From: Ignavibacteria bacterium
GTDB taxonomy: Bacteria; Bacteroidota; Ignavibacteria; Ignavibacteriales; Melioribacteraceae
Length of the DNA: 64,000 bases
Reading direction: 5' to 3'
Assembly (NCBI GenBank): GCA_016873835.1
Contig: VGVY01000002.1
Span: forward strand, 1-64,000
Position numbers and translations under genes: made by a program. Below are positions 1 to 64,000 of the stretch, piece after piece (positions within the stretch are counted from its first letter, which is position 1; the number at the start of each line of letters is the position of its first letter). Under the pieces are notes generated by a model that searched no databases, had not been told where the DNA came from, and saw only the letters and a list, made by a program, of their open reading frames with translations.

Positions 1-112
1 AAACCATATCTTTTGGGTGTTTAAATTGCTGCTGGTTTTCGGTTGGTGAGTTACATGAGTTTGTAAATATTAAAGCAGCAATTGTAAATATGAGAATTAT
101 TAAACTTTTCAT
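1..112 (-). CDS. Lipoprotein N-terminus, cut by window edge
   Basis: Only the first 37 codons are in the window. They encode a lipoprotein signal peptide: MKSLIILIFTIAALIF followed by the lipobox TNSC, with the lipidated Cys at residue 20 and then a polar stretch. The ATG at 112-110 is the first in this frame. The mature part lies outside the window, so no function can be given. It is transcribed away from the window. Confidence 0.6.
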   Translation of the reverse strand, partial: MKSLIILIFTIAALIFTNSCNSPTENQQQFKHPKDMV

Positions 113-503
113 TTTTGCTACCTTTTGTTTTGTCAAATTGGGCATACTTGCAATAAGGTGCAATTAAAAACTGAAGTAAAAGCAATAAGCTGAGGGCGGG
201 TCTTATTGTTTTTATTTCTACTTATAATAGAAATAAAAAAAATCAAAATTACAAGCAAATACTGCGTATAAAATTTAAATAGTTCAATTATTTCCTAGGT
301 TTTGTTCACCTCAAGGGCTACATAGATGAAAGGCATTTTCCTAGACAGTTAAATGTTATTGATAAATCTTTCACTAAAAAATTCATTTTTTTAGAAAGTT
401 CTAAACCGTTAACTATGATTGATAAGATAATATTGTTGTCAATGACTATTCTTTGACAAAGGGTGTAAAAAGTATTAGTGGTTTTAAAACGATATAATAA
501 ATT
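113..503. other. Intergenic region without a recognised gene
   Basis: About 390 bp of very AT-rich sequence separate the edge lipoprotein from the end of the MBOAT gene, which is transcribed towards it. I find no convincing ORF, RNA gene or strong hairpin. A TTGACA-like hexamer near 452 has no convincing -10 partner, so I do not call a promoter. Confidence 0.5.
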
Positions 504-1997
504 TTAAAATTGGAAATAAATAAAAGGCTGGATATCTGCAGATTTGAATTGTGCTGCAATCCAAATAGCGATAGTAAGAATTAGGATTTTTGCTATCAGT
601 GGGGTATTTGTGAAAACCTTGCGAATCCAATTTTCAAAATTGTCAGGAAGGAAATGGAAAAAATATCCGACGAAAATTAATCCAAATATTAGCGGAAGTT
701 TTTCAATGAATTGAATAAATACTTCACTATGGAAGAATGAAAAGATCTGATCAAAAACATCAATTACTGTTTGGAAATCATGACTTCTGAAAACAATAAA
801 TGAAATTGCAATCAAATGAAATGTTATGACGACTTGTAAAAACTTATGGAATTTTGTGTTGTAAATTTTAAGTGTAGTTAAAATTTTTACTCTCGGTTTT
901 TGAATTAGCAAAGCAAATGACATCATAAATCCATGCATAGCACCCCAAATAATAAAATTCCAGCCAGCTCCGTGCCATAAACCGCAAAGTAAAAATGTAA
1001 TGAATACAGCAATCATGTTGCCAAAAATCTTTAGACTTCTTGCACTCATTTGAATTGGACGGAAAAGATAATCGAGCAGCCATTTAGAAAGTGAAATATG
1101 CCAGCGCCTCCAAAAATCCGCAATGCTTGTTGCTTTGAACGGCGAGTTGAAATTATCCATCAATTTAAAACCAAATAAAAGTGTAATTCCAATTGCCAAA
1201 TCGGAGTAACCGGAAAAATCGCAGTAGATTTGAAGCACATAACCATAAACCGCTAAAAGATTTTCAACACCAGTGAAACGAAGAGGGAAATCGAAAATGC
1301 GATCGACAAAATTAATACTGATATAATCTGCAATTATTACTTTTTTGAATAAGCCAAGAATTATTAAAAAGATTGCTTTACCAAAATCTTCTTTTGAAAC
1401 AAAAGGTTCTTTGTTTATCTGCGGCAAAAAATCTGAGGCACGGTCAATTGGTCCGGCAAGAATATTTGGAAAGAAGGCAACATACAATGTGAAATCTCTG
1501 AAACTGCTTGTCGGTTTTAATGTATCGAGATAAACATCAAAAACATAATTGAGTGACTTGAAAGTGTAGAAAGAAATTCCGATTGGTAAAAATATTGCAA
1601 GCGGATCCATTTGCTGCAAACCAATATCGGTAATTATCTGGAGAACAAAATTTGTGTATTTGAAGTAGCCTAAAATTCCTAGGTTTAATAGAATAGCGAA
1701 GAGGAGATGAATTCGTTTAATAGAAAAATTATCAGTAGCTGCAATCCACTTTGCAAAATAAAAATTGATTAGCGCAGAGAAAACTAAAATGAGAGAATAA
1801 TAACCAGCAGCTTTGTAGTAAAAATAAAACGAGAAGAGAATTAAAAAGCCAATTCGAAGAAAATTATTTTTTAGAAATGTATTATAAATAACAAGAAAAA
1901 AGAAAAAGAGAATTAAAAAAAGACTTGTACTAAAAATGAGCGGATCATCTTGATTATAACTTAAGAGGTCAAGGATTTTTTGAAAATCTATATTCAA
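504..1997 (-). CDS. MBOAT-family O-acyltransferase (AlgI/DltB-like)
   Basis: This is a 497-residue polytopic inner-membrane protein of the membrane-bound O-acyltransferase family, close to the usual length of AlgI. The family motifs are visible: DFWRRWHISLSKWL in the middle, then LWHGAGWNFIIWG with the catalytic His, and AMHG after it. Such enzymes take an acyl group from the cytoplasmic side and pass it to an extracytoplasmic glycan or a relay protein. The frame is closed upstream by a stop and has no ATG there, so the start is the TTG at 1997. It is the last gene of a minus-strand set with an acyl carrier protein, an acyl-AMP ligase and two SGNH hydrolases, 44 bp after the carrier gene. The family is certain; the acyl donor (carrier-bound rather than acyl-CoA) and the target glycan are inferred from neighbours. 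Confidence 0.9.
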   Translation of the reverse strand: MNIDFQKILDLLSYNQDDPLIFSTSLFLILFFFFLVIYNTFLKNNFLRIGFLILFSFYFYYKAAGYYSLILVFSALINFYFAKWIAATDNFSIKRIHLLFAILLNLGILGYFKYTNFVLQIITDIGLQQMDPLAIFLPIGISFYTFKSLNYVFDVYLDTLKPTSSFRDFTLYVAFFPNILAGPIDRASDFLPQINKEPFVSKEDFGKAIFLIILGLFKKVIIADYISINFVDRIFDFPLRFTGVENLLAVYGYVLQIYCDFSGYSDLAIGITLLFGFKLMDNFNSPFKATSIADFWRRWHISLSKWLLDYLFRPIQMSARSLKIFGNMIAVFITFLLCGLWHGAGWNFIIWGAMHGFMMSFALLIQKPRVKILTTLKIYNTKFHKFLQVVITFHLIAISFIVFRSHDFQTVIDVFDQIFSFFHSEVFIQFIEKLPLIFGLIFVGYFFHFLPDNFENWIRKVFTNTPLIAKILILTIAIWIAAQFKSADIQPFIYFQF

Positions 1998-2041
1998 TAT
2001 AGAATCACAAGTAAATGAGAAATACGCTTAGCAATTTAATA

Positions 2042-2275
2042 TTATTTCTGCAGTTTTGAATCGACTAATTTCTGGAAATCGCCTACACATTTTAGTCTCA
2101 ACAGCTCGTAACTTTTGAATTTAACTTTGAAATGAGCTTCAACAGCAAGAACAATATTAATGTGGTTCAGAGAATCCCAACCCGGGACTTCTGGCGCCGT
2201 AGTTTCATCTTGAAGATCGAAATCATCAAGATTGAGCTGCTTTAGAATAACTTGTTTAAGTTCAGATGATATCAT
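2042..2275 (-). CDS. Acyl carrier protein
   Basis: A 77-residue carrier protein with the phosphopantetheine attachment motif GWDSLNHI; the Ser is the prosthetic-group site. The start ATG at 2275 overlaps the TAA of the ligase gene by one base (TAATG), so the pair is translationally coupled. The carrier is therefore a stand-alone partner of the adjacent ligase rather than the housekeeping fatty-acid ACP. Inferred role: it receives an acyl group from the AMP ligase and presents it to the MBOAT enzyme, as DltC does between DltA and DltB. A longer start at 2287 is possible but less likely. Confidence 0.9.
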   Translation of the reverse strand: MISSELKQVILKQLNLDDFDLQDETTAPEVPGWDSLNHINIVLAVEAHFKVKFKSYELLRLKCVGDFQKLVDSKLQK

Positions 2276-4008
2276 TATCTGCTCCAAACTTGTGAATCTT
2301 TTTTGTCAATTATTCTTTCTTTGTTTGCTTTTCTGCTTGGTTTTCCCGAAGAGCTTTTAATTAGCCATCTTGGCGGAACTAAATAAACTTTGTGAACAAC
2401 AATATCAATGCTCATTCCAGCTTTCAGTATGTTCATTCTAACTTTATTTTTTTCTTCATCTGTTTCAACTTTTGTTTCAGCAATAACACTGACGAATTCA
2501 GTTCCCATGTCAACATCTTCTTCGCCGAATGCGATTGTTCGTCCGGGAATCACCCCATCAACTTGATTCATAACATCTTCAATATCTTCGGGATAAATAT
2601 TTTTTCCGGCAACAATTATGATATCTTTTTTTCTGCCGATGATGTAATACTCACCTTGCCATCGGAAACCATAATCACCAGAGAAATACCATTTGTCTTC
2701 AACAACTTCAGCAGTTTTTTCGGGATAGTTTCTATATCCGTCAAACATAGAAATTGAAGTAACAGCAACTTCGCCAACCAATCCATCTTGAATATCTTTT
2801 CTATTTTCGTCAACAATTTTTAAATCACATTCGCCAATTGGTCTACCAGATGAAACACAGACTCTTACAACTGAATCATTGTCAGCTAATTTCATTACAC
2901 CGCGCGAAAGTTCATTTCTATCAACACTAATTTCTGGAATTAATTTTCCGGGTTCAGTAAGTGTTGCACCTAAAGTTACTTCTGCCATTCCGTATAAACA
3001 TCCAAGTGCAGTTGAAGGGAAGCCGTATTTTGTAAATCTATGTAAAAACTTTTCATGGCTATCATGTCTAATTGGTTCAGCTGCATTTACAATCATTCTC
3101 ATGCTTGATAAATCAATCCCTTCTAGTTCTTCTTCATCAATTTTTTCTGAGAGAACATTATAAGCAAAATTCGGAGAGAAACTGAGAGTTGCTTTTTCCT
3201 TTGTGATTGCTTCTAGCAGTATCACCGGAGCCAGCACCCATTGAAACGGATCGATCTGGACTAAAGGAATTCCATATGCTAAAGGAATATGAAATGCTGC
3301 AATCAAACCGAAATCATGATAAAGTGGAAGCCAGCTTGCGACTTTATCATTCTCAGAAATTTTTAAAGCTCCGCCAAGATTTTTTACGTGATTCAATATT
3401 GCTCGATGAGAAAGCACAACCGGTTTTTGTAAACCAGTAGTTCCAGAAGAATGCTGTAGCAGCACTGGATCACTATCTTTAATTTTTGTTGCTGTTTCTT
3501 CAACCTCGTTGTCAATTGTAGAATTAATCTCTCCGGAAATATCCCACTCAAGCGGAAAATAAATTGCTTTGATTGTACTGCCCGGTTTTTCTATCAATGG
3601 TTTTATTAATGGTTCAAGTTCTCTTTCTGTTAAAATGTAATCCAACCCAGATCTTTTTGCCATTCCCTCAAGACCTTGTCGGAATTTGTCCGGATGAAGG
3701 CGTGGATTAGGAAAAGCAAGAACTGCTGGAAGTGCGCCGGTTCTTGAAATGCCAAGATATAATGGATAAAAGAATTGATTGTGACGGATAATCGTAGCAC
3801 AAACTTCTCCAGGTTTTATTCCCAGTTCTTTTATTTTTATTGAAAATTGTTTTGCAGTGTCTATTATGTTTTTGAAAGTAATTCTAACTGGCTCTTCACC
3901 AGCCACCCAATGAATTATTGCATCTCTATTAGGAAATTTTTGTGAGTTTAACTGCCAGCGTTTCCAGAGTGTTGAAGTTTCTTGAGGTTTGAAGTTGAAT
4001 TCACTCAT
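2275..4008 (-). CDS. Fatty-acyl-AMP ligase-like adenylate-forming enzyme
   Basis: A 577-residue member of the ANL superfamily. The phosphate-binding loop is HSSGTTGLQKPV, followed by WLPLYHDFGLIAAF, a motif typical of fatty-acyl-AMP ligases. The C-terminal domain contains FSGDYG and GRKKDIIIVAGKNIYPEDIE. These enzymes activate a carboxylic acid as acyl-adenylate and transfer it to a carrier protein; the tightly coupled ACP gene downstream fits that. It lies 8 bp after the upstream SGNH gene. The actual substrate (short or long acyl) cannot be read from sequence. A CoA ligase is the alternative, but the WLPLYHD motif and the partner ACP argue against it. Confidence 0.88.
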   Translation of the reverse strand: MSEFNFKPQETSTLWKRWQLNSQKFPNRDAIIHWVAGEEPVRITFKNIIDTAKQFSIKIKELGIKPGEVCATIIRHNQFFYPLYLGISRTGALPAVLAFPNPRLHPDKFRQGLEGMAKRSGLDYILTERELEPLIKPLIEKPGSTIKAIYFPLEWDISGEINSTIDNEVEETATKIKDSDPVLLQHSSGTTGLQKPVVLSHRAILNHVKNLGGALKISENDKVASWLPLYHDFGLIAAFHIPLAYGIPLVQIDPFQWVLAPVILLEAITKEKATLSFSPNFAYNVLSEKIDEEELEGIDLSSMRMIVNAAEPIRHDSHEKFLHRFTKYGFPSTALGCLYGMAEVTLGATLTEPGKLIPEISVDRNELSRGVMKLADNDSVVRVCVSSGRPIGECDLKIVDENRKDIQDGLVGEVAVTSISMFDGYRNYPEKTAEVVEDKWYFSGDYGFRWQGEYYIIGRKKDIIIVAGKNIYPEDIEDVMNQVDGVIPGRTIAFGEEDVDMGTEFVSVIAETKVETDEEKNKVRMNILKAGMSIDIVVHKVYLVPPRWLIKSSSGKPSRKANKERIIDKKDSQVWSR

Positions 4009-4016
4009 AATGGCGC

Positions 4017-5402
4017 TTATTTATATTTATTATATTGATCAAGTAGAGATTCAACAAATAATTTTGCAATTTTTGCTGCGCCTAAATAATTGAAGTGAAT
4101 ATAATCTTTAAATGCCAATGGCGGATTTGCATTTACCCATTGAGGCATAGAGTTTTCACCTCCCATTGCATCAAACATACTCCACAAAGCAACGTCTGCT
4201 TGTTTAGCAATATTCTTTTGAGTCTCTAATAGTTTAAGGATTCCAGGATCGGTAATAAAATTTGAACCCTTCTTCATAGCTTTATCATGAACACTGATCA
4301 TTACAATACTTGTTCTTGGGAATGCTTGTTTGAGGTGATTAATTACTTTAATCATTTCTCTTTCATACCATGAATAATCAGTTCTTACAGAGCCGGCAAT
4401 GTTCAAACCGAATTCTAAAATTATTAAATCATAATTAAAATATTTTCCAAAGTCTTTAAGCATAGAAGGATTAAGCTGGCCAATATCCACGCCGGTATTC
4501 CCACGCAACGGAAAATTATCAATAAATAATCCAGATTCATTCTCAAGAGAAACTCCATAGAAATATGCTTGATCTGCAATAGGAAATTCAATTGTTACAT
4601 ATTTTGATTTGCTTTGAGATGTTAATGTTAATTCTTGAACTGAGCTTCCGGTTTTTAAGGTTGCAGATTGTTTGGCCCCGCCGTTAAAAGAATAATATAT
4701 CTGAGAGTTTTTCGCATTAGAGTAATAAAGTTTAACAGTACTAAATTCTCTTAATGATCTTCGAGCTCTTGTGGTTTCATATTTAACCCATGCATTGCCT
4801 TTGGGAATATTAATTTCGCCGCTTATTCCAAGAGGAAGTCCTTTCGGATTGCTGGTGTAAAGTGAGGCGTTTTCCCAATTATCTGAAAAAGTGTGTTTAG
4901 TTGTCATTCTAAACTGAATATCTTGAGATACAATACCCATCCAGCCAACACCGTTTCCGCCAAATTTATCTTGAAGAACTTCCCGGATATCAGAAGTAAT
5001 TAAATCGCCTTCAATTGCTGAATCGCCATAATGCGCAATACGAACAGACCTTTTCTTTTTTAATGCATCAAAAAAATATGATAGCTGCTTTGTGTTGCCG
5101 ATAAGTGGGGTCTTTACTCCTTGCGGAGAATTTGAATTATTTGCATCTGGGTTCCAAAAGTGAATTGCCTTAGTAATTTTTTCATCGAAATGAAATCCGG
5201 CTTTAAAAATTTTTGCTTTTGGAATATTGTAGTTAATATTTTCTTCAGCCTCGTCAGATTTTATGTCAGAGAATAGGTCAACCGAGTGCAAATAAATTCC
5301 ATAAAGGTCATATTCAATTTTAATAAATGATGACAGAAAAAGTAAAAGTATTGTTACGAAGACAAGTACAAGTGAATGCCTGATTTTGTTTTCTTTATTC
5401 AT
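4017..5402 (-). CDS. Membrane-anchored SGNH/GDSL-like hydrolase or acyltransferase
   Basis: A 461-residue protein with one N-terminal transmembrane segment (about residues 10-27) and a large extracytoplasmic part. SGNH motifs are visible: HYGDSAIEGD (nucleophile Ser, about residue 127), the FGLN block, and DYIHFNYLG near the C-terminus with the Asp-x-x-His pair. Between the first two blocks lies a beta-rich insert of about 150 residues. It sits 24 bp after a second SGNH gene and 8 bp before the acyl-AMP ligase. By analogy with AlgJ/AlgX and DltD it may complete acyl transfer to a polysaccharide outside the membrane, or remove acyl groups. The SGNH assignment is good; the direction of the reaction is inferred. 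Confidence 0.78.
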   Translation of the reverse strand: MNKENKIRHSLVLVFVTILLLFLSSFIKIEYDLYGIYLHSVDLFSDIKSDEAEENINYNIPKAKIFKAGFHFDEKITKAIHFWNPDANNSNSPQGVKTPLIGNTKQLSYFFDALKKKRSVRIAHYGDSAIEGDLITSDIREVLQDKFGGNGVGWMGIVSQDIQFRMTTKHTFSDNWENASLYTSNPKGLPLGISGEINIPKGNAWVKYETTRARRSLREFSTVKLYYSNAKNSQIYYSFNGGAKQSATLKTGSSVQELTLTSQSKSKYVTIEFPIADQAYFYGVSLENESGLFIDNFPLRGNTGVDIGQLNPSMLKDFGKYFNYDLIILEFGLNIAGSVRTDYSWYEREMIKVINHLKQAFPRTSIVMISVHDKAMKKGSNFITDPGILKLLETQKNIAKQADVALWSMFDAMGGENSMPQWVNANPPLAFKDYIHFNYLGAAKIAKLFVESLLDQYNKYK

Positions 5403-5426
5403 GAGAAAATTTATCCCTTAAACAAT

Positions 5427-6134
5427 TTATAATTTCAATTTTTGCAGAACTGCTTCAACTTCCTTAGCCCAAATTAAATAGCCTTTTGCATTTAAATGTA
5501 TGCCGTCCCAAGTAAAATCTGGACGCATAAATTTATCATTGGTGGACATTTTAGAAACTAAATCAATATACTCAATATTATTTTTCTTTGCATAATCAGA
5601 AAGCATTTTGTTAAGCTTTTCAACTTCACGATTTCTTCCAGCATTTGATTCCGGGGTTCCGCCCCATTCTTTTGCCCAGTCTTTGCCAGCATAAAGTGTT
5701 GACTGTATTACTGGGGTTATTTTTCTAACTTGTAATGCATGGATAATTCTTATATATGTAAAGTAAATTTCGTCAACGTTAGTCCAATTATAAATATCAT
5801 TTAATCCGCCCATTAAAAAAACAACTTTTGGTTTCAGTTTGTAAATTGAATTCAATCTAGCAAAAAAACCAATCAGCACATCTGATGGAATTCCTCTCCC
5901 TATAACATCATTTCTGCCAAGAAGTTCACTCCAATTGGTTCCGGCAGTAAGGGAATTGCCATACATAATTACATTCGCCCGATTAGTTTTGTATGCTTCA
6001 AACATGTCCATTTGCAAATTGTAATTCGGATTGTTTCTGTATTTCAAGCTATCTGTATTCTGCTGTGCACTATTAGAAGAAATAAGAAATACTGTAAAAA
6101 ATATAATTAGCAAAGCTTTTTTTGTAGCGGTCAT
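5427..6134 (-). CDS. Secreted SGNH/GDSL-family esterase
   Basis: A 235-residue protein with an N-terminal signal peptide (hydrophobic residues 8-22, cleavage near NSAQQ). The canonical blocks are present: MYGNSLTAG (Ser nucleophile; GNS in place of GDS), GRGIPSD, GGLNDI, and WDGIHLNAKGY with the Asp and His of the triad. This is the compact TAP-like/rhamnogalacturonan-acetylesterase fold. It is the first gene of the minus-strand acylation set and probably acts in the periplasm on an ester-bearing glycan or lipid. Substrate unknown. Confidence 0.83.
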   Translation of the reverse strand: MTATKKALLIIFFTVFLISSNSAQQNTDSLKYRNNPNYNLQMDMFEAYKTNRANVIMYGNSLTAGTNWSELLGRNDVIGRGIPSDVLIGFFARLNSIYKLKPKVVFLMGGLNDIYNWTNVDEIYFTYIRIIHALQVRKITPVIQSTLYAGKDWAKEWGGTPESNAGRNREVEKLNKMLSDYAKKNNIEYIDLVSKMSTNDKFMRPDFTWDGIHLNAKGYLIWAKEVEAVLQKLKL

Positions 6135-6249
6135 AATTTTTTTAAAAAATTCGTAGTTTTCCGATGATAAACTTTGTTAAAATAAGTTTATTCATTAAAA
6201 AATCAAAAGAGGATTTTGTTTCGGATAAGTGGTTAAATTCAGAAAAGAA

Positions 6250-7911
6250 TTAACTTTCTGTGCTACTATTGTCATTATTGGATTCGGATAACTTTTTTTC
6301 ATGCTCTGAGATTGAGTGTTTAAGACTTTTTTCCAGAGCAATTAATTCTGATACTTTAGCAGTAAATTGTTCTTTTTGAGTATCAACTTGCCTCACTTCA
6401 ACTTTCAAATCACGTAAAACGTTTTCGAATTGTTCAATTTGTTCTTTTATCTCTTCAAGTTCACTTCTTTTCTCAATCACTTCTTGTTGAAGTTTTTGCT
6501 TTGTCTCATCCAAATTTGAATAACTATTGTTTATCTGAGTAATAATACTTTTTAATTCTTTCTCGACAGATTCTTTTTTCCCTTCTAATTGTTCAATTTC
6601 AGCTTTTAACTGCTGTGTTAGAAGTTTTTGTCTGTTGATTTTTTCTCTAAGTCCGGGGAGCTGTTCATTCAAATCAATTTGTTGATCTTTTAAGTTGGTT
6701 ATTATTTGTTCAGTGGTTGCACGTTCTTTTTGTAGAATTTTTGTTAATCCACCATACTCTGCTATTTGAGAAGTTTTATCCAGCAGCAATCTTTCTTTCG
6801 ATGATATTTCTTTTTCTTTATCCAAGATTTCTTGTTTAAGCAGAGCTATTCTAGATTTTGATGAGGTTTGTTCCTCAATAAATTTTTGCAGTACTTGTGA
6901 AAGATTATTCTCTAATTGTAAATAGGTTTCTTCAACCTCAAATTTTCTTTTTTCTAATCCCTCGATAATTTTCTGTTTAGAGGAGATAGATTCGTTTAAA
7001 TTGTCCTCATTTGTTCTAAGCTGAAGAATTTTCTCTTGTAATTCACTTTTAATTGATTCGAATTTTCTTACCTCATCAGAAAGAATAATCTTTTTTTCTG
7101 CCAGCGCTTTGGTATCTTCCTCAAGCCGCCACAAATTTTCTTTATGAAAATTAAATTTATATTCAAGCTCATCATATGTACTTTTATTCTTGCGGATTTC
7201 TTCAAGAATTTTATCACGATTAGCAGCTAATTCTGTAAAAAGTTTTTCTTTCTCTGTTAACTGGCTTATAAATGACGAAATAGAAGCATCGAGCGTATTT
7301 TTTATTTCTTCACTTAAATGAATTTTTTCATCAAGATTTTTTATTATCGAGAGTTTTCTAGATTCTTCATTTTTTAACTCAGTAACACGTTTATTAAAAT
7401 CATCTTCTGCTTTCCTCAATTTGAAAAGAGCATCGTCCATATTTCCATCACGTTGGATAAGAAGATTATTTAGCCGTTCTTCTTCTTGTTTAAGGAAAGA
7501 AATATTTTTCTGAAGATTAAAGTACTGCTCATTTAAATCATCAAGCTGGCTACTTTTACCGGAGAGCTGTTTAAGTACCTCTTCCGGAAGAGAACTGTTT
7601 TGCTCAAGCAGAGAAATTGTGCTTTCCAAATCCTTTTTTCTGCCTTCAAGTTTTTCTACCAGATCATTTGCATTATTTGCAGCAGCTTTCCTTGAAGTTA
7701 AATCCTCCTCGAATTTTGTTAACTGCTTTTTTATTTTCTCAACTTCATTGGAGATATCCGAAAAGGACTTTTGTGATTCTGTAATTTTATTGTTTAATTC
7801 TGTTAAGCTTTGATGTTTCTGTACAAAGGTGTGAAGAGTATTTTTTAACTCGTCATTCTCTTCGATTAATTTTTCGAGCTCATTTTTAGTTTTAGAAGAG
7901 AAAATCCCCAT
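6250..7911 (-). CDS. Long coiled-coil protein, function unknown
   Basis: A 553-residue protein with no signal peptide or membrane segment. Almost the whole length is charged heptad sequence rich in Glu, Lys, Leu, Asn and Ser, so it should form extended coiled coils. The N-terminus MGIFSSKTKNELEKL is short and the C-terminus ends in a Ser/Asn/Asp-rich tail. No enzymatic domain is recognisable. It stands alone on the minus strand, with about 115 bp on each side. SMC-like coiled coils usually carry ATPase heads, which are absent here, so a structural or scaffolding role is more likely. That is inference only. Confidence 0.7.
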   Translation of the reverse strand: MGIFSSKTKNELEKLIEENDELKNTLHTFVQKHQSLTELNNKITESQKSFSDISNEVEKIKKQLTKFEEDLTSRKAAANNANDLVEKLEGRKKDLESTISLLEQNSSLPEEVLKQLSGKSSQLDDLNEQYFNLQKNISFLKQEEERLNNLLIQRDGNMDDALFKLRKAEDDFNKRVTELKNEESRKLSIIKNLDEKIHLSEEIKNTLDASISSFISQLTEKEKLFTELAANRDKILEEIRKNKSTYDELEYKFNFHKENLWRLEEDTKALAEKKIILSDEVRKFESIKSELQEKILQLRTNEDNLNESISSKQKIIEGLEKRKFEVEETYLQLENNLSQVLQKFIEEQTSSKSRIALLKQEILDKEKEISSKERLLLDKTSQIAEYGGLTKILQKERATTEQIITNLKDQQIDLNEQLPGLREKINRQKLLTQQLKAEIEQLEGKKESVEKELKSIITQINNSYSNLDETKQKLQQEVIEKRSELEEIKEQIEQFENVLRDLKVEVRQVDTQKEQFTAKVSELIALEKSLKHSISEHEKKLSESNNDNSSTES

Positions 7912-8032
7912 TTGCAGAATGCTCCTATTACCCTCTATTACAAAATTTTGAATTAAAGATAATAAACTTTATTAAAATAAGCCTCATTAATCAAAAACTG
8001 ACCTAGTAATATATAGTGTATAATAAATAGAT

Positions 8033-8434
8033 TTAGTTCTCTTGAGCAGAAGGCTCATCTTTCAAAGTGTTGAGAGAGATTATATAAATACAAACGCTTA
8101 TGAGAATGAAAAAGAGCAAAATCCGAATCCAAATTGACTGAGTAAATAAAAAAGCAGAAGTAGTTATTACAATAGCCATCATTGAAATTGAAATAATTTT
8201 TGATTTTAACGGCATTGCTTTTTTTTCTCTATAATCTTTTATAAACTTTCCGAATCTTGGATGATTAATCAACCAATTGTAAAATCTTTCGGAGCTCTTT
8301 GCAAAGGATGCAGCTGCAAGAATAAAAAAGATAGTTGTTGGCATTAATGGAACGAAAATTCCTATAACTCCAAGGCCAACAAAAATCCAACCAACTGCAA
8401 TTAATAAATATTTATAAATTGATTTTGCTTTCAT
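8033..8434 (-). CDS. DUF454/YbaN-family inner-membrane protein
   Basis: A 133-residue protein matching the small DUF454 family: an N-terminal membrane hairpin with GWIFVGLGVIGIFVPLMPTT, the conserved polar patch FAKSSERFYNWLINHPRFG, and two further hydrophobic segments in the C-terminal half. The family is widespread and uncharacterised. It is 35 bp downstream of rmlA on the same strand and may be cotranscribed, but no functional link is evident. Confidence 0.85.
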   Translation of the reverse strand: MKAKSIYKYLLIAVGWIFVGLGVIGIFVPLMPTTIFFILAAASFAKSSERFYNWLINHPRFGKFIKDYREKKAMPLKSKIISISMMAIVITTSAFLFTQSIWIRILLFFILISVCIYIISLNTLKDEPSAQEN

Positions 8435-8469
8435 TTGAATTTGAAAAGAATTTAAAAAATATTGGTGAG

Positions 8470-9333
8470 TTATTCGTCCAATACCTTTACTAAATAATCC
8501 TTATAAATCGAATTAGGAACTTGGTCAATCAATGCTTTAAATTGGTCTTTATTAATAAACCCTTTAGTAAGGGCAATTTCTTCGATACAAGCAACTTTCA
8601 AACCTTGTCTATCTTCTATAACTCCAAAAAAGTTTGACGCTTTAAGTAGAGCTTCTGGAGTTCCAGTATCAAGCCATGCAACGCCTCGACCAATTTTTTC
8701 AACTCGTAATTTATTTTTATTCAAATAGTTTTTATTTACGTCTGTAATTTCAAGTTCATTCCTTGATGAAGGTTTTAAGTTCTTAGAAATATTTACAACT
8801 TCATTATCATAAATGTACAAACCGGGTATTGCATAATTTGATTGAGGGACTTGAGGCTTTTCTTGAATTGAAATTGCTTTTCCATTTCTATCAAATTCAA
8901 CAATTCCATATCTCTGAGGATCTGTTACTTGATAAGCAAAAATTATTGCTCCACTTTTAAAATCTTTTACTGTTTCATAATAAAAACTTAATTTCCCATA
9001 AAAAATATTATCACCTAAAATCAAAGAAACATTGTCTTTTCCAATAAAACTTTCTCCGATAATAAATGATTCAGCTATTCCGTTTGGCGCTGATTGAACA
9101 GCATATTCAATATTTAATCCAAGTGCAGAACCGGTTTCAAATAATTTTTTATATAATGGAATAGTCTCTTCATTCGAAATGATTAGAATTTCTTTAATTC
9201 CGGCAAGCATTAAAACAGAAAGTGGATAATAAATTAAAGGTTTGTCATAAATCAATGTTAATTGCTTGCTGTATACTTTTGAAATAGGATACATTCTTGT
9301 ACCAGAACCGCCGGCTAGAATTATTCCTTTCAT
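8470..9333 (-). CDS. rmlA: Glucose-1-phosphate thymidylyltransferase
   Basis: About 287 residues, the normal RmlA/RfbA length. It makes dTDP-glucose from dTTP and glucose-1-phosphate, the first step towards dTDP-rhamnose and related sugars. The N-terminus has GIILAGGSGTRMYPISK, the nucleotide-binding signature; YPLSVLMLAGI, LGDNIFYG, GIVEFD and WLDTGT follow in order as in RmlA. I chose the ATG at 9333; another lies two codons upstream at 9339. No rmlB, rmlC or rmlD is adjacent, so the rest of the sugar pathway must lie elsewhere. Confidence 0.93.
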   Translation of the reverse strand: MKGIILAGGSGTRMYPISKVYSKQLTLIYDKPLIYYPLSVLMLAGIKEILIISNEETIPLYKKLFETGSALGLNIEYAVQSAPNGIAESFIIGESFIGKDNVSLILGDNIFYGKLSFYYETVKDFKSGAIIFAYQVTDPQRYGIVEFDRNGKAISIQEKPQVPQSNYAIPGLYIYDNEVVNISKNLKPSSRNELEITDVNKNYLNKNKLRVEKIGRGVAWLDTGTPEALLKASNFFGVIEDRQGLKVACIEEIALTKGFINKDQFKALIDQVPNSIYKDYLVKVLDE

Positions 9334-9351
9334 AAACATTCCGTTGTTTGC

Positions 9352-10116
9352 TTAATTAGTAACAGTAATATAAGCTGTTTTGATTAATATTTCCTTTTCA
9401 TTAAAGAAGCTGAACATATATTCGCCAGTTTTTGAAAACCGGTATTTGAAATAAGTGTCCTTCCAATTCGGTTTGATTTCAAATTTTTTGGAATCAACAA
9501 ACTCATCATAATTCGAAATCGGTGTTTTTCTTCTCCAAACTTTAACTGTCATAATTTCAAATCCAAATGGATTTCTATTAACTAAATAAACATATGCATC
9601 GCCATTTGTATTTCTAAATGGGATTGTTCCATACACGCCGTATGGTTTGTGATTTAAAATTCTTTCGCAAAAAAATACTTGAGCATTTGGAAAAATATCT
9701 TTTTCAGAGGATTTATGTTCTAATTTGGAAATCGGAGTTTCAACAATTAATGAAGCCGAAATTAATTTGCGCCGATTGAAATCTGTGTAATAAATCTCGT
9801 ATTTTCCTTCGTCTTCAAACTTAAAACTGTAAGCGATCCACTTCTTGTTCTGACCAATTCTTGTGAGCTGACTAAAATAATTTTCGCTTTTATCGGAAGT
9901 TATTTTATCGATATATAAAAAAATTATGTTATCAGTAATTTCATTTTTTTTGAATGTTAATAATATTGTAGCGGACTGACCGGCTTTAATTTTTTTATTC
10001 AGAATTGGGTCTATTGGTTCTCCTTCAGTAGTATAGCCCTTGCATATAAATAGTTGTTGTGAAAGAGTTTGAATAGAAAAAAGAAACAATAATGATATGG
10101 TTTTTATGTATTTCAA
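9352..10116 (-). CDS. Secreted protein of unknown function
   Basis: About 254 residues from a TTG at 10116, which gives a normal signal peptide (KYIKTISLLFLFSIQTLSQQ). The longer frame from ATG 10191 is possible, but that ATG lies inside the terminator hairpin of the upstream gene and would add a second hydrophobic stretch before the signal peptide. The mature part looks beta-rich, with three sections resembling small Ig-like folds (for example GKYEIYYTDFNRRKL and GEYMFSFFNEKE). No enzyme motif is seen. It lies between rmlA and a lipoprotein gene on the same strand. Confidence 0.65.
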   Translation of the reverse strand: MKYIKTISLLFLFSIQTLSQQLFICKGYTTEGEPIDPILNKKIKAGQSATILLTFKKNEITDNIIFLYIDKITSDKSENYFSQLTRIGQNKKWIAYSFKFEDEGKYEIYYTDFNRRKLISASLIVETPISKLEHKSSEKDIFPNAQVFFCERILNHKPYGVYGTIPFRNTNGDAYVYLVNRNPFGFEIMTVKVWRRKTPISNYDEFVDSKKFEIKPNWKDTYFKYRFSKTGEYMFSFFNEKEILIKTAYITVTN

Positions 10117-10173
10117 TTTATTACTAAACAAATTTCTAAATAAAAATAAAAAGAAAATTGATAAAGAACATAA

Positions 10174-10209
10174 AGAAAAGGATGCCGGCATATTTCAGCC
10201 GGCTGAAAT
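10174..10209 (-). terminator. Rho-independent terminator of the 10213-11547 lipoprotein gene
   Basis: Reading the minus strand after the lipoprotein stop, the sequence forms GCCGGC-TGAAATAT-GCCGGC and then runs into CCTTTTCTTT. The left arm is part of a perfect 18-bp palindrome at 10192-10209 (centre AGCCGGCT). The structure overlaps the ATG at 10191, which argues for the later TTG start of the next gene. Confidence 0.6.
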
Positions 10210-10212
10210 GAT

Positions 10213-11547
10213 TTATTTTGTGAAGGTTTCGATAGTGACCATTTTACTTTGATCTTCGCTGCTGTTTATAGTAGAAAGATTTCCAATGTAGGACTTAACA
10301 CTTCCTTTATTGATAACACGTACTCTATAGCTTGCCGGGTTCCCGGTGTAAAGATTAACTTTTAGATTATATGAACCGGTTGGCATAGTTTTAAGGCTGT
10401 AAATGTTTTCAACAGCATTTCCAACTGTACGCTGCCAATCTCTATCTAATTCAACTGAATTATCTGAAGATTTTGGTGAAGACCAATATACATGCATATT
10501 ATTTGGTCCATATAAATGAAGATCAACATCAGATGCATTTGTTGAAGTATTAACCCATGTTAATGTAGCCTGAAAATCTCCAGTTCCATAAGTTACTGTT
10601 GGAACCGCCCATCCTTGCGGAGTTCCTTGAACCCAAGTACCACCACCCGGCATACTTAGTGTAGTCCACCCAGAACCAGAAGATAAAGGACCTGAATATG
10701 TAACCGGCTGAGAAATTGTTCCACTTGCTGGAACGGTGTATGTTTCAATTTTAGGTAGCGTGGAAAGAGTTCCTGGAGTAGTTCTTGAAATCCAAACTTG
10801 GTAAGTTGCTTGAACCAAATGAATACGAGTTGGCGGTCTTGGTCCGCCGGTTGGTTGAGAACCGGTTGAACCAGTCGATCCGACAATTCTTCCGCTGTAC
10901 CATGATGCTGATTGCCAAGCATATTTAAAATTTGTAACTGAAGCTACAGTTAATGTGTAATAATATGTGGCGTCACCGGCAAACTCAAATCCGCCATCTG
11001 AATCTTCAGCAGTTATTTTTGGTGCAGATTGACCAACTTTCGCGACAACATAATAACCGAGCTCCATAACATCAGCGCCGATAACTTTTTTGTCTTTATC
11101 AACCATAGAAATTGGAACAACTTTCCAAGAACTTGACAATGCATCATAGAATAAAAGTTTTAGTTCTGAAGGGTCTGTTGTGTTACGATATGGAAATGTA
11201 ATTCTAACCGGCCATCTGAATGTAAATCCTTCTGGGCCAAGTTTAGTATAATCGCCTCTTTTTTCTGCAGTTGATGAAATTTCTTTCGGCGGTGTAACCG
11301 GAACTTCAATTGAAAAAGTAACATTCGCAGACTGGCCATTTTGGTTTTGAGGAACGGTTCCAGGAATAACAGTAATCTCGTAACCAGAATTTGTTTTAAC
11401 TGTGCCGCCTTGTAGAGATCCTATTGTACCAACAACATTTTCTTCTGTGGGTTCTTTGGGTTCTGTGCCTTCCTCTTTTTTACATGATGATGAATTGATT
11501 AGAAATGCAATTGAGAGGGGGAGTAAAATCGATAATAGTTTTTTCAT
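10213..11547 (-). CDS. Surface or periplasmic lipoprotein with C-terminal DUF2135-like domain
   Basis: A 444-residue lipoprotein: signal peptide MKKLLSILLPLSIAFLI, then NSSSC with the lipidated Cys at residue 22 and an acidic linker. Residues 40-170 are beta-rich (GGTVKTNSGYEITVIPG, FRWPVRITFPY) and recall ZU5-like modules. The C-terminal part contains SDVDLHLYGPNNMHVYW, a signature of DUF2135-like, probably metal-binding beta-sandwiches. The middle is Gly/Ser/Thr-rich. Function unknown; an adhesin or cell-surface role is plausible. A terminator follows. Confidence 0.75.
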   Translation of the reverse strand: MKKLLSILLPLSIAFLINSSSCKKEEGTEPKEPTEENVVGTIGSLQGGTVKTNSGYEITVIPGTVPQNQNGQSANVTFSIEVPVTPPKEISSTAEKRGDYTKLGPEGFTFRWPVRITFPYRNTTDPSELKLLFYDALSSSWKVVPISMVDKDKKVIGADVMELGYYVVAKVGQSAPKITAEDSDGGFEFAGDATYYYTLTVASVTNFKYAWQSASWYSGRIVGSTGSTGSQPTGGPRPPTRIHLVQATYQVWISRTTPGTLSTLPKIETYTVPASGTISQPVTYSGPLSSGSGWTTLSMPGGGTWVQGTPQGWAVPTVTYGTGDFQATLTWVNTSTNASDVDLHLYGPNNMHVYWSSPKSSDNSVELDRDWQRTVGNAVENIYSLKTMPTGSYNLKVNLYTGNPASYRVRVINKGSVKSYIGNLSTINSSEDQSKMVTIETFTK

Positions 11548-11682
11548 AATTCCTCCGATTTGTAAAACAGATTTTGAGATAAATCTATATAAAAAATGTT
11601 TCCCAAATGCATAGTTAGTTGCAATGAAAATTACAAAAATTATTGATTTATCAAAAGAAATATTTTATGAAGCAGAGAATAG

Positions 11683-12054
11683 TCAGTTGTACTGGAAGTC
11701 TTTATTTGTTTCAATTGATGCGAAGTTTTTTATAATTGGCTGAATAAGTTTACGTGCTTTTTTCTGCGAGTAGTTTATAAACTGTTCTTTCTTCAAAATG
11801 AACGATAGAGATTTTACAGTTTCAGTAATTATATATACAAGGTTTGTTTCTTGAAGTATTAAATCGAATGGTAATAAAAGTATAGTATCAAAAATTGCGG
11901 CTTCGACAATTTCAAGCTGTTGGTCGTATGAAAGTTCTTCTAATTTAAGATTCGGATGGATTAAACCTCCTTTTTGCCTGAACTTCAATTCGAACTTCAT
12001 TCTTTCTAGAAGAAGAGTCAGTGCCGCTTCGATTGTAATTTTAATTTCTATCAT
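11683..12054 (-). CDS. Hypothetical protein
   Basis: About 123 residues from the ATG at 12054 (MIEIKITIEAALTLLLER); an upstream ATG at 12084 would add ten residues but overlaps a CCCC-TTT-GGGG hairpin. The protein is largely helical and slightly basic, with no signal peptide and no motif that I recognise. It follows sucC on the same strand with a gap of about 44 bp. No function is proposed. Confidence 0.55.
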   Translation of the reverse strand: MIEIKITIEAALTLLLERMKFELKFRQKGGLIHPNLKLEELSYDQQLEIVEAAIFDTILLLPFDLILQETNLVYIITETVKSLSFILKKEQFINYSQKKARKLIQPIIKNFASIETNKDFQYN

Positions 12055-12098
12055 ACTAAAATTTTTCCCCTTTGGGGATTCCAAAAGGGAATATAAGA

Positions 12099-13322
12099 TT
12101 AAACAGCAACAGTATCCAAAACTGAAGTAACTTTTTTTGCCGCTTCTTGCAGACTACGAGCAACTTCAAAATTTAATCCGGAGTTTTCCAGCATTTCTTT
12201 TGCGAGTTCAGCATTTGTTCCTTCAAGACGAACAACAATTGGAACAGAAACATTTATTTCTTTGACTGCATCTATAACACCTTGTGCAACGCGGTCGCAT
12301 CTTACAATTCCGCCAAAAATATTTATCAATATTGCTTTAACATTTGGATCTGCGAGAATTATTTTAAATCCATTTGCAACCGTCTCTTTGTTTGCACCGC
12401 CGCCAACATCTAAAAAGTTTGCTGGCTCACCGCCGGCAAGTTTGATAATATCCATTGTTGCCATTGCAAGTCCGGCTCCGTTTACCATACAACCCACATT
12501 TCCATCAAGCTTTATATAATTCAAATTATATTTTGACGCTTCAATTTCTAGAGGATCCTCTTCATCCAAATCGCGGTAAGCGTAAATATCCGGATGGCGG
12601 TAAAGAGCATTGTCATCAAAATTCATTTTTGCATCTAATGCAACAACACGATCGTCATTAGTAATTATTAATGGATTAATTTCTAGCAATGATGCGTCGG
12701 TTTCTTCGTAAGCTTTGTATAGTTTCATTATAAATGGAATAAAGCTTTTGAATGCCGCTCCTTCAAGTCCTAAACCAAAAGCAAGTTTTCTAGCTTGATA
12801 ATTTTGAAGTCCTACAGATGGTTCAATCCATTCTTTTAATATTTTTTCCGGAGTTTCTTCTGCTACTTTTTCTATTTCAACGCCCCCTTCAGTTGCTGCC
12901 ATTATTACATTTTTTGATACTGAGCGATCGAGTAAAATACCAAGATATAATTCTTTTATATAATCCAAACCTTCTGCGATAAATAAAGTCTTTACAATTT
13001 TTCCATCAGCTCCGGTTTGATGAGTAACAAGTAAATTACCCAGCATTTTAGAAGCATATTCTTTTGCTTTTTCGGCAGAGGTTGTAAATTTAACACCGCC
13101 TTCAAGAACTAATTCATCATGATTATTTGGATTGAATAATTTTCCTTTGCCTCTTCCACCAGCATGAATTTGTGATTTAACAACAAATTGATTTAATCCT
13201 CTTGATTGAAGATTTGATATTGCAGAATCAAAGTCATTCATATCTTTAATAGCGATCCCATCCTGGATAGGAACACCAAATTTTTTAAGCAATTCTTTAG
13301 CTTGAAATTCGTGAATTTTCAT
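12099..13322 (-). CDS. sucC: Succinyl-CoA synthetase beta subunit
   Basis: A 407-residue TCA-cycle enzyme subunit. It carries the ATP-grasp domain ([30 protein letters not shown]) and the CoA-ligase domain ([25 protein letters not shown] with the phosphate-binding loop). The start is the ATG at 13322, just before KIHEFQAK, the conserved beginning of the family; the frame upstream is open but not conserved. The alpha subunit gene sucD is not adjacent, which is unusual compared with the common sucCD pair. With its partner it interconverts succinyl-CoA and succinate with nucleotide phosphorylation. Confidence 0.95.
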
Positions 13323-13466
13323 TTGCGTCCTTGTAAATATTGAGAGTTTTCGAGTAAATACTATCGAAAAATTAAGGCATTTGTGAGTTATATTCAATTA
13401 AAGGAACTATTGAAGTAAAATATTCGTTTAGAAGTAAATATAAAACAGATAATTTTTAGAAAGATT

Positions 13467-13742
13467 ATGAACAAAAAACAAAAATTAGCAGTGATAATTT
13501 CGGTTTCGATTGTCTTGGCAACAATAGCCGTGTGGCTTTTATTCGGCGGAGAAATTTTTACAAAGACACAAGTTCTTGTTGAAAAAAAGGATGAATTATT
13601 TGGCTGGACTGAAAAAACCTGGGAGGATAAATTCATTTGGGGTTTAGATTTGAGCCTTTTAGTAAGTGCAATTTCTTTAGCAATAGGATCAATTTTGTTT
13701 TTTGTATTCAGATCAAAAAAGAATTTTAATAATCAACAATAA
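13467..13742 (+). CDS. Small membrane protein with two transmembrane segments
   Basis: A 91-residue protein with two hydrophobic helices (LAVIISVSIVLATIAVWLLFG and LSLLVSAISLAIGSILFFVF), joined by a charged loop with WTEKTWEDKF. The N-terminus is Lys-rich, so it is expected inside. It ends 10 bp before the YceI gene and is probably cotranscribed with it. The conserved-looking Trp-rich loop suggests a real gene, but the family is not recognised. Confidence 0.65.
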   Translation: MNKKQKLAVIISVSIVLATIAVWLLFGGEIFTKTQVLVEKKDELFGWTEKTWEDKFIWGLDLSLLVSAISLAIGSILFFVFRSKKNFNNQQ

Positions 13743-13752
13743 AGGAGTAGAA

Positions 13753-14391
13753 ATGAATAGAGTAGTAAAAACATTTGTGTTATTATTTTTCATGAGCGTT
13801 GTTGTAATGGCACAAGGATTTAAAGTTAAGGCGACTGGTTCTCAGACATTTAACTTTGAAGATAAGAACGGCAGAAACCAAATGACATTTTTCAGTGCAA
13901 CTCCATTAGAGGATATAACCGGAACTGCAAGCGGAATTACCGGCTCGGTTACTTTTGATGTTGCAAACTTGGTTAAAACTTTGAAAGGAACTATTACTGT
14001 TTCTGTTGCTTCAATGAAATCTGGAATTGATTTAAGAGACCAGCATATTAGGGGAGCAAACTGGTTGAACGCAGAAAAATTTCCTAACATTACTTTTGAT
14101 ATAAAAGAAGTGCTGGATGTTAAACAAACAGCAGATAATAAACTTGAATTCAAAGTAAAAGGCGATTATACAATGCACGGAGTATCAAAAGAAGTTGTTG
14201 CAAGTGCAGAAGCATCTTATCTTGATGAAAGCGAGCAAACTAAGAAGCGCGCTCCGGGAGATTTATTTGGCGTACGTGCTAAGTTTTATGTTAAGTTATC
14301 AGACTACGGTATTAATAATCAGCTAATCGGAAACAAAGTTGCCGAGAATATTGAGGTTAGTGTAAATATTGTTGGTTCAAATAAGATGTAG
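13753..14391 (+). CDS. YceI-family periplasmic lipid-binding protein
   Basis: A 212-residue protein with a signal peptide (NRVVKTFVLLFFMSVVVMAQG) and the YceI lipocalin-like barrel. Family motifs visible include GSVTFDVANLVKTLKG, MKSGIDLRDQHIRGANWLNAEKFPNITF and LKGDYTMHGVSKEV-like YTMHGVSKEV. YceI proteins bind polyisoprenoid or other long lipids in the periplasm. AAAGGAG upstream fixes the start at 13753. A strong bidirectional terminator follows. Confidence 0.9.
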   Translation: MNRVVKTFVLLFFMSVVVMAQGFKVKATGSQTFNFEDKNGRNQMTFFSATPLEDITGTASGITGSVTFDVANLVKTLKGTITVSVASMKSGIDLRDQHIRGANWLNAEKFPNITFDIKEVLDVKQTADNKLEFKVKGDYTMHGVSKEVVASAEASYLDESEQTKKRAPGDLFGVRAKFYVKLSDYGINNQLIGNKVAENIEVSVNIVGSNKM

Positions 14392-14397
14392 TTTATA

Positions 14398-14432
14398 GAG
14401 GCTGCATTATGATAATTAAAATATGCAGCCTC
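14398..14432. terminator. Bidirectional hairpin terminator
   Basis: The arms GAGGCTGCAT and ATGCAGCCTC form a perfect 10-bp stem. T-rich sequence (AATTTTATTTTT) follows on the plus strand and an A/T-rich flank on the other side. It lies between the convergent YceI gene (ends 14391) and the T9SS protein gene (ends 14443), so it can serve both. Confidence 0.85.
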
Positions 14433-14442
14433 AATTTTATTT

Positions 14443-16044
14443 TTATTTGAGCAAAATAATTTTTCGAGTTTGATAAAAATTTTCTGTTTGAAGTTTTATA
14501 AAATAAACTCCACTTGATAAGTCTTTCCCATGTAAAATAAATGAATATGTTCCAACTGGTTTAACCTCGTTTATCAATTCTCTAATTTTTCGTCCAAGCA
14601 AATCATACAAAGCTATACTCACATTAGTAGATTTATTGATTGAGTATCCAATAGTAGTTGTTGGATTAAATGGATTAGGATAATTTTGATAAAGAAAATT
14701 TTCAGTTGGTAAAATATTTATCTCGTTTTTAATATTAACAGCAATTGGCATTTTACCAAATGCAAGACTGTCATACGGAATTGATTTTAGCATCTTAGTT
14801 TTATTACGCATTATTTTAATACTTTCTCTGTAGTCATTACCAACCGCTGGTATTAGAGCCATCATTACCCATTGAGTATCGTTTGGAGCTAAATTAAATG
14901 GCCCTGAAAAGATATTGAACCCAGCACCTCCTCCAGTATAAGTTTTCCATAACCAGTCGGTGTCATTAACTGGATCACCTGAAAAAGTGAATTTCGTCGG
15001 TTTATTTGTCGAAGGATTAATTTTAACATTTCCATTTGTGTAAAATCCTCTTGCAATATTCCAAGCCATTTTTCTTGAATAAGCTGGATCGAATGGAGCT
15101 GTTGATCCTCCGCCAAAAAAGACATGGAATGATGTCATATCAAGATTTTTATAATTCTGTTTTAATTTGCCTTTGTAAATTGATGTAGAGCCGTTTGAAG
15201 GAACTGATGGGCCAAATAATAATGTATATCCAATTGATGGTTGTGATGGAGTTGTGTTGTTTGACCAAAGATATCCTAAATTTAAAGTTGTATCGCTTGA
15301 AGGAATATTATATGATTTACTAGTCAATAAAAAATCAATATCAGTCCATAATGAAAAATAAGTGGAATCAATTGCGTTGTCGCCTTTGTTGATTATTGTC
15401 CATTCAAAAAATATTATGTTGGAAAAAATATCTGCATTATCATTCGAGTTCCCTTTTGATGCATATGCAAGTTGATGGATTTCTACTGGCATAATCGGCA
15501 AAGTATCTCTTGAGGTTTTCCAAATGTCTCTATATGATGTTGTAGAATCCATTGCATTGAAAACTGAAAATAATGTTTGACCCCGATAGATTTTAGGTTT
15601 GCCGTCCGAAGTTTTTGGCGCACCAAATTGTATTGGCCAATCTTTGTAATCTAAGTTAGAATTATTATCACCTTTTGATATTTTATAAATCCGGTACTTC
15701 AATGAGTCACTCGGATTAACATACATTGCAGCTTTACCGTTAATAATTGGACCGGGTGAAAAAATAGATGAAGGTTTATTTGAATACCATTGCACCAACG
15801 CTAAATGAACTTTGTTTTTAATTTTACCAATAATCCACGGACCTTGATCAAATACAATTATTGAATCGCTTGGAAGGTTCATCCAATAGCCGCCACCAGC
15901 ACCAGTTTTGTCTTTCAAATTGCCAATATTCTGAAAGTATAAATGAAGATTATTAGCGTCAAGTATTTTGTGGTTGATTTTGGTTTGCGCTATTATAGAA
16001 GTAAATGTTATAATAAATGCTAATGTGATAATTTTATTATTGAT
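14443..16044 (-). CDS. Secreted protein with type IX (T9SS) C-terminal sorting domain; ATC start proposed
   Basis: About 533 residues. The C-terminal 90 residues are a textbook type A sorting domain (NYPNPFNPTTTIGYSI, VSIALYDLLGRKIREL, GVYFIKL, ending KIILLK), so the protein is exported by T9SS and the domain cleaved. The body is beta-rich with no enzyme motif that I recognise. A TTG at 15918 would leave no signal peptide. The frame stays open upstream and encodes a good one (NNKIITLAFIITFTSIIAQT). Just before it is GGAGAG (16056-16051), 6 nt from an in-frame ATC at 16044, and there is no ATG, GTG or TTG between the upstream stop (16065) and the signal peptide. I therefore propose an ATC start, or a lost ATG. 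Confidence 0.75.
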   Translation of the reverse strand: MNNKIITLAFIITFTSIIAQTKINHKILDANNLHLYFQNIGNLKDKTGAGGGYWMNLPSDSIIVFDQGPWIIGKIKNKVHLALVQWYSNKPSSIFSPGPIINGKAAMYVNPSDSLKYRIYKISKGDNNSNLDYKDWPIQFGAPKTSDGKPKIYRGQTLFSVFNAMDSTTSYRDIWKTSRDTLPIMPVEIHQLAYASKGNSNDNADIFSNIIFFEWTIINKGDNAIDSTYFSLWTDIDFLLTSKSYNIPSSDTTLNLGYLWSNNTTPSQPSIGYTLLFGPSVPSNGSTSIYKGKLKQNYKNLDMTSFHVFFGGGSTAPFDPAYSRKMAWNIARGFYTNGNVKINPSTNKPTKFTFSGDPVNDTDWLWKTYTGGGAGFNIFSGPFNLAPNDTQWVMMALIPAVGNDYRESIKIMRNKTKMLKSIPYDSLAFGKMPIAVNIKNEINILPTENFLYQNYPNPFNPTTTIGYSINKSTNVSIALYDLLGRKIRELINEVKPVGTYSFILHGKDLSSGVYFIKLQTENFYQTRKIILLK

Positions 16045-16077
16045 ATAACTCTCTCCGAATATTTACTAATAGTTCCA

Positions 16078-16662
16078 TTATAAATAATAACTTATCCCAG
16101 CTTGGAATAAAACAAACTGATTAATAATTTTTCCGAAATGCCCAACAAACATAACATCTGCAGAAAAATTCTCAGAGATATTTAATAGAGCACCCATTCC
16201 AATACCAAATGATGGATGAAAAGCCTTATCATTAAGTTTTCTTGTTATATAATTTGAATAGGAATAAATATCTCTCGATAAATAATTAATTGCCCACTCA
16301 ACAGTTAAATAAGGATTGAAATTCTTATTGCCTACAAAATATTTACCGGCTAACCTAAAAGGAATTAAGTAATCATATTCTTCACGAAGGGATGGAGTAA
16401 AAGGCGAGGGAACAAATTCTCGAATGTTTCCATAGTCATCATTCTTAAGAAAATCAAAATAACCAACACTGAAAGAGAGAGATAATCTTTCTGTAATTGC
16501 GCGCGAAACTGCAGCATTAATTCCAACTCCATCAATATTAAAACCTTTATTGTCTTTACTTTTATACAAAGCCGGACTAACAGAAACTTGGTAATAACTT
16601 TGTGCTTTTAGAAGTGAACAAAAAATAATTAGGAATACAAAAATGAATTTTAATGATTGCAT
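16078..16662 (-). CDS. Outer-membrane beta-barrel protein
   Basis: A 194-residue protein with a signal peptide (KFIFVFLIIFCSLLKAQS) and alternating hydrophobic/polar strands typical of a small outer-membrane barrel of about eight strands (for example RLSLSFSVGYFDF, FADVMFVGHF-like SADVMFVGHFG, and the terminal strand VLFQAGISYYL). Function unknown. It lies just upstream of the T9SS cargo gene on the same strand, separated by about 33 bp, so the two may be cotranscribed. Confidence 0.75.
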   Translation of the reverse strand: MQSLKFIFVFLIIFCSLLKAQSYYQVSVSPALYKSKDNKGFNIDGVGINAAVSRAITERLSLSFSVGYFDFLKNDDYGNIREFVPSPFTPSLREEYDYLIPFRLAGKYFVGNKNFNPYLTVEWAINYLSRDIYSYSNYITRKLNDKAFHPSFGIGMGALLNISENFSADVMFVGHFGKIINQFVLFQAGISYYL

Positions 16663-16788
16663 AAACCACCTAATTGTTTGTAAATATTAAATTGATAGAT
16701 GGTTAGTTCTTATTCTATAAATTTTCAACCTTTTGTTACTTACAAGTTGATTATTTGTAAATATAAATGCAATGTAGTTTTGATTGGA

Positions 16789-17487
16789 TTAATTTTTCTC
16801 TTTTTTTTCATCGAAGAAACTATCAGCAATACCTTGATTTACTTTGTAGTTTGAATAATAAATGATAACCGAGCCAGATAATTGCTGTCTGCCTCTTGGT
16901 CTTTTTTCATCTTCAGTTTTTTCTTTTTGCTGCCGTGGATCTTCCGGAATTTGAATACTGCCTAAATTGAACTCGAATTTTATTTGTGATGGAAGACCAA
17001 ATTTATTTCCATTATAATCAACAAAAATATGAATAGTGCCGGATCGTCTGCCGGTTGTTTCAACTTTACGGATCAATTGTTCTGCGTCATCAATCCAGAG
17101 TGTGGAAAGAATTACTTCGGTCGAATCGCTATTTGGAATTATTTTGATCACATCAAGTTTTCTATTATCAACAGTTTCTGATCTCACATAAAGCGCAGTG
17201 AAATCACCTTTTAAAAACTGTGTTGGAGAAAAATTAGTGCTCTGCTTTGGAAGCATAGCAAAACCTTTGGAGTCAATTTTAATTTTATCTGGCTGCTTAA
17301 AATATATCTTTGCTTTCGATTCCGGGATTTTGATCATTTCAAAATCTAATTTTACTAACACATCAACTTCGTAATCTTTTACTTTGTTAAATTTTTCTTC
17401 TATTCGGTTAAGTAATTTGTTCGGATCTTTTTGTTGTGCAAAAATTAATGTGCTTACTATAAAAAATAGGATCGAAAATTTTTTCAT
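16789..17487 (-). CDS. LolA-like outer-membrane lipoprotein carrier or sorting protein
   Basis: About 232 residues with a signal peptide (KKFSILFFIVSTLIFAQQ), then a LolA/LppX-like half-barrel: KLLNRIEEKFNKVKDYEVDVLVKLD, AKIYFKQPDKIKIDSKG, and TLWIDDAEQLIRKVE. Such proteins carry lipids or lipoproteins across the periplasm. GAGGTAATG precedes the second ATG with 5-nt spacing, so the start is 17487. A Lys/Arg/Glu-rich loop near residue 190 is unusual. It follows the ABC permease by about 13 bp, so the three genes form one operon and the LolA-like protein may accept the exported substrate. Confidence 0.8.
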   Translation of the reverse strand: MKKFSILFFIVSTLIFAQQKDPNKLLNRIEEKFNKVKDYEVDVLVKLDFEMIKIPESKAKIYFKQPDKIKIDSKGFAMLPKQSTNFSPTQFLKGDFTALYVRSETVDNRKLDVIKIIPNSDSTEVILSTLWIDDAEQLIRKVETTGRRSGTIHIFVDYNGNKFGLPSQIKFEFNLGSIQIPEDPRQQKEKTEDEKRPRGRQQLSGSVIIYYSNYKVNQGIADSFFDEKKEKN

Positions 17488-17500
17488 CATTACCTCTTAT

Positions 17501-18337
17501 TTAGCTTAATATGTCTTTCTTGATAAATATATAAGTAGTTATTAAATACAATCCGACAATGTGGGCAAACATAATCAGAGCTGATTCGATAATATCTTTA
17601 TAATCAACTGGATCATGAAAAAACCCGTCCCACTGAATCATGTGCGAAGTAAAAAAGTAGGGCGAAATATCTTTAAAGAAATCTATTGGAAGTGCTGAAA
17701 GGATGAAGAGAATAATTATCACTGCCATAGAAGCTACAATTGGTCCAATTGCATTTTCTACCATTGATGAAAATAGAAACGCAAGCGCGAAAACAGTCGA
17801 CATGCTTAATAATGCAAAACCATATGCGGCGGCAAAACGCCATAGAATATCATCTGCAGCAAAAATTATTATTTTTCCTCTAAAAGAAATTAGTTCGCCA
17901 GTTCCAAATACTAAACAGCTAATGCCAAGACTGAGCAAGGCAAGAAATGCTAGCAAAGTTGCTACATAGATAATTCCAGAAATATATTTCGCTGTCACAA
18001 CTTTTAATCTTGAAACTGGACGCGTTAATAACATTCTGTATGTTCCGGCAGTTGCTTCGCTTGCAAGTATATCCCCGCCTACTAATACAATTAAAAATGG
18101 TATGTGAATAAATAGGGAAGAGAGCAGAAGATATCCTATCAAATAGCCGTTAAATAAATTACCGACAAAAATAAATGAATCTTGAAAATTTCTTGTAAGT
18201 GCTTTTACATATCCTTCGCCGGTAAAGTAAAGAGCAATTTGCACAATCGGGACTAGCACACCAATTGCCAAAAACCCAATATAGGTTCTCCATTTTTTAT
18301 AGATCTTTTGAAGTTCGACCCAAATTAATGTGCTCAT
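17501..18337 (-). CDS. ABC-2 type transporter permease
   Basis: A 278-residue membrane protein with about six hydrophobic segments. It begins TLIWVELQKIYKKWRTYIGFL, as ABC-2 permeases do, and contains ATAGTYRMLLTRPVSRLKVVTAKY, the conserved cytoplasmic loop of this family. Its ATG overlaps the stop of the ATPase gene by 4 bp (ATGA). Together they form an exporter whose substrate is not evident; the adjacent LolA-like gene suggests an envelope substrate. Confidence 0.9.
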   Translation of the reverse strand: MSTLIWVELQKIYKKWRTYIGFLAIGVLVPIVQIALYFTGEGYVKALTRNFQDSFIFVGNLFNGYLIGYLLLSSLFIHIPFLIVLVGGDILASEATAGTYRMLLTRPVSRLKVVTAKYISGIIYVATLLAFLALLSLGISCLVFGTGELISFRGKIIIFAADDILWRFAAAYGFALLSMSTVFALAFLFSSMVENAIGPIVASMAVIIILFILSALPIDFFKDISPYFFTSHMIQWDGFFHDPVDYKDIIESALIMFAHIVGLYLITTYIFIKKDILS

Positions 18338-19257
18338 TTATCGCCCCCTTCGGTAATTTTAAGAAAATAATCTTCAAGAGAGCGGACTGGAACAACAGCA
18401 CTTACCGCAAAATCTTTTTCGACTAAAAATTTATTCAGTGCAGAGATTTCTTCTTTACTTAATTCAAATTGCATCTCTTTTTTATTTACATTTTTTAACT
18501 TTTCATGCCATTGAGATTCATGAATAATTTTGACTGCTTCATCCATTCTGTCAACTTCTACAGAAACGCTCATGAGATCGGAGTTTAATAATTCTTCTAC
18601 CGTTCCTTCTACTTGTGTTGACCCTTTATTAATGATAATCATTCTTGATGCAATAAGCTCTACTTCCCGTAAAATATGAGAGGAAAGAAAGATAGTTTTA
18701 TTTTTTGTTTTACTTAAGTACAAAATTAAATCTCGTATTTCTTTCATTCCTTGAGGATCAAGTCCGGTTGTCGGTTCATCTAAAATTATTAGCTCCGGGT
18801 CATGAAGCAATGCTTGTGCAATGCCGAGCCGCTGTTTCATTCCATGAGAATATGTTTTCACTTTACTTTTTGCACGTTTCGATAGTCCAACCAATTCGAG
18901 CATTTCCATTATTTTTTTGTATGAGGTATCACCACCGGAAATCTTGCCAAGTATTTCTAAATTTTTGTAAGCAGTCAAGTACATATAAAAATCAGGCTTT
19001 TCAACTATTGCACCAACTTTACGTAAAATCTTTTCTCGATTCTCTTTTAAGGACATTCCAAATATTTTTATCGAACCGGCAGTTGGTTTAATCAAAGAGA
19101 GAAGCATTCTGATTGTAGTGCTTTTGCCGGCTCCATTCGGACCGAGAAATCCAAAAACATCCCCACTATAAACATTTAGGTCAAGATTGTTAACAGCAAT
19201 TAATTTTCTGAAATTTTTTGTAAGACCTTTAACTTCAATTATTTTTTCTAAATTCAA
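18334..19257 (-). CDS. ABC transporter ATP-binding protein
   Basis: A 307-residue ATPase of the ABC-2/CcmA-like class. The motifs are complete: Walker A GPNGAGKST, signature YSHGMKQRLGIA, Walker B LIILDEP, D-loop GLDPQG and switch His in FLSSHIL. The 80-residue C-terminal extension after the core is typical of this subfamily. First gene of the exporter operon 19257-16789, overlapping the permease gene by 4 bp. Confidence 0.95.
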   Translation of the reverse strand: MNLEKIIEVKGLTKNFRKLIAVNNLDLNVYSGDVFGFLGPNGAGKSTTIRMLLSLIKPTAGSIKIFGMSLKENREKILRKVGAIVEKPDFYMYLTAYKNLEILGKISGGDTSYKKIMEMLELVGLSKRAKSKVKTYSHGMKQRLGIAQALLHDPELIILDEPTTGLDPQGMKEIRDLILYLSKTKNKTIFLSSHILREVELIASRMIIINKGSTQVEGTVEELLNSDLMSVSVEVDRMDEAVKIIHESQWHEKLKNVNKKEMQFELSKEEISALNKFLVEKDFAVSAVVPVRSLEDYFLKITEGGDK

Positions 19258-19329
19258 ACCGCACCAATTTTTTGTAATTAGACGTTATTTGTTATTTAAT
19301 GTTCTTATTAATTTGATTAGAAGAAAAAA

Positions 19330-21135
19330 TTATAACTGCTCATTAATATTATGTCTCTTTCCAAATAAACTATCAAGAGGAATATACTTAGCCAAAATAA
19401 ACGAAGGAACTGCAGCGATTATTAACCAAATGAAAAAGTACTGATAACCAATAGCTTGTTGAATTATGCCGCTAAACATTCCAGGGATCATCAATCCTAA
19501 TGTCATAAAAGCAGAAGCAAGAGCAAAATGAGAAGTTTTATAATCACCTTCTGAGATATAAATCATGTACATAATGAATGCAGTAAATCCAAATCCATAT
19601 CCAAACTGCTCTATGCCAATAGAAAAATAAATTAGATTAATATCTGAAGGCTGCATAAAGGCCAAATAAACATAGATAAAATTTGGAAGGTTGATTGATA
19701 TCAACATCCACCATAACATTTTTTTCAAACCAACAAAAGAAATAATATATCCGCCAATTACTCCGCCAATCAATAATGCAATTACTCCAATTGTGCTGTA
19801 ACCGAGTCCAACTTCGGTTGTTGTTAATGCTAAACCCCCAGAAATTTTTTGATCAAGTAAAAACGGATTGATCATTTTAATTATTTGTGCCTCGCTGAAG
19901 TTGAAAAAGAGCAGAAATCCAATGATGATTAAAATTTTATCTCTTTCAAAAAATCTGGTGAAAGCTCTTATAAATTCTTTTGCCGGAGTAGTTTGGTGAA
20001 ATGTTGCAACAGATTTATCTGTTACTGGCTGAGGAAGAATAAATTTATGATAGAAAAAAAATAAGAAAATTAAAATTGCAAGAACTGAAAAAGTGAACAA
20101 CCACGCAAGTGGAACTTTATCCGACTGTAATTTAAAAGTTGCCCCAGTATTTTTTTGTATAGTAGGATCAATTTGAATAACAGCAAATGCCGGTTTATTC
20201 CAATTCTTAGAATTGAATTTAAAATTATTTCCTTCAATAATATTTATTCCAGCAGTCCCTTCTAAAAATTCTAAGTTTACATCGTATTCTTTTTCAGCAC
20301 TTGGAGCTTTTGAAAGATGAAATTTTACAATTCCTATATTCCCAGCTAACTCATCCGAAATTGTAGTATCCGGAGGCATTAACTCGCTGGGAATAAAACC
20401 ATTCATCATGTTAAATTTTTTAGCAAAGCTTTTATAAAAATTTACTGATTGTTCTGATATTGGTTTTGTTCCGATTTCTAGAATAGTTGGATTCGCAACT
20501 AATTTTATATTTCCGGGTAAGGATTTTACTTCAGTGGTATCGACTTGAATGGTATTTTCAAAAAATTTTTCCGGATTAGCCGCAACTCTAAATTCAACGG
20601 GCTGTATTGTTAAATGAGTTTCAAGTTGTCCAGCTAAAATTATTAGCAAACCTTGACTGCCAATTAAAGCTGCTTTGTAAAATGCAGTTCTAAATCCAAT
20701 AAAAAAAGATTGTTGTTTTTCAGTTAATGCAAGCATATAAAAACCATCGGAAGATATATCAAAAGTAGATGAGCTAAAAGCGATGATCCAAAAAAATGCA
20801 AGTGTAAATTGAAAAAAATCCGGAGCGGGAATTGTAAGCGCTACTCCAGCCATTCCAGCACCAACAAATAACTGAGTAAATGTAATCCAAAACCGCTTTG
20901 TTCTTAAAACATCAATTACGGGACTCCATAATGGTTTAATCACCCAAGGCAAGTAAAGCCAGCTTGTGTAAAGTGCAATTTCGGTGTTGGAAATTCCCAG
21001 CCTCTTGTACATTATGACGGAGAATGAAGTAACAATAATAAATGGAAGCCCTTGTGATATGTATAAAGTTGGAATCCAGCTCCAGGGTGAATTTATCTTA
21101 ATCTTTTGCTGTCCGATTGATTTCTTGACTATCAT
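19330..21135 (-). CDS. AmpG-like MFS transporter with a large extracytoplasmic insert
   Basis: A 601-residue MFS carrier. The first half has PTLYISQGLPF, LYLPWVIKPLWSP and FDISSDGFYMLAL, which match the AmpG/muropeptide-transporter branch. AmpG-like proteins have 12-14 segments in about 430-490 residues. Here about 165 residues (roughly 172-338) between two membrane segments form a soluble beta-rich domain. The second half (FLLFFNFSEAQIIKMINPFLL, GFGFTAFIMYMIYIS) returns to MFS sequence. Possible substrate: muropeptides or sugars; not provable here. It is about 70 bp upstream of the ABC exporter genes on the same strand. Confidence 0.8.
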   Translation of the reverse strand: MIVKKSIGQQKIKINSPWSWIPTLYISQGLPFIIVTSFSVIMYKRLGISNTEIALYTSWLYLPWVIKPLWSPVIDVLRTKRFWITFTQLFVGAGMAGVALTIPAPDFFQFTLAFFWIIAFSSSTFDISSDGFYMLALTEKQQSFFIGFRTAFYKAALIGSQGLLIILAGQLETHLTIQPVEFRVAANPEKFFENTIQVDTTEVKSLPGNIKLVANPTILEIGTKPISEQSVNFYKSFAKKFNMMNGFIPSELMPPDTTISDELAGNIGIVKFHLSKAPSAEKEYDVNLEFLEGTAGINIIEGNNFKFNSKNWNKPAFAVIQIDPTIQKNTGATFKLQSDKVPLAWLFTFSVLAILIFLFFFYHKFILPQPVTDKSVATFHQTTPAKEFIRAFTRFFERDKILIIIGFLLFFNFSEAQIIKMINPFLLDQKISGGLALTTTEVGLGYSTIGVIALLIGGVIGGYIISFVGLKKMLWWMLISINLPNFIYVYLAFMQPSDINLIYFSIGIEQFGYGFGFTAFIMYMIYISEGDYKTSHFALASAFMTLGLMIPGMFSGIIQQAIGYQYFFIWLIIAAVPSFILAKYIPLDSLFGKRHNINEQL

Positions 21136-21375
21136 TGTTCCTTAATTTTAATCTTTTCTAGATTAAATTTTGTTTATTGCGTTCCAAAATATGTAAAATA
21201 GTGTGAAGTTAAAAGATAGATTGACTTCAATTAATTTAGTTGCTACATTTTAAATGACTGAACTTTTCAAATTCTGTCCTCTTAATGGAAGTCTTACTTA
21301 TATTGGAAAAATTGTTAACTCCTCCTTTTCTGCAAAATGTTGAATTGTCGCAAATAAAAAAATTTGGAGGTTATC

Positions 21376-21849
21376 ATGCCATCGAAAAAATTAAAAGAGT
21401 TTTTGGATCAGAACAAAGTTAAATACGTAACAATCAAACATTCTCTTGCCTATACTTCTCAAGAAATTGCCGCCTCAGCGCATATTAGAGGGAAAGATTT
21501 AGCAAAGACAGTAGTTGTTAAAGTTGATGGCAAAATGGTGTTATGTGTATTGCCGGCGTCTTATAAAATTGATTTTGAAAAACTGAAAGAGTTACTAAAA
21601 GCTGACAATGTTCGTCTTGCAAATGAAATGGAATTTAAAGACAAATTCCCGGAATGCGAAGTTGGTGCTATGCCGCCATTTGGAAATCTTTACGGACTTG
21701 ATGTTTACTCGGCAGAAAGTTTGGCAGATGATGAAGAAATTGCATTTAATGCCGGTACACATACAGAATTAATTCAAATGTCATATAAAGATTATATAAA
21801 ACTTGTCAACCCGAAGTTGATGAAGTTCTCGTTTCAAACAAAACTTTAA
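21376..21849 (+). CDS. ybaK: YbaK/EbsC-family aminoacyl-tRNA deacylase
   Basis: A 157-residue stand-alone editing-domain protein. Motifs: HSLAYTSQEIAASAHIRGKDLAKTVVVKVDG, then the Lys-containing core and EVGAMPPFGNLYGLDVY, which form the substrate pocket in the YbaK/ProX family. These proteins hydrolyse mischarged tRNAs, such as Cys- or Ala-tRNA(Pro). The ATG at 21376 is preceded by TTTGGAGG, which fixes the start. Monocistronic and divergent from the MFS gene. Confidence 0.85.
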   Translation: MPSKKLKEFLDQNKVKYVTIKHSLAYTSQEIAASAHIRGKDLAKTVVVKVDGKMVLCVLPASYKIDFEKLKELLKADNVRLANEMEFKDKFPECEVGAMPPFGNLYGLDVYSAESLADDEEIAFNAGTHTELIQMSYKDYIKLVNPKLMKFSFQTKL

Positions 21850-21940
21850 TATTATTTTTTGTTAAATTGATTTTAGATTCTATTGAACTTTTTTCATGTA
21901 AAAATGTTTTGTAAAATATTTAATTCTTTTTGGGAGAAAT

Positions 21941-22369
21941 ATGAAATTATATTTTAAATTTATCTCGTTACTGCTTATTACAAGCATGTTATTACTTACT
22001 GGCTGCAGTAAGGACGATAATCCTACTTCTTCTGAGGGCGATGCATTAGTTGGAACCTGGGTTCTAACGAAAATAATTTTAACCTCACTTGGCAACACTG
22101 AATTATCTCCGCAGACTGTTGGTTTTAGTGCCACTATAGTAATGAAAAGTGATAGGACATTTACTGCGAATTATAGTGATTCAGACGGTCCAAGTTCAGA
22201 TGCCGGAACATGGAGTGTGTCTGGCGGCAAGCTTACTTTAAAAAGTAATGATGGTACGATTGAGGAAACTCCTTATACACTTTCGGGAAATAAATTTACA
22301 CTTGAAAGGACTTTACAAGTTCCGACATTCGGTGCTATCCCAGTTAAAATGGAATTTACAAAGCAGTAA
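21941..22369 (+). CDS. Lipocalin-like lipoprotein
   Basis: A 142-residue lipoprotein: the signal peptide ends in lipobox LLTGC (Cys at residue 22), followed by SKDDNPTSSEGD. The mature domain begins LVGTWVLTKI and continues with TIVMKSDRTFTANY and AGTWSVSGGKLTLKS, the pattern of lipocalin-like Bacteroidota domains. Ligand unknown. It stands alone downstream of the YbaK gene. Confidence 0.8.
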   Translation: MKLYFKFISLLLITSMLLLTGCSKDDNPTSSEGDALVGTWVLTKIILTSLGNTELSPQTVGFSATIVMKSDRTFTANYSDSDGPSSDAGTWSVSGGKLTLKSNDGTIEETPYTLSGNKFTLERTLQVPTFGAIPVKMEFTKQ

Positions 22370-22385
22370 TTTTCTTCCAAGCTCT

Positions 22386-22474
22386 CAAGGACTGTTCCTT
22401 GGCAGCATAAAATTTTTTTAATATCGAATTAATGACACATTCATTCAATTTTAGGAACGGTCATAGACCGTTCC
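22386..22474. repeat. Paired hairpins between the lipoprotein gene and the dead synthetase
   Basis: The strong element is a perfect 9-bp stem with a 3-nt loop at 22454-22474 (GGAACGGTC, ATA, GACCGTTCC). It lies directly after the stop of the minus-strand pseudogene and after the plus-strand lipoprotein gene. A smaller stem AAGGA-CTGT-TCCTT sits at 22387-22400. There is no clear T-run, so a terminator is only one option; a dispersed palindromic repeat is another. Confidence 0.5.
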
Positions 22475-24473
22475 CTACGTTATATTCAGTGCAAAAATTT
22501 CTTCGACACACTTAGGATTTACCAGTCTTGAAATATCCCCAATTTCATTTTGAAGAAACGCATTCTTAATAATTCTGCGCATAACTTTTCCATTGCGTGT
22601 TTTAGGCAGATCGCTTACGAAATAAATTTCCTTAGATTTGAATGGTTTTCCCATTTCTTTTGCAATTTCATTTTTCAATTCGTCACATCAAATTTTTACA
22701 TCAACAGATTTATTTTTGAGAACGCAAAAGCTAATAATTTCATTTCCTTTTACTTCATGCGGAACTCCAATTACAGCAGCTTCAATTATATTTTCATGAT
22801 AAACTAATACAGATTCAACCTCAGCTGGACCAACTCTTTTGCCGGCAACTTTAATTGTATCATCTAACCTTCCTAGAATATACCACAATCCAACTTCATC
22901 AACTGCAGCAAAATCTCCGTGACCCCAAATATCTTTCCATCGAGACCAATACGTTTCAAGATATTTTTGATTTTTATTAAAAAAATCTGCGTGTCATTCC
23001 AATCCATGGTTTTTTGATTACTAGTTCGCCAACTTGGTTTCTAATTGATTCTCCATTTTCGTTAAATACATCTGCATCAATTCCTGGGCATGTATCGCTA
23101 AATGCTGTTGGCTTTAAAGGAAGGATAAGATTTCCCATAACAATACCACCGCTGATTTCAGTTCCGCCGGAGTAATTTATAGTTGGAATCTTTTTCTTTC
23201 CAACAATTTCAAAAAGCCATGTCCACAGAGCTGGATTCCATTACTCGCTTGTAGATGCGAAAAACTTGTGAGAAGATAAATCATGTTTACTTATTAGTTC
23301 TTCACCAAATGGACTCATCGTTCTAATTAATGTTGGTGAAACTCCGAGTTGAGTTATTTTATGTTTATCAACTAAAGCCCAGAGTCTGTCAATTTCCAGA
23401 TAATCTGGAGAGCCGTCCTAAATTAAAAAAGTTGAACCGGGCAATGTTGCGTCAAACACCAGCAAATGACCCATTATCCAGCCCATTTCAGTTATCCAGT
23501 AAATAACATCTCCCGGATGAACATCTGTTCCGAATGACATATCCTGAGCAGCTTTAATCGGAAAGCTGCAATGCGTGTGAACTGCACCTCTTGGCTGACC
23601 AATTGTTCCGGATGTATAAATCAACATAAGCAAATCTTAAGCAGATGTGTTTTCTGTTTCGCACTTATCAATTTGGGAGTCGATTAAATCACTCCATAAA
23701 TAATCTCGGTTATGTTTGAGGTTTATTTTTGTTCCAAATCTTTTTGAAATGATTAAATGTTTAACAGTAGAAACATCACTCAAGCTTTCTTCAACTATAG
23801 ATTTTAAGTAAATAATTTTTCCTTTTCTAAAAACTCCGTCTGAAGTAAACAAACATTTGCAGTTCGAGTCTTTCAACCTTTGTAAAATGGTACTAGCACC
23901 ATAACCAGAAAAGAGAAGAAGAACCACGCCGCCGATATTTGCAATTGCAAAAAGTGCAAAAATAATTTCCGGCGTCATCGGCATAAATAGAGCAACAATA
24001 TCACTTTTTTTGATTCCAAGCTGCTTTAATGAATTAGCAGTTTTATTAACTTGTCTATAAAGTTCTAAATAAGTGAATGATTTTGAATTGCCTTCTTCAC
24101 TTTCCCAAATAAAAGCTATTCTGTTTTGAACTGCTTCATTAATTATCCAATTATAAATACAGTTGTGAACGATATTCATTTCACCGTTAACGTACCATTT
24201 TGGGAACTAAATTCCATCCGTTATATCTACAACATTTTCAAAAGGTTTGTAAAATTGAATATCAAGGAATTCGATTTTAGAATTAGTAAATCACTCTATG
24301 TTATTTGTTGATCTTTTTATCAACTCATGAAATGAAGTGATTTTATAAAAATCCATAAACTGTTTGATATTGCTGCGGTTGATATACTCTTCATTAGGGT
24401 GCCAAACAATTTCACCGCCGAATTTTTGTTCAATTTCTATAGTATTCTTTCCAATTCATATGAACTCACTCAT
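22475..24473 (-). pseudogene. acs: Acetyl/acyl-CoA synthetase pseudogene (full length, seven nonsense codons and one frameshift)
   Basis: Joined frames give a protein of about 665 codons that aligns end to end with the AMP-forming acyl-CoA synthetase family: [98 protein letters not shown] and PKTRNGKVMRRI. In-frame stops lie at 24456-24458, 24291-24293, 24207-24209, 23637-23639, 23418-23420, 23241-23243 and 22688-22690. A one-base shift occurs in a run of seven A (22979-22985). The phosphate loop is also altered (TIGQPRG where TTGKPKG is usual). All three stop codons occur, so recoding is excluded. Gene order and length are intact, which suggests recent inactivation. Confidence 0.93.
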
Positions 24474-24685
24474 GTTTGAATATAAATAAAATATCAAAAA
24501 GTTTTGAAGAATTTGATAAGTAAAATAATCCCTAATGGGTTATTATTAATTTTGTATCTAGCAAAAGTAAAGATGGATTGAAAAATCACTAAAAAGTTGT
24601 TCAATTTTCCTTGTTTGGTGTTTTAATACTCAATAAGTTTCGAAGGTAAATTTTCAAATAATTATCGGTCACTTAAGGAAAAAAT

Positions 24686-25903
24686 ATGAGTCTCAGTCAA
24701 ATTGCAAGATCAATTAAAGCGTCACCCACTTTGGCACTGAATGAAAAGGCAGCGATCTTAAGAGAGAAAGGAGATCCCGTAATTCATCTTGGAGGTGGAG
24801 AACCAAAAAGCAGAGCACCTATGGATGCTCTTCTGGCAGCAGTAAATATGATTAATTCTGGTGAAGTTCGTTATGCACCAGCAGACGGAACGCCAGACTT
24901 AAAAAAAGCAATTATTCGTTATACTGAAGAATACTATCACAGAAAAGTTAAGCCAGAAAATGTAATTGCTTCTGGTGGTGCAAAACAATCGATCATGGTT
25001 GCAATGCAAGCAATATTAAATCCACAAGAAGAAATAATTTTTCCGGCACCTTATTGGGTTAGTTACCCAGACATGGCTAAACTATGCGGCGCTATTCCAG
25101 TTCCAGTACTTCCAGAAGACGGAACATTTTATCCACGTTTAAAAGACATTGAACAACGAGTTGGAAGTTATACTAGAGCAATAATTATTAACAGTCCGAA
25201 CAATCCTTCCGGTGCGATGTATCCTGAAGAGTTTATTGCTGAAATAGTTGAATTCTGCGAGAAGAAAGACATCTATTTAATAATGGATGATATTTATCAT
25301 CGTTTAGTTTTTGATGGAAAGAAACCGATATCAGCATTTGATTACACAAAAAAATCTGTTGAAGAATCTAAGTTGATAATTGTTAATGGTGTTTCAAAAC
25401 AATATGCAATGACTGGGTTTAGAATTGGCTGGGCAGTTGGTAACAAAAAAGTAATTGAAGCTATGTCCAATATTCAAGGGCATCAAACAAGCGGACCTTC
25501 TGTTTTATTACAGAAAGCTGCAGTTGGTGCATTGAATGGAATTCAATCTAGTGTTGAAAGTTTGAGAGTTACCTTAGAAAACAATAGAAATGTTTTAATC
25601 GGTTTGTTGAGATCTTTTAATGGTGTTAAAGTAACTCCGCCAGATGGAACTTTTTATTGCTTTGCAGATTTTAGTGCTTATGAAAAAGATTCTCAAAAAT
25701 TATCAAACTTCTTGATTGACAAGGTAATGGTGTTAACAGTTCCTGGAAAAGAATTTGGTCTTGATGGATATTTAAGAATAAGTTATTGCGGTGCGATCAA
25801 AGAAATTATTGATGGAATAGAAAGAATGAAGTGGGCGCTCGACCCAAACGCACCGAACGAACTTTATATTGGTGATAGAAAATTAGTGAGGGATTGGTCA
25901 TGA
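24686..25903 (+). CDS. Class I/II PLP-dependent aminotransferase (aspartate-type)
   Basis: A 405-residue fold-type I aminotransferase. Motifs: ASGGAKQSIMVAMQAI, INSPNNPSGAMY, IMDDIYHRLVFDG (the Asp contacting the pyridine N) and VNGVSKQYAMTGFRIGWAVG, where the Lys forms the Schiff base. The C-terminus has LRISYCGA with the carboxylate-binding Arg. It ends in a 4-bp ATGA overlap with pckA. An aspartate or related aminotransferase would supply oxaloacetate to PEP carboxykinase, which fits the coupling. Paralogous to the gene at 28249. Confidence 0.9.
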   Translation: MSLSQIARSIKASPTLALNEKAAILREKGDPVIHLGGGEPKSRAPMDALLAAVNMINSGEVRYAPADGTPDLKKAIIRYTEEYYHRKVKPENVIASGGAKQSIMVAMQAILNPQEEIIFPAPYWVSYPDMAKLCGAIPVPVLPEDGTFYPRLKDIEQRVGSYTRAIIINSPNNPSGAMYPEEFIAEIVEFCEKKDIYLIMDDIYHRLVFDGKKPISAFDYTKKSVEESKLIIVNGVSKQYAMTGFRIGWAVGNKKVIEAMSNIQGHQTSGPSVLLQKAAVGALNGIQSSVESLRVTLENNRNVLIGLLRSFNGVKVTPPDGTFYCFADFSAYEKDSQKLSNFLIDKVMVLTVPGKEFGLDGYLRISYCGAIKEIIDGIERMKWALDPNAPNELYIGDRKLVRDWS

Positions 25904-27546
25904 GCAAATATCTAGACTTCAACACCCCAGCAAGTAAACAAGCAATGGAACTTGCTTCAGATTTTAGATTGAAAAATCAAGGGATTACGCATCTTGATAG
26001 AGTATATTGGAACCTTCCAGAAGAAGCACTATATGAAGAAGCAATTTTCCGTAATGAAGCAAAACTTGTTAAAGGGGGCGCATTGCTGGCAAACACTGGC
26101 AAACACACCGCACGAGCAGCATCTGATAAATTTGTTGTTCGTGAAGAATCAACCGAAAAAGATATTTGGTGGGGCAATTACAATCGTCCGTATGCACATG
26201 AAAAATGGTCTCAACTTATTGGAAGATTTCATGCTTGGGCACAAGGTGAAGAATTTTTTGTTCAAGATGTTTACGCTGGAGCAGATCCTGATTATAAAAT
26301 GCCGGTTAGAATAATAACAGAAAAAGCTTGGCATAGTTTATTTGTCCGCAATATGTTTATCACAACAAGTAATAGGGATGAACTGAAAAATTTTGTTCCG
26401 GAGTTTACAGTTATTTCAGCACCCGGATTTAAAGTAGATCCAATAACAGACGGAACAAGAACTGACACAGCAATTATTCTAAACTTCGATCAAAGAACTG
26501 CAATCGTTGCCAATACACTTTATGCTGGTGAAATTAAGAAATCAATTTTCACTGTACTAAATTTTTTACTTACATATCAAGATGTTCTGCCTATGCATTG
26601 TTCTGCCAACGTTGGCAACAGTAGCGATGTTGCATTATTCTTTGGACTAAGCGGCACGGGAAAAACTACATTATCTGCAGATCCTAAGAGAAGATTAATT
26701 GGTGATGATGAACATGGATGGAGTTCTCAAGGAGTATTTAATTTTGAAGGTGGATGTTATGCAAAAGTAATTCGGTTATCAGAAGAACATGAGCCGCAGA
26801 TTTATTCTACTACACATCGATTTGGTACAATATTAGAAAATGTAGTGTTCGATCCAGTTTCAAGAAATATTGATCTCGATGATGATACAATTACAGAAAA
26901 CACACGATGCTCTTACCCAATTGAATTTATTCCAAATGTTATTGAGGATGGTTACGTTAGAACACATCCGAAAAATATTATATTTCTAACTTGTGATGCT
27001 TCGGGAGTAATGCCTCCAATTGCGCGATTAACTCCAGAGCAAACGCAATACCATTTCATTAGCGGATACACATCTAAAATCGCCGGAACTGAAATTGGAT
27101 TAGGTATTGAACCGCAAATAACTTTTTCAGCTTGTTTTGGTGGTCCGTTTATGGTTCGTCATCCTTTTGAGTATGCAGAAATGCTTAAACAGAGAATTCT
27201 AAAACATAAAGCGAATGTTTGGCTTGTTAATACTGGATGGGTCGGCGGAAGATTCGGTGTTGGAAAACGAATTAGTATTAAGCATACTAGAAATCTGCTT
27301 AATGCTGCGTTAGATGGTAAACTCGATAATGTTAAGTATAGGAAAGACAAATTATTTGGTTTTGAAGTTCCAATGAGCTGTCCGGATGTTCCGGAAGATG
27401 TTTTGTATCCAGAAAATTCCTGGGGCAGTAAAGATGAATATTGGAAAAAATATGACGCATTAGCAGCACGCTTCAATGAAAATTTCAAACTTTTTGTCAA
27501 AGGATGTTCGCAAGAAGTTATTAGTGCTGGTCCGAAAAGACTTTAG
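25900..27546 (+). CDS. pckA: Phosphoenolpyruvate carboxykinase (ATP)
   Basis: A 548-residue ATP-type PEPCK, the usual length. It interconverts oxaloacetate and PEP. Visible: MHCSANVG, the P-loop GLSGTGKTTLSADP, the metal-binding LIGDDEHGW, FNFEGGCYAKVI, ENTRCSYPIEFIPN, and the C-terminal VWLVNTGWVGG with RISIKHTR. The start ATG at 25900 overlaps the aminotransferase stop (ATGA). Gluconeogenic, or ATP-yielding in anaerobes. A terminator follows at 27571. Confidence 0.97.
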   Translation: MSKYLDFNTPASKQAMELASDFRLKNQGITHLDRVYWNLPEEALYEEAIFRNEAKLVKGGALLANTGKHTARAASDKFVVREESTEKDIWWGNYNRPYAHEKWSQLIGRFHAWAQGEEFFVQDVYAGADPDYKMPVRIITEKAWHSLFVRNMFITTSNRDELKNFVPEFTVISAPGFKVDPITDGTRTDTAIILNFDQRTAIVANTLYAGEIKKSIFTVLNFLLTYQDVLPMHCSANVGNSSDVALFFGLSGTGKTTLSADPKRRLIGDDEHGWSSQGVFNFEGGCYAKVIRLSEEHEPQIYSTTHRFGTILENVVFDPVSRNIDLDDDTITENTRCSYPIEFIPNVIEDGYVRTHPKNIIFLTCDASGVMPPIARLTPEQTQYHFISGYTSKIAGTEIGLGIEPQITFSACFGGPFMVRHPFEYAEMLKQRILKHKANVWLVNTGWVGGRFGVGKRISIKHTRNLLNAALDGKLDNVKYRKDKLFGFEVPMSCPDVPEDVLYPENSWGSKDEYWKKYDALAARFNENFKLFVKGCSQEVISAGPKRL

Positions 27547-27570
27547 TAATTGATAACAAATTGATGAATT

Positions 27571-27613
27571 GAGGTTGCTTTAATCTGAAATAACTAAGGC
27601 AGCCTCTTTTTTT
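27571..27613 (+). terminator. Rho-independent terminator after pckA
   Basis: GAGGTTGC and GCAGCCTC form an 8-bp stem with one G-U pair, around a 20-nt loop, followed by a run of seven or more T. It lies 24 bp after the pckA stop. Confidence 0.75.
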
Positions 27614-27688
27614 AATTTGTAATATGTTGTTTGAGATAGTAATTTACATTGTAATTGCATTATTGATTAGGTAGTTTTAATAAAAGAA

Positions 27689-28117
27689 ATGAGGAAAGAA
27701 TTGAAAAAGATTTTTTTAAGTGTTATAAGCTTAATAGTAGTATTGAATTTTGTATCATGTAAAGAAAGCTCAACAGATGTTGAAGTTCCTAAAGTAGATT
27801 ACAATCCAAATATTACAAGTAATGTTGAAGTATTTAAATATAACCTTACTGCAAAGTCAGTCTCAATTACCGATCAACAGACAATAGTCATAATATCGAA
27901 CTCAGTAAAAATTGATTTAATTGTTTCAGAATGGCAAGGCGGTACTGTTGAAGTTTTGGTAACAACTAAAACTGGTCAAAATATTTTTGAAAGAAGAATT
28001 CAAGCAGACGCAGTACAAGGAGCTTCTGTTAATTTACCAGCTTTATTAGATAAAGTTAAATTTACACTTGGTTCTTTTACTGGTAAAGTAAATTTTCAAA
28101 TAGCTACTGTGAATTAA
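27689..28117 (+). CDS. Small lipoprotein of unknown function
   Basis: A 142-residue lipoprotein. The signal peptide KKIFLSVISLIVVLNFVSC ends in a lipobox with the lipidated Cys near residue 24, followed by KESSTDVEVPK. The mature domain is about 100 residues, probably beta-sandwich. A TTG at 27701 preceded by GAGGAAAG is an alternative start that gives a shorter signal peptide. No family recognised. Confidence 0.65.
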   Translation: MRKELKKIFLSVISLIVVLNFVSCKESSTDVEVPKVDYNPNITSNVEVFKYNLTAKSVSITDQQTIVIISNSVKIDLIVSEWQGGTVEVLVTTKTGQNIFERRIQADAVQGASVNLPALLDKVKFTLGSFTGKVNFQIATVN

Positions 28118-28248
28118 TAGGTCTTATTATTTATCTAATTGTAGATTATTCTAACCATTCAAAAAATTCATCACAAACTTTTCTAATCTAATATTATATT
28201 AAATGCAAAGTTTTGTAAATTTTATAGTGTTTATTTTGGAGAATTGAG

Positions 28249-29442
28249 ATGGTATTATCGAATAGGATAAAGAAAATAAATGTATCACCAACAATGAAAA
28301 TTGCACAAATGGCAATTGAACTTAAATCAAAAGGAGAATCTATATTGGATTTGAGCATTGGTGAACCGGATTTCCCAACTCCACAAAATATTAAAGATGC
28401 TGCAATAAAAGCGATTAATGAAAATTTCACAAAATACACAATAAACTCTGGAACAATTGAATTAAGAAAAGCAATTGCAATAAAGTATAATAGGGAAAAT
28501 GGACTGAAATATTCCCCAAGTGAAATCATAGTATCAAATGGTGCAAAACAAAGTATTTATAATGCAATTCAAGCAGTTGTTAATGATGGCGATGAAGTTA
28601 TTATTCCATCTCCTTACTATGCATCATATCCTGAAATGGTTCTTTTAGCTGGCGGATATCCTAAATTTATCATGACAAATGAAGAAACGAATTTTAAGAT
28701 TTCTTCACAACAATTAAGAAATTCGATTACGGAAAAAACTAAACTGTTAATACTATGCTCTCCGAGTAATCCGACCGGAACGGTATATACAGAAGAAGAA
28801 TTAAAGGAATTAATTACTGTTATTGAAAAGGAAAAATTTTTCATTCTTTCGGATGAAATCTATGAAAAAATAATTTTTGACAACTGTAAAACAAAAAGCA
28901 TTGCTGCTTTAAACCAAGAAATAAAGGAAAGGACAATAACAATTAATGGTGTTTCGAAATCTTATTCAATGACGGGGTGGAGGATTGGATATGCGGCGGC
29001 GAGTGAAAAAATAATTCATGCAATGAATAAACTTCAAAGTCATTCAACTTCAAATGCATCTTCCATTTCTCAAGCCGCGGCTTTAGAAGCAATTACCGGT
29101 CAACAAGAATCAATTATAAATTCTAGAAAAGAATTCGAAATCAGGAGAAATAAATTTTACGATAAAATTTCTTCGATTCAAGGGATCAAATGTTTTAAAC
29201 CACATGGAGCGTTTTACCTTTTCCCTAACACTTTTTCGTTTGTTGGGAAAAGATATAATTCTTATGCGATACTAAATTCAGCTAGTCTTGCTGAATTCAT
29301 TTTGAGAGAAGCAAAAGTAGTTGTTGTACCCGGCAGTGCTTTTGGCGCTGAAGGATATATTAGAATGTCTTTTGCAGCCTCAATTGAAAATTTGGAATTA
29401 GCATCCAATAGAATTTCAGATGCTTTAATGAAATTAACTTAA
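28249..29442 (+). CDS. aspC: Aspartate aminotransferase (subgroup Ib)
   Basis: A 397-residue PLP enzyme: DLSIGEPDFPTPQNI, VSNGAKQSIYNAIQAV, LCSPSNPTGTVYT, LSDEIYEKIIFD, INGVSKSYSMTGWRIGYAA with the catalytic Lys, and VPGSAFGAEGYIRMSFA. This is the bacterial Ib aspartate/prephenate aminotransferase type. It is convergent with aroE and the two genes overlap by 4 bp at their ends, so there is no terminator between them. Confidence 0.92.
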   Translation: MVLSNRIKKINVSPTMKIAQMAIELKSKGESILDLSIGEPDFPTPQNIKDAAIKAINENFTKYTINSGTIELRKAIAIKYNRENGLKYSPSEIIVSNGAKQSIYNAIQAVVNDGDEVIIPSPYYASYPEMVLLAGGYPKFIMTNEETNFKISSQQLRNSITEKTKLLILCSPSNPTGTVYTEEELKELITVIEKEKFFILSDEIYEKIIFDNCKTKSIAALNQEIKERTITINGVSKSYSMTGWRIGYAAASEKIIHAMNKLQSHSTSNASSISQAAALEAITGQQESIINSRKEFEIRRNKFYDKISSIQGIKCFKPHGAFYLFPNTFSFVGKRYNSYAILNSASLAEFILREAKVVVVPGSAFGAEGYIRMSFAASIENLELASNRISDALMKLT

Positions 29443-30317
29443 TTATTAAGATAGAAATCCAACGTTCTTTGGACTTTTTCGATTGGCATTTTTTCGCCAG
29501 TCCAAAGTTCAAAAGCTCGCGCCCCTTGTTCAACAAACATTTTTAATCCGGTAACAATTCTTGCGCCTTGCAGTTCTGCATTTTTAAGAAGTTTTGTTTT
29601 AACCGGCATATATACAACATCAAACACAAGCTGATTTTTTTTAAATGATTCCTTAATTGTTGTTGCAGCATCATCAATCTCGGGATACATTCCCATTGGA
29701 GTTGTATTAACAATCATTGCAGAATTTTGAAACACACTTACCAAATCAGGCGGAACTAAATTAAATGCCTTAAATTCTTTGAATAACATTTTAGAAGAAA
29801 AATATTCTTTTAGAGATTCTGCAGTCTGTTCAGTTCTATTAATTATATTGATATGACCAACCTTAAAATTTCTAATCAATGCGTAAATTACACTCCTAGC
29901 CGCACCGCCAGAACCTATAACAGAAACTTCAGCACCTTGAAGTTCATCTTTAAATGTATTTAACGATTCAACCACTCCATTTACATCAGTATTAAATCCT
30001 CTTAATAATCCATCATCATTAATAACAGTATTTACAGCGCCAATGATGCTTGCCTCTTCAGAAACATCTTTTAATAGTGGCAAAATTTTTTCTTTCAATG
30101 GGATTGTAACATTAAATCCTTTAATGCCTAATGCAATCATTCCTTTTAAAGCATCTTTAAGTGAATTTACCGGAACATCAAAAGGGAGGTAAATGTAATT
30201 CATTTTTGATAATTCAAAAGCGATGTTATGCATTAATGGAGAATAAGAATGTTTAATTGGATGACCAATTACTCCAACTATTTTTGTATTGTGATTAAAT
30301 TTATTTTGATACTGCAT
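29439..30317 (-). CDS. aroE: Shikimate dehydrogenase
   Basis: A 292-residue enzyme that reduces 3-dehydroshikimate with NADPH in aromatic amino acid synthesis. Motifs: GVIGHPIKHSYSPLMHN (substrate Ser residues), FNVTIPLKEKI with the catalytic Lys, GAVNTV, GFNTDVNG with the Asp, the nucleotide loop VIGSGGAARSV, NRT at the end of strand 2, and NTTPMGMYP. Starts about 6 bp downstream of the TPR gene on the same strand. Confidence 0.95.
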   Translation of the reverse strand: MQYQNKFNHNTKIVGVIGHPIKHSYSPLMHNIAFELSKMNYIYLPFDVPVNSLKDALKGMIALGIKGFNVTIPLKEKILPLLKDVSEEASIIGAVNTVINDDGLLRGFNTDVNGVVESLNTFKDELQGAEVSVIGSGGAARSVIYALIRNFKVGHINIINRTEQTAESLKEYFSSKMLFKEFKAFNLVPPDLVSVFQNSAMIVNTTPMGMYPEIDDAATTIKESFKKNQLVFDVVYMPVKTKLLKNAELQGARIVTGLKMFVEQGARAFELWTGEKMPIEKVQRTLDFYLNN

Positions 30318-30323
30318 ATAAAT

Positions 30324-31745
30324 TTATTTATTGTCCTCAAGAAGTTTGGAAAACAATTTAGAAGTTTTAATTTCCGGATAATCCCTAGTAAAATCATTTT
30401 TAATATTTGGGTCGATTGTAAAAGCCGTTCTTAAACACTCAATTGCATCTTGTGTTTTGCTGATCAAAAAATTGATTTTAGCTTTCCCATAGTACGATGC
30501 AGCATGTTCGGGTTTTAGTCTTATACAATTGTCATAAGCGGTTAAAGATTCTGACCAGCTTCCTATTTCAAAATTTGTTTCAGCTAATTTGAACCAGGCA
30601 CCAAAATTATCTTTATTAAGTGCAACTGCTTTGCTGTAACTAGAAATTGATTCTTTCAATTTACCGAGTGAATATTCAAGATCAGCTTTTGCAAACCAAG
30701 CATCTTCTGGATTGCTGGTTAATGAGATAGCTTTATTAAAGTCTTTCAATGCAAGTTGATATTTGCCAACTGAATCGTAACAATAACCACGTGCTAAATA
30801 TGCTTCATAATATTCAGCATCTAACTTAATAGCTTCCGAGTAACATTTAATAGCTTGAGTAAATGATTCAAGGTCTTCATAAGTCTGTCCTAAGTTAAAA
30901 AGTACTGTTTCATCGTAAGGATCTAACTCGTGAGCTTTTTTGTATGCATGCATCGCGTCGCTGATTCTTCCAACTTTGTTATAAGAGTAACCGCAATTAA
31001 ACCATGAACTCGAAAAATCATTTTTTAATGCTATTGATAGTTCAAAAGAATCGATTGCCTTTTCAAATTGCTCCATTCTTAAATAAATTATCCCTTTATT
31101 ATACCAGCCAGTAAAATTCTCTGGCTCATTTTCTAAATACATTTCATAAGCATTAAGTGCAGATTTTAAATTATTAATACTTTCGTAGCAAAATCCTAAT
31201 TCGTACCACGCTTCTGCATATTCCGGAAAGATTTCTACTGCTCTCGAAAAGTATTCTATTGACTGATTAAATCTTTCTTTTTTCTCAAATAAAATTCCAA
31301 GGTTATAATAGATTTCTTCGTTAGTTGGTTCTAACTCTAATGCTTTCTTTAAGGATTCGACCGCATCGTCAAATAAACCAAGATTATCTTCGGCAATCGA
31401 AATATTTAAATATGATTCAACATCATTAGGATTTAATGACAATGCTTTTTGAAGTGATTCATATGCTTGCTCAAACAAAAAAGAATTATTTAGAAAAATT
31501 CCTTTGTATAGCCATCCTTCAAAGTTATAAGGAGAAATTTCTAGGATAGCATCTATCAAATAAATTCCGTCTTCAACAAAGTCATACTCAAGGCATAATT
31601 GAATTGTATCTTCTATAAAGTTAAAATGTGTGAGTGTTGCACCATTTAGAATATATTCTTTAGAAACTTGAATTTTAGATCTGACTTCATTTTCATTTAA
31701 AATTTCATCGTAATCTTCGCTTAAGTAGTCTTCCGAAAAACTCAT
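30324..31745 (-). CDS. Tetratricopeptide-repeat protein
   Basis: About 473 residues, composed of about 11-12 consecutive TPR units of 34 residues from about residue 45 to the end (for example EIYYNLGILFEKKERFNQSIEYFSRAVEI and AWYELGFCYESINNLKSALNAY). No signal peptide or membrane segment, so it is a cytoplasmic scaffold. The start at 31745 is supported by GGAG in the AAACGGAG upstream and by the acidic N-terminus SFSEDYLSEDYDE. An earlier start at 31799 lacks support. Partner unknown; it precedes aroE by 6 bp. Confidence 0.88.
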   Translation of the reverse strand: MSFSEDYLSEDYDEILNENEVRSKIQVSKEYILNGATLTHFNFIEDTIQLCLEYDFVEDGIYLIDAILEISPYNFEGWLYKGIFLNNSFLFEQAYESLQKALSLNPNDVESYLNISIAEDNLGLFDDAVESLKKALELEPTNEEIYYNLGILFEKKERFNQSIEYFSRAVEIFPEYAEAWYELGFCYESINNLKSALNAYEMYLENEPENFTGWYNKGIIYLRMEQFEKAIDSFELSIALKNDFSSSWFNCGYSYNKVGRISDAMHAYKKAHELDPYDETVLFNLGQTYEDLESFTQAIKCYSEAIKLDAEYYEAYLARGYCYDSVGKYQLALKDFNKAISLTSNPEDAWFAKADLEYSLGKLKESISSYSKAVALNKDNFGAWFKLAETNFEIGSWSESLTAYDNCIRLKPEHAASYYGKAKINFLISKTQDAIECLRTAFTIDPNIKNDFTRDYPEIKTSKLFSKLLEDNK

Positions 31746-31857
31746 TAATACTCCGTTTAATTTGATGGAAAATGTATTATTAAGGTAAGTGAAAATCAAG
31801 TTGATTTTGATTTAAGAATTTACTTGAGATTTGCTTTTAATTTTTGGTTAATATAAT

Positions 31858-33069
31858 TCAATTAATTGATTTGGCCGGAATTTCCATAACTCCTTCTGTA
31901 GGTTTGAATACAAAAGTTTCTAGATCCGCGTTATATTTTTCATTATACTTTTTACGAATGGTATTTAAAAAGATTTTTGTGCTTTCCCTTTTTACAAGTG
32001 TAAATGTACTTCTGTAAGGCGAACAACAAATCATTTTTGAACCAAACACTCCTTTAATATTCGATGCTGTTTCAACAAGATAATTTAGTTTATCAGAACT
32101 CAATTGATAATCATAAGCCAAACTCCAATGTGATTCTATCAAAATTTTTCCAAACTCTTCCATTTTACTCGATTTAATTAATTTTAAAGCTTTTTCTGTT
32201 CTAATTCTTTCATTAACATTAAACAAAACTCTATCAAAAATTCTTTTTGGCAACATGTGATAATGGCGCAGTAGAAATTCTTGTTCAACATCACGCAAGT
32301 TTTTAATTCCCCATATATATAATCGTAGTCCTTTAGTACCAATTTCACATTCTTCAATTCTTTCTTTGCAGATATTTTCTATCCCATCAATTTTTTCTTT
32401 TGTATTGATAATTATCAATTCAATATTATTCTTAAACATGTCAAAAGTTTTGTATTGAAGTGTTCGCAAATCAATATTCATAAAACGATTTTCTTTTTCA
32501 TAAAAAGAAGTGTAAATATGAGCAATGTTAGAAATTTTACCAATATAATTCAGCTCGTTTTCAAAAATTAATTTTGCTAGCTCTGAATTATCTAATTTCA
32601 AATTGAATGTTTTGTTTATTGCAGAAGCAAAACTAACATCATATGAAACCAAGCGACCAAGTCCTAAACATTCCGGCACGTCTGAGTAAACCAAACAATC
32701 AAATCCAATGTTTATATAATTTTTTTCGTGCAAGATTTTTATCAAGCCAATTATTTGTTTTAAAAGATTGCTATTCTGTGCATTTATTTCATTTAAAGAA
32801 AAGTTTACTGATAAATTCAAATTACAATCAAAAATATTAATTAATTGGTCTTCACGCTTTCTTATAACTACTGTTGTGTATTTATTAAGAGCTGTTGAAA
32901 TTAAAATTCCATCATTATAATGAGTATGATCTCCAAGAATAATTAATGAAGCTGGGGCAATAATAAAATGGGGAGGCTTTGAATTTCCAAATAGCTTTTC
33001 AAATTTAAATTTTACACTTAGTATTTCCGGATTCAACTCATCACAATTCATTTTATCAAATCTTAACAT
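31858..33069 (-). CDS. Galactokinase-like protein of the GHMP fold with lost catalytic motifs
   Basis: A 403-residue intact ORF that follows galactokinase from end to end. The sugar-binding box GRVNLIGEHTDYNGG is recognisable as PASLIILGDHTHYNDG (near residue 44). The ATP loop, normally GxGLSSSA, reads CLGLGRLVSYDV. The GxMDQ catalytic Asp box is replaced by GKISNIAHIYTS, although the following ID-R-L-Y box survives (MNIDLRTLQYKTF). The last box, normally GGGFGG, reads CCSPYRS. It is probably a non-catalytic galactokinase homologue, like yeast Gal3-type sensors in principle. That analogy is inference. Confidence 0.75.
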   Translation of the reverse strand: MLRFDKMNCDELNPEILSVKFKFEKLFGNSKPPHFIIAPASLIILGDHTHYNDGILISTALNKYTTVVIRKREDQLINIFDCNLNLSVNFSLNEINAQNSNLLKQIIGLIKILHEKNYINIGFDCLVYSDVPECLGLGRLVSYDVSFASAINKTFNLKLDNSELAKLIFENELNYIGKISNIAHIYTSFYEKENRFMNIDLRTLQYKTFDMFKNNIELIIINTKEKIDGIENICKERIEECEIGTKGLRLYIWGIKNLRDVEQEFLLRHYHMLPKRIFDRVLFNVNERIRTEKALKLIKSSKMEEFGKILIESHWSLAYDYQLSSDKLNYLVETASNIKGVFGSKMICCSPYRSTFTLVKRESTKIFLNTIRKKYNEKYNADLETFVFKPTEGVMEIPAKSIN

Positions 33070-33091
33070 TCTTATTCAAGTAAGAGTAAAG

Positions 33092-33168
33092 AATATTATT
33101 GTCTTATTAAAATTATAAAATATAATTTCAAATAACTTGAAATATGTATTAAGACAATAAATATTAAT
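33092..33168. repeat. Nested inverted repeats upstream of the galactokinase-like gene
   Basis: Outer arms TTATTGTCTTA (33096-33106) and TAAGACAATAA (33150-33160) are perfect inverted repeats, extendable with one mismatch to AATATTATTGTCTTA. Two smaller hairpins lie between them: AAATTATA-AAA-TATAATTT and TTTCAA-ATAAC-TTGAAA. The element sits 23 bp before the ATG of the minus-strand galactokinase-like gene and after the nickel permease stop. Possible operator or folded leader; base composition alone could also produce such repeats. Confidence 0.45.
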
Positions 33169-33209
33169 CTCTCTTTTAAGTCGTCTTTTGTCTTGTATAA
33201 AATGAAAAG

Positions 33210-33923
33210 TTATAATTCAAATACTTTTATTGCAATTCCGCAAAGTGTAATCACGATTCCAGCGAGTAGATAGGAGAACTTTTCAAATTTACCCGATTTA
33301 ATTTTATACAGCCCAAAAACTGAACTAAGCACAATTGCTGTCATTGTAAGCACAGTAAAAACTCCAAAAGTTAAAGTAACTAGGAGAACACCGCTTGCAC
33401 TCTGCATAGCTGCTGGGTACAAAAGTATAGGAATTAATGCTTCGCATGGTCCCAAAATAAAAATGATAAACATTATCCAAGGAGTTAACTTTTTATGCTT
33501 TTCTGGATCATGAACATGAACATGATTTTGTGTATGAGAATGGTTATGTATATGTTGAGTGCCATCTATATGAAAATGTTTATGTGAATGTGGATTGTTT
33601 CTGAAAATATTTTTTATTCCCCATATCAAGTAGATAATTCCAAAACTTATTAATAGCCACGATGCGATCTCACCTCTTAGTGATTCAATATATTCTATTT
33701 GATTTAGAGCAATTCCAAATGTTAATCCAACTATACCAATTAATACTGAACCAAGTACATGTCCAATTCCGCAAGCGACAGTTATGAAAATAGTTTTTCT
33801 AAAAGTCCATTTCCCGGATTTTGCTAAAGCTATAAATGGGATATAATGGTCGGGACCAAGGATAGTGTGGATTATACCAACAGAAGCAGCTGTGCCTAAT
33901 AAGATTAATAACTCGTTATTCAA
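33210..33923 (-). CDS. UreH/NicO-type nickel permease
   Basis: A 237-residue membrane protein with about six segments. It carries the family motif HTILGPDHYIPF (HxxxxPDH; His and Asp are metal ligands in the family) and the second motif ILGPCEALIPIL. Between the halves lies a His-rich loop of about 40 residues containing about 12 His (HSHKHFHIDGTQHIHNH, HVHVHD), a likely metal reservoir. It is divergent from hypABFCDE, sharing a 135-bp intergenic region. Inference: it supplies Ni2+ for the two [NiFe] hydrogenases encoded next door. Cobalt transport cannot be ruled out by sequence. Confidence 0.82.
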   Translation of the reverse strand: MNNELLILLGTAASVGIIHTILGPDHYIPFIALAKSGKWTFRKTIFITVACGIGHVLGSVLIGIVGLTFGIALNQIEYIESLRGEIASWLLISFGIIYLIWGIKNIFRNNPHSHKHFHIDGTQHIHNHSHTQNHVHVHDPEKHKKLTPWIMFIIFILGPCEALIPILLYPAAMQSASGVLLVTLTFGVFTVLTMTAIVLSSVFGLYKIKSGKFEKFSYLLAGIVITLCGIAIKVFEL

Positions 33924-34058
33924 TAAGCTTCTCCTGGAAAAATAAATCCAATAAAACTTTGAAAGATGTTTTTAGTAGTTTCTGATACTTTAAAATTCGT
34001 ATATTTATTACAAGTTGCAAGATAAATTTTTCGTTATGCAAATTCGGAGTTAATGCAT

Positions 34059-34403
34059 ATGCATGAACTTTCTATTGCTCAAGAAATTATTAATATTTTA
34101 GAAACAAACGTTCCTACAGAAAGTTATCGCCAAGTTTCAAAAGTAAAAGTAAAGATAGGAAAGTTCAGTAATATCCTTTCTGACTCACTTCAATTCTGTT
34201 TCGAAGTGGTTATTAATAATTCTAAATTTTCCAATACAAAATTAGAAATTGAAACTGTTCCGTTAATTATTGAATGCTCTGATTGCCGCAGTAAAATTGA
34301 AATTGAACCACCAGTTTTTATCTGTTCAAATTGTGGAAGTTCAAATATCAATCTCATTACCGGAAATGAAATGTCAATTGATCTTATAGAAATAAACGAT
34401 TGA
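34059..34403 (+). CDS. hypA: Hydrogenase nickel-incorporation protein HypA
   Basis: A 114-residue nickel chaperone. It starts MHELSIAQEI with the nickel-binding His2; the ATG at 34059 lies 9 nt after GGAG, while the upstream ATG at 34053 is only 3 nt away and would displace His2. The C-terminal zinc finger has CSDCRSK and CSNCGSSN. First gene of the hyp operon, 13 bp before hypB. Confidence 0.95.
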   Translation: MHELSIAQEIINILETNVPTESYRQVSKVKVKIGKFSNILSDSLQFCFEVVINNSKFSNTKLEIETVPLIIECSDCRSKIEIEPPVFICSNCGSSNINLITGNEMSIDLIEIND

Positions 34404-34416
34404 TCAAGGAGTTATT

Positions 34417-35088
34417 ATGAGTGTTATTACAATCGAAAAAAAAATTTTAGAGAAAAATGATTTAATCGCCGCGAACAACAGAGATTTTTTTAATGAAAAA
34501 AAGATTTTTGTAATAAATATTCTAAGCTCACCCGGCTCAGGTAAAACAAGTTTGATTGAAAGGTCATTAGCAAGATGGGGTAAAAAAATAAAATTTGGAA
34601 TAATAGAAGGAGATGTTCAAACCGATCTTGATGCTCAAAGGTTGGATGTTTTCAAAGTTCCAGTTGTTCAGATTGTAACAAATGGAGCATGTCATTTAGA
34701 TGCTAATCTTGTCAGGGATGCATATTCCAGTATAGAGAAAGAAGAAATAGAATTATTAATTATTGAAAATGTTGGAAATTTAGTATGTCCAGCCGGATTT
34801 GATCTTGGCGAGCATATTAAGGTTGTTGTTACAAGTATAACCGAAGGAGATGATAAACCATTGAAATATCCGTCAGTATTCAGAAATTCTTCTGTCCTAA
34901 TTATTAATAAAACTGATCTTCTTCCACACGTTAATTCTTCGTTAGCCAAGCTTAAGAAAAATGCACTTTCTATAAATCCTTCTTTAAAAATATTTGAAAC
35001 ATCGTGTGTAACTGATGATGGAATTGATAAATGGTGCAAGTGGTTAAAAACACAGATCAATAAAAATGAAAGTTCGACTTTCTATTGA
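34417..35088 (+). CDS. hypB: Hydrogenase maturation GTPase HypB
   Basis: A 223-residue SIMIBI GTPase that works with HypA to insert nickel. Visible: P-loop SSPGSGKTSLIE, GDVQTDLDA, the metal-site NGACHLDANLV, IENVGNLVCPAGFDLGE and the NKTD base motif. The N-terminus lacks the His-rich nickel-storage stretch found in some HypBs; here His-rich sequence is in the adjacent nickel permease instead. Its end overlaps hypF by 23 bp. Confidence 0.95.
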   Translation: MSVITIEKKILEKNDLIAANNRDFFNEKKIFVINILSSPGSGKTSLIERSLARWGKKIKFGIIEGDVQTDLDAQRLDVFKVPVVQIVTNGACHLDANLVRDAYSSIEKEEIELLIIENVGNLVCPAGFDLGEHIKVVVTSITEGDDKPLKYPSVFRNSSVLIINKTDLLPHVNSSLAKLKKNALSINPSLKIFETSCVTDDGIDKWCKWLKTQINKNESSTFY

Positions 35089-37381
35089 TATAAAAGGAGC
35101 AGTGCAAGGTGTAGGATTTAGACCATTCATACACCGCATTGCCAAAGAAAATAATCTAACTGGTTTTGTTTTTAATTCAACTACTGGAGTAACAATTGAA
35201 GTTGAAGGCGATAAAAATGGATTAGATCAATTTCTACATTCTATTCAAAAAGACAAACCACAATTTGCTGTTATTAATAGTCTTGAATTCACATTTCTTG
35301 ATTCAATTGGTTATACTAACTTTGAAATTAGAGAGAGTAAAAAGAATGGAAAGGTGACAGCTCTAATTTTACCCGATATTTCAATTTGTAATTATTGTCT
35401 GGAAGAGCTGTTCGATCCATATAACCGAAGGTATCTTTATCCATTCATCAACTGTACAAATTGCGGACCAAGATTTTCAATAATTGAAAAATTACCCTAC
35501 GACCGTCCAAACACAACTATGAAAACTTTTTTCATGTGTGCAGAATGCCGAAAAGAATATGAAGATATTTCCAATAGAAGATATCATGCACAACCAATAG
35601 CTTGTCACGATTGTGGACCGCAAATTGAGCTTTATGGTAATTCTGCAAATTTGATTAAAGCTCATAACAATGCGCTCAATACTTGCGTGGAAAAAATTTA
35701 CGAAGGGAAAATAATTGCATTTAAAGGAATTGGTGGATTTCAATTAATAGTTGATGCATTGAATGAACAAGCAATTCTTGAACTACGTGCAAGAAAGCAA
35801 CGTGATCAAAAACCATTTGCACTGATGTTCCCAAACATTGAATCAGTAAAAGCAATTTGTGAATTAACGAAAGAGGAAGAATTTGCTCTGCTATCCCCAG
35901 AAGCTCCAATAGTTCTTTTAAGAAAAAAAGCGATTGAAAATTCTTTTGTTTCAAATGTGGCTGCAATTAACAATCCATATCTTGGAATAATGCTTCCATA
36001 TTCACCTCTTCATCACCTTTTAATGAAAGAATTTGGCAAACCAATTATTGCAACTAGCGGAAATTTATCTGAAGAGCCAATGTGTATTGATAATCAAGAA
36101 GCTTTTAGCAGACTAAAAAATATTGCTGATTATTTTTTAACACATAATAGACCAATTATTAGACATGTTGATGATTCAATAGTAAGAATTGTAAAAGGGA
36201 AAAAAACATTGTTAAGACGCGCTCGTGGATTTGCGCCATTACCAATCAAATTAAATAAAACCAATAAGAAGCATGAAAACACTAAAATTATTGCAGTCGG
36301 AGGTCATTTAAAAAATACTGTTGCGCTTAAAGTTGATGACTTAGTTTTTATTAGTCAGCATATTGGAGATCTTTCTACTGCCGAATCGTTTACTTCATTC
36401 AAGAATGTAATAAATGATTTTCAAGAATTATATAATGTCAAACCAGATATTATTGTTTCTGATATGCATCCTGAATATTTATCTACAAAATATTCGTTCG
36501 AGTTAAATAATAATGTTGAAATGATTCAACATCATTTTGCTCATATTGCTTCATGCAGAATAGAAAATGCAGTTGCGGGAGAAGCTTTAGGAGTTTCGTG
36601 GGATGGAACTGGATATGGAGAAGACAAAACTATTTGGGGTGGAGAATTTTTTGTTTCGGGAAACGAAACTTACGAACATGTAGGAAATTTCAAAAAATTC
36701 TATTTGCCTGGAGGAGAAGCAGCTGTTAAAGAGTCCAAAAGATCAGTGCTTGGAATTTTATATTCCATATATGGAAAAAACTTAATTGATCATCTTCCGG
36801 AAGCTATTATTAAACAATATTCGAAAAATGAACATCAACTGATTCTAAATTTAATAGAGAAAAAAATTAATACTCCAGAAACTTCAAGTGTGGGAAGACT
36901 ATTCGATGCTGTTTCTTCGCTGTTAGGAATTTGTCATAAGTCGACTTACGAGGGAGAAGCAGCTATGCAGTTAGAATTCATCGCAGATAAGAGTGAACTA
37001 TCTTCATATAGGTATTCAGTTGAACAGAACATAAAACTAATTGTGAATTGGACTCAAACAATAAAAGAAATCTTGAGTGATATTGACGAAAAAGTGAGAC
37101 CTAAAAAGATTTCGGCAAAATTTCATAATACATTAGCAAAAATAATTTTAGAGATTGCAGAAATAACAAAACTTGAGAGAGTAATTTTAAGTGGCGGATG
37201 TTTTCAAAATGTTTTTCTACTTGAAAGAACAATCGATTTATTGGAAGGAAAAAATAAAAAAGTATATTGGCACCAGCGTGTTCCACCGAATGACGGGGGA
37301 ATTTCGCTTGGACAAATTGCAGCTTGTCTATATTCTCAAAGAAATAATGTAGAACTAAAATATATTAACGAACTAAAGTAA
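35066..37381 (+). CDS. hypF: Carbamoyltransferase HypF
   Basis: A 771-residue enzyme that makes the carbamoyl group for the CN ligands of the [NiFe] site. Domain order is canonical: acylphosphatase-like (GAVQGVGFRPFIHRIA, residues 1-90), two zinc fingers (CNYCLEELF, CTNCGPRF, CAECRKEY, CHDCGPQ), YrdC-like (GIGGFQLIVDA; ATSGNLSEEP) and the Kae1-like carbamoyltransferase (HHFAHIASC, GVSWDGTGYGED, LSGGCFQN). The start lies within hypB, indicating translational coupling. Confidence 0.97.
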   Translation: MKVRLSIDIKGAVQGVGFRPFIHRIAKENNLTGFVFNSTTGVTIEVEGDKNGLDQFLHSIQKDKPQFAVINSLEFTFLDSIGYTNFEIRESKKNGKVTALILPDISICNYCLEELFDPYNRRYLYPFINCTNCGPRFSIIEKLPYDRPNTTMKTFFMCAECRKEYEDISNRRYHAQPIACHDCGPQIELYGNSANLIKAHNNALNTCVEKIYEGKIIAFKGIGGFQLIVDALNEQAILELRARKQRDQKPFALMFPNIESVKAICELTKEEEFALLSPEAPIVLLRKKAIENSFVSNVAAINNPYLGIMLPYSPLHHLLMKEFGKPIIATSGNLSEEPMCIDNQEAFSRLKNIADYFLTHNRPIIRHVDDSIVRIVKGKKTLLRRARGFAPLPIKLNKTNKKHENTKIIAVGGHLKNTVALKVDDLVFISQHIGDLSTAESFTSFKNVINDFQELYNVKPDIIVSDMHPEYLSTKYSFELNNNVEMIQHHFAHIASCRIENAVAGEALGVSWDGTGYGEDKTIWGGEFFVSGNETYEHVGNFKKFYLPGGEAAVKESKRSVLGILYSIYGKNLIDHLPEAIIKQYSKNEHQLILNLIEKKINTPETSSVGRLFDAVSSLLGICHKSTYEGEAAMQLEFIADKSELSSYRYSVEQNIKLIVNWTQTIKEILSDIDEKVRPKKISAKFHNTLAKIILEIAEITKLERVILSGGCFQNVFLLERTIDLLEGKNKKVYWHQRVPPNDGGISLGQIAACLYSQRNNVELKYINELK

Positions 37382-37392
37382 AGGAAAAAGAA

Positions 37393-37650
37393 ATGTGTTT
37401 AGCTGTTCCGGGCAAGGTAATTTCAATCGACGAAAGCAATCCAGAATTAAAAATGGCAAAAGTTAATTTTAACGGAGTTATGAAAAATGTGTGCGTGCAG
37501 TGGCTTCCGGATTTAATGATTGGAGAATATGTTTTAGTTCATGTTGGATTTGCATTGAATAAAATTGACGAAAAGGAAGCGCTTGAGACAATTCAAATAT
37601 TAAAGGAAATGGGGGATTTAGAAAACAACGAAGAAAGTGAAATAACTTGA
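37393..37650 (+). CDS. hypC: Hydrogenase assembly chaperone HypC
   Basis: An 85-residue chaperone. It begins [12 protein letters not shown] with the essential Cys2, continues as an OB-like barrel with [21 protein letters not shown], and ends in an acidic helix. It carries the Fe(CN)2CO unit with HypD. The stop overlaps the hypD start by one base (TGATG). Confidence 0.96.
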
Positions 37651-38738
37651 TGAAGTATATTGATGAATTTAGAAATGCTGAGTTAATCGGAAACCTTGTT
37701 AAAAAACTTCTGCAAGTTACTACTCAAAACTGGAAAATAATGGAAGTCTGCGGCGGACAAACACATACTATTTTGAAATATAATTTAGAAGAATTACTGC
37801 CGAAAAAAATTTCACTGATACATGGTCCAGGCTGCCCGGTCTGTGTTACTCCTCTAGAATTTATAGATAAAGCAATTGCACTTGCTGAACAAAGTGATAT
37901 TATACTCACCTCATTTGGTGATATGCTGCGCGTTCCCGGTTCGAAGTCTGATTTATTAAATGTTAAGGCGCAAGGCGGTGATGTGCGAATGATTTATTCA
38001 ACTCTCGACGCAATTAAAATTGCTGAAGAGAACCAGAATAAAGAAGTAGTTTTTTTTGGTGTTGGTTTTGAAACTACTGCACCAGCAAATGCAATGGCAG
38101 TTTATGAAGCGCAAAGAAGAAACTTAAAAAACTTTTCCGTTCTTTGTTCTCATGTTTTAGTCCCTCCGGCAATCGAAGCGCTATTAAGCTCAAGTGAAGT
38201 TTCTATCCAAGGATTTTTAGCTGCCGGGCATGTTTGCACTGTTATGGGTTACGAACAATATATTCCATTAGCGGAGAAGTATAAAATTCCAATTGTGATT
38301 ACCGGTTTTGAACCAGTGGATATTTTAAACGGGGTTTTACTATCAGTTATTCAATTAGAAAGCGGCAAATATGAAGTTGAAAATCAATATAAACGTGTTG
38401 TTACAAAAGAAGGAAATGTGCAAGCAAAAAAATTATTAGACGAAATTTTTGAAGTGACCGATAGAAAATGGCGTGGTATCGGTACGATTCCAAATAGTGG
38501 TTATAAATTAAGAGATAGATATTCTGCATTTGATGCAGAACTGAAATTTAATTTGAAAAACATTGAAGTCGAAGAATCCAAAATTTGTATTGCCGGAAAA
38601 GTATTACAAGGATTAAAAAAACCATTCGAATGTTCAGCTTTTGGAAAAGAATGTTCACCAGAGCATCCGCTTGGCGCTCCAATGGTTTCAACGGAAGGTG
38701 CATGTGCTGCTTATTTTCATTATAGTAAAAGGAATTAA
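37650..38738 (+). CDS. hypD: Hydrogenase maturation protein HypD
   Basis: A 362-residue iron-sulfur protein that assembles the Fe(CN)2CO moiety. Conserved motifs: [23 protein letters not shown], and the C-terminal Cys set [26 protein letters not shown] for the [4Fe-4S] cluster. The start ATG at 37650 overlaps the hypC stop; a TTG one codon upstream is less likely. Confidence 0.97.
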
Positions 38739-38744
38739 ATCTGC

Positions 38745-39803
38745 ATGAATGAAAAAATTAAATATGATGGGCTAACTTGTCCAATTCCAAAATCAGATTA
38801 TAACCGCGTCCTTCTTGCTCATGGCGGAGGCGGAACTTTGTCTCACCAATTGATCAATAAAATTTTTCTTTCTCAATTTGGAAATGAAATATTAAACACA
38901 CTTCATGATTCAGCTTTAATTAATGTTGATTCAAATAGATTAGCATTTACAACAGATTCTTATGTGGTTCATCCAATCTTCTTTCCTGGTGGAAATATTG
39001 GCGAACTTGCAGTTTATGGAACAGTAAATGATTTAGCAATGGCTGGAGCCAAACCTCTTTTTATATCAGTAGGATTTATTATTGAAGAGGGACTTGAAAT
39101 TGAAGAGTTATGGAAAATTACAGTTTCTATGAAACTTGCTGCTGAAAAAGCAAATGTGAAAATAGTAACGGGCGATACAAAAGTTGTTGACAAAGGAAAA
39201 GGCGATAAAATATTTATCAATACTTCTGGAATCGGTATAATTTCACCAGATGTTTCTATCAATCCAGTTAACTGTAAACCTGGAGACAAAATAATTTTAA
39301 GCGGTAAAATTGCTGAGCACGGAATAGCAATTATGTCAGCAAGAGAAAATTTAGAATTTGAATCTGCTATTAAAAGTGATACCGCGCCTTTGAATTTTTT
39401 AGTAGAGCAAATGTTACAAACATCGAATAAGATTCATGTATTAAGAGATCCAACGCGCGGAGGCATAGCAACGGTTTTGAATGAGATTGCAGCTCAATCA
39501 AACTTAGGTATTTCGATCGAACAAGAAAAAATTCCTATTGCTGAAGATGTCAAAGCAGCGTGTGAAATACTTGGTCTCGATCCTCTTTATATTGCTAATG
39601 AAGGAAAGTTAATTGCATTTGTTGATCCAGAAGTTGCAGATAAAATGTTAAAGACAATGAGGTCAAACGAGTTCGGAAAAGACTCATCAATAATTGGAGT
39701 TGTAACAAATGAAAATCCTAAAACGGTAATAATGAAGACTTCAATAGGGAGTAACAGAATAGTTGATATGATTTCGGGAGAGCAGTTGCCAAGAATATGT
39801 TGA
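38745..39803 (+). CDS. hypE: Hydrogenase maturation protein HypE
   Basis: A 352-residue protein that dehydrates the thiocarbamate on its own C-terminal Cys to thiocyanate. It has AIR-synthetase-like motifs (LLAHGGGGTLSHQLI, FTTDSYVVHPIFFPGG, VYGTVNDLAM) and ends QLPRIC, with the terminal Cys intact. Last of the hyp genes; the sigma-54 activator gene follows after 44 bp. Confidence 0.97.
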   Translation: MNEKIKYDGLTCPIPKSDYNRVLLAHGGGGTLSHQLINKIFLSQFGNEILNTLHDSALINVDSNRLAFTTDSYVVHPIFFPGGNIGELAVYGTVNDLAMAGAKPLFISVGFIIEEGLEIEELWKITVSMKLAAEKANVKIVTGDTKVVDKGKGDKIFINTSGIGIISPDVSINPVNCKPGDKIILSGKIAEHGIAIMSARENLEFESAIKSDTAPLNFLVEQMLQTSNKIHVLRDPTRGGIATVLNEIAAQSNLGISIEQEKIPIAEDVKAACEILGLDPLYIANEGKLIAFVDPEVADKMLKTMRSNEFGKDSSIIGVVTNENPKTVIMKTSIGSNRIVDMISGEQLPRIC

Positions 39804-39847
39804 ATTCAAAAAATATTTTTTACAATTTCCATTAACTTAATATAATT

Positions 39848-40810
39848 ATGAATACTACTAACTTAACATTGATTTCTAAAAACCAGCAGATGAGAGAAAT
39901 TCTCAATCAAATCAGCAAGGTTGTTGATTCGGATAGTTCAGTGTTGCTGATTGGAGAAACTGGAGTTGGGAAAGAAATTTTTGCTGAATACATTCATAAA
40001 ATTAGCAACCGCTCATTAAATGCTTTCGTAAAAATTGGATTAGCCGCAATGCCATCAGAATTACTTGCAAGCGAATTGTTTGGTCATGAAAAAGGATCAT
40101 TTACAAGTGCTGCCGGTGAAAAGAAAGGTTTGTTTGAAATTGCAAACGGCGGAAGTATTTTTCTAGATGATATTGACGATGTTCCGTTTGAAATTCAAAC
40201 AAAACTGCTGCGTGTTTTGGAATCTAAAGAAATTATGAGAATTGGCGGAACTAATCCAATTCCGGTTGATGTTCGATTGATCACTGCTTCAAAAGTTGAC
40301 CTTAAAGAATTAGTTAGTCGTGGAATTTTTAGAGCTGATTTGTTTTACAGAATTAATGTTGTTCCTTTTCAAATTCCTTCGTTGCGAGAAAGACGAGATG
40401 ATATTCCTCCATTAATTGAACATTTTTTGAAAATGTTTCAGCCTAATAAAAAAATTGAAATTACAAACGAAGCAATGAAAGCCTTTGTCAATTACCCATG
40501 GCCCGGGAATGTTAGAGAACTAAAAAATGTAATTAACCGGATTTCTCTTTTCGTAAGTGGAAAAATAAATTTTGACGATTTGCCATTTGAAGTGCAAAAT
40601 GAAAATCCTATTGAATTTCTTTTAAAAGCTTGTAACAAATGCTATGTTGATGGCAATATGAAATTTGATCAAATAGTAAAATGTTTAGAACACAATTTGC
40701 TCAAAGAAGCATTAAAAGTATCAAGCGGAAATCAATCCAATGCCGCAAAAAATCTTGGACTAAGCCTTTCAACTTTCAGAGATAAATTAAAAAAATATAA
40801 TATAGTATAG
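39848..40810 (+). CDS. Sigma-54-dependent activator 1, without sensory domain
   Basis: A 320-residue bacterial enhancer-binding protein made only of an AAA+ core and a Fis-type HTH. Walker A GETGVGKE, sigma-54 contact loop KGSFTSA (canonical GAFTGA), Walker B FLDDID (canonical LDE), sensor II region NYPWPGNVRELKNV, and HTH SNAAKNLGLSLSTFRDKL. There is no receiver, GAF or PAS domain. The linker has ACNKCY and a further Cys, spaced identically in the paralogue at 45352. It follows hypE by 44 bp and directly precedes its presumed target promoter, so it is the likely activator of the uptake-hydrogenase operon. Confidence 0.9.
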   Translation: MNTTNLTLISKNQQMREILNQISKVVDSDSSVLLIGETGVGKEIFAEYIHKISNRSLNAFVKIGLAAMPSELLASELFGHEKGSFTSAAGEKKGLFEIANGGSIFLDDIDDVPFEIQTKLLRVLESKEIMRIGGTNPIPVDVRLITASKVDLKELVSRGIFRADLFYRINVVPFQIPSLRERRDDIPPLIEHFLKMFQPNKKIEITNEAMKAFVNYPWPGNVRELKNVINRISLFVSGKINFDDLPFEVQNENPIEFLLKACNKCYVDGNMKFDQIVKCLEHNLLKEALKVSSGNQSNAAKNLGLSLSTFRDKLKKYNIV

Positions 40811-40820
40811 CCTCTTCATT

Positions 40821-40856
40821 TACGGATTTCCACAAATCTTTCTACGGAATTCCGTA
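40821..40856. promoter_or_regulatory. Tandem activator-binding sites, first hydrogenase operon
   Basis: TACGGAATTCCGTA at 40843-40856 is a perfect 14-bp palindrome. The related TACGGATTTCCA is at 40821-40832, centred 22 bp upstream, two helical turns. The same half-site (ACGG-N4-CCGT type) occurs twice, 21 bp apart, after the paralogous activator gene. Likely enhancer sites for the adjacent sigma-54 activator. Confidence 0.6.
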
Positions 40857-40905
40857 ATCAAGTCTTTTTATAAACACAAAACCGACCCAAAATCAATCAT
40901 TATCA

Positions 40906-40921
40906 CGGCACATCTTTTGGA
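40906..40921 (+). promoter_or_regulatory. Putative sigma-54 (-24/-12) promoter, uptake hydrogenase
   Basis: CGGCACATCTTTTGGA aligns with TGGCAC-N5-TTGCA: the -24 GG is at 40907-40908, then ten bases, then GG at 40919-40920 where GC is expected. The single -12 mismatch lowers confidence. A start of transcription near 40932 is predicted. Confidence 0.5.
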
Positions 40922-40932
40922 TGCTTGTTTTT

Positions 40933-41142
40933 ATGGAGACAATCCCTCAAAAAATTACAATGGTAGGAAAAATTGTTGGTGTTTATGTGAAAGATGGGAA
41001 AAAGTATGTGAAAATTTTGTGTGAATCTGGCTGCCATGATATTGAAGTACATCAAACCGAAAATTTTCATCTGGAGGCAAAAGTAACACTCGAATTAATT
41101 TCGAAATTAACTTTAAACGTGCAAGAATTTAACAATAATTAA
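40933..41142 (+). CDS. Small protein at the head of the uptake-hydrogenase operon
   Basis: About 69 residues (four more if translation began at 40921, but that lies upstream of the predicted transcription start). Core sequence [20 protein letters not shown], then [11 protein letters not shown] with two Cys, then a strand-rich C-terminus. An OB-like barrel of HypC size is plausible, but it lacks the HypC N-terminal Cys. No Shine-Dalgarno is seen; the ATG at 40960 is another candidate start. It lies 16 bp before the hydrogenase small subunit. Function unknown; an assembly factor is a guess. Confidence 0.55.
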
Positions 41143-41158
41143 TAACTTGGAGGAACTA

Positions 41159-42280
41159 ATGGAGCAAAAACCTCTAACCATTTATGAAAATATGGAGCTT
41201 AACGGATATTCAAGAAGAGACTTCCTTAAGTTCTGCAGTTGGCTTGCAGCTTATATTGGAATTGAATCAAGCGGAGTTGGCAAAATTGTAAAAGCAATGG
41301 AAACAAAACCGCGACTTCCAGTGGTGTGGTTTCATTTTCAAGAATGCACTTGTTGCAGTGAGTCATTTATTCGTTCGTCACACCCAATTGTATCAGATAT
41401 TGTATTAGATAAAATTTCACTTGATTATACAGAAACACTTCAAGCTGCAGCCGGTCATCAAGCCGAAGAAGTTCTTCACAATACAATGAAAAAATATAAA
41501 GGTGAATATTTAATGTTGGTTGAAGGGTCTGTTCCAACTGAAGATGACGGAATTTATTGCTGCATCGGAGGAAGAACTGCTCTTGATATTGTACAAGAAG
41601 CTGCTGCCGGTGCTAAAGCAGTTGTTGCGTGGGGTAGTTGCGCCTCTAATGGATGTATTCAAGCCGCAAAACCAAATCCCACTGGTGCAACTCCAATAAA
41701 AAATATTATTAGCGGCGTACCAATTATTAATGTTCCTGGTTGCCCTCCAATTGGAGAAGTGATGGCTGGTACAATTGTTCATCTTCTAGCTTTTGATAGA
41801 ATTCCACAATTAGATGGATTAGGCAGACCAAAAGCTTTTTATTCAAGAAGAGTTCATGATACTTGCTACAGACGACCAAATTATGATGCTGGATTATTTG
41901 TTGAATCTTTTGATGATGAAAATGCAAAACGCGGATATTGTCTCTACAAAGTAGGCTGCAGAGGTCCAGTTACTTATAATGCTTGCGGTGTTATGCGTTG
42001 GAATGACGGAGTAAGTTACCCTATTCAGTCTGGTCACGGATGCATTGGATGTAGTGAAGCAAATTTCTGGGATAATGGGCCGTTCTATCAACACCTTTCT
42101 TCCTTCCCGGGTTTTGGAATTGAAACAACTGCTGATGATATTGGCGTTATAGTTGGTGCTGCAACGGTAGCTGGAATGGCAGCTCATGCAATTTCTACTA
42201 ATATAAGAAAGCGGTCCCAAATTAGAGAAGGAATAAAAGAATCTATTGAAGAAGTAAATAATGATAAAGGAGGTGAATGA
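41159..42280 (+). CDS. hyaA: [NiFe] uptake hydrogenase small subunit (group 1)
   Basis: A 373-residue electron-transferring subunit with three Fe-S clusters. A Tat signal lies at the N-terminus (SRRDFLKF, residues 18-25), so the heterodimer is exported folded. Cluster ligands: [14 protein letters not shown] (proximal), [33 protein letters not shown], the medial/distal CYRR and CGVM/CIGC groups. A C-terminal hydrophobic segment ([18 protein letters not shown]) can anchor it. TTGGAGG at 41147-41153 fixes the ATG at 41159. The stop overlaps the large subunit start by one base. Confidence 0.95.
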
Positions 42281-43998
42281 TGGCTAATAGAATAGTTATA
42301 GATCCTATTACAAGGATTGAAGGTCACCTTCGCATTGAAGTTCAAGTTCAAAATGGAAAAGTCGTTGATGCTTATAGCAGCGGAACTATGGTAAGAGGTT
42401 TTGAATTAATTCTTAAAGGACGTGACCCACGCGATGCCTGGGCATTTACTGAACGAGCGTGTGGTGTTTGTACAACTGTACATGCACTTGCATCAGTTAG
42501 AACAGTTGAGGATGCATTAGGAATTGTAATTCCTCCGAATGCAGAGCTTGTACGAAATCTAATGTTCTGCGCACAATATATGCAAGATCATGTTGTTCAC
42601 TTTTATCATCTTCATGCATTGGATTGGGTTGATATTGTTAGTGCATTAAAAGCAAACCCGAATGAAACATCAAGAATTGCGCAAAGTATTTCTAATTACC
42701 CAAAAAGCTCGCCAAAATATTTTTCAGATCTTCAAAAAAAATTAACTGCATTTGTAAATAGTGGACAGCTCGGAATTTTTGCTAACGGATATTGGGGACA
42801 TTCAGCATACAAACTTCCACCCGAAGTTAATTTAATTGGAGTCGCTCATTATTTAGAAGCTCTTGAATGGCAGAAAGAGATTGTAAAAATTCATACAATT
42901 TTTGGCGGAAAAAATCCGCATCCAAATTATTTAGTTGGCGGCGCTCCATGTTCTGTAAATATTGATGATGCAAATGCTATTAACGCTGAAAGATTAGCTT
43001 ATGTGGGAACTTTGCTTAAAGAAGCAAAAACATTTATTGAACAAGTCTATATTCCTGATCTTCTTGCAGTTGCACCATATTATCTTGATTGGGGTGGAAT
43101 TGGCGGTGGTTTAGAAAATTATTTAGTCTATGGAGATCTTCCAACAAATGGCTATGGAGATGTTGGGAAGTTTAAATTTCCACGTGGTGCTATTTTAGGA
43201 AGAGATTTATCCAAAGTTCACGAAGTTGATGGAAAAGATATTAAGCAAATTCAAGAATATATTTCTCACTCTTGGTATGAGTACTCTGATGGTAACGAAA
43301 CTGGAAAACATCCGTGGGATGGCGAAACAAAATTTAATTACACCGGACCAAAACCACCGTATGATTTCTTAAATGTAAAAGAAAAATACAGCTGGTTAAA
43401 AACACCAAGATGGAATGGTAAAGCAATGGAAGTTGGTCCGCTTGCAAGGGTTTTAGTTGCCTATGCATCTGGCAGTAAAGAAGTTCAAGAACTTGTAAAT
43501 GGAACTCTTAAAGCTCTTAAAGTTCCGGTTGGTGCTCTTTTCTCAACTCTTGGCAGAACTGCAGCACGCGGATTGGAGACAATTTTAATTTCTCAATGGG
43601 CTATGGAATTTTACGATCAATTGATAAGCCATATAAAAAATGGTGACTCAAGAATGTTTGATAATTCAAAATGGGATCCTTCAACTTGGCCAAAAGAAGC
43701 AAAAGGAGTTGGAATGACTGAAGCACCTCGTGGTGCTCTTGCACATTGGATTGTTATTAAAGATGAAAAGATTGATAATTATCAATTAGTTGTTCCTTCA
43801 ACATGGAATGCATCACCAAGAGATCCTTCTGGCGGAATGTCTGCATATGAATCTTCACTTATTGGAACTCCAATTGCAGATCCGGAAAAACCATTAGAAG
43901 TTTTACGAACAATTCACTCTTTCGATCCGTGTATTGCATGTGCAGTTCATCTTTATGATGAGAAAGGAACTTATGTTCATCAAGTGCAAACATTTTAG
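42280..43998 (+). CDS. hyaB: [NiFe] uptake hydrogenase large subunit (group 1)
   Basis: A 572-residue catalytic subunit. Nickel ligands are in ERACGVCTTVHALAS (N-terminal CxxC) and FDPCIACAVH (C-terminal CxxC). The maturation protease cuts after that His, removing the last 15 residues (LYDEKGTYVHQVQTF). AGGAGGT upstream favours the second of two adjacent ATGs (42280). Membrane-facing partner cytochrome b follows after 11 bp. Oxidises H2 on the outer face of the membrane. Confidence 0.97.
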   Translation: MANRIVIDPITRIEGHLRIEVQVQNGKVVDAYSSGTMVRGFELILKGRDPRDAWAFTERACGVCTTVHALASVRTVEDALGIVIPPNAELVRNLMFCAQYMQDHVVHFYHLHALDWVDIVSALKANPNETSRIAQSISNYPKSSPKYFSDLQKKLTAFVNSGQLGIFANGYWGHSAYKLPPEVNLIGVAHYLEALEWQKEIVKIHTIFGGKNPHPNYLVGGAPCSVNIDDANAINAERLAYVGTLLKEAKTFIEQVYIPDLLAVAPYYLDWGGIGGGLENYLVYGDLPTNGYGDVGKFKFPRGAILGRDLSKVHEVDGKDIKQIQEYISHSWYEYSDGNETGKHPWDGETKFNYTGPKPPYDFLNVKEKYSWLKTPRWNGKAMEVGPLARVLVAYASGSKEVQELVNGTLKALKVPVGALFSTLGRTAARGLETILISQWAMEFYDQLISHIKNGDSRMFDNSKWDPSTWPKEAKGVGMTEAPRGALAHWIVIKDEKIDNYQLVVPSTWNASPRDPSGGMSAYESSLIGTPIADPEKPLEVLRTIHSFDPCIACAVHLYDEKGTYVHQVQTF

Positions 43999-44009
43999 GA
44001 GGGGCAGTT

Positions 44010-44675
44010 ATGAATTCTTCAAAAAAAATATATGTGTGGGAACTGCCCGTTAGGTTTTACCATTGGCTGAATGCACTTTGCATCGTTGCTTTAGCTTCAA
44101 CGGGATATTTAATCGGCAGTCCGCCGGCAGTCCAAAGCGGTTCAGAAGCATCCTTTGGTTATTGGTTTGGAATTGTGAGATTCATACACTTTGTTGCTGC
44201 ATTTGTTTTCTTTTTTAATTTCTTGTTTAGAATTTATTGGGGATTTGTTGGGAATAAATTTGCGCGGTGGGATCAATTCATTCCTTACAAACCGCATCAT
44301 TGGAAAGAAATCCTTCATGTACTCTGTCTGGATATTTTACAAATCTGTAAAAAACCATTGAAATCAATTGGGCATAATTCGTTGGCTGGATTAACATACT
44401 TTATCACGTTTCTTGTTTTTTTATTTCAATCAATAACTGGTTTTGGAATGTATGCAGCAATGAGCGACTCATTTTTACCGAATCTTTTCGCATGGATTGT
44501 TCCTTTGATGGGCGGAGATTTTGCAGTGAGGCAATGGCATCATGTAATGATGTGGTTTTTTGTAATCTTTTCATTGGTTCATGTTTATTTAGTTTTTTAT
44601 CATGATTATATTGAAGAGAGAGGAACAATTTCATCAATGGCTGGCGGCTGGAAGTTTATTGAAAAAAATAAGTAA
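44010..44675 (+). CDS. hyaC: Ni/Fe-hydrogenase b-type cytochrome
   Basis: A 221-residue inner-membrane cytochrome b with four main helices. It begins KKIYVWELPVRFYHWLNALCIVAL, typical of HyaC/HupC; heme His candidates are in RFYHWLNA, RFIHFVAAF, RQWHHVMMW and SLVHVYLVFYHDY. It takes electrons from the hydrogenase to the quinone pool. A terminator lies 18 bp after it. Confidence 0.95.
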   Translation: MNSSKKIYVWELPVRFYHWLNALCIVALASTGYLIGSPPAVQSGSEASFGYWFGIVRFIHFVAAFVFFFNFLFRIYWGFVGNKFARWDQFIPYKPHHWKEILHVLCLDILQICKKPLKSIGHNSLAGLTYFITFLVFLFQSITGFGMYAAMSDSFLPNLFAWIVPLMGGDFAVRQWHHVMMWFFVIFSLVHVYLVFYHDYIEERGTISSMAGGWKFIEKNK

Positions 44676-44692
44676 TAATATTTTGATCTAAC

Positions 44693-44721
44693 AAAGGCGG
44701 GCTATAATGTCCGCCTTTTTT
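44693..44721 (+). terminator. Rho-independent terminator after the uptake hydrogenase genes
   Basis: AAAGGCGG and CCGCCTTT form an 8-bp stem with a 10-nt loop, followed by a T-run. It separates hyaC from the maturation protease gene that follows, so the protease is expressed by partial read-through or from its own promoter. Confidence 0.88.
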
Positions 44722-44761
44722 ATTTATTTCAATTGTATATTAAAGAAACAAATAAATTATT

Positions 44762-45220
44762 ATGAAGAACATCTTAATTCTTGGTGTTGGAAATATATTA
44801 ATGGGCGATGAAGGCATTGGAATCCACTCTATAAAAGAATTGGAGAAAAATTCCTTTCCCGAGAATGTTACTTTACTTGATGGCGGAACTGGCGGTTTTC
44901 ATCTGCTTAACTATTTACAAGAATATAAAATAATTATTATGATTGATGCTTCTATGGATAACAAACCTGAAGGTACTGTTTCTGTTATTGAACCAAAATT
45001 TGCAAGCGATTTTCCAAAATCTTTAAGTGCTCATGATATTGGACTGCGAGACCTTATTGAATCCGTATCTCTCTTAGGGGAGCTGCCCAAAATATTTTTG
45101 ATAACAATCTCAATAAATCATATACAAAACATGTCAATGGAGTTATCGCAAAAAATAAAGGCATCCCTCTCAGAAATCGCTCAAAAAGTTGAATCTATTT
45201 TACATTCATTAAATCAATAG
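44762..45220 (+). CDS. hyaD: Hydrogenase maturation protease, first copy
   Basis: A 152-residue endopeptidase that removes the C-terminal tail of a hydrogenase large subunit. Family motif GVGNILMGDEGIGIHSI with the nickel-sensing Glu; MIDAS with the Asp; and LSAHDIG with the His. By position it serves the uptake hydrogenase. A second, divergent copy lies at 46468. Confidence 0.93.
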   Translation: MKNILILGVGNILMGDEGIGIHSIKELEKNSFPENVTLLDGGTGGFHLLNYLQEYKIIIMIDASMDNKPEGTVSVIEPKFASDFPKSLSAHDIGLRDLIESVSLLGELPKIFLITISINHIQNMSMELSQKIKASLSEIAQKVESILHSLNQ

Positions 45221-45351
45221 TAAAATCATTTTGAAATTCGGATAAAGCGACAAAGCTTCTAAATTTAATTCCATTTTTCAATCAATTTATTTTTATATTA
45301 TTAATACAAATAGTATTTAGTAATTGGAATAAGTATTTTTTTTGAGGATAA

Positions 45352-46314
45352 ATGAATTCCTCAAATAATTATATCGTAACACAAAACAGAGTTGTTCTTG
45401 ATTTGCTCTCGCAAATTGAAAAAACCTCAAACTCTGATTGCTCAGTTCTTTTAATTGGAGAAACTGGCGTTGGCAAAGAATTATTTGCCGAATTCATCCA
45501 CAGAACTAGTAACAGAAATAATTTCCCTTTAGTTAAAGTTGCGCTCTCAACACTTCCGGCTGATTTAATTGAAAGTGAATTATTCGGGCATGAAAAAGGG
45601 GCATTCACTGGTTCTATGAATGAAAAGAAAGGACTCTTTGAAGCATCGGACAAAGGAACAATTTTTTTAGATGATATTGATGATTTTCCATTAAACCTCC
45701 AATCCAAATTGTTACGGGTTCTTGAATCAAAAGAAATAAAAAGAATTGGTTCGCAAAATTCTATTCCGTTAGATATTCGGTTGATCACAGCTTCAAAGCT
45801 TGATTTGCAACAGCTTGTTGCTCAGGAAAAATTCCGAATCGATCTGTTCTTTAGAATTAATGTCTTGCCAATAGTAATACCTCCACTGAGAGATAGAATT
45901 GATGATATTCCAATATTGGTGGATTACTTTCTGAATTTTTACGAACCAGAAAAAAGAATTGAAGTTTCTGATGCAGTATGGGAATCATTAAAAAATTACC
46001 CCTGGCCAGGGAATGTGCGTGAGTTAAGAAACATCATTCAACGTATTGCACTGTTTGCAAATGGAAAGATTACCATTGACAATTTACCATCAGAAATTAG
46101 AGGCGACTCTCCATTCAAAAATTTTATGAAAACTTGCGGACATTGCTTTGAAAATAAAAATATGAAATTCGAGCAAGTGATGGTATGTGTTGAAAAGCAT
46201 CTATTAGAACATGCATTGACTAGTTCTGATGGTAATCGAACAGTAGCCGCGCGCATGCTTGGTTTAAGTTTATCAACTTTTAGGGATAAATTGAGAAGAC
46301 ATAATATAGTGTAA
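45352..46314 (+). CDS. Sigma-54-dependent activator 2, without sensory domain
   Basis: A 320-residue paralogue of the activator at 39848, with the same length and architecture. Walker A GETGVGKE, contact loop KGAFTGS, Walker B FLDDID, NYPWPGNVREL and HTH RTVAARMLGLSLSTFRDKL. The linker again has CxxC (KTCGHCFENKNMKFEQ) and a later Cys (VMVCVEKH). TTGAGGATAA precedes the ATG. It lies between the two hydrogenase systems, just ahead of the sigma-54 promoter of the Hdr-Mvh operon. Confidence 0.9.
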   Translation: MNSSNNYIVTQNRVVLDLLSQIEKTSNSDCSVLLIGETGVGKELFAEFIHRTSNRNNFPLVKVALSTLPADLIESELFGHEKGAFTGSMNEKKGLFEASDKGTIFLDDIDDFPLNLQSKLLRVLESKEIKRIGSQNSIPLDIRLITASKLDLQQLVAQEKFRIDLFFRINVLPIVIPPLRDRIDDIPILVDYFLNFYEPEKRIEVSDAVWESLKNYPWPGNVRELRNIIQRIALFANGKITIDNLPSEIRGDSPFKNFMKTCGHCFENKNMKFEQVMVCVEKHLLEHALTSSDGNRTVAARMLGLSLSTFRDKLRRHNIV

Positions 46315-46326
46315 TAATATTTGCTA

Positions 46327-46359
46327 GCGGAATTTCGCCAACCGAGAACGGTAATCCGT
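46327..46359. promoter_or_regulatory. Tandem activator-binding sites, Hdr-Mvh operon
   Basis: GCGGAATTTCGC (46327-46338) and ACGGTAATCCGT (46348-46359) share the CGG-N4-C(C)G dyad seen at 40821-40856 and are 21 bp apart, two helical turns. They start 13 bp after the stop of activator 2 and about 65-100 bp upstream of the -24 element. Confidence 0.6.
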
Positions 46360-46423
46360 CGATTTAATAAACTCCAGTAACTTAACACTTGATTTTAAGT
46401 TCCTTTTCCTAATTCCTCTGTTG

Positions 46424-46439
46424 TGGCATTTCTATTGCA
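46424..46439 (+). promoter_or_regulatory. Sigma-54 (-24/-12) promoter of the Hdr-Mvh operon
   Basis: TGGCATTTCTATTGCA matches the -24/-12 consensus TGGCAY-N5-TTGCA: GG at 46425-46426, ten bases, GC at 46437-46438. Predicted transcript start near 46450, 18 bp before the first gene. Confidence 0.8.
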
Positions 46440-46467
46440 TCAATAAAGGAATCCAAAAAAAACAATT

Positions 46468-46980
46468 ATGCAAACTCTTATTCTTGGAATGGGAAACAAA
46501 CTTTTCGGTGACGATGGTGTAGGCATCGTAGTAGCTGAACGACTTCAAGAAATTCTTGTCGAAAATGACCAAATAAAAATTGAATCAACTAATTGGGGCG
46601 GATTTAGAATAATAGATCTGCTCACTGGATACAATTATGCAATTGTAATTGATTCAATTAATACCGGTATGAAACCTATTGGTTTTATTCATAAATGGGA
46701 CTATACAGATTTAATCAATTCTGTGAGAATGATTTCATTTCATGATGTCAATTTTGCAACTGCTGTTTCCCTTGCGAAAAAACTTAACATTTCGATGCCT
46801 GAAAAGATAATTGTTTATGGAATTGAGATTAATCTTACAAATCATTTCTCAGAAGGTTTATCAGAGATTATCAAACAATCAGCAACTCAATGTGTTGAGC
46901 TAGTCTTGAATGATCTGAATTTTCATGCTGATGAAAGCAGACTTTTATCAATTGAAAAATTTGAAGAGGAAATAAAATGA
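46468..46980 (+). CDS. Hydrogenase maturation protease, second copy
   Basis: A 170-residue peptidase of the HyaD/HycI family, first gene of the sigma-54 operon. Motifs: GMGNKLFGDDGVGIVVAERL (Asp replaces the first-site Glu, GDDG rather than GDEG), VIDSINTG and SFHDVNF. It should mature the group 3 large subunit at the far end of the operon. Overlaps the ferritin-like gene by 4 bp (ATGA). Confidence 0.9.
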   Translation: MQTLILGMGNKLFGDDGVGIVVAERLQEILVENDQIKIESTNWGGFRIIDLLTGYNYAIVIDSINTGMKPIGFIHKWDYTDLINSVRMISFHDVNFATAVSLAKKLNISMPEKIIVYGIEINLTNHFSEGLSEIIKQSATQCVELVLNDLNFHADESRLLSIEKFEEEIK

Positions 46981-47486
46981 TAGCAGAAGATTTAACTGCA
47001 TTAGAAGCACTTGGAATTGCTATTAGAAGCGAGATGGATGCTCAAGATGTTTATAAAGATTTAGCTGAACTTTGTGAAAACGAAGAATTGAAAGGACGCT
47101 TTTTGAACATGTATCAAGAAGAAAGACGCCATCAAGTTCTTCTTGAAAATATGTATAGAGAGATGTTTCCTAATGTCGATATTAAACTTCCTCCAAGTCA
47201 GCTTCCAAAGGAAGTGAATAATAAATCGGCAAGAAAAAAACTTGGAATCAAAGATGTGTTGAAACATGCAATTGATGAAGAAAAAAAAGCACGTGAATTT
47301 TATCTCGATTGTGTAAGCTCTGTAAAAGATTTATCTGGTCAAAGAATGTTTAGATTTCTTGCTGACATGGAATTTTCACATCAAATGATTCTAAATGCAG
47401 AATTAGAGATGATTGAAAAATATCCGCTCTATTTTGAAAATCCTAAGGGCTGGGAAGTTGAATCCCGATTAAGAGCTGGAAGATAA
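46977..47486 (+). CDS. Ferritin-like diiron protein (rubrerythrin family)
   Basis: A 169-residue four-helix protein. Two ExxH-type helices supply diiron ligands: AIRSEMDAQDVYKDL with QEERRHQVLL, and AIDEEKKAREFY with MEFSHQMIL. No rubredoxin domain is attached. Rubrerythrin-type proteins reduce peroxide or handle iron. Placement inside a hydrogenase operon suggests oxygen or peroxide protection of Fe-S and [NiFe] enzymes. Overlaps the protease gene. Confidence 0.85.
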   Translation: MIAEDLTALEALGIAIRSEMDAQDVYKDLAELCENEELKGRFLNMYQEERRHQVLLENMYREMFPNVDIKLPPSQLPKEVNNKSARKKLGIKDVLKHAIDEEKKAREFYLDCVSSVKDLSGQRMFRFLADMEFSHQMILNAELEMIEKYPLYFENPKGWEVESRLRAGR

Positions 47487-47530
47487 GGAAGAGAATAGTT
47501 TTATTAATTTGAAATATTCGAAGGGCTGTT

Positions 47531-48187
47531 ATGAAAATACAAGAAATTAATATTCCTGGGAAACTTACTAGAAAGGAATCTGTACTGCGCCATTCATTTT
47601 TAGAACAAGTTGATACTATCCCTGGAGGCGAAAAAATAAAATCATGTATTCAATGCGGAACTTGTTCGGGATCGTGTCCGCTTTCTTATGCAATGGATGT
47701 AATGCCGCGAGAATTAATTGCACTTTTTAGAGCCGGTGATATTGAATCAATTTTAAGAAGCAGAACTATTTGGATTTGTGCTTCTTGTTATACTTGCCAA
47801 ACACGCTGTCCGTCGTCAATTAAAGTTACAGATATAATTTATGCACTTAAAAGAATTGCAATGGAAAGGCGAATCTATGCGAAAAAATTCCCAGTTCATT
47901 CACTTTCAGATTCATTCATAAAGAGTATCTACCGTTTTGGAAGATTAAACGAACCAAGATTAATGATTCTTTATTTCATGAGAACTGGAATTTTAAAAGC
48001 ATTTTCTTTTATTCCGCTTGGATTAAAAATGATGAGGAAAGGAAGACTTGAACTCAGAGTTTCAAAAGTGAAGGGAATAGATGGTTTAAGAAAAATAATG
48101 AAGAAAGCAGAAAAACTTGATATTCCATTTGAAAAAGAAAAATTACCATTTATGCCGGAAGCAGTTGGGTATAAATCTGTTAGTTAA
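47531..48187 (+). CDS. hdrC: Heterodisulfide reductase subunit C-like iron-sulfur protein
   Basis: A 218-residue protein with two [4Fe-4S] motifs: CIQCGTCSGSCPLSYAMD and CASCYTCQTRCPSSIKV. It bridges HdrA and HdrB electron flow. The C-terminal 100 residues are basic with no membrane segment, so the complex is cytoplasmic. It is followed by hdrB at 18 bp. Confidence 0.92.
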   Translation: MKIQEINIPGKLTRKESVLRHSFLEQVDTIPGGEKIKSCIQCGTCSGSCPLSYAMDVMPRELIALFRAGDIESILRSRTIWICASCYTCQTRCPSSIKVTDIIYALKRIAMERRIYAKKFPVHSLSDSFIKSIYRFGRLNEPRLMILYFMRTGILKAFSFIPLGLKMMRKGRLELRVSKVKGIDGLRKIMKKAEKLDIPFEKEKLPFMPEAVGYKSVS

Positions 48188-48205
48188 AAATATTAAAGGT
48201 AAATT

Positions 48206-49111
48206 ATGAATTATAATTATTATCCCGGATGCAGTCTTCAATCTGCTCATAAAGGGTATGACAAATCTTGCAGAGCAGTGTTCAATTCTCTTGGATGTGA
48301 TCTGATTGAGATTGAAGATTGGAATTGCTGCGGTGCTACAATTTATATGTCCATAAATGAAGTTACAGCATTAGCTGTTGCTTCAAGGAATTTAGCACTT
48401 GCAGAAAAAACCAAAAGAGATTTAGTAACACCGTGCAGTTCTTGTTTTACAATTCTTAATAAAGCCAATCGATTTATTCAAAATAGTATTGAAGTCCGTG
48501 ATAAAGTTAATTCTTGTCTTGCAGAAGGCGGACTAAATTATAATGGCACTGTTAGAGTACGTCATCCCCTGGATGTTTTGATAAATGATGTTGGCATTGA
48601 AATAATAAGGCTCCAAATAAAGATACCATTGGAAGAATTAAAAATTGCTAATTATTACGGATGCCAAATTGTGAGACCAGAAAAAGGTTTTGACGATAGA
48701 GAGGATCCAACAACTATGGAAAATCTTTTTGAAGCTGCTGGTGCAAGTAATGTTTATTTCCCTTATAAGTTACGATGCTGTGGCGGAATGTTGATGACAA
48801 CTTTTGAAGAGGCTGCTTTAAAACTTTCAAAAGAAATTCTTGAATGTGCAATTGAGAATGGAGCGGATTGCATTGTTACAACATGTCCGTTGTGCCAAAT
48901 GAATCTCGAAGCATACCAAAATGAAATTCATAATAAATATAAAACTAAAGTTGGAATTCCAATTCTGTTCTTTACACAAGTTCTTGGTGCAGCGCTTGGG
49001 TTGAGTAATGAAGAACTTGGCATCGATTCAAACTTTTATCGTTGTAAAAAATTAGTCGAAATAAAAAATAAAAAATCTTATACAGCACAAACAGTTCATT
49101 CAGTTATTTAA
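48206..49111 (+). CDS. hdrB: Heterodisulfide reductase subunit B-like CCG-domain protein
   Basis: A 301-residue protein with two CCG cysteine-rich domains. First: YYPGCSLQSAHKGY, WNCCGATIYMS, CSSC. Second: YYGCQIVRP, LRCCGGMLMTT, TCPLC. In methanogens these bind the non-cubane clusters that reduce the heterodisulfide. The organism is not expected to use CoM-S-S-CoB, so another disulfide or acceptor is likely; this is inference. Confidence 0.92.
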   Translation: MNYNYYPGCSLQSAHKGYDKSCRAVFNSLGCDLIEIEDWNCCGATIYMSINEVTALAVASRNLALAEKTKRDLVTPCSSCFTILNKANRFIQNSIEVRDKVNSCLAEGGLNYNGTVRVRHPLDVLINDVGIEIIRLQIKIPLEELKIANYYGCQIVRPEKGFDDREDPTTMENLFEAAGASNVYFPYKLRCCGGMLMTTFEEAALKLSKEILECAIENGADCIVTTCPLCQMNLEAYQNEIHNKYKTKVGIPILFFTQVLGAALGLSNEELGIDSNFYRCKKLVEIKNKKSYTAQTVHSVI

Positions 49112-49137
49112 TAGATAGAATTTCTATTGGAGTTAAA

Positions 49138-52100
49138 ATGACAAACAATGTAAAAATAGGTGTTTATATCTGTCATTGTGGTGTTAACATTTCTCAAACT
49201 GTACGAGTTGATGAAGTTGCCAATTTGCTAAGCGGAAAACAAAATGTTAAGGTTTCTAAATCTTACAAGTTTATGTGTTCAGATCCAGGTCAGCAGATTG
49301 TTGAAACCGATATTAAAGAACATGGATTGAATAGAGTAGTTGTTGCTGCATGTTCTCCTTTAATGCATGAGCTAACATTCCGCAATGCATGCGAACGAGC
49401 CGGATTAAATCGCTATCTTTTTCAAATGGCAAATATTAGAGAGCATTGTGCTTGGGTGCATGACGATATTGATAAAGCAACAATAAAAGCGACAGCACTT
49501 GTTAATGCTGCGGTTAAAAGAGTAACACATCAAGAACCGCTCACCCCGATGAAATCTAAAATTAATCCAAATACACTTATTATCGGTGCTGGAATTGCTG
49601 GAATTCAAGCAGCTCTAGAAATTGCTGAATCTGGAAACAAAGTTTATCTCGTTGAAAAAGAATCAACAATTGGCGGACAGATGGCAAAGTTTGATAAAAC
49701 TTTTCCAACACTCGATTGCTCTGCATGTATTTTAACTCCCAAAATGGTTTCTGTTAGTCACCGCAAACAAATTGAGTTATTAACATTATCCGATGTTGAA
49801 GATGTAAGCGGTTATATTGGAAATTTTAAAGTAAAAGTCCGTAATAAAGCAAGGTATGTTACAGATAAATGCACTTCATGCGGAGAATGCACAAAACATT
49901 GTCCGGTTCATGTTCCAAATTGGTTTGATGAATTCACCCAGAATCGAACTGCAATTCATAAAGCGTTTCCCCAAGCTGTTCCTAATACATATATAATAGA
50001 TAGACAACAAAGACCGCCATGTATTGAAGCTTGCCCTATAAGGCAAGAAGCGGCCGGATATGTTGCATTAATTCGGGAAAAAAGATTTCACGAAGCAGCT
50101 CAGCTTATTCATAAAAGAAATCCTCTTGCAGTTGTTTGCGGAAGGGTTTGTTACCATCCTTGCGAAAGTGAATGTAATCGAGGTCATGTTGATAAACCAT
50201 TAGCAATTCAGCAATTGAAAAGATTTGCAATCGATTGGGAAATGAATAATAATGGAAAGTTTGAATCCCCCGTAATTGATAAGCATCGTCCGGAAAAAGT
50301 TGCTGTTATTGGTTCTGGTCCATCTGGATTAACATGCGCACATGATTTATCTCTCAAAGGTTTTAAAGTAACAGTATATGAACAGCATTCAATTCCAGGT
50401 GGTATGCTTGCAATTGGAATTCCAGAATACAGATTACCAAAAAAACTTCTTGCAATGGAAATCAATTATTTCCGAGGAATGGGAATTCAATTTAAAACAA
50501 ACATGAAACTTGGAAGCGATTTTACTATTGATGATTTATATAAAGAAGGATTTAAAGTTGTTTACATTGCTATTGGTGCTCATGATAGTATAAAACTTGA
50601 AATTCCTAATGAACATGTAATAGGAATTTATTCTGGCGTTGAGTTTTTACGAAAAGTCAATATTGGTATTCTCATGGATCTAGGAAAACATGTCGCAGTA
50701 ATTGGCGGCGGGAACACAGCAATTGATGCAGCAAGAACCGCACTTAGACTTGGTGCTAAAAAAGTCACAATTCTTTATAGAAGAACAAAATTAGAAATGC
50801 CAGCTTCTCCGGAAGAGATTGAAGATGCAGAAGCTGAAGGAATTCATATTTCCTATTTAACTGCACCTACCGAAGTAATAAGTGAAAATGAAAGCTTGAG
50901 AGGTCTTAAATGTATTCGTATGACACTTGGTGAACCAGATTCTTCTGGAAGAAGACGTCCGATTCCAATTCCAAATAGTGAACATGAATTAGAATTTGAT
51001 TCTGTAATTGTTGCAGTTAGCCAGTCGCCTAATCTTATTGGTTTGAATGGAAAATCAAAACATAAATTCACTATTACTAAATGGAACACTCTGCATGTTA
51101 ATCCAGAAACACTTCAAACAAGCGAACCATCAATATTTGCTGGTGGTGATGTTGTTCTAGGACCATCAACCATAATCGCATCAATGGGTCAAGGAAGGCG
51201 GGCCGCCGAATCAATTGAAAAATATTTGAACAAAGAACCACTAGATAATTTTACTACTCATATGGTTCGTCCGGAAGTTTTACGCGGTGAATCTTTTAGA
51301 CCTCATAGTTATGCAAAAACTTATAAAGAAACAGAGAAGACTGAACGAGAAGCAGTTGGTAAATTAAATCCTTTAGCAAGAAAATATAATTTCGAAGAAG
51401 TTGAACTTGGTTTTACAGAGGAACAAGCAGTTAAAGAAGCATCGCGCTGTTTGAATTGCGGTGTCTGCGTTGAATGCCACGAATGTCAAAGAGTTTGTGA
51501 GCCTGGAGCCGTCAATTACGAAATGGAAGACAAAATAAAAGAGTTTGATGTTGGTCAAATAATAGTTGCTACTGGCTATGATGTTTTCGATGCGTCCAAA
51601 CTTATTCCATATGGTTATGGAAAACTTAAAAATATTTTAAGCTCGCTCGAGTTTGAAAGAATGTTATCATCAACCGGACCAACCGGTGGAAGAGTTCTTC
51701 TTGAAAACGGTAAGGAGCCAAGAGCAGTTGGGATAATTCATTGTGTCGGTTCGCGTGATTCTAATTTTAATAAATATTGTTCGAGAGTATGCTGCATGTA
51801 TGCAATGAAATTCTCTCATTTGGTTAAAGACAGAACAAGTGCAGAAGTTTATCAATTCTATATCGATATGCGTGCATACGGAAAAGGCTATGAAGAATTT
51901 TATTCAAGAATTCTTGCTGAAGGGGTGAACGTAATTAGAGGAAAAGTTGCAGAGATAGTCGAACAAAAAGCAAATGATGGAGATAAATTCTTAGCTATTA
52001 AATGCGAAGACACATTGATCGGCAAGTTTAGAGAAATTCCAGTTGATATGGTAATACTTTGCAATGCACTTCAGCCAAGCAAAACAACAGAAAAAGTTGC

Positions 52101-52539
52101 GAAGATTTTAAGTCTTTCAAGAAGTCCTGATGGATTCCTATTAGAACGTCATCCAAAACTTGATCCGTTCTCAACTGTCAGCGATGGTATTTATCTTGCG
52201 GGATGCGCACAAGGTCCAAAAGATATTCCAGATACTGTTTCTCAAGCAAGTGCTGCTGCTGCACGTGCATTGGCAATAATATCAAAAGGCGAGGTTGATA
52301 TTGATCCTATAAGAGCTGAAATAAATGAAAATTATTGTGCCGGCTGCAGAATGTGTAATAATTTATGTCCGTACAGCGCAATTGAATTTCTTGAGGATAA
52401 AAAAGTTTCAGTTGTTAATGATGCACTTTGCAAAGGATGCGGAACTTGTGTTGCTGCTTGTCCGGCTGGTGCAATAACAGGTAAAGGATTTTCTGATGAA
52501 CAAATCTATGCAGAGCTTGAAGGAATTTTAGAAGTGTAA
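49138..52539 (+). CDS. hdrA: HdrA-type flavoprotein with inserted GltD/NfnB-like NADP-binding module
   Basis: 1133 residues; canonical HdrA is about 650. Order: HdrA N-domain (VYICHCGVNI), FAD Rossmann (IIGAGIAGIQAAL, residue 146), TLDCSACILTPKM, a ferredoxin motif (CTSCGECTKHC, about 244). Then the insert, about 290-740: CIEACPIRQEAAGY, CGRVCYHPCESECNR, FAD GSGPSGLTCAHDL (about 388), NAD(P) GGGNTAIDAAR (about 517) with YRRTKLEMPA, and AGGDVVLGPSTI, all GltD/NfnB-like. HdrA sequence resumes with CLNCGVCVECHEC and CVGSRDSN, and ends in two clusters (CAGCRMCNNLC, CKGCGTCVAAC). The paired Arg after strand B2 suggests NADP(H). Expected to bifurcate hydrogen electrons with MvhADG. Confidence 0.93.
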   Translation: MTNNVKIGVYICHCGVNISQTVRVDEVANLLSGKQNVKVSKSYKFMCSDPGQQIVETDIKEHGLNRVVVAACSPLMHELTFRNACERAGLNRYLFQMANIREHCAWVHDDIDKATIKATALVNAAVKRVTHQEPLTPMKSKINPNTLIIGAGIAGIQAALEIAESGNKVYLVEKESTIGGQMAKFDKTFPTLDCSACILTPKMVSVSHRKQIELLTLSDVEDVSGYIGNFKVKVRNKARYVTDKCTSCGECTKHCPVHVPNWFDEFTQNRTAIHKAFPQAVPNTYIIDRQQRPPCIEACPIRQEAAGYVALIREKRFHEAAQLIHKRNPLAVVCGRVCYHPCESECNRGHVDKPLAIQQLKRFAIDWEMNNNGKFESPVIDKHRPEKVAVIGSGPSGLTCAHDLSLKGFKVTVYEQHSIPGGMLAIGIPEYRLPKKLLAMEINYFRGMGIQFKTNMKLGSDFTIDDLYKEGFKVVYIAIGAHDSIKLEIPNEHVIGIYSGVEFLRKVNIGILMDLGKHVAVIGGGNTAIDAARTALRLGAKKVTILYRRTKLEMPASPEEIEDAEAEGIHISYLTAPTEVISENESLRGLKCIRMTLGEPDSSGRRRPIPIPNSEHELEFDSVIVAVSQSPNLIGLNGKSKHKFTITKWNTLHVNPETLQTSEPSIFAGGDVVLGPSTIIASMGQGRRAAESIEKYLNKEPLDNFTTHMVRPEVLRGESFRPHSYAKTYKETEKTEREAVGKLNPLARKYNFEEVELGFTEEQAVKEASRCLNCGVCVECHECQRVCEPGAVNYEMEDKIKEFDVGQIIVATGYDVFDASKLIPYGYGKLKNILSSLEFERMLSSTGPTGGRVLLENGKEPRAVGIIHCVGSRDSNFNKYCSRVCCMYAMKFSHLVKDRTSAEVYQFYIDMRAYGKGYEEFYSRILAEGVNVIRGKVAEIVEQKANDGDKFLAIKCEDTLIGKFREIPVDMVILCNALQPSKTTEKVAKILSLSRSPDGFLLERHPKLDPFSTVSDGIYLAGCAQGPKDIPDTVSQASAAAARALAIISKGEVDIDPIRAEINENYCAGCRMCNNLCPYSAIEFLEDKKVSVVNDALCKGCGTCVAACPAGAITGKGFSDEQIYAELEGILEV

Positions 52540-52557
52540 AATTATTTTGAGATAAAA

Positions 52558-53013
52558 ATGGAAACCAAACAAACATTAAAAAAAGAGATTAATCTTAAAG
52601 ATGGCGTATTTGAACCAAAGATAGTTGGATTTTTGTGCAATTGGTGTTCATACTCCGGAGCTGATTTAGCTGGTGTTTCAAGGATAAAATCGGCGCCAAA
52701 TGTTAGAATAATTCGGACAATGTGTTCGGGCAGAGTTGATCCATCATTTATAATAAAAGCATTTGAGCTTGGCGCAGATGGTGTTTTGATTGCCGGATGC
52801 CACTTTGGAGATTGTCATTATCTTGAAGGAAATTTTAAAACTATGCGCCGAATAGAAATGATGAAACTTGTACTAAAGCAATTTGGAATTGATGCAAGAA
52901 GATTACGACTTGAATGGATCTCTGCATCTGAAGCAGAAAAATTTTCTAAAGTAACTTTTGAATTTACTGAACAAATAAAAACTCTTGGTCCACTTAGATT
53001 AATAAAGAATTAA
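52558..53013 (+). CDS. mvhD: MvhD-type [2Fe-2S] electron-transfer subunit
   Basis: A 151-residue protein that links the hydrogenase to HdrA. Cys ligands: FLCNWCSYSGADLAG, RTMCSGRVDP, AGCHFGDCHYLEGN. Length and motif order match MvhD/FrhD-like subunits. It lies between hdrA and mvhG, 18 bp after hdrA. Confidence 0.94.
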   Translation: METKQTLKKEINLKDGVFEPKIVGFLCNWCSYSGADLAGVSRIKSAPNVRIIRTMCSGRVDPSFIIKAFELGADGVLIAGCHFGDCHYLEGNFKTMRRIEMMKLVLKQFGIDARRLRLEWISASEAEKFSKVTFEFTEQIKTLGPLRLIKN

Positions 53014-53029
53014 ATGCCGGAGTAATAAA

Positions 53030-54016
53030 ATGGGCAAACCAAAATTAGCACTTTATTGGGCAGCAAGCTGCGGCGGCTGTGAAATTACTGTTGTTGATAT
53101 TGAAGAAAAGATACTTGATGTTGCAGATTTTTTTGACATTGTATTCTGGCCTTGCATTATGGATTTTAAATATGAAGATGTTGAAGCAATGGAAGATGGA
53201 GAAATTGACATTACACTTTTCAATGGTGCAATCCGAACTTCAGAAAATGAACATCTTGCTAAATTGCTTAGAAAAAAATCGAAATTATTAATTGCATTTG
53301 GTTCTTGTGCTCACGATGGCTGTATTCCCGGTCTTGCAAATTTTTATGATAAGCAAAGTATCTTCGATTACGTATATAAAGAGTCTCCTTCGGTTGAGGA
53401 GAGTTCTCAAGGAGTTTTTCCACAGACATCAACTAAAATGCCTGAAGGCGAAATAACTATTCCGGAATTTTGGAATACTGTTAAAACTCTCGATCAAACT
53501 GTTGATGTTGATTATTACATTCCCGGGTGTCCACCGCAATCTTTTCAAGTAGCTGCAGTAATACTCGCAGTTATTGATATTTTGAAAACTGGTAAACCAC
53601 TTCCTGACAAGGGTGCTATACTTGGTGCCGATAATAAAACTTGTTGTGATGAGTGCCCACGTGAAAGAAAAGAAAAAAAGATTAAAGAATTTTTCAGACC
53701 ACATGAAATAATTCCCAAAGAAGATGAATGTCTTCTTGATCAAGGAATACTTTGCATAGGTCCGGCAACCAGAAGCGGTTGCGGTGCGCTTTGTGTTCAG
53801 GCTAATGTTCCGTGCAGAGGTTGTTATGGTGTTCCTCCAAATGTAAAGGATCAAGGTGCAAAAATGATTTCCGCATTAAGTTCTGTTATCGATGCAACTT
53901 CGCCGGAGGAAGTTTCGAGAATAATAAATAAAATTGCTGATCCGCTCGGAACATTTTATAGATTCTCACTTGCAAGTTCAACATTTAAACGAGTTCAGTT
54001 TTCGGATAAGACATAA
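53030..54016 (+). CDS. mvhG: Group 3 [NiFe] hydrogenase small subunit (MvhG-like)
   Basis: A 328-residue small subunit without a Tat signal, so cytoplasmic. Proximal cluster motif WAASCGGCEITVVD, then FGSCAHDGCIPGL and YIPGCPPQSFQV. The C-terminal half binds further clusters (CCDECPRERK, CIGPATRSGCGALC, CRGCYGVP). Matches MvhG and bacterial group 3c proteins. Confidence 0.94.
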   Translation: MGKPKLALYWAASCGGCEITVVDIEEKILDVADFFDIVFWPCIMDFKYEDVEAMEDGEIDITLFNGAIRTSENEHLAKLLRKKSKLLIAFGSCAHDGCIPGLANFYDKQSIFDYVYKESPSVEESSQGVFPQTSTKMPEGEITIPEFWNTVKTLDQTVDVDYYIPGCPPQSFQVAAVILAVIDILKTGKPLPDKGAILGADNKTCCDECPRERKEKKIKEFFRPHEIIPKEDECLLDQGILCIGPATRSGCGALCVQANVPCRGCYGVPPNVKDQGAKMISALSSVIDATSPEEVSRIINKIADPLGTFYRFSLASSTFKRVQFSDKT

Positions 54017-54046
54017 ATACATTTTCAATTATAATGGAACTTAACA

Positions 54047-55525
54047 ATGAAGCATATAAAAATTGACCCTATTACCCGCTTAGAAGGACACGGCAAGATT
54101 GATATATTTTTAAATGACGAAGGTGATGTTGAAAATTGCTACTTCGTTATACCTGAATTGAGAGGGTTTGAGAAGTTTGCGCAAGGTAGACCAGTTGAGG
54201 AGATGCCAAGAATAACAACAAGAATTTGCGGTGTTTGTCCGGAAGCACATCACATGGCATCTGCAAAAGCTTGCGATGCAGTTTATCATGTTAATATTCC
54301 TTCAGCAGCAAAAAAATTAAGGGAACTCCTTTATACAATTTTTTACACCGCAGATCATACAGTTCATTTTTATGCTTTAGGCGGACCTGATTTTGTTGTT
54401 GGACCTGATGCACCAAAGGCTGAAAGAAATATTCTTGGATTGATCAACAAAGTTGGTTTAGAGGCCGGTAAAAAAGTTATTAAGTTGAGATCGCTTGCAC
54501 AAAATATGATTCAAACTTTGGGAGGAAAAAAAATTCATCAAGTAACTTCACTTCCTGGTGGTGTTTCAAGAGGAATATCGGAAGAAGAGAGAGTTGCCTT
54601 TGCAAAAGATCTTGAGTACTTCGTAGAGTTTGGTAAGTTCACATTCCAAGTATTCAATGATATAGTTTTGAAAAATTCTGGTTACGTAGATTTGATTTTA
54701 TCTGACACGTTTACTCAAAAAACATATTATATGGGGACGGTCGATGAAAATAATAAAACAAATTTTTATGATGGAAAAGTAAGAGTTGTTGATCCCGAGG
54801 GAAATGAGCATTGTAAATATGAGCCAAAAGATTATCTAAATTTTATTTCTGAGCACACAGAAAAATGGAATTATCTAAAATATCCATATCTTAAAAAAAT
54901 TGGCTGGAAAGGATTTGTTGATGGAATTGAGAGCGGAGTTTATCAAGCCACACCGCTGTCAAGAGTAAATGCCTCGGATGGAATGGCAACTCCATTAGCA
55001 CAAGAAGAATATGAAAAATTTTATGAAACATTTACTGGAGATCGTTCCGGTAAAAAGCCAGTTCATCATACACTTGCCACACACTGGGCAAGAGTAATTG
55101 AATTAATGTATGCTGCGGAAAGAGCAAATGAATTAATAAACGATCCCGAAATAACTTCTAAAGATATTCGTACTATACCAACCGAAATTCCAACAGAAGG
55201 AGTTGGAATTGTTGAAGCCCCTCGCGGAACTTTAACTCATCATTATATTACAGACGAAAAAGGAATTGTAAAAAAAGCAAACCTAATAGTTGGAACAACA
55301 AATAATCATGCGCCAATTTCAATGTCTATTAAGAAAGCTGCACAAGGTTTAATAAAAAGGGGGACAGAAGTAACAGATGCAACCCTCAATATGATTGAAA
55401 TGGCATTCCGTGCATACGACCCATGTTTTGGATGTGCAACACATACTTTGCCAGGTCAAATGCCATTACAAATAAAAATTTATAACAAGGAAGGATTACT
55501 ACTTTCCGAGAATTCAAGGTTCTAA
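54047..55525 (+). CDS. mvhA: Group 3 [NiFe] hydrogenase large subunit (MvhA-like)
   Basis: A 492-residue catalytic subunit. It begins IDPITRLEGHGKI. Nickel ligands: TRICGVCPEAHHMAS and DPCFGCATH; cleavage after that His would release a 21-residue tail beginning TLPGQMP. The partner protease is probably the one at 46468. Last gene of the sigma-54 operon, convergent with the 55566 gene. Confidence 0.95.
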   Translation: MKHIKIDPITRLEGHGKIDIFLNDEGDVENCYFVIPELRGFEKFAQGRPVEEMPRITTRICGVCPEAHHMASAKACDAVYHVNIPSAAKKLRELLYTIFYTADHTVHFYALGGPDFVVGPDAPKAERNILGLINKVGLEAGKKVIKLRSLAQNMIQTLGGKKIHQVTSLPGGVSRGISEEERVAFAKDLEYFVEFGKFTFQVFNDIVLKNSGYVDLILSDTFTQKTYYMGTVDENNKTNFYDGKVRVVDPEGNEHCKYEPKDYLNFISEHTEKWNYLKYPYLKKIGWKGFVDGIESGVYQATPLSRVNASDGMATPLAQEEYEKFYETFTGDRSGKKPVHHTLATHWARVIELMYAAERANELINDPEITSKDIRTIPTEIPTEGVGIVEAPRGTLTHHYITDEKGIVKKANLIVGTTNNHAPISMSIKKAAQGLIKRGTEVTDATLNMIEMAFRAYDPCFGCATHTLPGQMPLQIKIYNKEGLLLSENSRF

Positions 55526-55565
55526 AACATGGTTAGTAATTCGGGTCAGTTTTTACCAAAGTTTA

Positions 55566-58500
55566 TTAGGGCCAAATTCCATTCAATAGAAAATATAAAA
55601 TCATAAAAGCATCATAAGCTTGAATTGTTCCATCTTGATTTGTGTCTGCAGCATACTGTTGACGGGTTGTAAGGTTTATTAATCCCACTGTATTTCTTAA
55701 TACCAATGCGGCATCAATTCCATTTACTTCACCATTTTCATTAACATCACCTCTTGCAACTCCAATAATATTAAAGAAATTTTCGCTAGCATCATTTGTA
55801 AAATTATCTAAATCGCTAATCCGAATTTTTGCTTGTGTGGAATTTAAATTTGGAATTAACCAGTTGTAAATTCCTGAACTTGCTTGAGTTGCATTAGAAA
55901 TTATATTCCAGGTATTTCCATCGTTTGTTGTGTATTCTATTCTTGTACTAGTTATGTTTTCACTAGTCCAAGTTATAGAATTTGGAATTCCAGTAAGCCA
56001 TGCCTCGCCGCCATTTGGAGAAGTTAAATTTAAGATTGGAATTGGACCAATTGTAAAAACTCCATTACTAATATCATTTAATGAAGAATTAATTAAATCA
56101 CTTATTTTCACTATTGCTTGAGTTGTTGGAATGTTTGGAATCATCCAATCGAACTTTTCAGTGGATGCTTGGGTTGATTGTGACAAAACTTGCCAACTTG
56201 AGCCACTATTTGTTGAAAACTCAATTTTTATATTTTGGATGCCAACACTTGTCCATTTTATTTCTTGTGAAGAAGACCGCTGCCAAATTTCTCCGCCGTT
56301 TGGTTGAGTTAGTGTTAAGCTTGGAATTGGACTAATTGTAAAAGTATTATTGCTTAAATCATTTACGCTGGAATCTGAAGTATCACTTATTCTCACTTTG
56401 GCTTGTGTTGTAAGAGAATTAGGAAGAGTCCAATCATATTTACCAGCAGACGCTGGTAAGGAATTGATAATACTTATCCATGTTTGACCGTTATTAGTGG
56501 AGTACTCAATTTTTATGGTTGCCACATTAACGCTTATCCATTTTATTTCTTGCAGCGAACCTTCTTGCCAAATCTCACCACCATTTGGTTGGGATAGTGT
56601 CAAAGTCGGAATCAATTCAAAATTTACGGTAAGAGTTCTATTCGATAAAATTGTGAATGAATAATTTGAATTTGTTGATACTACATTTTGTCCCTCAGTC
56701 CAATTTACAAATCTATAACCATTGTTTGAAGTGGCAGTTAAATTGACTTGTGTTCCTTGAGAAAAAGAACCGCATCCAGAAGTTGTACCTCCTTGAATTG
56801 GGGATGATAAACAATTAATTGTAAATATTTGAGGTATAGTTGTGAATGACCAAATTTGTGACCAGTCACTTGTTCCATTTACAGCATTAGTTGCGTTTAC
56901 TCTCCAGTAATAAGTTGAGTTATTAACAAGTCCGCTTAATTGATATTGGTTATTTACTAGATTATTAACATCGTAAATAGTGGAAGAAAAGTTTTGGTTT
57001 TGAGAAACTTGCAGTCTGTAATTTACATTCGTTCCAACTACTTTATTCCAGAAAAGCAGTGGGGAAAGCGAAATATTTGATGCAGCATTTTGAGGCGCAC
57101 TTAGTAATGGTGCAGAAAGCGAAACGCTGCCAATACCATAAATCCATTTTATACCGTCAACTTCAATACTAGTTAAATTTCTTTTTAATACACCGGAACT
57201 GCTGAATCCATACATAATTTTATAAGAATCAGAACCTCCATAAATATCCCGTAAATTTAACCAATGCCCAAATTCATGAAGTGCTATTGATTGAACATCA
57301 TAATGAGAACCATCTTTACTCCAATAAAATGAATCATTAAAAACCATATCAACTTCTACAATAGCGTTGCCAACATACCAATAATAAGTTGTAGCCAAAG
57401 AACCAGATGTAGAACCCCACATAATTTCATTTATGTTATCAAACGTTGCATCAGTTAAATTAGTAATTCCATTGTAATAGAATCCAAACTGAGCACCAGC
57501 ACTAGACCAACTACTGGCGGCTGCAATTATTTCATCTCCTTCACCAATTAAATCAGTTGTGTTTTCATTGATTCTTATTGGTATTCTTGCTGGATTAGTA
57601 TTCCATTTAACATCACCGTAACTGAAAGTCACATTAAAATTATAACCAACACTTGTTCCAGTGCTTGTAGTTACTGAAACTGGTCCGCTTGAAGCGGAAG
57701 CTGGATAACCATCAATTATATCTATAGGAACAACACATTGAATGCTCGTATTAGACCATGCCACGTAATTTGTTGATTCTATTTTTGGCTGACCATAACG
57801 ATAAAAAAATTCTACTTTGCTTGTTCCTCTTGTAACACCAAAATTATTTCCAGTAATTGTTATAGTAGAATTAGTTCCAGCAGAATTAGTTGAAGGAGAA
57901 ATGTTGGTTATAGTGGGTAACCCGGAAACAGCTTCAATTGAAATATTTTTTGTGTATTCATTGTCAGTTTCGTTTAATTCAGAAATTAAATTTGTCGGAT
58001 CAGCTACTATTTTGATTGAGTGGTTTCCATTTGATAATGGTTCGATTTGATAATCTGAAACATAAACATAATAACCAGCCGATAGACCACTTGCAGTCCA
58101 CTGTGCATATAATACATTATCAACATATAAATTGATATAAAATGTACTTGTTACATCTTCTATACCGAAATTAGCTAATGCCCAATCAACATATATTTTT
58201 TCAGTTTCCTTGATTGCCGCTGCGTCAGTATTTGTTCCAGTTACTATTGATGTAACAATTTCCGCAGACCAGCCAACCGGTTTATAAGGAGCTAAATTTG
58301 CATTGGATAGTGTAGAAGAAATTTTTTGTAAGTGACTACTTTTTATTTCAAGCTGCTCAATTTTTTTCGTGTTTAGCTCAAATGAGTCAATTCTTTTCTG
58401 TAATTCAATAGAATCTTCCGGAAGTGAAATATTTTCATTTATTGTTTTTTTTAGAAAAGAAATAAAGAGATCTGCTTTAAGATACTTTCCATTAAAAAAA

Positions 58501-58895
58501 ATTCTGTTGTCATGAATATTAAATTTATCAATTGCCTTGAGTTCATTATTACCATTAGAATTATCAAGCAGCAGAATCAATTCCTGATTGTTTCTTACTG
58601 AAAATGAAGTAGATACAAATTCGGTAGTATCATTCACTGTTCCGCCGATAATTTCAAGGTTTATACTTTTGGCATTAATAAATCCCTTTAATATATCTAA
58701 TACCTCAAACTCTATAGAGGTATAGATGTGTTTTCCTTTTTCATTAATGATCCATCGTGAGTCCTGACTGATTACTTTTGAGTGTAATATTAAATCAGAT
58801 TCTTCGATAGAAGAAGAAATTGATTTTTCGAAATGATGCTGACTTAAAACAACATTAAATGAAACAAGAAGAATGAATAATAAATATTTGTACAT
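55566..58895 (-). CDS. Large secreted metallopeptidase-like protein with Ig-type repeats and C-terminal dockerin
   Basis: 1109 residues with a signal peptide (YKYLLFILLVSFNVVLSQ). Order: N-domain (about 20-190), CARDB-like (WALANFGIEDV), IPT/TIG (LPTITNISPSTNSAGTNS), a metzincin-like site HEFGHWLNLRD near residue 537 (zinc ligands His, His and possibly Asp), FN3 (WNKVVGTNVNYRLQVSQNQ), a GYRFVNWTEG module, three Ig-like repeats with PNGGEIW (about 765-1045), and a dockerin-like end: RGDVNENGEVNGIDAALVLRN and ADTNQDGTIQAYDAFMIL. The usual T9SS tail is absent. The met-turn after the site (KIMYGF) supports a peptidase. Confidence 0.85.
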   Translation of the reverse strand: MYKYLLFILLVSFNVVLSQHHFEKSISSSIEESDLILHSKVISQDSRWIINEKGKHIYTSIEFEVLDILKGFINAKSINLEIIGGTVNDTTEFVSTSFSVRNNQELILLLDNSNGNNELKAIDKFNIHDNRIFFNGKYLKADLFISFLKKTINENISLPEDSIELQKRIDSFELNTKKIEQLEIKSSHLQKISSTLSNANLAPYKPVGWSAEIVTSIVTGTNTDAAAIKETEKIYVDWALANFGIEDVTSTFYINLYVDNVLYAQWTASGLSAGYYVYVSDYQIEPLSNGNHSIKIVADPTNLISELNETDNEYTKNISIEAVSGLPTITNISPSTNSAGTNSTITITGNNFGVTRGTSKVEFFYRYGQPKIESTNYVAWSNTSIQCVVPIDIIDGYPASASSGPVSVTTSTGTSVGYNFNVTFSYGDVKWNTNPARIPIRINENTTDLIGEGDEIIAAASSWSSAGAQFGFYYNGITNLTDATFDNINEIMWGSTSGSLATTYYWYVGNAIVEVDMVFNDSFYWSKDGSHYDVQSIALHEFGHWLNLRDIYGGSDSYKIMYGFSSSGVLKRNLTSIEVDGIKWIYGIGSVSLSAPLLSAPQNAASNISLSPLLFWNKVVGTNVNYRLQVSQNQNFSSTIYDVNNLVNNQYQLSGLVNNSTYYWRVNATNAVNGTSDWSQIWSFTTIPQIFTINCLSSPIQGGTTSGCGSFSQGTQVNLTATSNNGYRFVNWTEGQNVVSTNSNYSFTILSNRTLTVNFELIPTLTLSQPNGGEIWQEGSLQEIKWISVNVATIKIEYSTNNGQTWISIINSLPASAGKYDWTLPNSLTTQAKVRISDTSDSSVNDLSNNTFTISPIPSLTLTQPNGGEIWQRSSSQEIKWTSVGIQNIKIEFSTNSGSSWQVLSQSTQASTEKFDWMIPNIPTTQAIVKISDLINSSLNDISNGVFTIGPIPILNLTSPNGGEAWLTGIPNSITWTSENITSTRIEYTTNDGNTWNIISNATQASSGIYNWLIPNLNSTQAKIRISDLDNFTNDASENFFNIIGVARGDVNENGEVNGIDAALVLRNTVGLINLTTRQQYAADTNQDGTIQAYDAFMILYFLLNGIWP
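55760..56604 (-). repeat. Three tandem Ig-like repeats inside the metallopeptidase gene
   Basis: Each unit is about 95 codons and begins with LxLxxPNGGExW, continues IxWxSxxxxxIxIExSxNxG, and ends with WxxPNxxTTQAxVxISD. Copies start near residues 765, 862 and 958. The copies are diverged rather than identical, so recent amplification is unlikely. Confidence 0.8.
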
Positions 58896-59024
58896 TCTTA
58901 GTTACTTTCTCAATTTATGTATGTCTGTACTTTAATTATAAAGATAATCTAGTGCAAAATTCAATAATGAAATGATAGAAAGTAAAATAGGAAATGATAG
59001 TTGTTTATTTAAAATAATAAAGTA

Positions 59025-60881
59025 TCAAATCAATTTTTTAATTATCAGATATTCTTTCAAAACTTTTATAAAGTTGTAAATATCTTCCGTAAATAATTCT
59101 CCCATGTTTGCAATTCTAAAAGTATTTACTTTTGCTCCTTTGCCGGGATAAATAGTAAAACCTCTATCATAAAGAAAATCGTGCATTTCATTGAAGTCAT
59201 AGTTTTGATTTTCTGGTTCAATTACAGCTGTTAATATTTTTGCATGGTGCTGCTCATCGACTAAAAATTTAAATCCTAATTCTCGAAGCCCTTTTTTAAG
59301 TACTTCATACATTTCAAAATATCTCTTTGATCTTCCTTCCCCAGTCTCTAAAAAATATTCGTTTATTGCCTGGCGAAGTGCATAAAATATTTGAACTGGC
59401 GGAGTGAATTGCATCTGTTTTTGCTTTGTAAAAAATGTAAAGTTGTCAAACAGATTGAAATAAAAATTTCTTCTTGAATATAGGGCAGTTTTATTTAATG
59501 AGTCGCGGTCACAAATCACAAAACTTATTCCAGCCATTCCTTGAATACACTTATTTGCCGATGCAATTAAATATTGTACTTTATATTTAGTTACATCAAT
59601 TGGTATTCCAGCGTATGAAGACATTGCATCAACAATTATCTCAAGGTTGTACTCTTCAGCCATTTTTGAAATTTCGTCCAAAGGATTTAAAATACCAACG
59701 GTTGTTTCATGATGAACAAAAGCAATTTGCGAAAGTTTGTTTTTGTTTTTTTCTACTATTGATCTTAACTGTAATAAATTAATCGGATCGCCAAACGAGA
59801 CATCAAATTTGATTTGGTTTATATTAAACCCTTCGCAGATCTGCTGCATCCGTTTTCCATAAGCTCCGTTATTTATAATTAGCACATACTTATTTTCTGG
59901 AATTACAGAAGTAAGACAAGCTTCAACAGCACCAGTACCAGAACTGGCAAACAGCACTGCTTCATGGGTATCTTCACCATGAACAACTTTTACTAAATCT
60001 TTTCTAATTCCTTCTACCAAATCGCCAAATTCTTTTTCTCTTGGACAAATATCTTCCACCACTAATGCTTTTTTAACAGCATCACTTGTTGTTGCCGGAC
60101 CGGGATTAAGCAAAATATTTCTTTCAACTTTTTTAGAGAATTGAATTTCACTATCTCGTTTAATTATTAACGGATTGATTACTTCGACAGCTCGTTTATA
60201 ATGTTGTTCGTCGTCAATTTCTATCCATGCCAAGTCCTCAATTACTTTATAATTTATTTCATTACTTGCAGCAAGATCAGTTAAACAATCTTCGTAGTGA
60301 TAATTTTTATTTTTTTCGAATTGAAGCTCAGAATGGGCAAACATTTTCTGATAAAGCTCAAATGAGATTTTAGAAATTCCAACAAGCTCTCCACCGAGAT
60401 TTTTTATTTCGGAAATATTTTTAGACATATTAACAATTTTGTTTTTCTCAACTCCAACATAAACTTCATCGCCGGCAGCAGTTTTCCCGGAAAGGAGGAT
60501 TAAATTTTTTTCCTTGGAATTCATTATTACTTGTAATGCATTCAATTCATAATTTAGATCAGATTCCAACAAAATAAAATCTTTCTCAATTAATTCATTT
60601 GCTTTCCATAAAGAATACATGCTTCCAGTTGATTCATAAAAATCATTGTTGATTGTTTTTACAAAAGGATACTTTTTTGTCAAGCTTTCATAAAATTCTC
60701 TCTTATAACCGGTTACAATTATAATGTTCTGTATGCCGGAATAAATTAAGCGTGAAATCGATTCTTCAATTATTGGTTTTTCATTTAGTGATAAAAATCC
60801 TTTTGGTTTGTCATTATGGATTGATCGTAAGCGCGATCCAATGCCAGCTGCAAGTATTACAGCATTTTTCACTCTACTCAT
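59025..60881 (-). CDS. phnW: Nucleotidyltransferase fused to 2-aminoethylphosphonate:pyruvate transaminase
   Basis: 618 residues, two domains. Residues 1-245 form an NTP transferase: NAVILAAGIGSRLRSIHNDKPKGFLSL (nucleotide loop), FYESTGSMYSL, LLESDLNYE. Residues 250-618 form the class V transaminase: NILLNPGPATTSDAVK, FASSGTGAVEACL, VHHETTVGILNP, VDAMSSYAGIP, and SANKCIQGMAG with the PLP Lys near residue 440. It makes aminoethylphosphonate from phosphonoacetaldehyde; the fused cytidylyltransferase-type domain can activate the product. Overlaps ppd by 4 bp. Confidence 0.92.
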   Translation of the reverse strand: MSRVKNAVILAAGIGSRLRSIHNDKPKGFLSLNEKPIIEESISRLIYSGIQNIIIVTGYKREFYESLTKKYPFVKTINNDFYESTGSMYSLWKANELIEKDFILLESDLNYELNALQVIMNSKEKNLILLSGKTAAGDEVYVGVEKNKIVNMSKNISEIKNLGGELVGISKISFELYQKMFAHSELQFEKNKNYHYEDCLTDLAASNEINYKVIEDLAWIEIDDEQHYKRAVEVINPLIIKRDSEIQFSKKVERNILLNPGPATTSDAVKKALVVEDICPREKEFGDLVEGIRKDLVKVVHGEDTHEAVLFASSGTGAVEACLTSVIPENKYVLIINNGAYGKRMQQICEGFNINQIKFDVSFGDPINLLQLRSIVEKNKNKLSQIAFVHHETTVGILNPLDEISKMAEEYNLEIIVDAMSSYAGIPIDVTKYKVQYLIASANKCIQGMAGISFVICDRDSLNKTALYSRRNFYFNLFDNFTFFTKQKQMQFTPPVQIFYALRQAINEYFLETGEGRSKRYFEMYEVLKKGLRELGFKFLVDEQHHAKILTAVIEPENQNYDFNEMHDFLYDRGFTIYPGKGAKVNTFRIANMGELFTEDIYNFIKVLKEYLIIKKLI

Positions 60882-62050
60882 TTACTTAACTTACTGTTTA
60901 GTTGGATAAATTTTTGTAATCTTTCCTTTACTTGATACGGCTTAATGCCGGGTCTGCCTAAAGTTTTTGGAGATCCTTTTTTGATTTTAAGATGAATAAA
61001 TGTTGGACCGTTTTGAAAAATATCCGAAGTAATAAATTTAATAAACATATTGAGTGAGTCTGTAGACATTGAGTTATTATAATTAAATCCTTTTGCAACA
61101 GCAGCAAAGGAAACATTATTAGATACTGTGTATTGTCCGCCGGTTGAATCATGACATTCATTATCAAGGAGGATATGAATTAAGTTATTCGGTTTATAAG
61201 CGCCTACAGTTGCCATAGAGCCAGTTCTCATTAAAAGAGCGCCGTCGCCGTCAAGCACATAAACTTTTAAATCTGGTTTTGAATATGCAATCCCGAGTCC
61301 AAATGCTAAGGCACATCCCATTGAGCCCACCATATAAAGTTGATTTTCTTTATCATTCAATTCAAATAATTCTCTTCCGGTTTTTCCGGTCGTTGCTATT
61401 AGAATTGATTTCTTATCAACAGCCCCCTGAATAATTTTCAATACATCAGTTCTAGTTGGTCTTTCGGAATAAGGAAGGGAAAAATTATCATTATGTACGA
61501 TATCAACATGAATAGGTTTTTCAGTTCTTACCGATTGTAATTCGTATTCCGCCACGTCACCTTTTTTCATAATAAAAACATAAGGCTTATTATTTTCAAT
61601 CATATAATCACTGGCTCTTTTTATAGACTCTTTTATTAAGTTACTTTCATTTGGGAAAAATGACCATTTCAATTGCATTGCGTCAAGAAGATCTGTTAAT
61701 ACTTGTCCCATTAATTTGTGCTGTGGTTCGTCTGGAGGTCCGCCTGGTTCTCCTCTTAATGTAACAATAATTAATAAAGGAATTTGGAAAGTATCTGTTA
61801 ATGAAGTCAAAGGATTAACTGCATTACCAAGACCAGAGTTTTGAAACATAACAACGCTTCTTCCTCCGGCAACAGTTACACCAGCTGCGAGTGCAATTGC
61901 ATCCCCTTCATTTACTGCATCTATAAATTTAAATTCATCGTGATCAATTACATAATTAATAAATGGTTTGAGATATGAACATGGAGTTCCAGTAAAAAAA
62001 TTGAATCCATATGTTAGACATTCATCTAAGAATTCTTTTGCAAAGATCAT
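60878..62050 (-). CDS. ppd: Phosphonopyruvate decarboxylase
   Basis: A 390-residue ThDP enzyme that drives phosphonate synthesis by removing CO2 from phosphonopyruvate. Motifs: FFTGTPCSYLKPFINYV, VNEGDAIALAAG (ThDP-activating Glu), QNSGLGNAVNPL, RGEPGGPPDEPQH, and the ThDP loop GDGALLMRTG (near residue 266) with LLDNECHDSTGGQ. Length is normal for AepY/Ppd. Coupled by a 4-bp overlap with the transaminase gene downstream. Confidence 0.95.
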   Translation of the reverse strand: MIFAKEFLDECLTYGFNFFTGTPCSYLKPFINYVIDHDEFKFIDAVNEGDAIALAAGVTVAGGRSVVMFQNSGLGNAVNPLTSLTDTFQIPLLIIVTLRGEPGGPPDEPQHKLMGQVLTDLLDAMQLKWSFFPNESNLIKESIKRASDYMIENNKPYVFIMKKGDVAEYELQSVRTEKPIHVDIVHNDNFSLPYSERPTRTDVLKIIQGAVDKKSILIATTGKTGRELFELNDKENQLYMVGSMGCALAFGLGIAYSKPDLKVYVLDGDGALLMRTGSMATVGAYKPNNLIHILLDNECHDSTGGQYTVSNNVSFAAVAKGFNYNNSMSTDSLNMFIKFITSDIFQNGPTFIHLKIKKGSPKTLGRPGIKPYQVKERLQKFIQLNSKLSK

Positions 62051-62080
62051 TTGTTATTTCCAGCATTTGTATAATAAATA

Positions 62081-63697
62081 TTATTGATATGCCAATACAT
62101 TGCTTAGATCAGATACATTGTCAACATCAAGCCAGTTACCATCTATAAAAATTACTTTTATCTGCACCCCTTTTCCAATCAGAGTATTTAGTAAGTCGGG
62201 CATTTTCAACTTGTTAAAATTTTCTTTACGTGACATTTCATCTAAAGTGATTCTTAAAATATCAGAACCAGATGGATTGGTTTTTAATAATCCAATCCAC
62301 TCGCCGTCAAACTGGTCGGAGTTTTTAAGTTCTGTGAAACTAATTCTTTTTAAGAATACTGGCTCTTCAGAAAATTTCTTTGAATAAGGTTTAGTGCAAT
62401 TAACAAAGTCACCATGATTGCCGCAGCATCTTCTTTCTAAATTTGCATCAATTACAGTTACAATATCTCCATCTTCTTCAAGCAACAATGATAAAATAAA
62501 TTTTCTGTATAGAATATCGCCATAAGTTATAATACACTCATCTTGAATTTTTTCATTTGCTTTGAATAAAGAAACAAGCTCTCCGGTTGTTGCGTAATCA
62601 TCATTATCAAAATATTTTACATTTGGGAAATTAAATGCTTCTTTTTTATATCCACGAACAATTGCAAGATCTTTAATTCCTCTTTCATTAAAAAGTTCTA
62701 TCATTTTTGCGACTAATGGTTTTCCATTGACATTAATCATTGCTTTCGGAACATCTTTGGTTAAATCACCTAATTCAACACCGCGAGAAGCAGCGAGAAT
62801 AATACCGCTAACAAGTCGCTTCTCTTGGGTTTTTAAGTATAGATTTTCTGCTTGCTGAAGTTCTTCATCATTCTGAAGCCTAAATATTTCATTCAAGGTT
62901 GCTACCTTGTCTTCAACTTCTATTAAGGATTGTGATTTGTAAATAGTTTCAGCAGTTTTTTTCATTGCTGTAATTGCACTGCGTAATTGATGATTTGCCC
63001 AGATAATTAAGCTTATACCGGCATCCCGAAATACTTGTGTTGGGGTTGAATAATATTTTGTTGGAACAATAACCACCGGACATCTATTTCCCCATTCTTT
63101 CATAAAAGTTAAAATTTCATCTGGCTTTGAAATTTTACTGTGCATAAGTATTGCATCTGCTCCAGCTAAACGATACGCTTCGGCTCGTTTTAATGCTTCT
63201 GAAAGCCCCCATCCAGCAATTAAAGCTTCAACGCGTGCAACGATACAAAAGTCAGAATCAACCTGACAATCTTTTCCAGCTTTAATTTTACCGGCAAATT
63301 CTTCAATCTCTGCAAGTGGCTGCTTTTCTCCGCGGATAAAACTATTTGTTTTGGGAAAAAGTTTATCCTCGATGCAAACACCAGAAATATTTCTTTGCTC
63401 AAGTTTTTTTACAAGCCGGCGCATATTATTAAAATTTCCATATCCAGTATCACCGTCAAGCAAAATAGGAATTGTTGTGGCATCACTCATAAATTCAACT
63501 ACTTCTACAATTTGAGTCCAACTTGCTTCGTTATTATCACGCACACCAAGCGATGCACTTATTGAAAGTCCGCTACCCCAAATTCCTTTAAAACCGGCTT
63601 CCTCAGCTATTTTTGCAGATAAACCATTATGTGCTTCCATAATAAATTCAAGCTCAGGACTGGTTAATAATTTTTTCAATTGAGTAGTTTTTTTCAT
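62081..63697 (-). CDS. pepM: Phosphoenolpyruvate mutase fused to nucleotidyltransferase
   Basis: 538 residues. Residues 1-285 are PEP mutase: [29 protein letters not shown], and [10 protein letters not shown] (about 109-118), the signature that separates PEP mutase from isocitrate lyase-like relatives. It forms the C-P bond. Residues 290-538 are a second NTP transferase: [52 protein letters not shown]. This fused arrangement is known from PntC-type cytidylyltransferases. First complete gene of the operon after the edge gene; 30 bp before ppd. Confidence 0.95.
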
Positions 63698-63741
63698 ATT
63701 AAATATGTCCTATTAGGTAATTAAATCATTGCTGTTGATCA

Positions 63742-64000
63742 TTATGTTTTTGTGGGAACTGCTTCAAAAAGCTTAATTGTGTTTCTATCAATGTTCTTTT
63801 GGAAAAATAATAATAGAAGAGTCCATACAGTTCCAAACAAAAGAGTGTACCAAATAAAAATATCGAACCTATTAAAAAAAGCTAAAATAATAAGAACAAA
63901 TGCGTGAGTAGATGTTCCGTTCAAATTCCATAACCGAATAATAATTTTATTAGCCTTAATATATTCGTTTGGAGAAATTAATTTAGTTTCCAACGCGCGT
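63742..64000 (-). CDS. C-terminal part of a membrane protein, possibly CDP-alcohol phosphatidyltransferase
   Basis: About 86 codons of the 3' end are visible; the frame is open to the window edge. Two hydrophobic segments (FVLIILAFFNRFDIFIWYTL and LLFGTVWTLLLLFF) follow RLWNLNGTSTHA and precede a basic, soluble tail ending AVPTKT. It is 44 bp upstream of pepM. In phosphonate operons of this type a CDP-alcohol phosphatidyltransferase is often found, and the segment spacing would fit, but the diagnostic DG-x2-AR motif is outside the window. Confidence 0.5.
   Translation of the reverse strand, partial: RALETKLISPNEYIKANKIIIRLWNLNGTSTHAFVLIILAFFNRFDIFIWYTLLFGTVWTLLLLFFQKNIDRNTIKLFEAVPTKT

Follow-up and report, generated by a model that had tools for sequence, protein, structure and literature searches.

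A bacterial HdrA with a StnC-related GltD module in its ferredoxin domain: a possible NADP(H) port of an HdrABC-MvhADG complex

The HdrABC-MvhAGD complexes of methanogens (structure 5odc) have no NAD(P) module, and their low-potential branch ends at ferredoxin. Proteins in which HdrA is combined with a further flavoprotein module are nevertheless on record. HdrL1-3 of Desulfobacterium autotrophicum were described in 2009 as a 'heterodisulfide reductase/glutamate synthase fusion' (PMC2702500). HdrA9-11 of ANME-1 were reported in 2022 to have an NfnB-like insertion of ~500 residues in the ferredoxin domain, for which NADPH was proposed (PMC9012536). Type III HdrA was defined in 2025 from ANME-1 and Bathyarchaeota (A9, A9-TRX-C, and A10). 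The Bathyarchaeota cluster includes mvhADG, no other functional genes were reported near the ANME-1 type III genes, and the study itself states that biochemistry is lacking for both new HdrA types (PMC12054007). Our literature search found no biochemistry of HdrL, ANME-1 HdrA-NfnB, or type III HdrA. Outside Hdr, an NADPH port that feeds a separate bifurcating flavin is part of StnC in the Sporomusa StnABC complex and of the NfnABC large subunit (8oh5, 9bov, 9n5u).

We analysed a stretch of 64,000 nucleotides (the window) from an Ignavibacteria bacterium of the family Melioribacteraceae (assembly GCA_016873835.1, contig VGVY01000002.1), in which one ORF, with verified start and frame, encodes such a fused protein (Table 1). 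Pfam and NCBIfam place HdrA matches on both sides of a Fer4_20 + Pyr_redox_2 module, and Foldseek matches the whole chain to HdrA and the insert to NfnABC, StnC, and NfnB. In the alignment with 5odc, residues 5-290 correspond to 4-291 and residues 777-1130 to 293-649, with the GltD insert (~291-776, 486 aa) taking the place of about one residue of the solved HdrA. Outside the insert, the alignment is complete to both 5odc and 8rvu, all HdrA cluster motifs are kept, and so are the Glu and Lys of the HdrA FAD site (E356 and K409 in 5odc; E840 and K891 here). The domain matches and the alignment bear out the original prediction of an HdrA with an inserted GltD/NfnB module. The length then given, ~450 residues, was slightly short, and the position "between HdrA parts" can be stated more exactly: the insert lies inside the inserted ferredoxin domain of HdrA, between its CxxCxxCxxxC motifs at 245-255 and 777-787. 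The N-terminal part ends with cluster motif 1 (C245-C255) and then the PQAVP loop; the C-terminal part has cluster motif 2 of the inserted ferredoxin domain, the FAD domain, and the C-terminal ferredoxin domain. The insert was also said to have its own FAD and NAD(P) sites, as the motifs GSGPSG (392, FAD) and GGGNTA (523, NAD(P)) indicate. An AlphaFold2 model (mean pLDDT 72.7, pTM 0.52) has well-folded Rossmann domains; its linker and cluster regions are of low confidence and too uncertain for cluster distances or for placing the domains.

Table 1. Features of the hdr-mvh locus (positions in the window)
Feature	Position	Strand	Remark
Sigma-54 activator-type regulator (Sigma54_activat + HTH_8)	45352..46314	+	domain matches
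Sigma-54 -24/-12 type promoter TGGCATTTCTATTGCA, upstream of hycI	46424..46439	+	sequence match
hycI, hydrogenase maturation protease (HycI/HupD type)	46468..46980	+	Pfam/NCBIfam
Rubrerythrin/ferritin-like protein, two ExxH motifs	46977..47486	+	conserved in operon
hdrC	47531..48187	+	two CxxCxxCxxxC motifs
hdrB	48206..49111	+	both CCG motifs; predicted to bind two non-cubane clusters
hdrA-GltD fusion gene (HdrL / type III HdrA architecture)	49138..52539	+	1133 aa; intact ORF
HdrA N-terminal part, residues 1-290	49138..50007	+	matches 5odc 4-291
StnC-type GltD module, residues 291-776	50008..51465	+	predicted cofactors FAD and two [4Fe-4S] clusters; predicted NADP(H) site
K361	50218..50220	+	Lys where NfnB Glu117 / StnC Lys170 sit (FAD-proximal cluster ligand)
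YRR motif, residues 547-549 (Y547 R548 R549)	50776..50784	+	predicted contact to NADP 2'-phosphate
HdrA C-terminal part, residues 777-1133	51466..52536	+	matches 5odc 293-649
mvhD	52558..53013	+	PF02662, E 1.7e-52
mvhG, [NiFe] hydrogenase small subunit	53030..54016	+	best NCBIfam match VhuG
mvhA, [NiFe] hydrogenase large subunit	54047..55525	+	Ni motifs RICGVC and DPCFGC

The fused protein is a bacterial member of the HdrL / type III architecture, and the novelty implied by the original prediction does not hold, since HdrL, ANME-1 HdrA-NfnB, and type III HdrA share it. Compared by description, it resembles HdrL1-3 in being a heterodisulfide reductase/glutamate synthase fusion that adjoins mvhD; HdrL1, however, is linked to dsrABC and two of the three HdrL are selenoproteins, whereas the fused protein stands in a full hdrBC-mvhDGA set. 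With type III HdrA, again by description, it shares the GltD domain inserted in the HdrA ferredoxin domain, and it differs in its bacterial host, in the predicted use of NADP rather than NAD, and in the hycI and rubrerythrin-like genes of its operon. It differs from ANME-1 HdrA9-11 in its StnC-type module and in lying within a full operon.

This operon has the order hycI, rubrerythrin-like, hdrC, hdrB, hdrA-GltD, mvhD, mvhG, mvhA, with gaps of -4 to 44 bp. HdrBC and MvhADG are encoded with the fused HdrA, as originally claimed, and all cluster and flavin motifs are intact. Subunit set, cofactor motifs, and the E356/K409 equivalents are like those of methanogen HdrABC-MvhAGD. By its motifs, the operon is predicted to supply the machinery to oxidise H2, bifurcate electrons at an FAD, and reduce both a disulfide and NADP+. 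Four fused operons have the rubrerythrin-like gene in this place, after hycI and before hdrC, and a search of its product against defence families gave no match. The sigma-54-type element upstream of hycI is the sole match in the window (0.35 expected by chance). Similar elements lie upstream of hycI in G009/L040, L004, and L002 (genomes and contigs introduced below), where, as in the window, a sigma-54 activator gene precedes the fused operon. Going by these sequence matches, the regulator upstream of hycI is a likely controller of the hdr-mvh operon. Elsewhere in the window (39848-45220), a second sigma-54 activator-like gene precedes the genes of a membrane-linked [NiFe] hydrogenase (a small subunit bearing an RRDFLK signal, a large subunit, cytochrome b, and a protease), upstream of which we saw no sigma-54 site.

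The insert matches StnC/NfnABC and NfnB structures with E values of 1e-95 to 1e-124. Among solved structures, the StnC/NfnABC large subunits come closest (9bov, 5e-124; 9n5u, 1e-114; 8oh5, 3e-103), and the NfnB structure 4ylf (5e-99) ranks behind them. The ligand of the FAD-proximal cluster separates the two kinds of module: it is Lys in all HdrA-fused, NuoF-fused, and StnC modules compared, and Glu in all NfnB-type sequences (E117 in T. maritima, E126 in P. furiosus), instead of which the fused protein has K361. In StnC, K170 coordinates the proximal cluster and the FAD is reported to be non-bifurcating (PMC10482914); in NfnL, a change of the Glu to Cys uncouples the branches (PMC9503767). 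The Cys pair of the distal cluster is at the N-terminus in NfnB and at the C-terminal end of the insert (C771, C774). Since this pair directly precedes HdrA motif 2, a continuous cluster chain from the insert to that motif is plausible. When 36 GltD domains are placed in a tree, those associated with Hdr cluster together (94/87), beside StnC (92/95) and away from NfnB (100/100). On the Lys ligand and this position we reject an NfnB-type module. The Arg equivalent to R201 is found in NfnB- and StnC-type modules alike and so does not discriminate between them. The proximal Lys, the C-terminal Cys pair, and the YRR motif are all as in StnC and the NfnABC large subunit. StnC is, however, joined to NuoG-type domains of the StnAB complex, with a NuoF-type bifurcating module, and the insert to HdrA. 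Given this fusion to HdrA, the module is a relative of the StnC module and not a StnC.

The reading that we favour, and hold to be somewhat better than an even bet, is an HdrABC-MvhADG core with a single bifurcation, into whose ferredoxin-reducing domain a StnC-type NADP(H) module has been spliced. In the complex that these proteins would form, H2 would be oxidised at MvhA and the electrons would reach the HdrA FAD by way of MvhG, MvhD, and the C-terminal ferredoxin domain. From there, one electron would go through HdrC to the disulfide site of HdrB. The other would first cross the clusters of the interrupted ferredoxin domain, then the distal and the proximal cluster of the insert, and so arrive at the module FAD. 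This FAD would gather two electrons and hand a hydride to NADP+. Because the StnC FAD is reported to be non-bifurcating and the module is of the StnC type, bifurcation would probably be confined to the HdrA FAD, with the module serving as an NADP(H) port. The net reaction, in the direction that we propose, is likely to be 2 H2 + NADP+ + R-S-S-R -> NADPH + H+ + 2 R-SH; it would be reversible, and when H2 is low, the reduction of the disulfide would pull that of NADP+. If potentials of -370 mV for NADP, -500 mV for ferredoxin, and -140 mV for the disulfide are assumed, the reaction has -15.7 kJ/mol at 1e-4 atm H2 and -4.2 at 1e-5, and the ferredoxin version +9.4 and +20.8, respectively. At low H2, the energetics under these assumed potentials favour NADP over ferredoxin, which provides a rationale for the swap.

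The original prediction had the complex exchange electrons among H2, ferredoxin, NADP(H), and the disulfide. One form that this could take is the confurcation of NADPH and reduced ferredoxin to H2, a reaction that is favourable under the same assumed potentials. Ferredoxin could still be a substrate in this way, given that the fused HdrA keeps every ferredoxin-domain cluster motif and that the genome encodes ferredoxin enzymes (PFOR-type genes, Rnf). But the module sits in the ferredoxin-reducing domain, where it has been proposed to block access (PMC12054007), and a group A6-type [FeFe] hydrogenase is already in the genome for ferredoxin-linked H2 chemistry. Because that domain is occupied, ferredoxin is less likely as an equal partner, and we regard the four-way exchange as unlikely, at perhaps one chance in a few. 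Ferredoxin is probably displaced as a substrate, with the coupling confined to H2, NADP(H), and a disulfide.

As for the nucleotide, a paired Arg had been taken to fit NADP(H). The YRR motif is indeed found, but in 36 of the 36 GltD relatives compared: it is family-wide rather than peculiar to the fused protein, so it speaks for NADP through the behaviour of the family and discriminates weakly. In DsrL, YRR accompanies an exclusive use of NADP(H) (PMC7596348). For archaeal type III HdrA, NAD(H) was put forward instead, from a GXGXXG motif (PMC12054007). The same assignment is quite improbable here: the GXGXXG of the fused protein (392) belongs to the FAD site, and its NAD(P) motif (523) is GGGNTA, not an NAD-type GXGXXG, and precedes YRR, a motif that accompanies NADP(H) in DsrL-2 and NfnB. 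A module that is NfnB-like and has a second bifurcating FAD, giving two sites per chain, is more improbable still: the idea was published for the ANME-1 proteins (PMC9012536) and the module shares its fold and the R201-equivalent Arg with NfnB, but its proximal Lys and its grouping make it StnC-type, the StnC FAD is reported as non-bifurcating (PMC10482914), and there is no NfnA partner among the operon genes. The retained Arg would count against excluding bifurcation at the module FAD by sequence alone.

Full or nearly full-length fused homologues of ~77-80% identity are encoded in two Calditrichota MAGs (L002, L003), a Bacteroidetes MAG (L004, where the homologue ends at the contig end), and a genome of the same family (G009). 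Another, of 52% identity, is in a Chloroflexi MAG (L005), and partial ones are in L006 and L007. Junction sequences agree between the fused protein and its relatives (four at ~77-80%, one at 52%), and matching junctions in independent MAGs rule out an assembly artefact. The same operon is also found in Calditrichota and other MAGs, i.e., in other phyla. The HdrA of L002 (a Calditrichaceae MAG) hardly differs from that of L006 (a 'Deltaproteobacteria' MAG), with a tree path of ~0.02 between them, suggesting either misbinning or a recent transfer. The fusion is rare in the phylum, since a sample of 396 of its genomes contained one other genome with a fused protein (G299). This HdrL-like form (L049, 8956-13425; 1490 aa) combines in a single chain an HdrA Rossmann part, a GltD module, and another HdrA core that is more complete, and mvhD, mvhG, and mvhA come after it.

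The source genome encodes one Hdr set and one other CCG-domain protein, POR-type ferredoxin oxidoreductase, Rnf, and complex I, along with the [FeFe] hydrogenase and two [NiFe] hydrogenases, both within the window. We found no StnC- or NfnB-like gene in this genome, in which a YgfK-type protein gives the one further strong GltD match, nor in G009, the other fusion-bearing relative. Two congeners (G001, G002) have both StnC-like and NfnB-like genes and no fusion, and G003 (66% complete) has a StnC-like gene. That the carriers of the fusion are without Stn/Nfn and the congeners have them suggests, on few genomes (two with the fusion), that the fusion takes over NADP coupling.

HdrA also occurs in a split form (L008, L009, L018, L022; G216, G224, G369), with an N-terminal ORF and a C-terminal ORF that bears a NuoG-type front. 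NuoE- and NuoF-like genes lie between the halves and mvhD after them, followed in most by mvhG and mvhA. Similar operons are in L046, L047, L048, and L050; that of L009 spans 2336-11564. NuoF is fused to GltD in L009 and G017, and the GltD module there shares 46-47% identity with the insert. L017 resembles this arrangement but is cut by its contig ends. The NuoF of L050 is likewise fused to GltD. In L047 (3897-5216), genes for an [FeFe] hydrogenase-like sensor-type protein and for histidine-kinase-like ATPases lie between the halves. A narrow literature search found no description of the split arrangement, which is possibly undescribed.

The phylogeny of fused HdrA that had been proposed as a check was built, and fused and split (NuoEF-linked) forms intermix in it. 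In the tree of the HdrA core, the fused clade of the window (99/99) joins split forms with a support of 99/100, and a support of 98/96 unites the Chloroflexi fused form with other split forms. A single origin of fused HdrA was rejected by an AU test run after the tree was seen (p 5.9e-51; rows L057 and L058, duplicates of the window that the tree still had, left out), and a single split clade was likewise rejected by topology test. By these trees, HdrA has changed between the fused and other forms at least twice. In split HdrA the break immediately follows cluster motif 1, and the QAVP segment stays in the C-terminal chain, whereas in fused HdrA this segment lies ahead of the insert. The break points are ~30 residues apart in the same loop, so a simple deletion from a split NuoE-NuoF-GltD operon, which the gene order would fit, does not turn one form into the other and is not supported.

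Taken further, we tentatively propose, at somewhat under even confidence, a bacterial bifurcating complex of H2, NADP(H), and disulfide in which a StnC-type NADP port replaces ferredoxin at the low-potential exit of HdrA and assumes the role of Nfn/Stn in its hosts. The inserted ferredoxin domain would then be a place at which NAD(P) modules have docked repeatedly, at least two times, whether fused (GltD) or split (NuoEF, NuoF-GltD). What the locus may usefully contribute is a complete bacterial example and a sharper prediction, that of an NADP(H) port with one bifurcation site; the StnC-type ligand set makes the published idea of two bifurcation sites testable. With a complete operon in a bacterium, away from the methanogens and their CoM-S-S-CoB, the substrate of bacterial HdrB becomes an obvious target. 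If the proposal is true, one soluble complex would make NADPH from H2 at partial pressures too low for ferredoxin reduction, with disulfide reduction paying the cost, and the HdrA scaffold would accept different low-potential partners through domain insertion.

Follow-up and report, generated by a model that had tools for sequence, protein, structure and literature searches.

Why should a small phosphonate operon carry a nucleotidyltransferase (NTase) domain on both its PEP mutase and its aminoethylphosphonate (AEP) transaminase? About one third of PEP mutases (PepM, Ppm) bear a PF12804 domain, and such Ppm-PF12804 fusions have been included among the likely NTases for phosphonates (Rice et al. 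2019, PMC6697681); it is natural to take the domain for another phosphonate-activating cytidylyltransferase. A search of the open-access literature turned up no study in which such a ppm-fused domain had been assayed biochemically. The double-fused operon analysed here, located in a 64,000-nucleotide window of an Ignavibacteria bacterium contig, brings both domains together in one small system.

Open reading frames and family models bear out the original prediction of a phosphonate operon, at 59025-63697 on the minus strand, with an NTase domain of about 245 residues on each of the first and last enzymes. A 538-residue ORF (62081-63697, minus) joins a PEP mutase domain (residues 1-289; 62831..63697) to a C-terminal NTase-fold domain, here termed pNT (residues 295-538; 62084..62815). 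The mutase domain was assigned by PF13714 (E=2.2e-59), TIGR02320 (400.6 bits, cutoff 319.6), the EDKxxxxxNS mutase motif and a match to the mollusc PEP mutase 1M1B (E=1.5e-137). The phosphonopyruvate decarboxylase Ppd (390 residues; 60878-62050, minus) scores 406 bits with TIGR03297 against a cutoff of 312.5, and in the 618-residue ORF at 59025-60881 (minus) NTP_transferase matches residues 7-127 and the AEP transaminase (AEPT) model TIGR03301 residues 256-611, with 405.6 bits against a cutoff of 360.8; its NTase domain comprises residues 1-245 (60147..60881) and its transaminase domain residues 252-618 (59028..60128). A fourth gene, absent from the prediction, straddles the window edge and completes the operon as its first gene. 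It is a CDP-alcohol phosphotransferase, whose 3' part lies at 63742..64000 on the minus strand (PF01066, E=2.5e-17) and whose full length (G000:C2:63742-64629, equal to L002:5743-6630) contains the family motif D(x)2DG(x)2AR(x)8G(x)3D(x)3D. The same four genes, with the phosphotransferase in the same place, are found in a relative of 83% identity (L003), which together with the open frames rules out a frame or gene-boundary artefact. At the sequence level, these matches establish the identities of the operon's enzymes. Among 57 genomes of close relatives, a search for the PntC-AEPT fusion matched only the operon's own genome, so that the operon is patchily distributed.

The AEPT-fused NTase domain matches the Treponema denticola PntC Tde1415 (6PD1) from end to end, with E=1e-158. 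Its GxG(T/S)R(x)4-8PK signature reads GIGSRLRSIHNDKPK, with R17 and K27 equivalent to Arg15 and Lys25; the AEP contacts Glu104, Glu196 and Lys153 are kept as E106, E197 and K154, and the metal ligands as D108, E221 and D223. All catalytic and selectivity residues that were mutated or modelled in Tde1415 are retained. Judged by its sequence, this domain is an AEP-type PntC, and because the match runs end to end with all catalytic and AEP-contact residues kept, its product should be CMP-AEP.

The PepM-fused domain matches NTP_transf_3/NTP_transferase above the gathering cutoffs (residues ~295-538), and its best sequence match in the PDB is LicC (1JYK). The AlphaFold2 (AF2) model of pNT has a pLDDT of 93, with 6PD2 and 1JYL as top Foldseek structures; when both domains of PepM-pNT are modelled, their relative placement is uncertain (pTM 0.58). 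As had been noted from the sequence, the two NTase domains of the operon differ, being ~34% identical over ~115 residues with little likeness elsewhere. In a domain phylogeny, a check that the original prediction had proposed, pNT forms its own clade (support 100/99), which groups with Cj1416-like proteins and lies outside the PntC clade, apart from Tde-PntC.

We counted active-site residues in 81 pNTs from many phyla and in 61 companion NTases. The R-K-D-E-D set is complete in 61/61 companions; in pNTs the signature Arg of GxG(T/S)R is missing in 80/81. In the window pNT, the altered signature (residues 304-318; 62744..62788, minus) has Glu308 at the position of PntC Arg15 and keeps Lys318, the PK lysine equivalent to the alpha-phosphate residue Lys25. 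This lysine is conserved in all 81 pNTs, as is the metal ligand position Asp394 (62516..62518, minus; 81/81). Position 2 of the motif, R305 in the window pNT, is an Arg in 65/81 and might stand in for the lost signature Arg. The other two metal carboxylates have the canonical ExD form in 0/81 pNTs: the E220 position never holds E but has D, G or N instead, N replaces D222 in 50/81, the C-terminal metal motif reads GxN in 14/81, and both C-terminal carboxylates are absent in 17/81. The motif is WxExD in canonical companions and WRGVN in Cupriavidus-type pNTs; it is WLDVD in the window pNT (residues 522-526; 62120..62134, minus), which retains a DxD metal motif. At the positions of the AEP contacts Glu104, Glu196 and Lys153, pNT has Y392, P500 and F454, the alignment being loose around 454-500. 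The altered motif was also present in 12/12 fused PepMs from Pseudomonadota, a sample found via the PepM domain alone. A search for stand-alone pNTs with the altered motif yielded none among the matches in 396 genomes of the same phylum; the single-domain candidates proved to be canonical Cj1416-like proteins or other enzymes.

In 62/81 pNT loci a second, canonical NTase is encoded no more than 6 kb away; a CDP-alcohol phosphotransferase, adjacent in the window operon, is found within that distance in 34/81. In 18 pNT loci there is no second NTase on the stretch examined, and a strong match to the PntC model was not found in 8 of 11 tested genomes of such loci, many of them drafts; their neighbouring genes share no common theme by Pfam. 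In the HEP-type cluster L080, a PF01467 cytidylyltransferase and an Fe-ADH take the place of the second NTase, and pNT is retained. This PF01467 enzyme was detected by Pfam and missed by a regular expression that had found none in any locus, which makes the regular-expression negative uninformative. Across clusters with differing companions and products, pNT is constant. PntC varying with the cluster and pNT being constant and Arg-less, the comparison says that the PepM-fused domain and true PntC are different things.

Our best explanation, to which we assign a probability of about 50% as a whole, is a four-gene phosphonyl-tailoring operon that would produce AEP and fix it to the cell surface, and in which pNT is a PepM-specific accessory or feedback domain. 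PepM would convert PEP to phosphonopyruvate, Ppd would decarboxylate this to phosphonoacetaldehyde, AEPT would aminate the aldehyde to AEP, and the AEPT-fused PntC domain would couple AEP and CMP; the order follows from the established chemistry of the enzyme families. The membrane CDP-alcohol phosphotransferase would then transfer the AEP-phosphonyl group to an alcohol, presumably of a lipid or polyol, giving a phosphonolipid-type product. It is the operon context that suggests such a CMP-AEP:alcohol phosphonotransferase (phosphonolipid synthase); the named families closest to the phosphotransferase act on CDP-diacylglycerol or CDP-inositol rather than on CMP-AEP, which counts against our explanation, as do the loci and genomes without a second NTase or PntC match. 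pNT itself is an old clade specific to PepM, in which the nucleotide/metal core (Lys318, Asp394) has persisted, whereas the Arg that binds pyrophosphate and the residues contacting AEP have disappeared. Most likely its main action is to bind a nucleotide, or else the CMP-phosphonate made by the pathway, and thereby to tune or organise the first committed step, as a feedback or scaffold element. Such a nucleotide-binding accessory or feedback domain is the most likely role of pNT, favoured over a second active NTase. A wider generalisation, that the PF12804-type domain on this PepM clade is no activating enzyme but a conserved CTP or CMP-phosphonate sensor or scaffold gating pathway entry whichever phosphonate is made, is offered tentatively.

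The original prediction had pointed to known PntC-type fusions and had proposed either different substrates or one activating and one regulatory domain. A PntC-type domain is indeed present, the AEPT-fused one, while the PepM-fused one is not PntC; the two readings of the pair both remain serious, and an identical substrate is unlikely, since neither the AEP ligands nor the signature Arg are found in pNT, which lies outside PntC in the tree. pNT is thus unlikely to be a second AEP cytidylyltransferase. That it is nevertheless a redundant one, as one would conclude from taking Rice et al. (2019, PMC6697681) at face value, who counted Ppm-PF12804 fusions among likely phosphonate NTases, has the shared Pfam families in its favour; this seems improbable to us with the Glu104, Glu196 and Lys153 contacts lost, a separate clade and a canonical PntC already in the operon. 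Loss of catalytic residues from one domain, which the original prediction had named as refuting it, is seen in part: the signature Arg is gone from pNT, but Lys318 and Asp394 are kept.

Because these two residues are invariant and the window copy keeps DxD, catalysis by pNT is conceivable; even the R15A mutant of Tde-PntC keeps some activity, under 10% (Rice et al. 2019, PMC6697681). pNT could then be an active NTase on another acceptor, giving a second activated building block; the acceptor might be a further phosphonate, or else a phosphate (phosphoglycerate, inositol phosphate or an amino-acid phosphate, for example). The intact fold, the genomes in which PntC went undetected and the nearest canonical relatives, which belong to the Cj1416-like family with its promiscuous cytidylyltransferase from Campylobacter, agree with such an activity. 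We consider it doubtful in view of the missing Arg, the eroded metal motif, the sameness of the domain across clusters that differ in companions and products, and a window operon without an extra sugar or alcohol phosphate pathway; nothing in particular points to the choline or sugar phosphate suggested earlier. A functionless, decaying passenger would explain the lost active-site residues and the faster evolution of pNT relative to PepM, yet it is very improbable, as pNT is under purifying selection (dN/dS 0.098-0.26, including Cupriavidus, whose pNT is short of two metal carboxylates), has residues invariant across phyla and was never frameshifted away within the sampled clade. If the distinction between pNT and true PntC holds, the label "bifunctional PEP mutase/nucleotidyltransferase" is wrong for many of the proteins that carry it, and C-P bond formation may have a control point that has gone unrecognised.

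Two NTases in one pathway, the feature singled out by the original prediction, have precedents and are not unusual. Clusters with a ppm-fused NTase and a second NTase one or two genes away, including the PntC-AEPT of T. denticola, have been described (Rice et al. 2019, PMC6697681), and double fusions occur in five further loci (L003, L026, L035, L039 and L055), ruling out a novel architecture. The T. denticola pnt cluster (Tde1415, 6PD1/6PD2), from a different phylum, likewise holds PntC-AEPT and a ppm-fused NTase in one AEP cluster, and its PntC has catalytic and AEP-contact residues identical to those of the window PntC; this likeness covers the PntC-AEPT sequence and the published cluster. 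The window operon opens with a CDP-alcohol phosphotransferase. LicC, the CTP:phosphocholine cytidylyltransferase (1JYK/1JYL), shares its fold with pNT and is its nearest PDB sequence, but GxG(T/S)R and the residues of the acceptor pocket are missing from pNT. Cj1416-type phosphoglutamine cytidylyltransferases, whose genes neighbour those of a GATase and a PPDK-like kinase, are the sister group of pNT in our tree; those included there, all from the same phylum, are stand-alone proteins with intact GxGTR, in contrast to the PepM-fused, altered pNT. A parallel NTase-like domain is seen in PPDK-type (Cj1418-like) kinases of neighbouring lineages. Fom1 of the fosfomycin pathway is also a PepM-NTase fusion, but its NTase is a PF01467 cytidylyltransferase of unrelated fold and N-terminal, whereas pNT is C-terminal. 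Regulatory proteins with an NTase fold include GMPPA, the large subunit of ADP-glucose pyrophosphorylase and eIF2B gamma/epsilon, and the precedent that these offer for pNT, by analogy only, is that of altered-site domains acting as sensors or partners.

The three minus-strand reading frames of the phosphonate operon (59025-63697) lie where the original prediction placed them, and its observation stands. Their domain matches in Pfam and NCBIfam all exceed the curated cutoffs: a PEP mutase (PepM) carrying a nucleotidyltransferase domain (pNT, 62084-62815), a phosphonopyruvate decarboxylase (Ppd, 60878-62050), and a nucleotidyltransferase (60147-60881) fused to an AEP transaminase (AEPT). The ppd and pntC-aept genes overlap by 4 bp, and 30 bp separate ppd from pepM. 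Immediately upstream of pepM, 44 bp away and also on the minus strand, a gene encodes a CDP-alcohol phosphotransferase whose signature is complete and which probably passes the AEP moiety on to an acceptor of the lipid type; a related Ignavibacteria locus (L003) shows these four genes in an identical order. The contig (105 kb) runs past the window. Both flanks appear unrelated, with a SRAP-like gene (judged by eye) upstream and a secreted dockerin-type protein downstream. The latter (1109 aa, 55566-58895, minus strand) combines a zinc-protease-like HEFGH motif with CARDB, TIG and InlB-B-repeat domains and, at the C-terminus, a dockerin type I domain. Beyond it, at 49138-55525 (plus strand), lie genes for a 1133-aa HdrA-like protein, into which a glutamate-synthase-type Fer4_20/Pyr_redox_2 module is inserted at residues ~290-690, then for an MvhD-like protein and for the small and large subunits of a hydrogenase; together they encode a soluble complex of the hydrogenase/HdrA type whose HdrA houses an NAD(P)H-type module.

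The 618-aa AEPT fusion aligns over its whole length (E=1e-158) to Tde1415, the Treponema denticola PntC-AEPT of solved structure, which makes CMP-AEP (Rice et al. 2019, PMC6697681). In Tde1415, alanine at Arg15, Lys25 or Lys153 reduces activity to <10%, and the positions of Glu104 and Glu196 would allow contact with the amine group of AEP (Rice et al. 2019, PMC6697681). All of these residues are retained (R17, K27, K154, E106, E197), as are the metal ligands D108, E221 and D223; judged by orthology, this domain is very probably PntC.

The PepM-fused domain is different from PntC. A scan of GTDB species genomes yielded 80 PepM-nucleotidyltransferase loci, 81 with that of the window, a set biased towards Cupriavidus and Nostocales and towards the fused domain, which the search patterns included. 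Here, the pNT loop mostly reads LAA(S/T)RGxxL...LTxDxPK in place of GxG(T/S)R, with arginine in the Arg15 column in only 1/81. Lys25 and Asp106 are invariant, the Glu220 column holds D, G or N but never E, and Asp222 is N in 50 and D in 31; companion nucleotidyltransferases of the same loci have R-K-D-E-D in 61/61. Among the most altered are Cupriavidus-type domains, in which WRGVN replaces the WxExD metal motif (L033, L038, L046, L052, L056, L059-L061, L067-L069, L073). In one locus (L057:7944-9611), a stop within the PepM domain splits the frame into two ORFs. With the PepM domain alone as query, 399 Pseudomonadota genomes gave 17 PepMs; the 12 fused ones, all with the altered loop, share at least 64% identity with the window PepM, versus 49-58% for the five stand-alone ones, so that the fusion seems to mark a PepM clade.

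The AlphaFold2 model of pNT alone is confident (pLDDT 93, pTM 0.90) and its top Foldseek ranks are PntC (6PD2, TM 0.76) and LicC (1JYL, TM 0.72), from which the nucleotidyltransferase fold is predicted to be intact; the full-length model (pTM 0.58) does not fix the relative domain placement. pNT is maintained under purifying selection, even where its C-terminal metal motif reads WRGVN: median dN/dS in Cupriavidus-type loci is 0.26 (PepM 0.11, companion 0.18), and in Nostocales 0.098 (companion 0.108). That it is a mere passenger is thus very improbable. The proposal of one activating and one regulatory domain gains support, short of proof, and we rank pNT first as an accessory or sensor domain (probability about 0.5).

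In 62/81 loci, a canonical nucleotidyltransferase is encoded no more than 6 kb from PepM-pNT; six of these loci (the window locus L002, and L003, L026, L035, L039 and L055) have it fused to AEPT. A CDP-alcohol phosphotransferase occurs within that distance in 34/81. In a Magnetococcales cluster (L080:5146-9555), where pNT is retained, the genes alongside code for a Ppd-like protein, an Fe-ADH and a cytidylyltransferase of family PF01467; the last two suggest hydroxyethylphosphonate as the likely product. In 18 loci no second nucleotidyltransferase was detected within the stretch examined (several are short contigs), and 3 of 11 whole genomes searched from such loci gave a strong PntC-model match; this leaves room for pNT activity. 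An active enzyme on another substrate is a less likely, tentative second reading. A redundant AEP enzyme, given the altered sites and the canonical companions, is less likely still.

In a 69-row maximum-likelihood tree (midpoint-rooted for drawing only), pNT forms a single clade (support 100/99), and another 100/99 branch separates its side from PntC-type companions, including that of T. denticola. Its neighbours, from same-phylum genomes, are single-domain nucleotidyltransferases and the nucleotidyltransferase-like N-terminal domain of ~1040-aa PPDK-type proteins. The latter (L095:8402-11527, L097:8419-11526, L100:9868-13011) lack the GxGxR loop in this domain, which is fused to PPDK_N and PEP-utilising domains, and their genes adjoin those for a class I GATase and a canonical nucleotidyltransferase. 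Such clusters resemble Cj1416-Cj1418, with an altered nucleotidyltransferase domain of their own on the kinase.

Both the double fusion and the chemistry of PntC have already been published, as have 42 triple fusions in which Ppm is joined to the two nucleotidyltransferase families (Rice et al. 2019, PMC6697681). Our searches of open-access literature turned up neither a report of systematic loss of the signature arginine in the PepM-fused class nor an assay of that class. The single-domain relatives of pNT have intact GxGTR-type loops and lie beside GATase and PPDK-type genes, a neighbourhood that, by gene content alone, corresponds to the Cj1416-Cj1418 set-up for phosphoramidate synthesis in Campylobacter.
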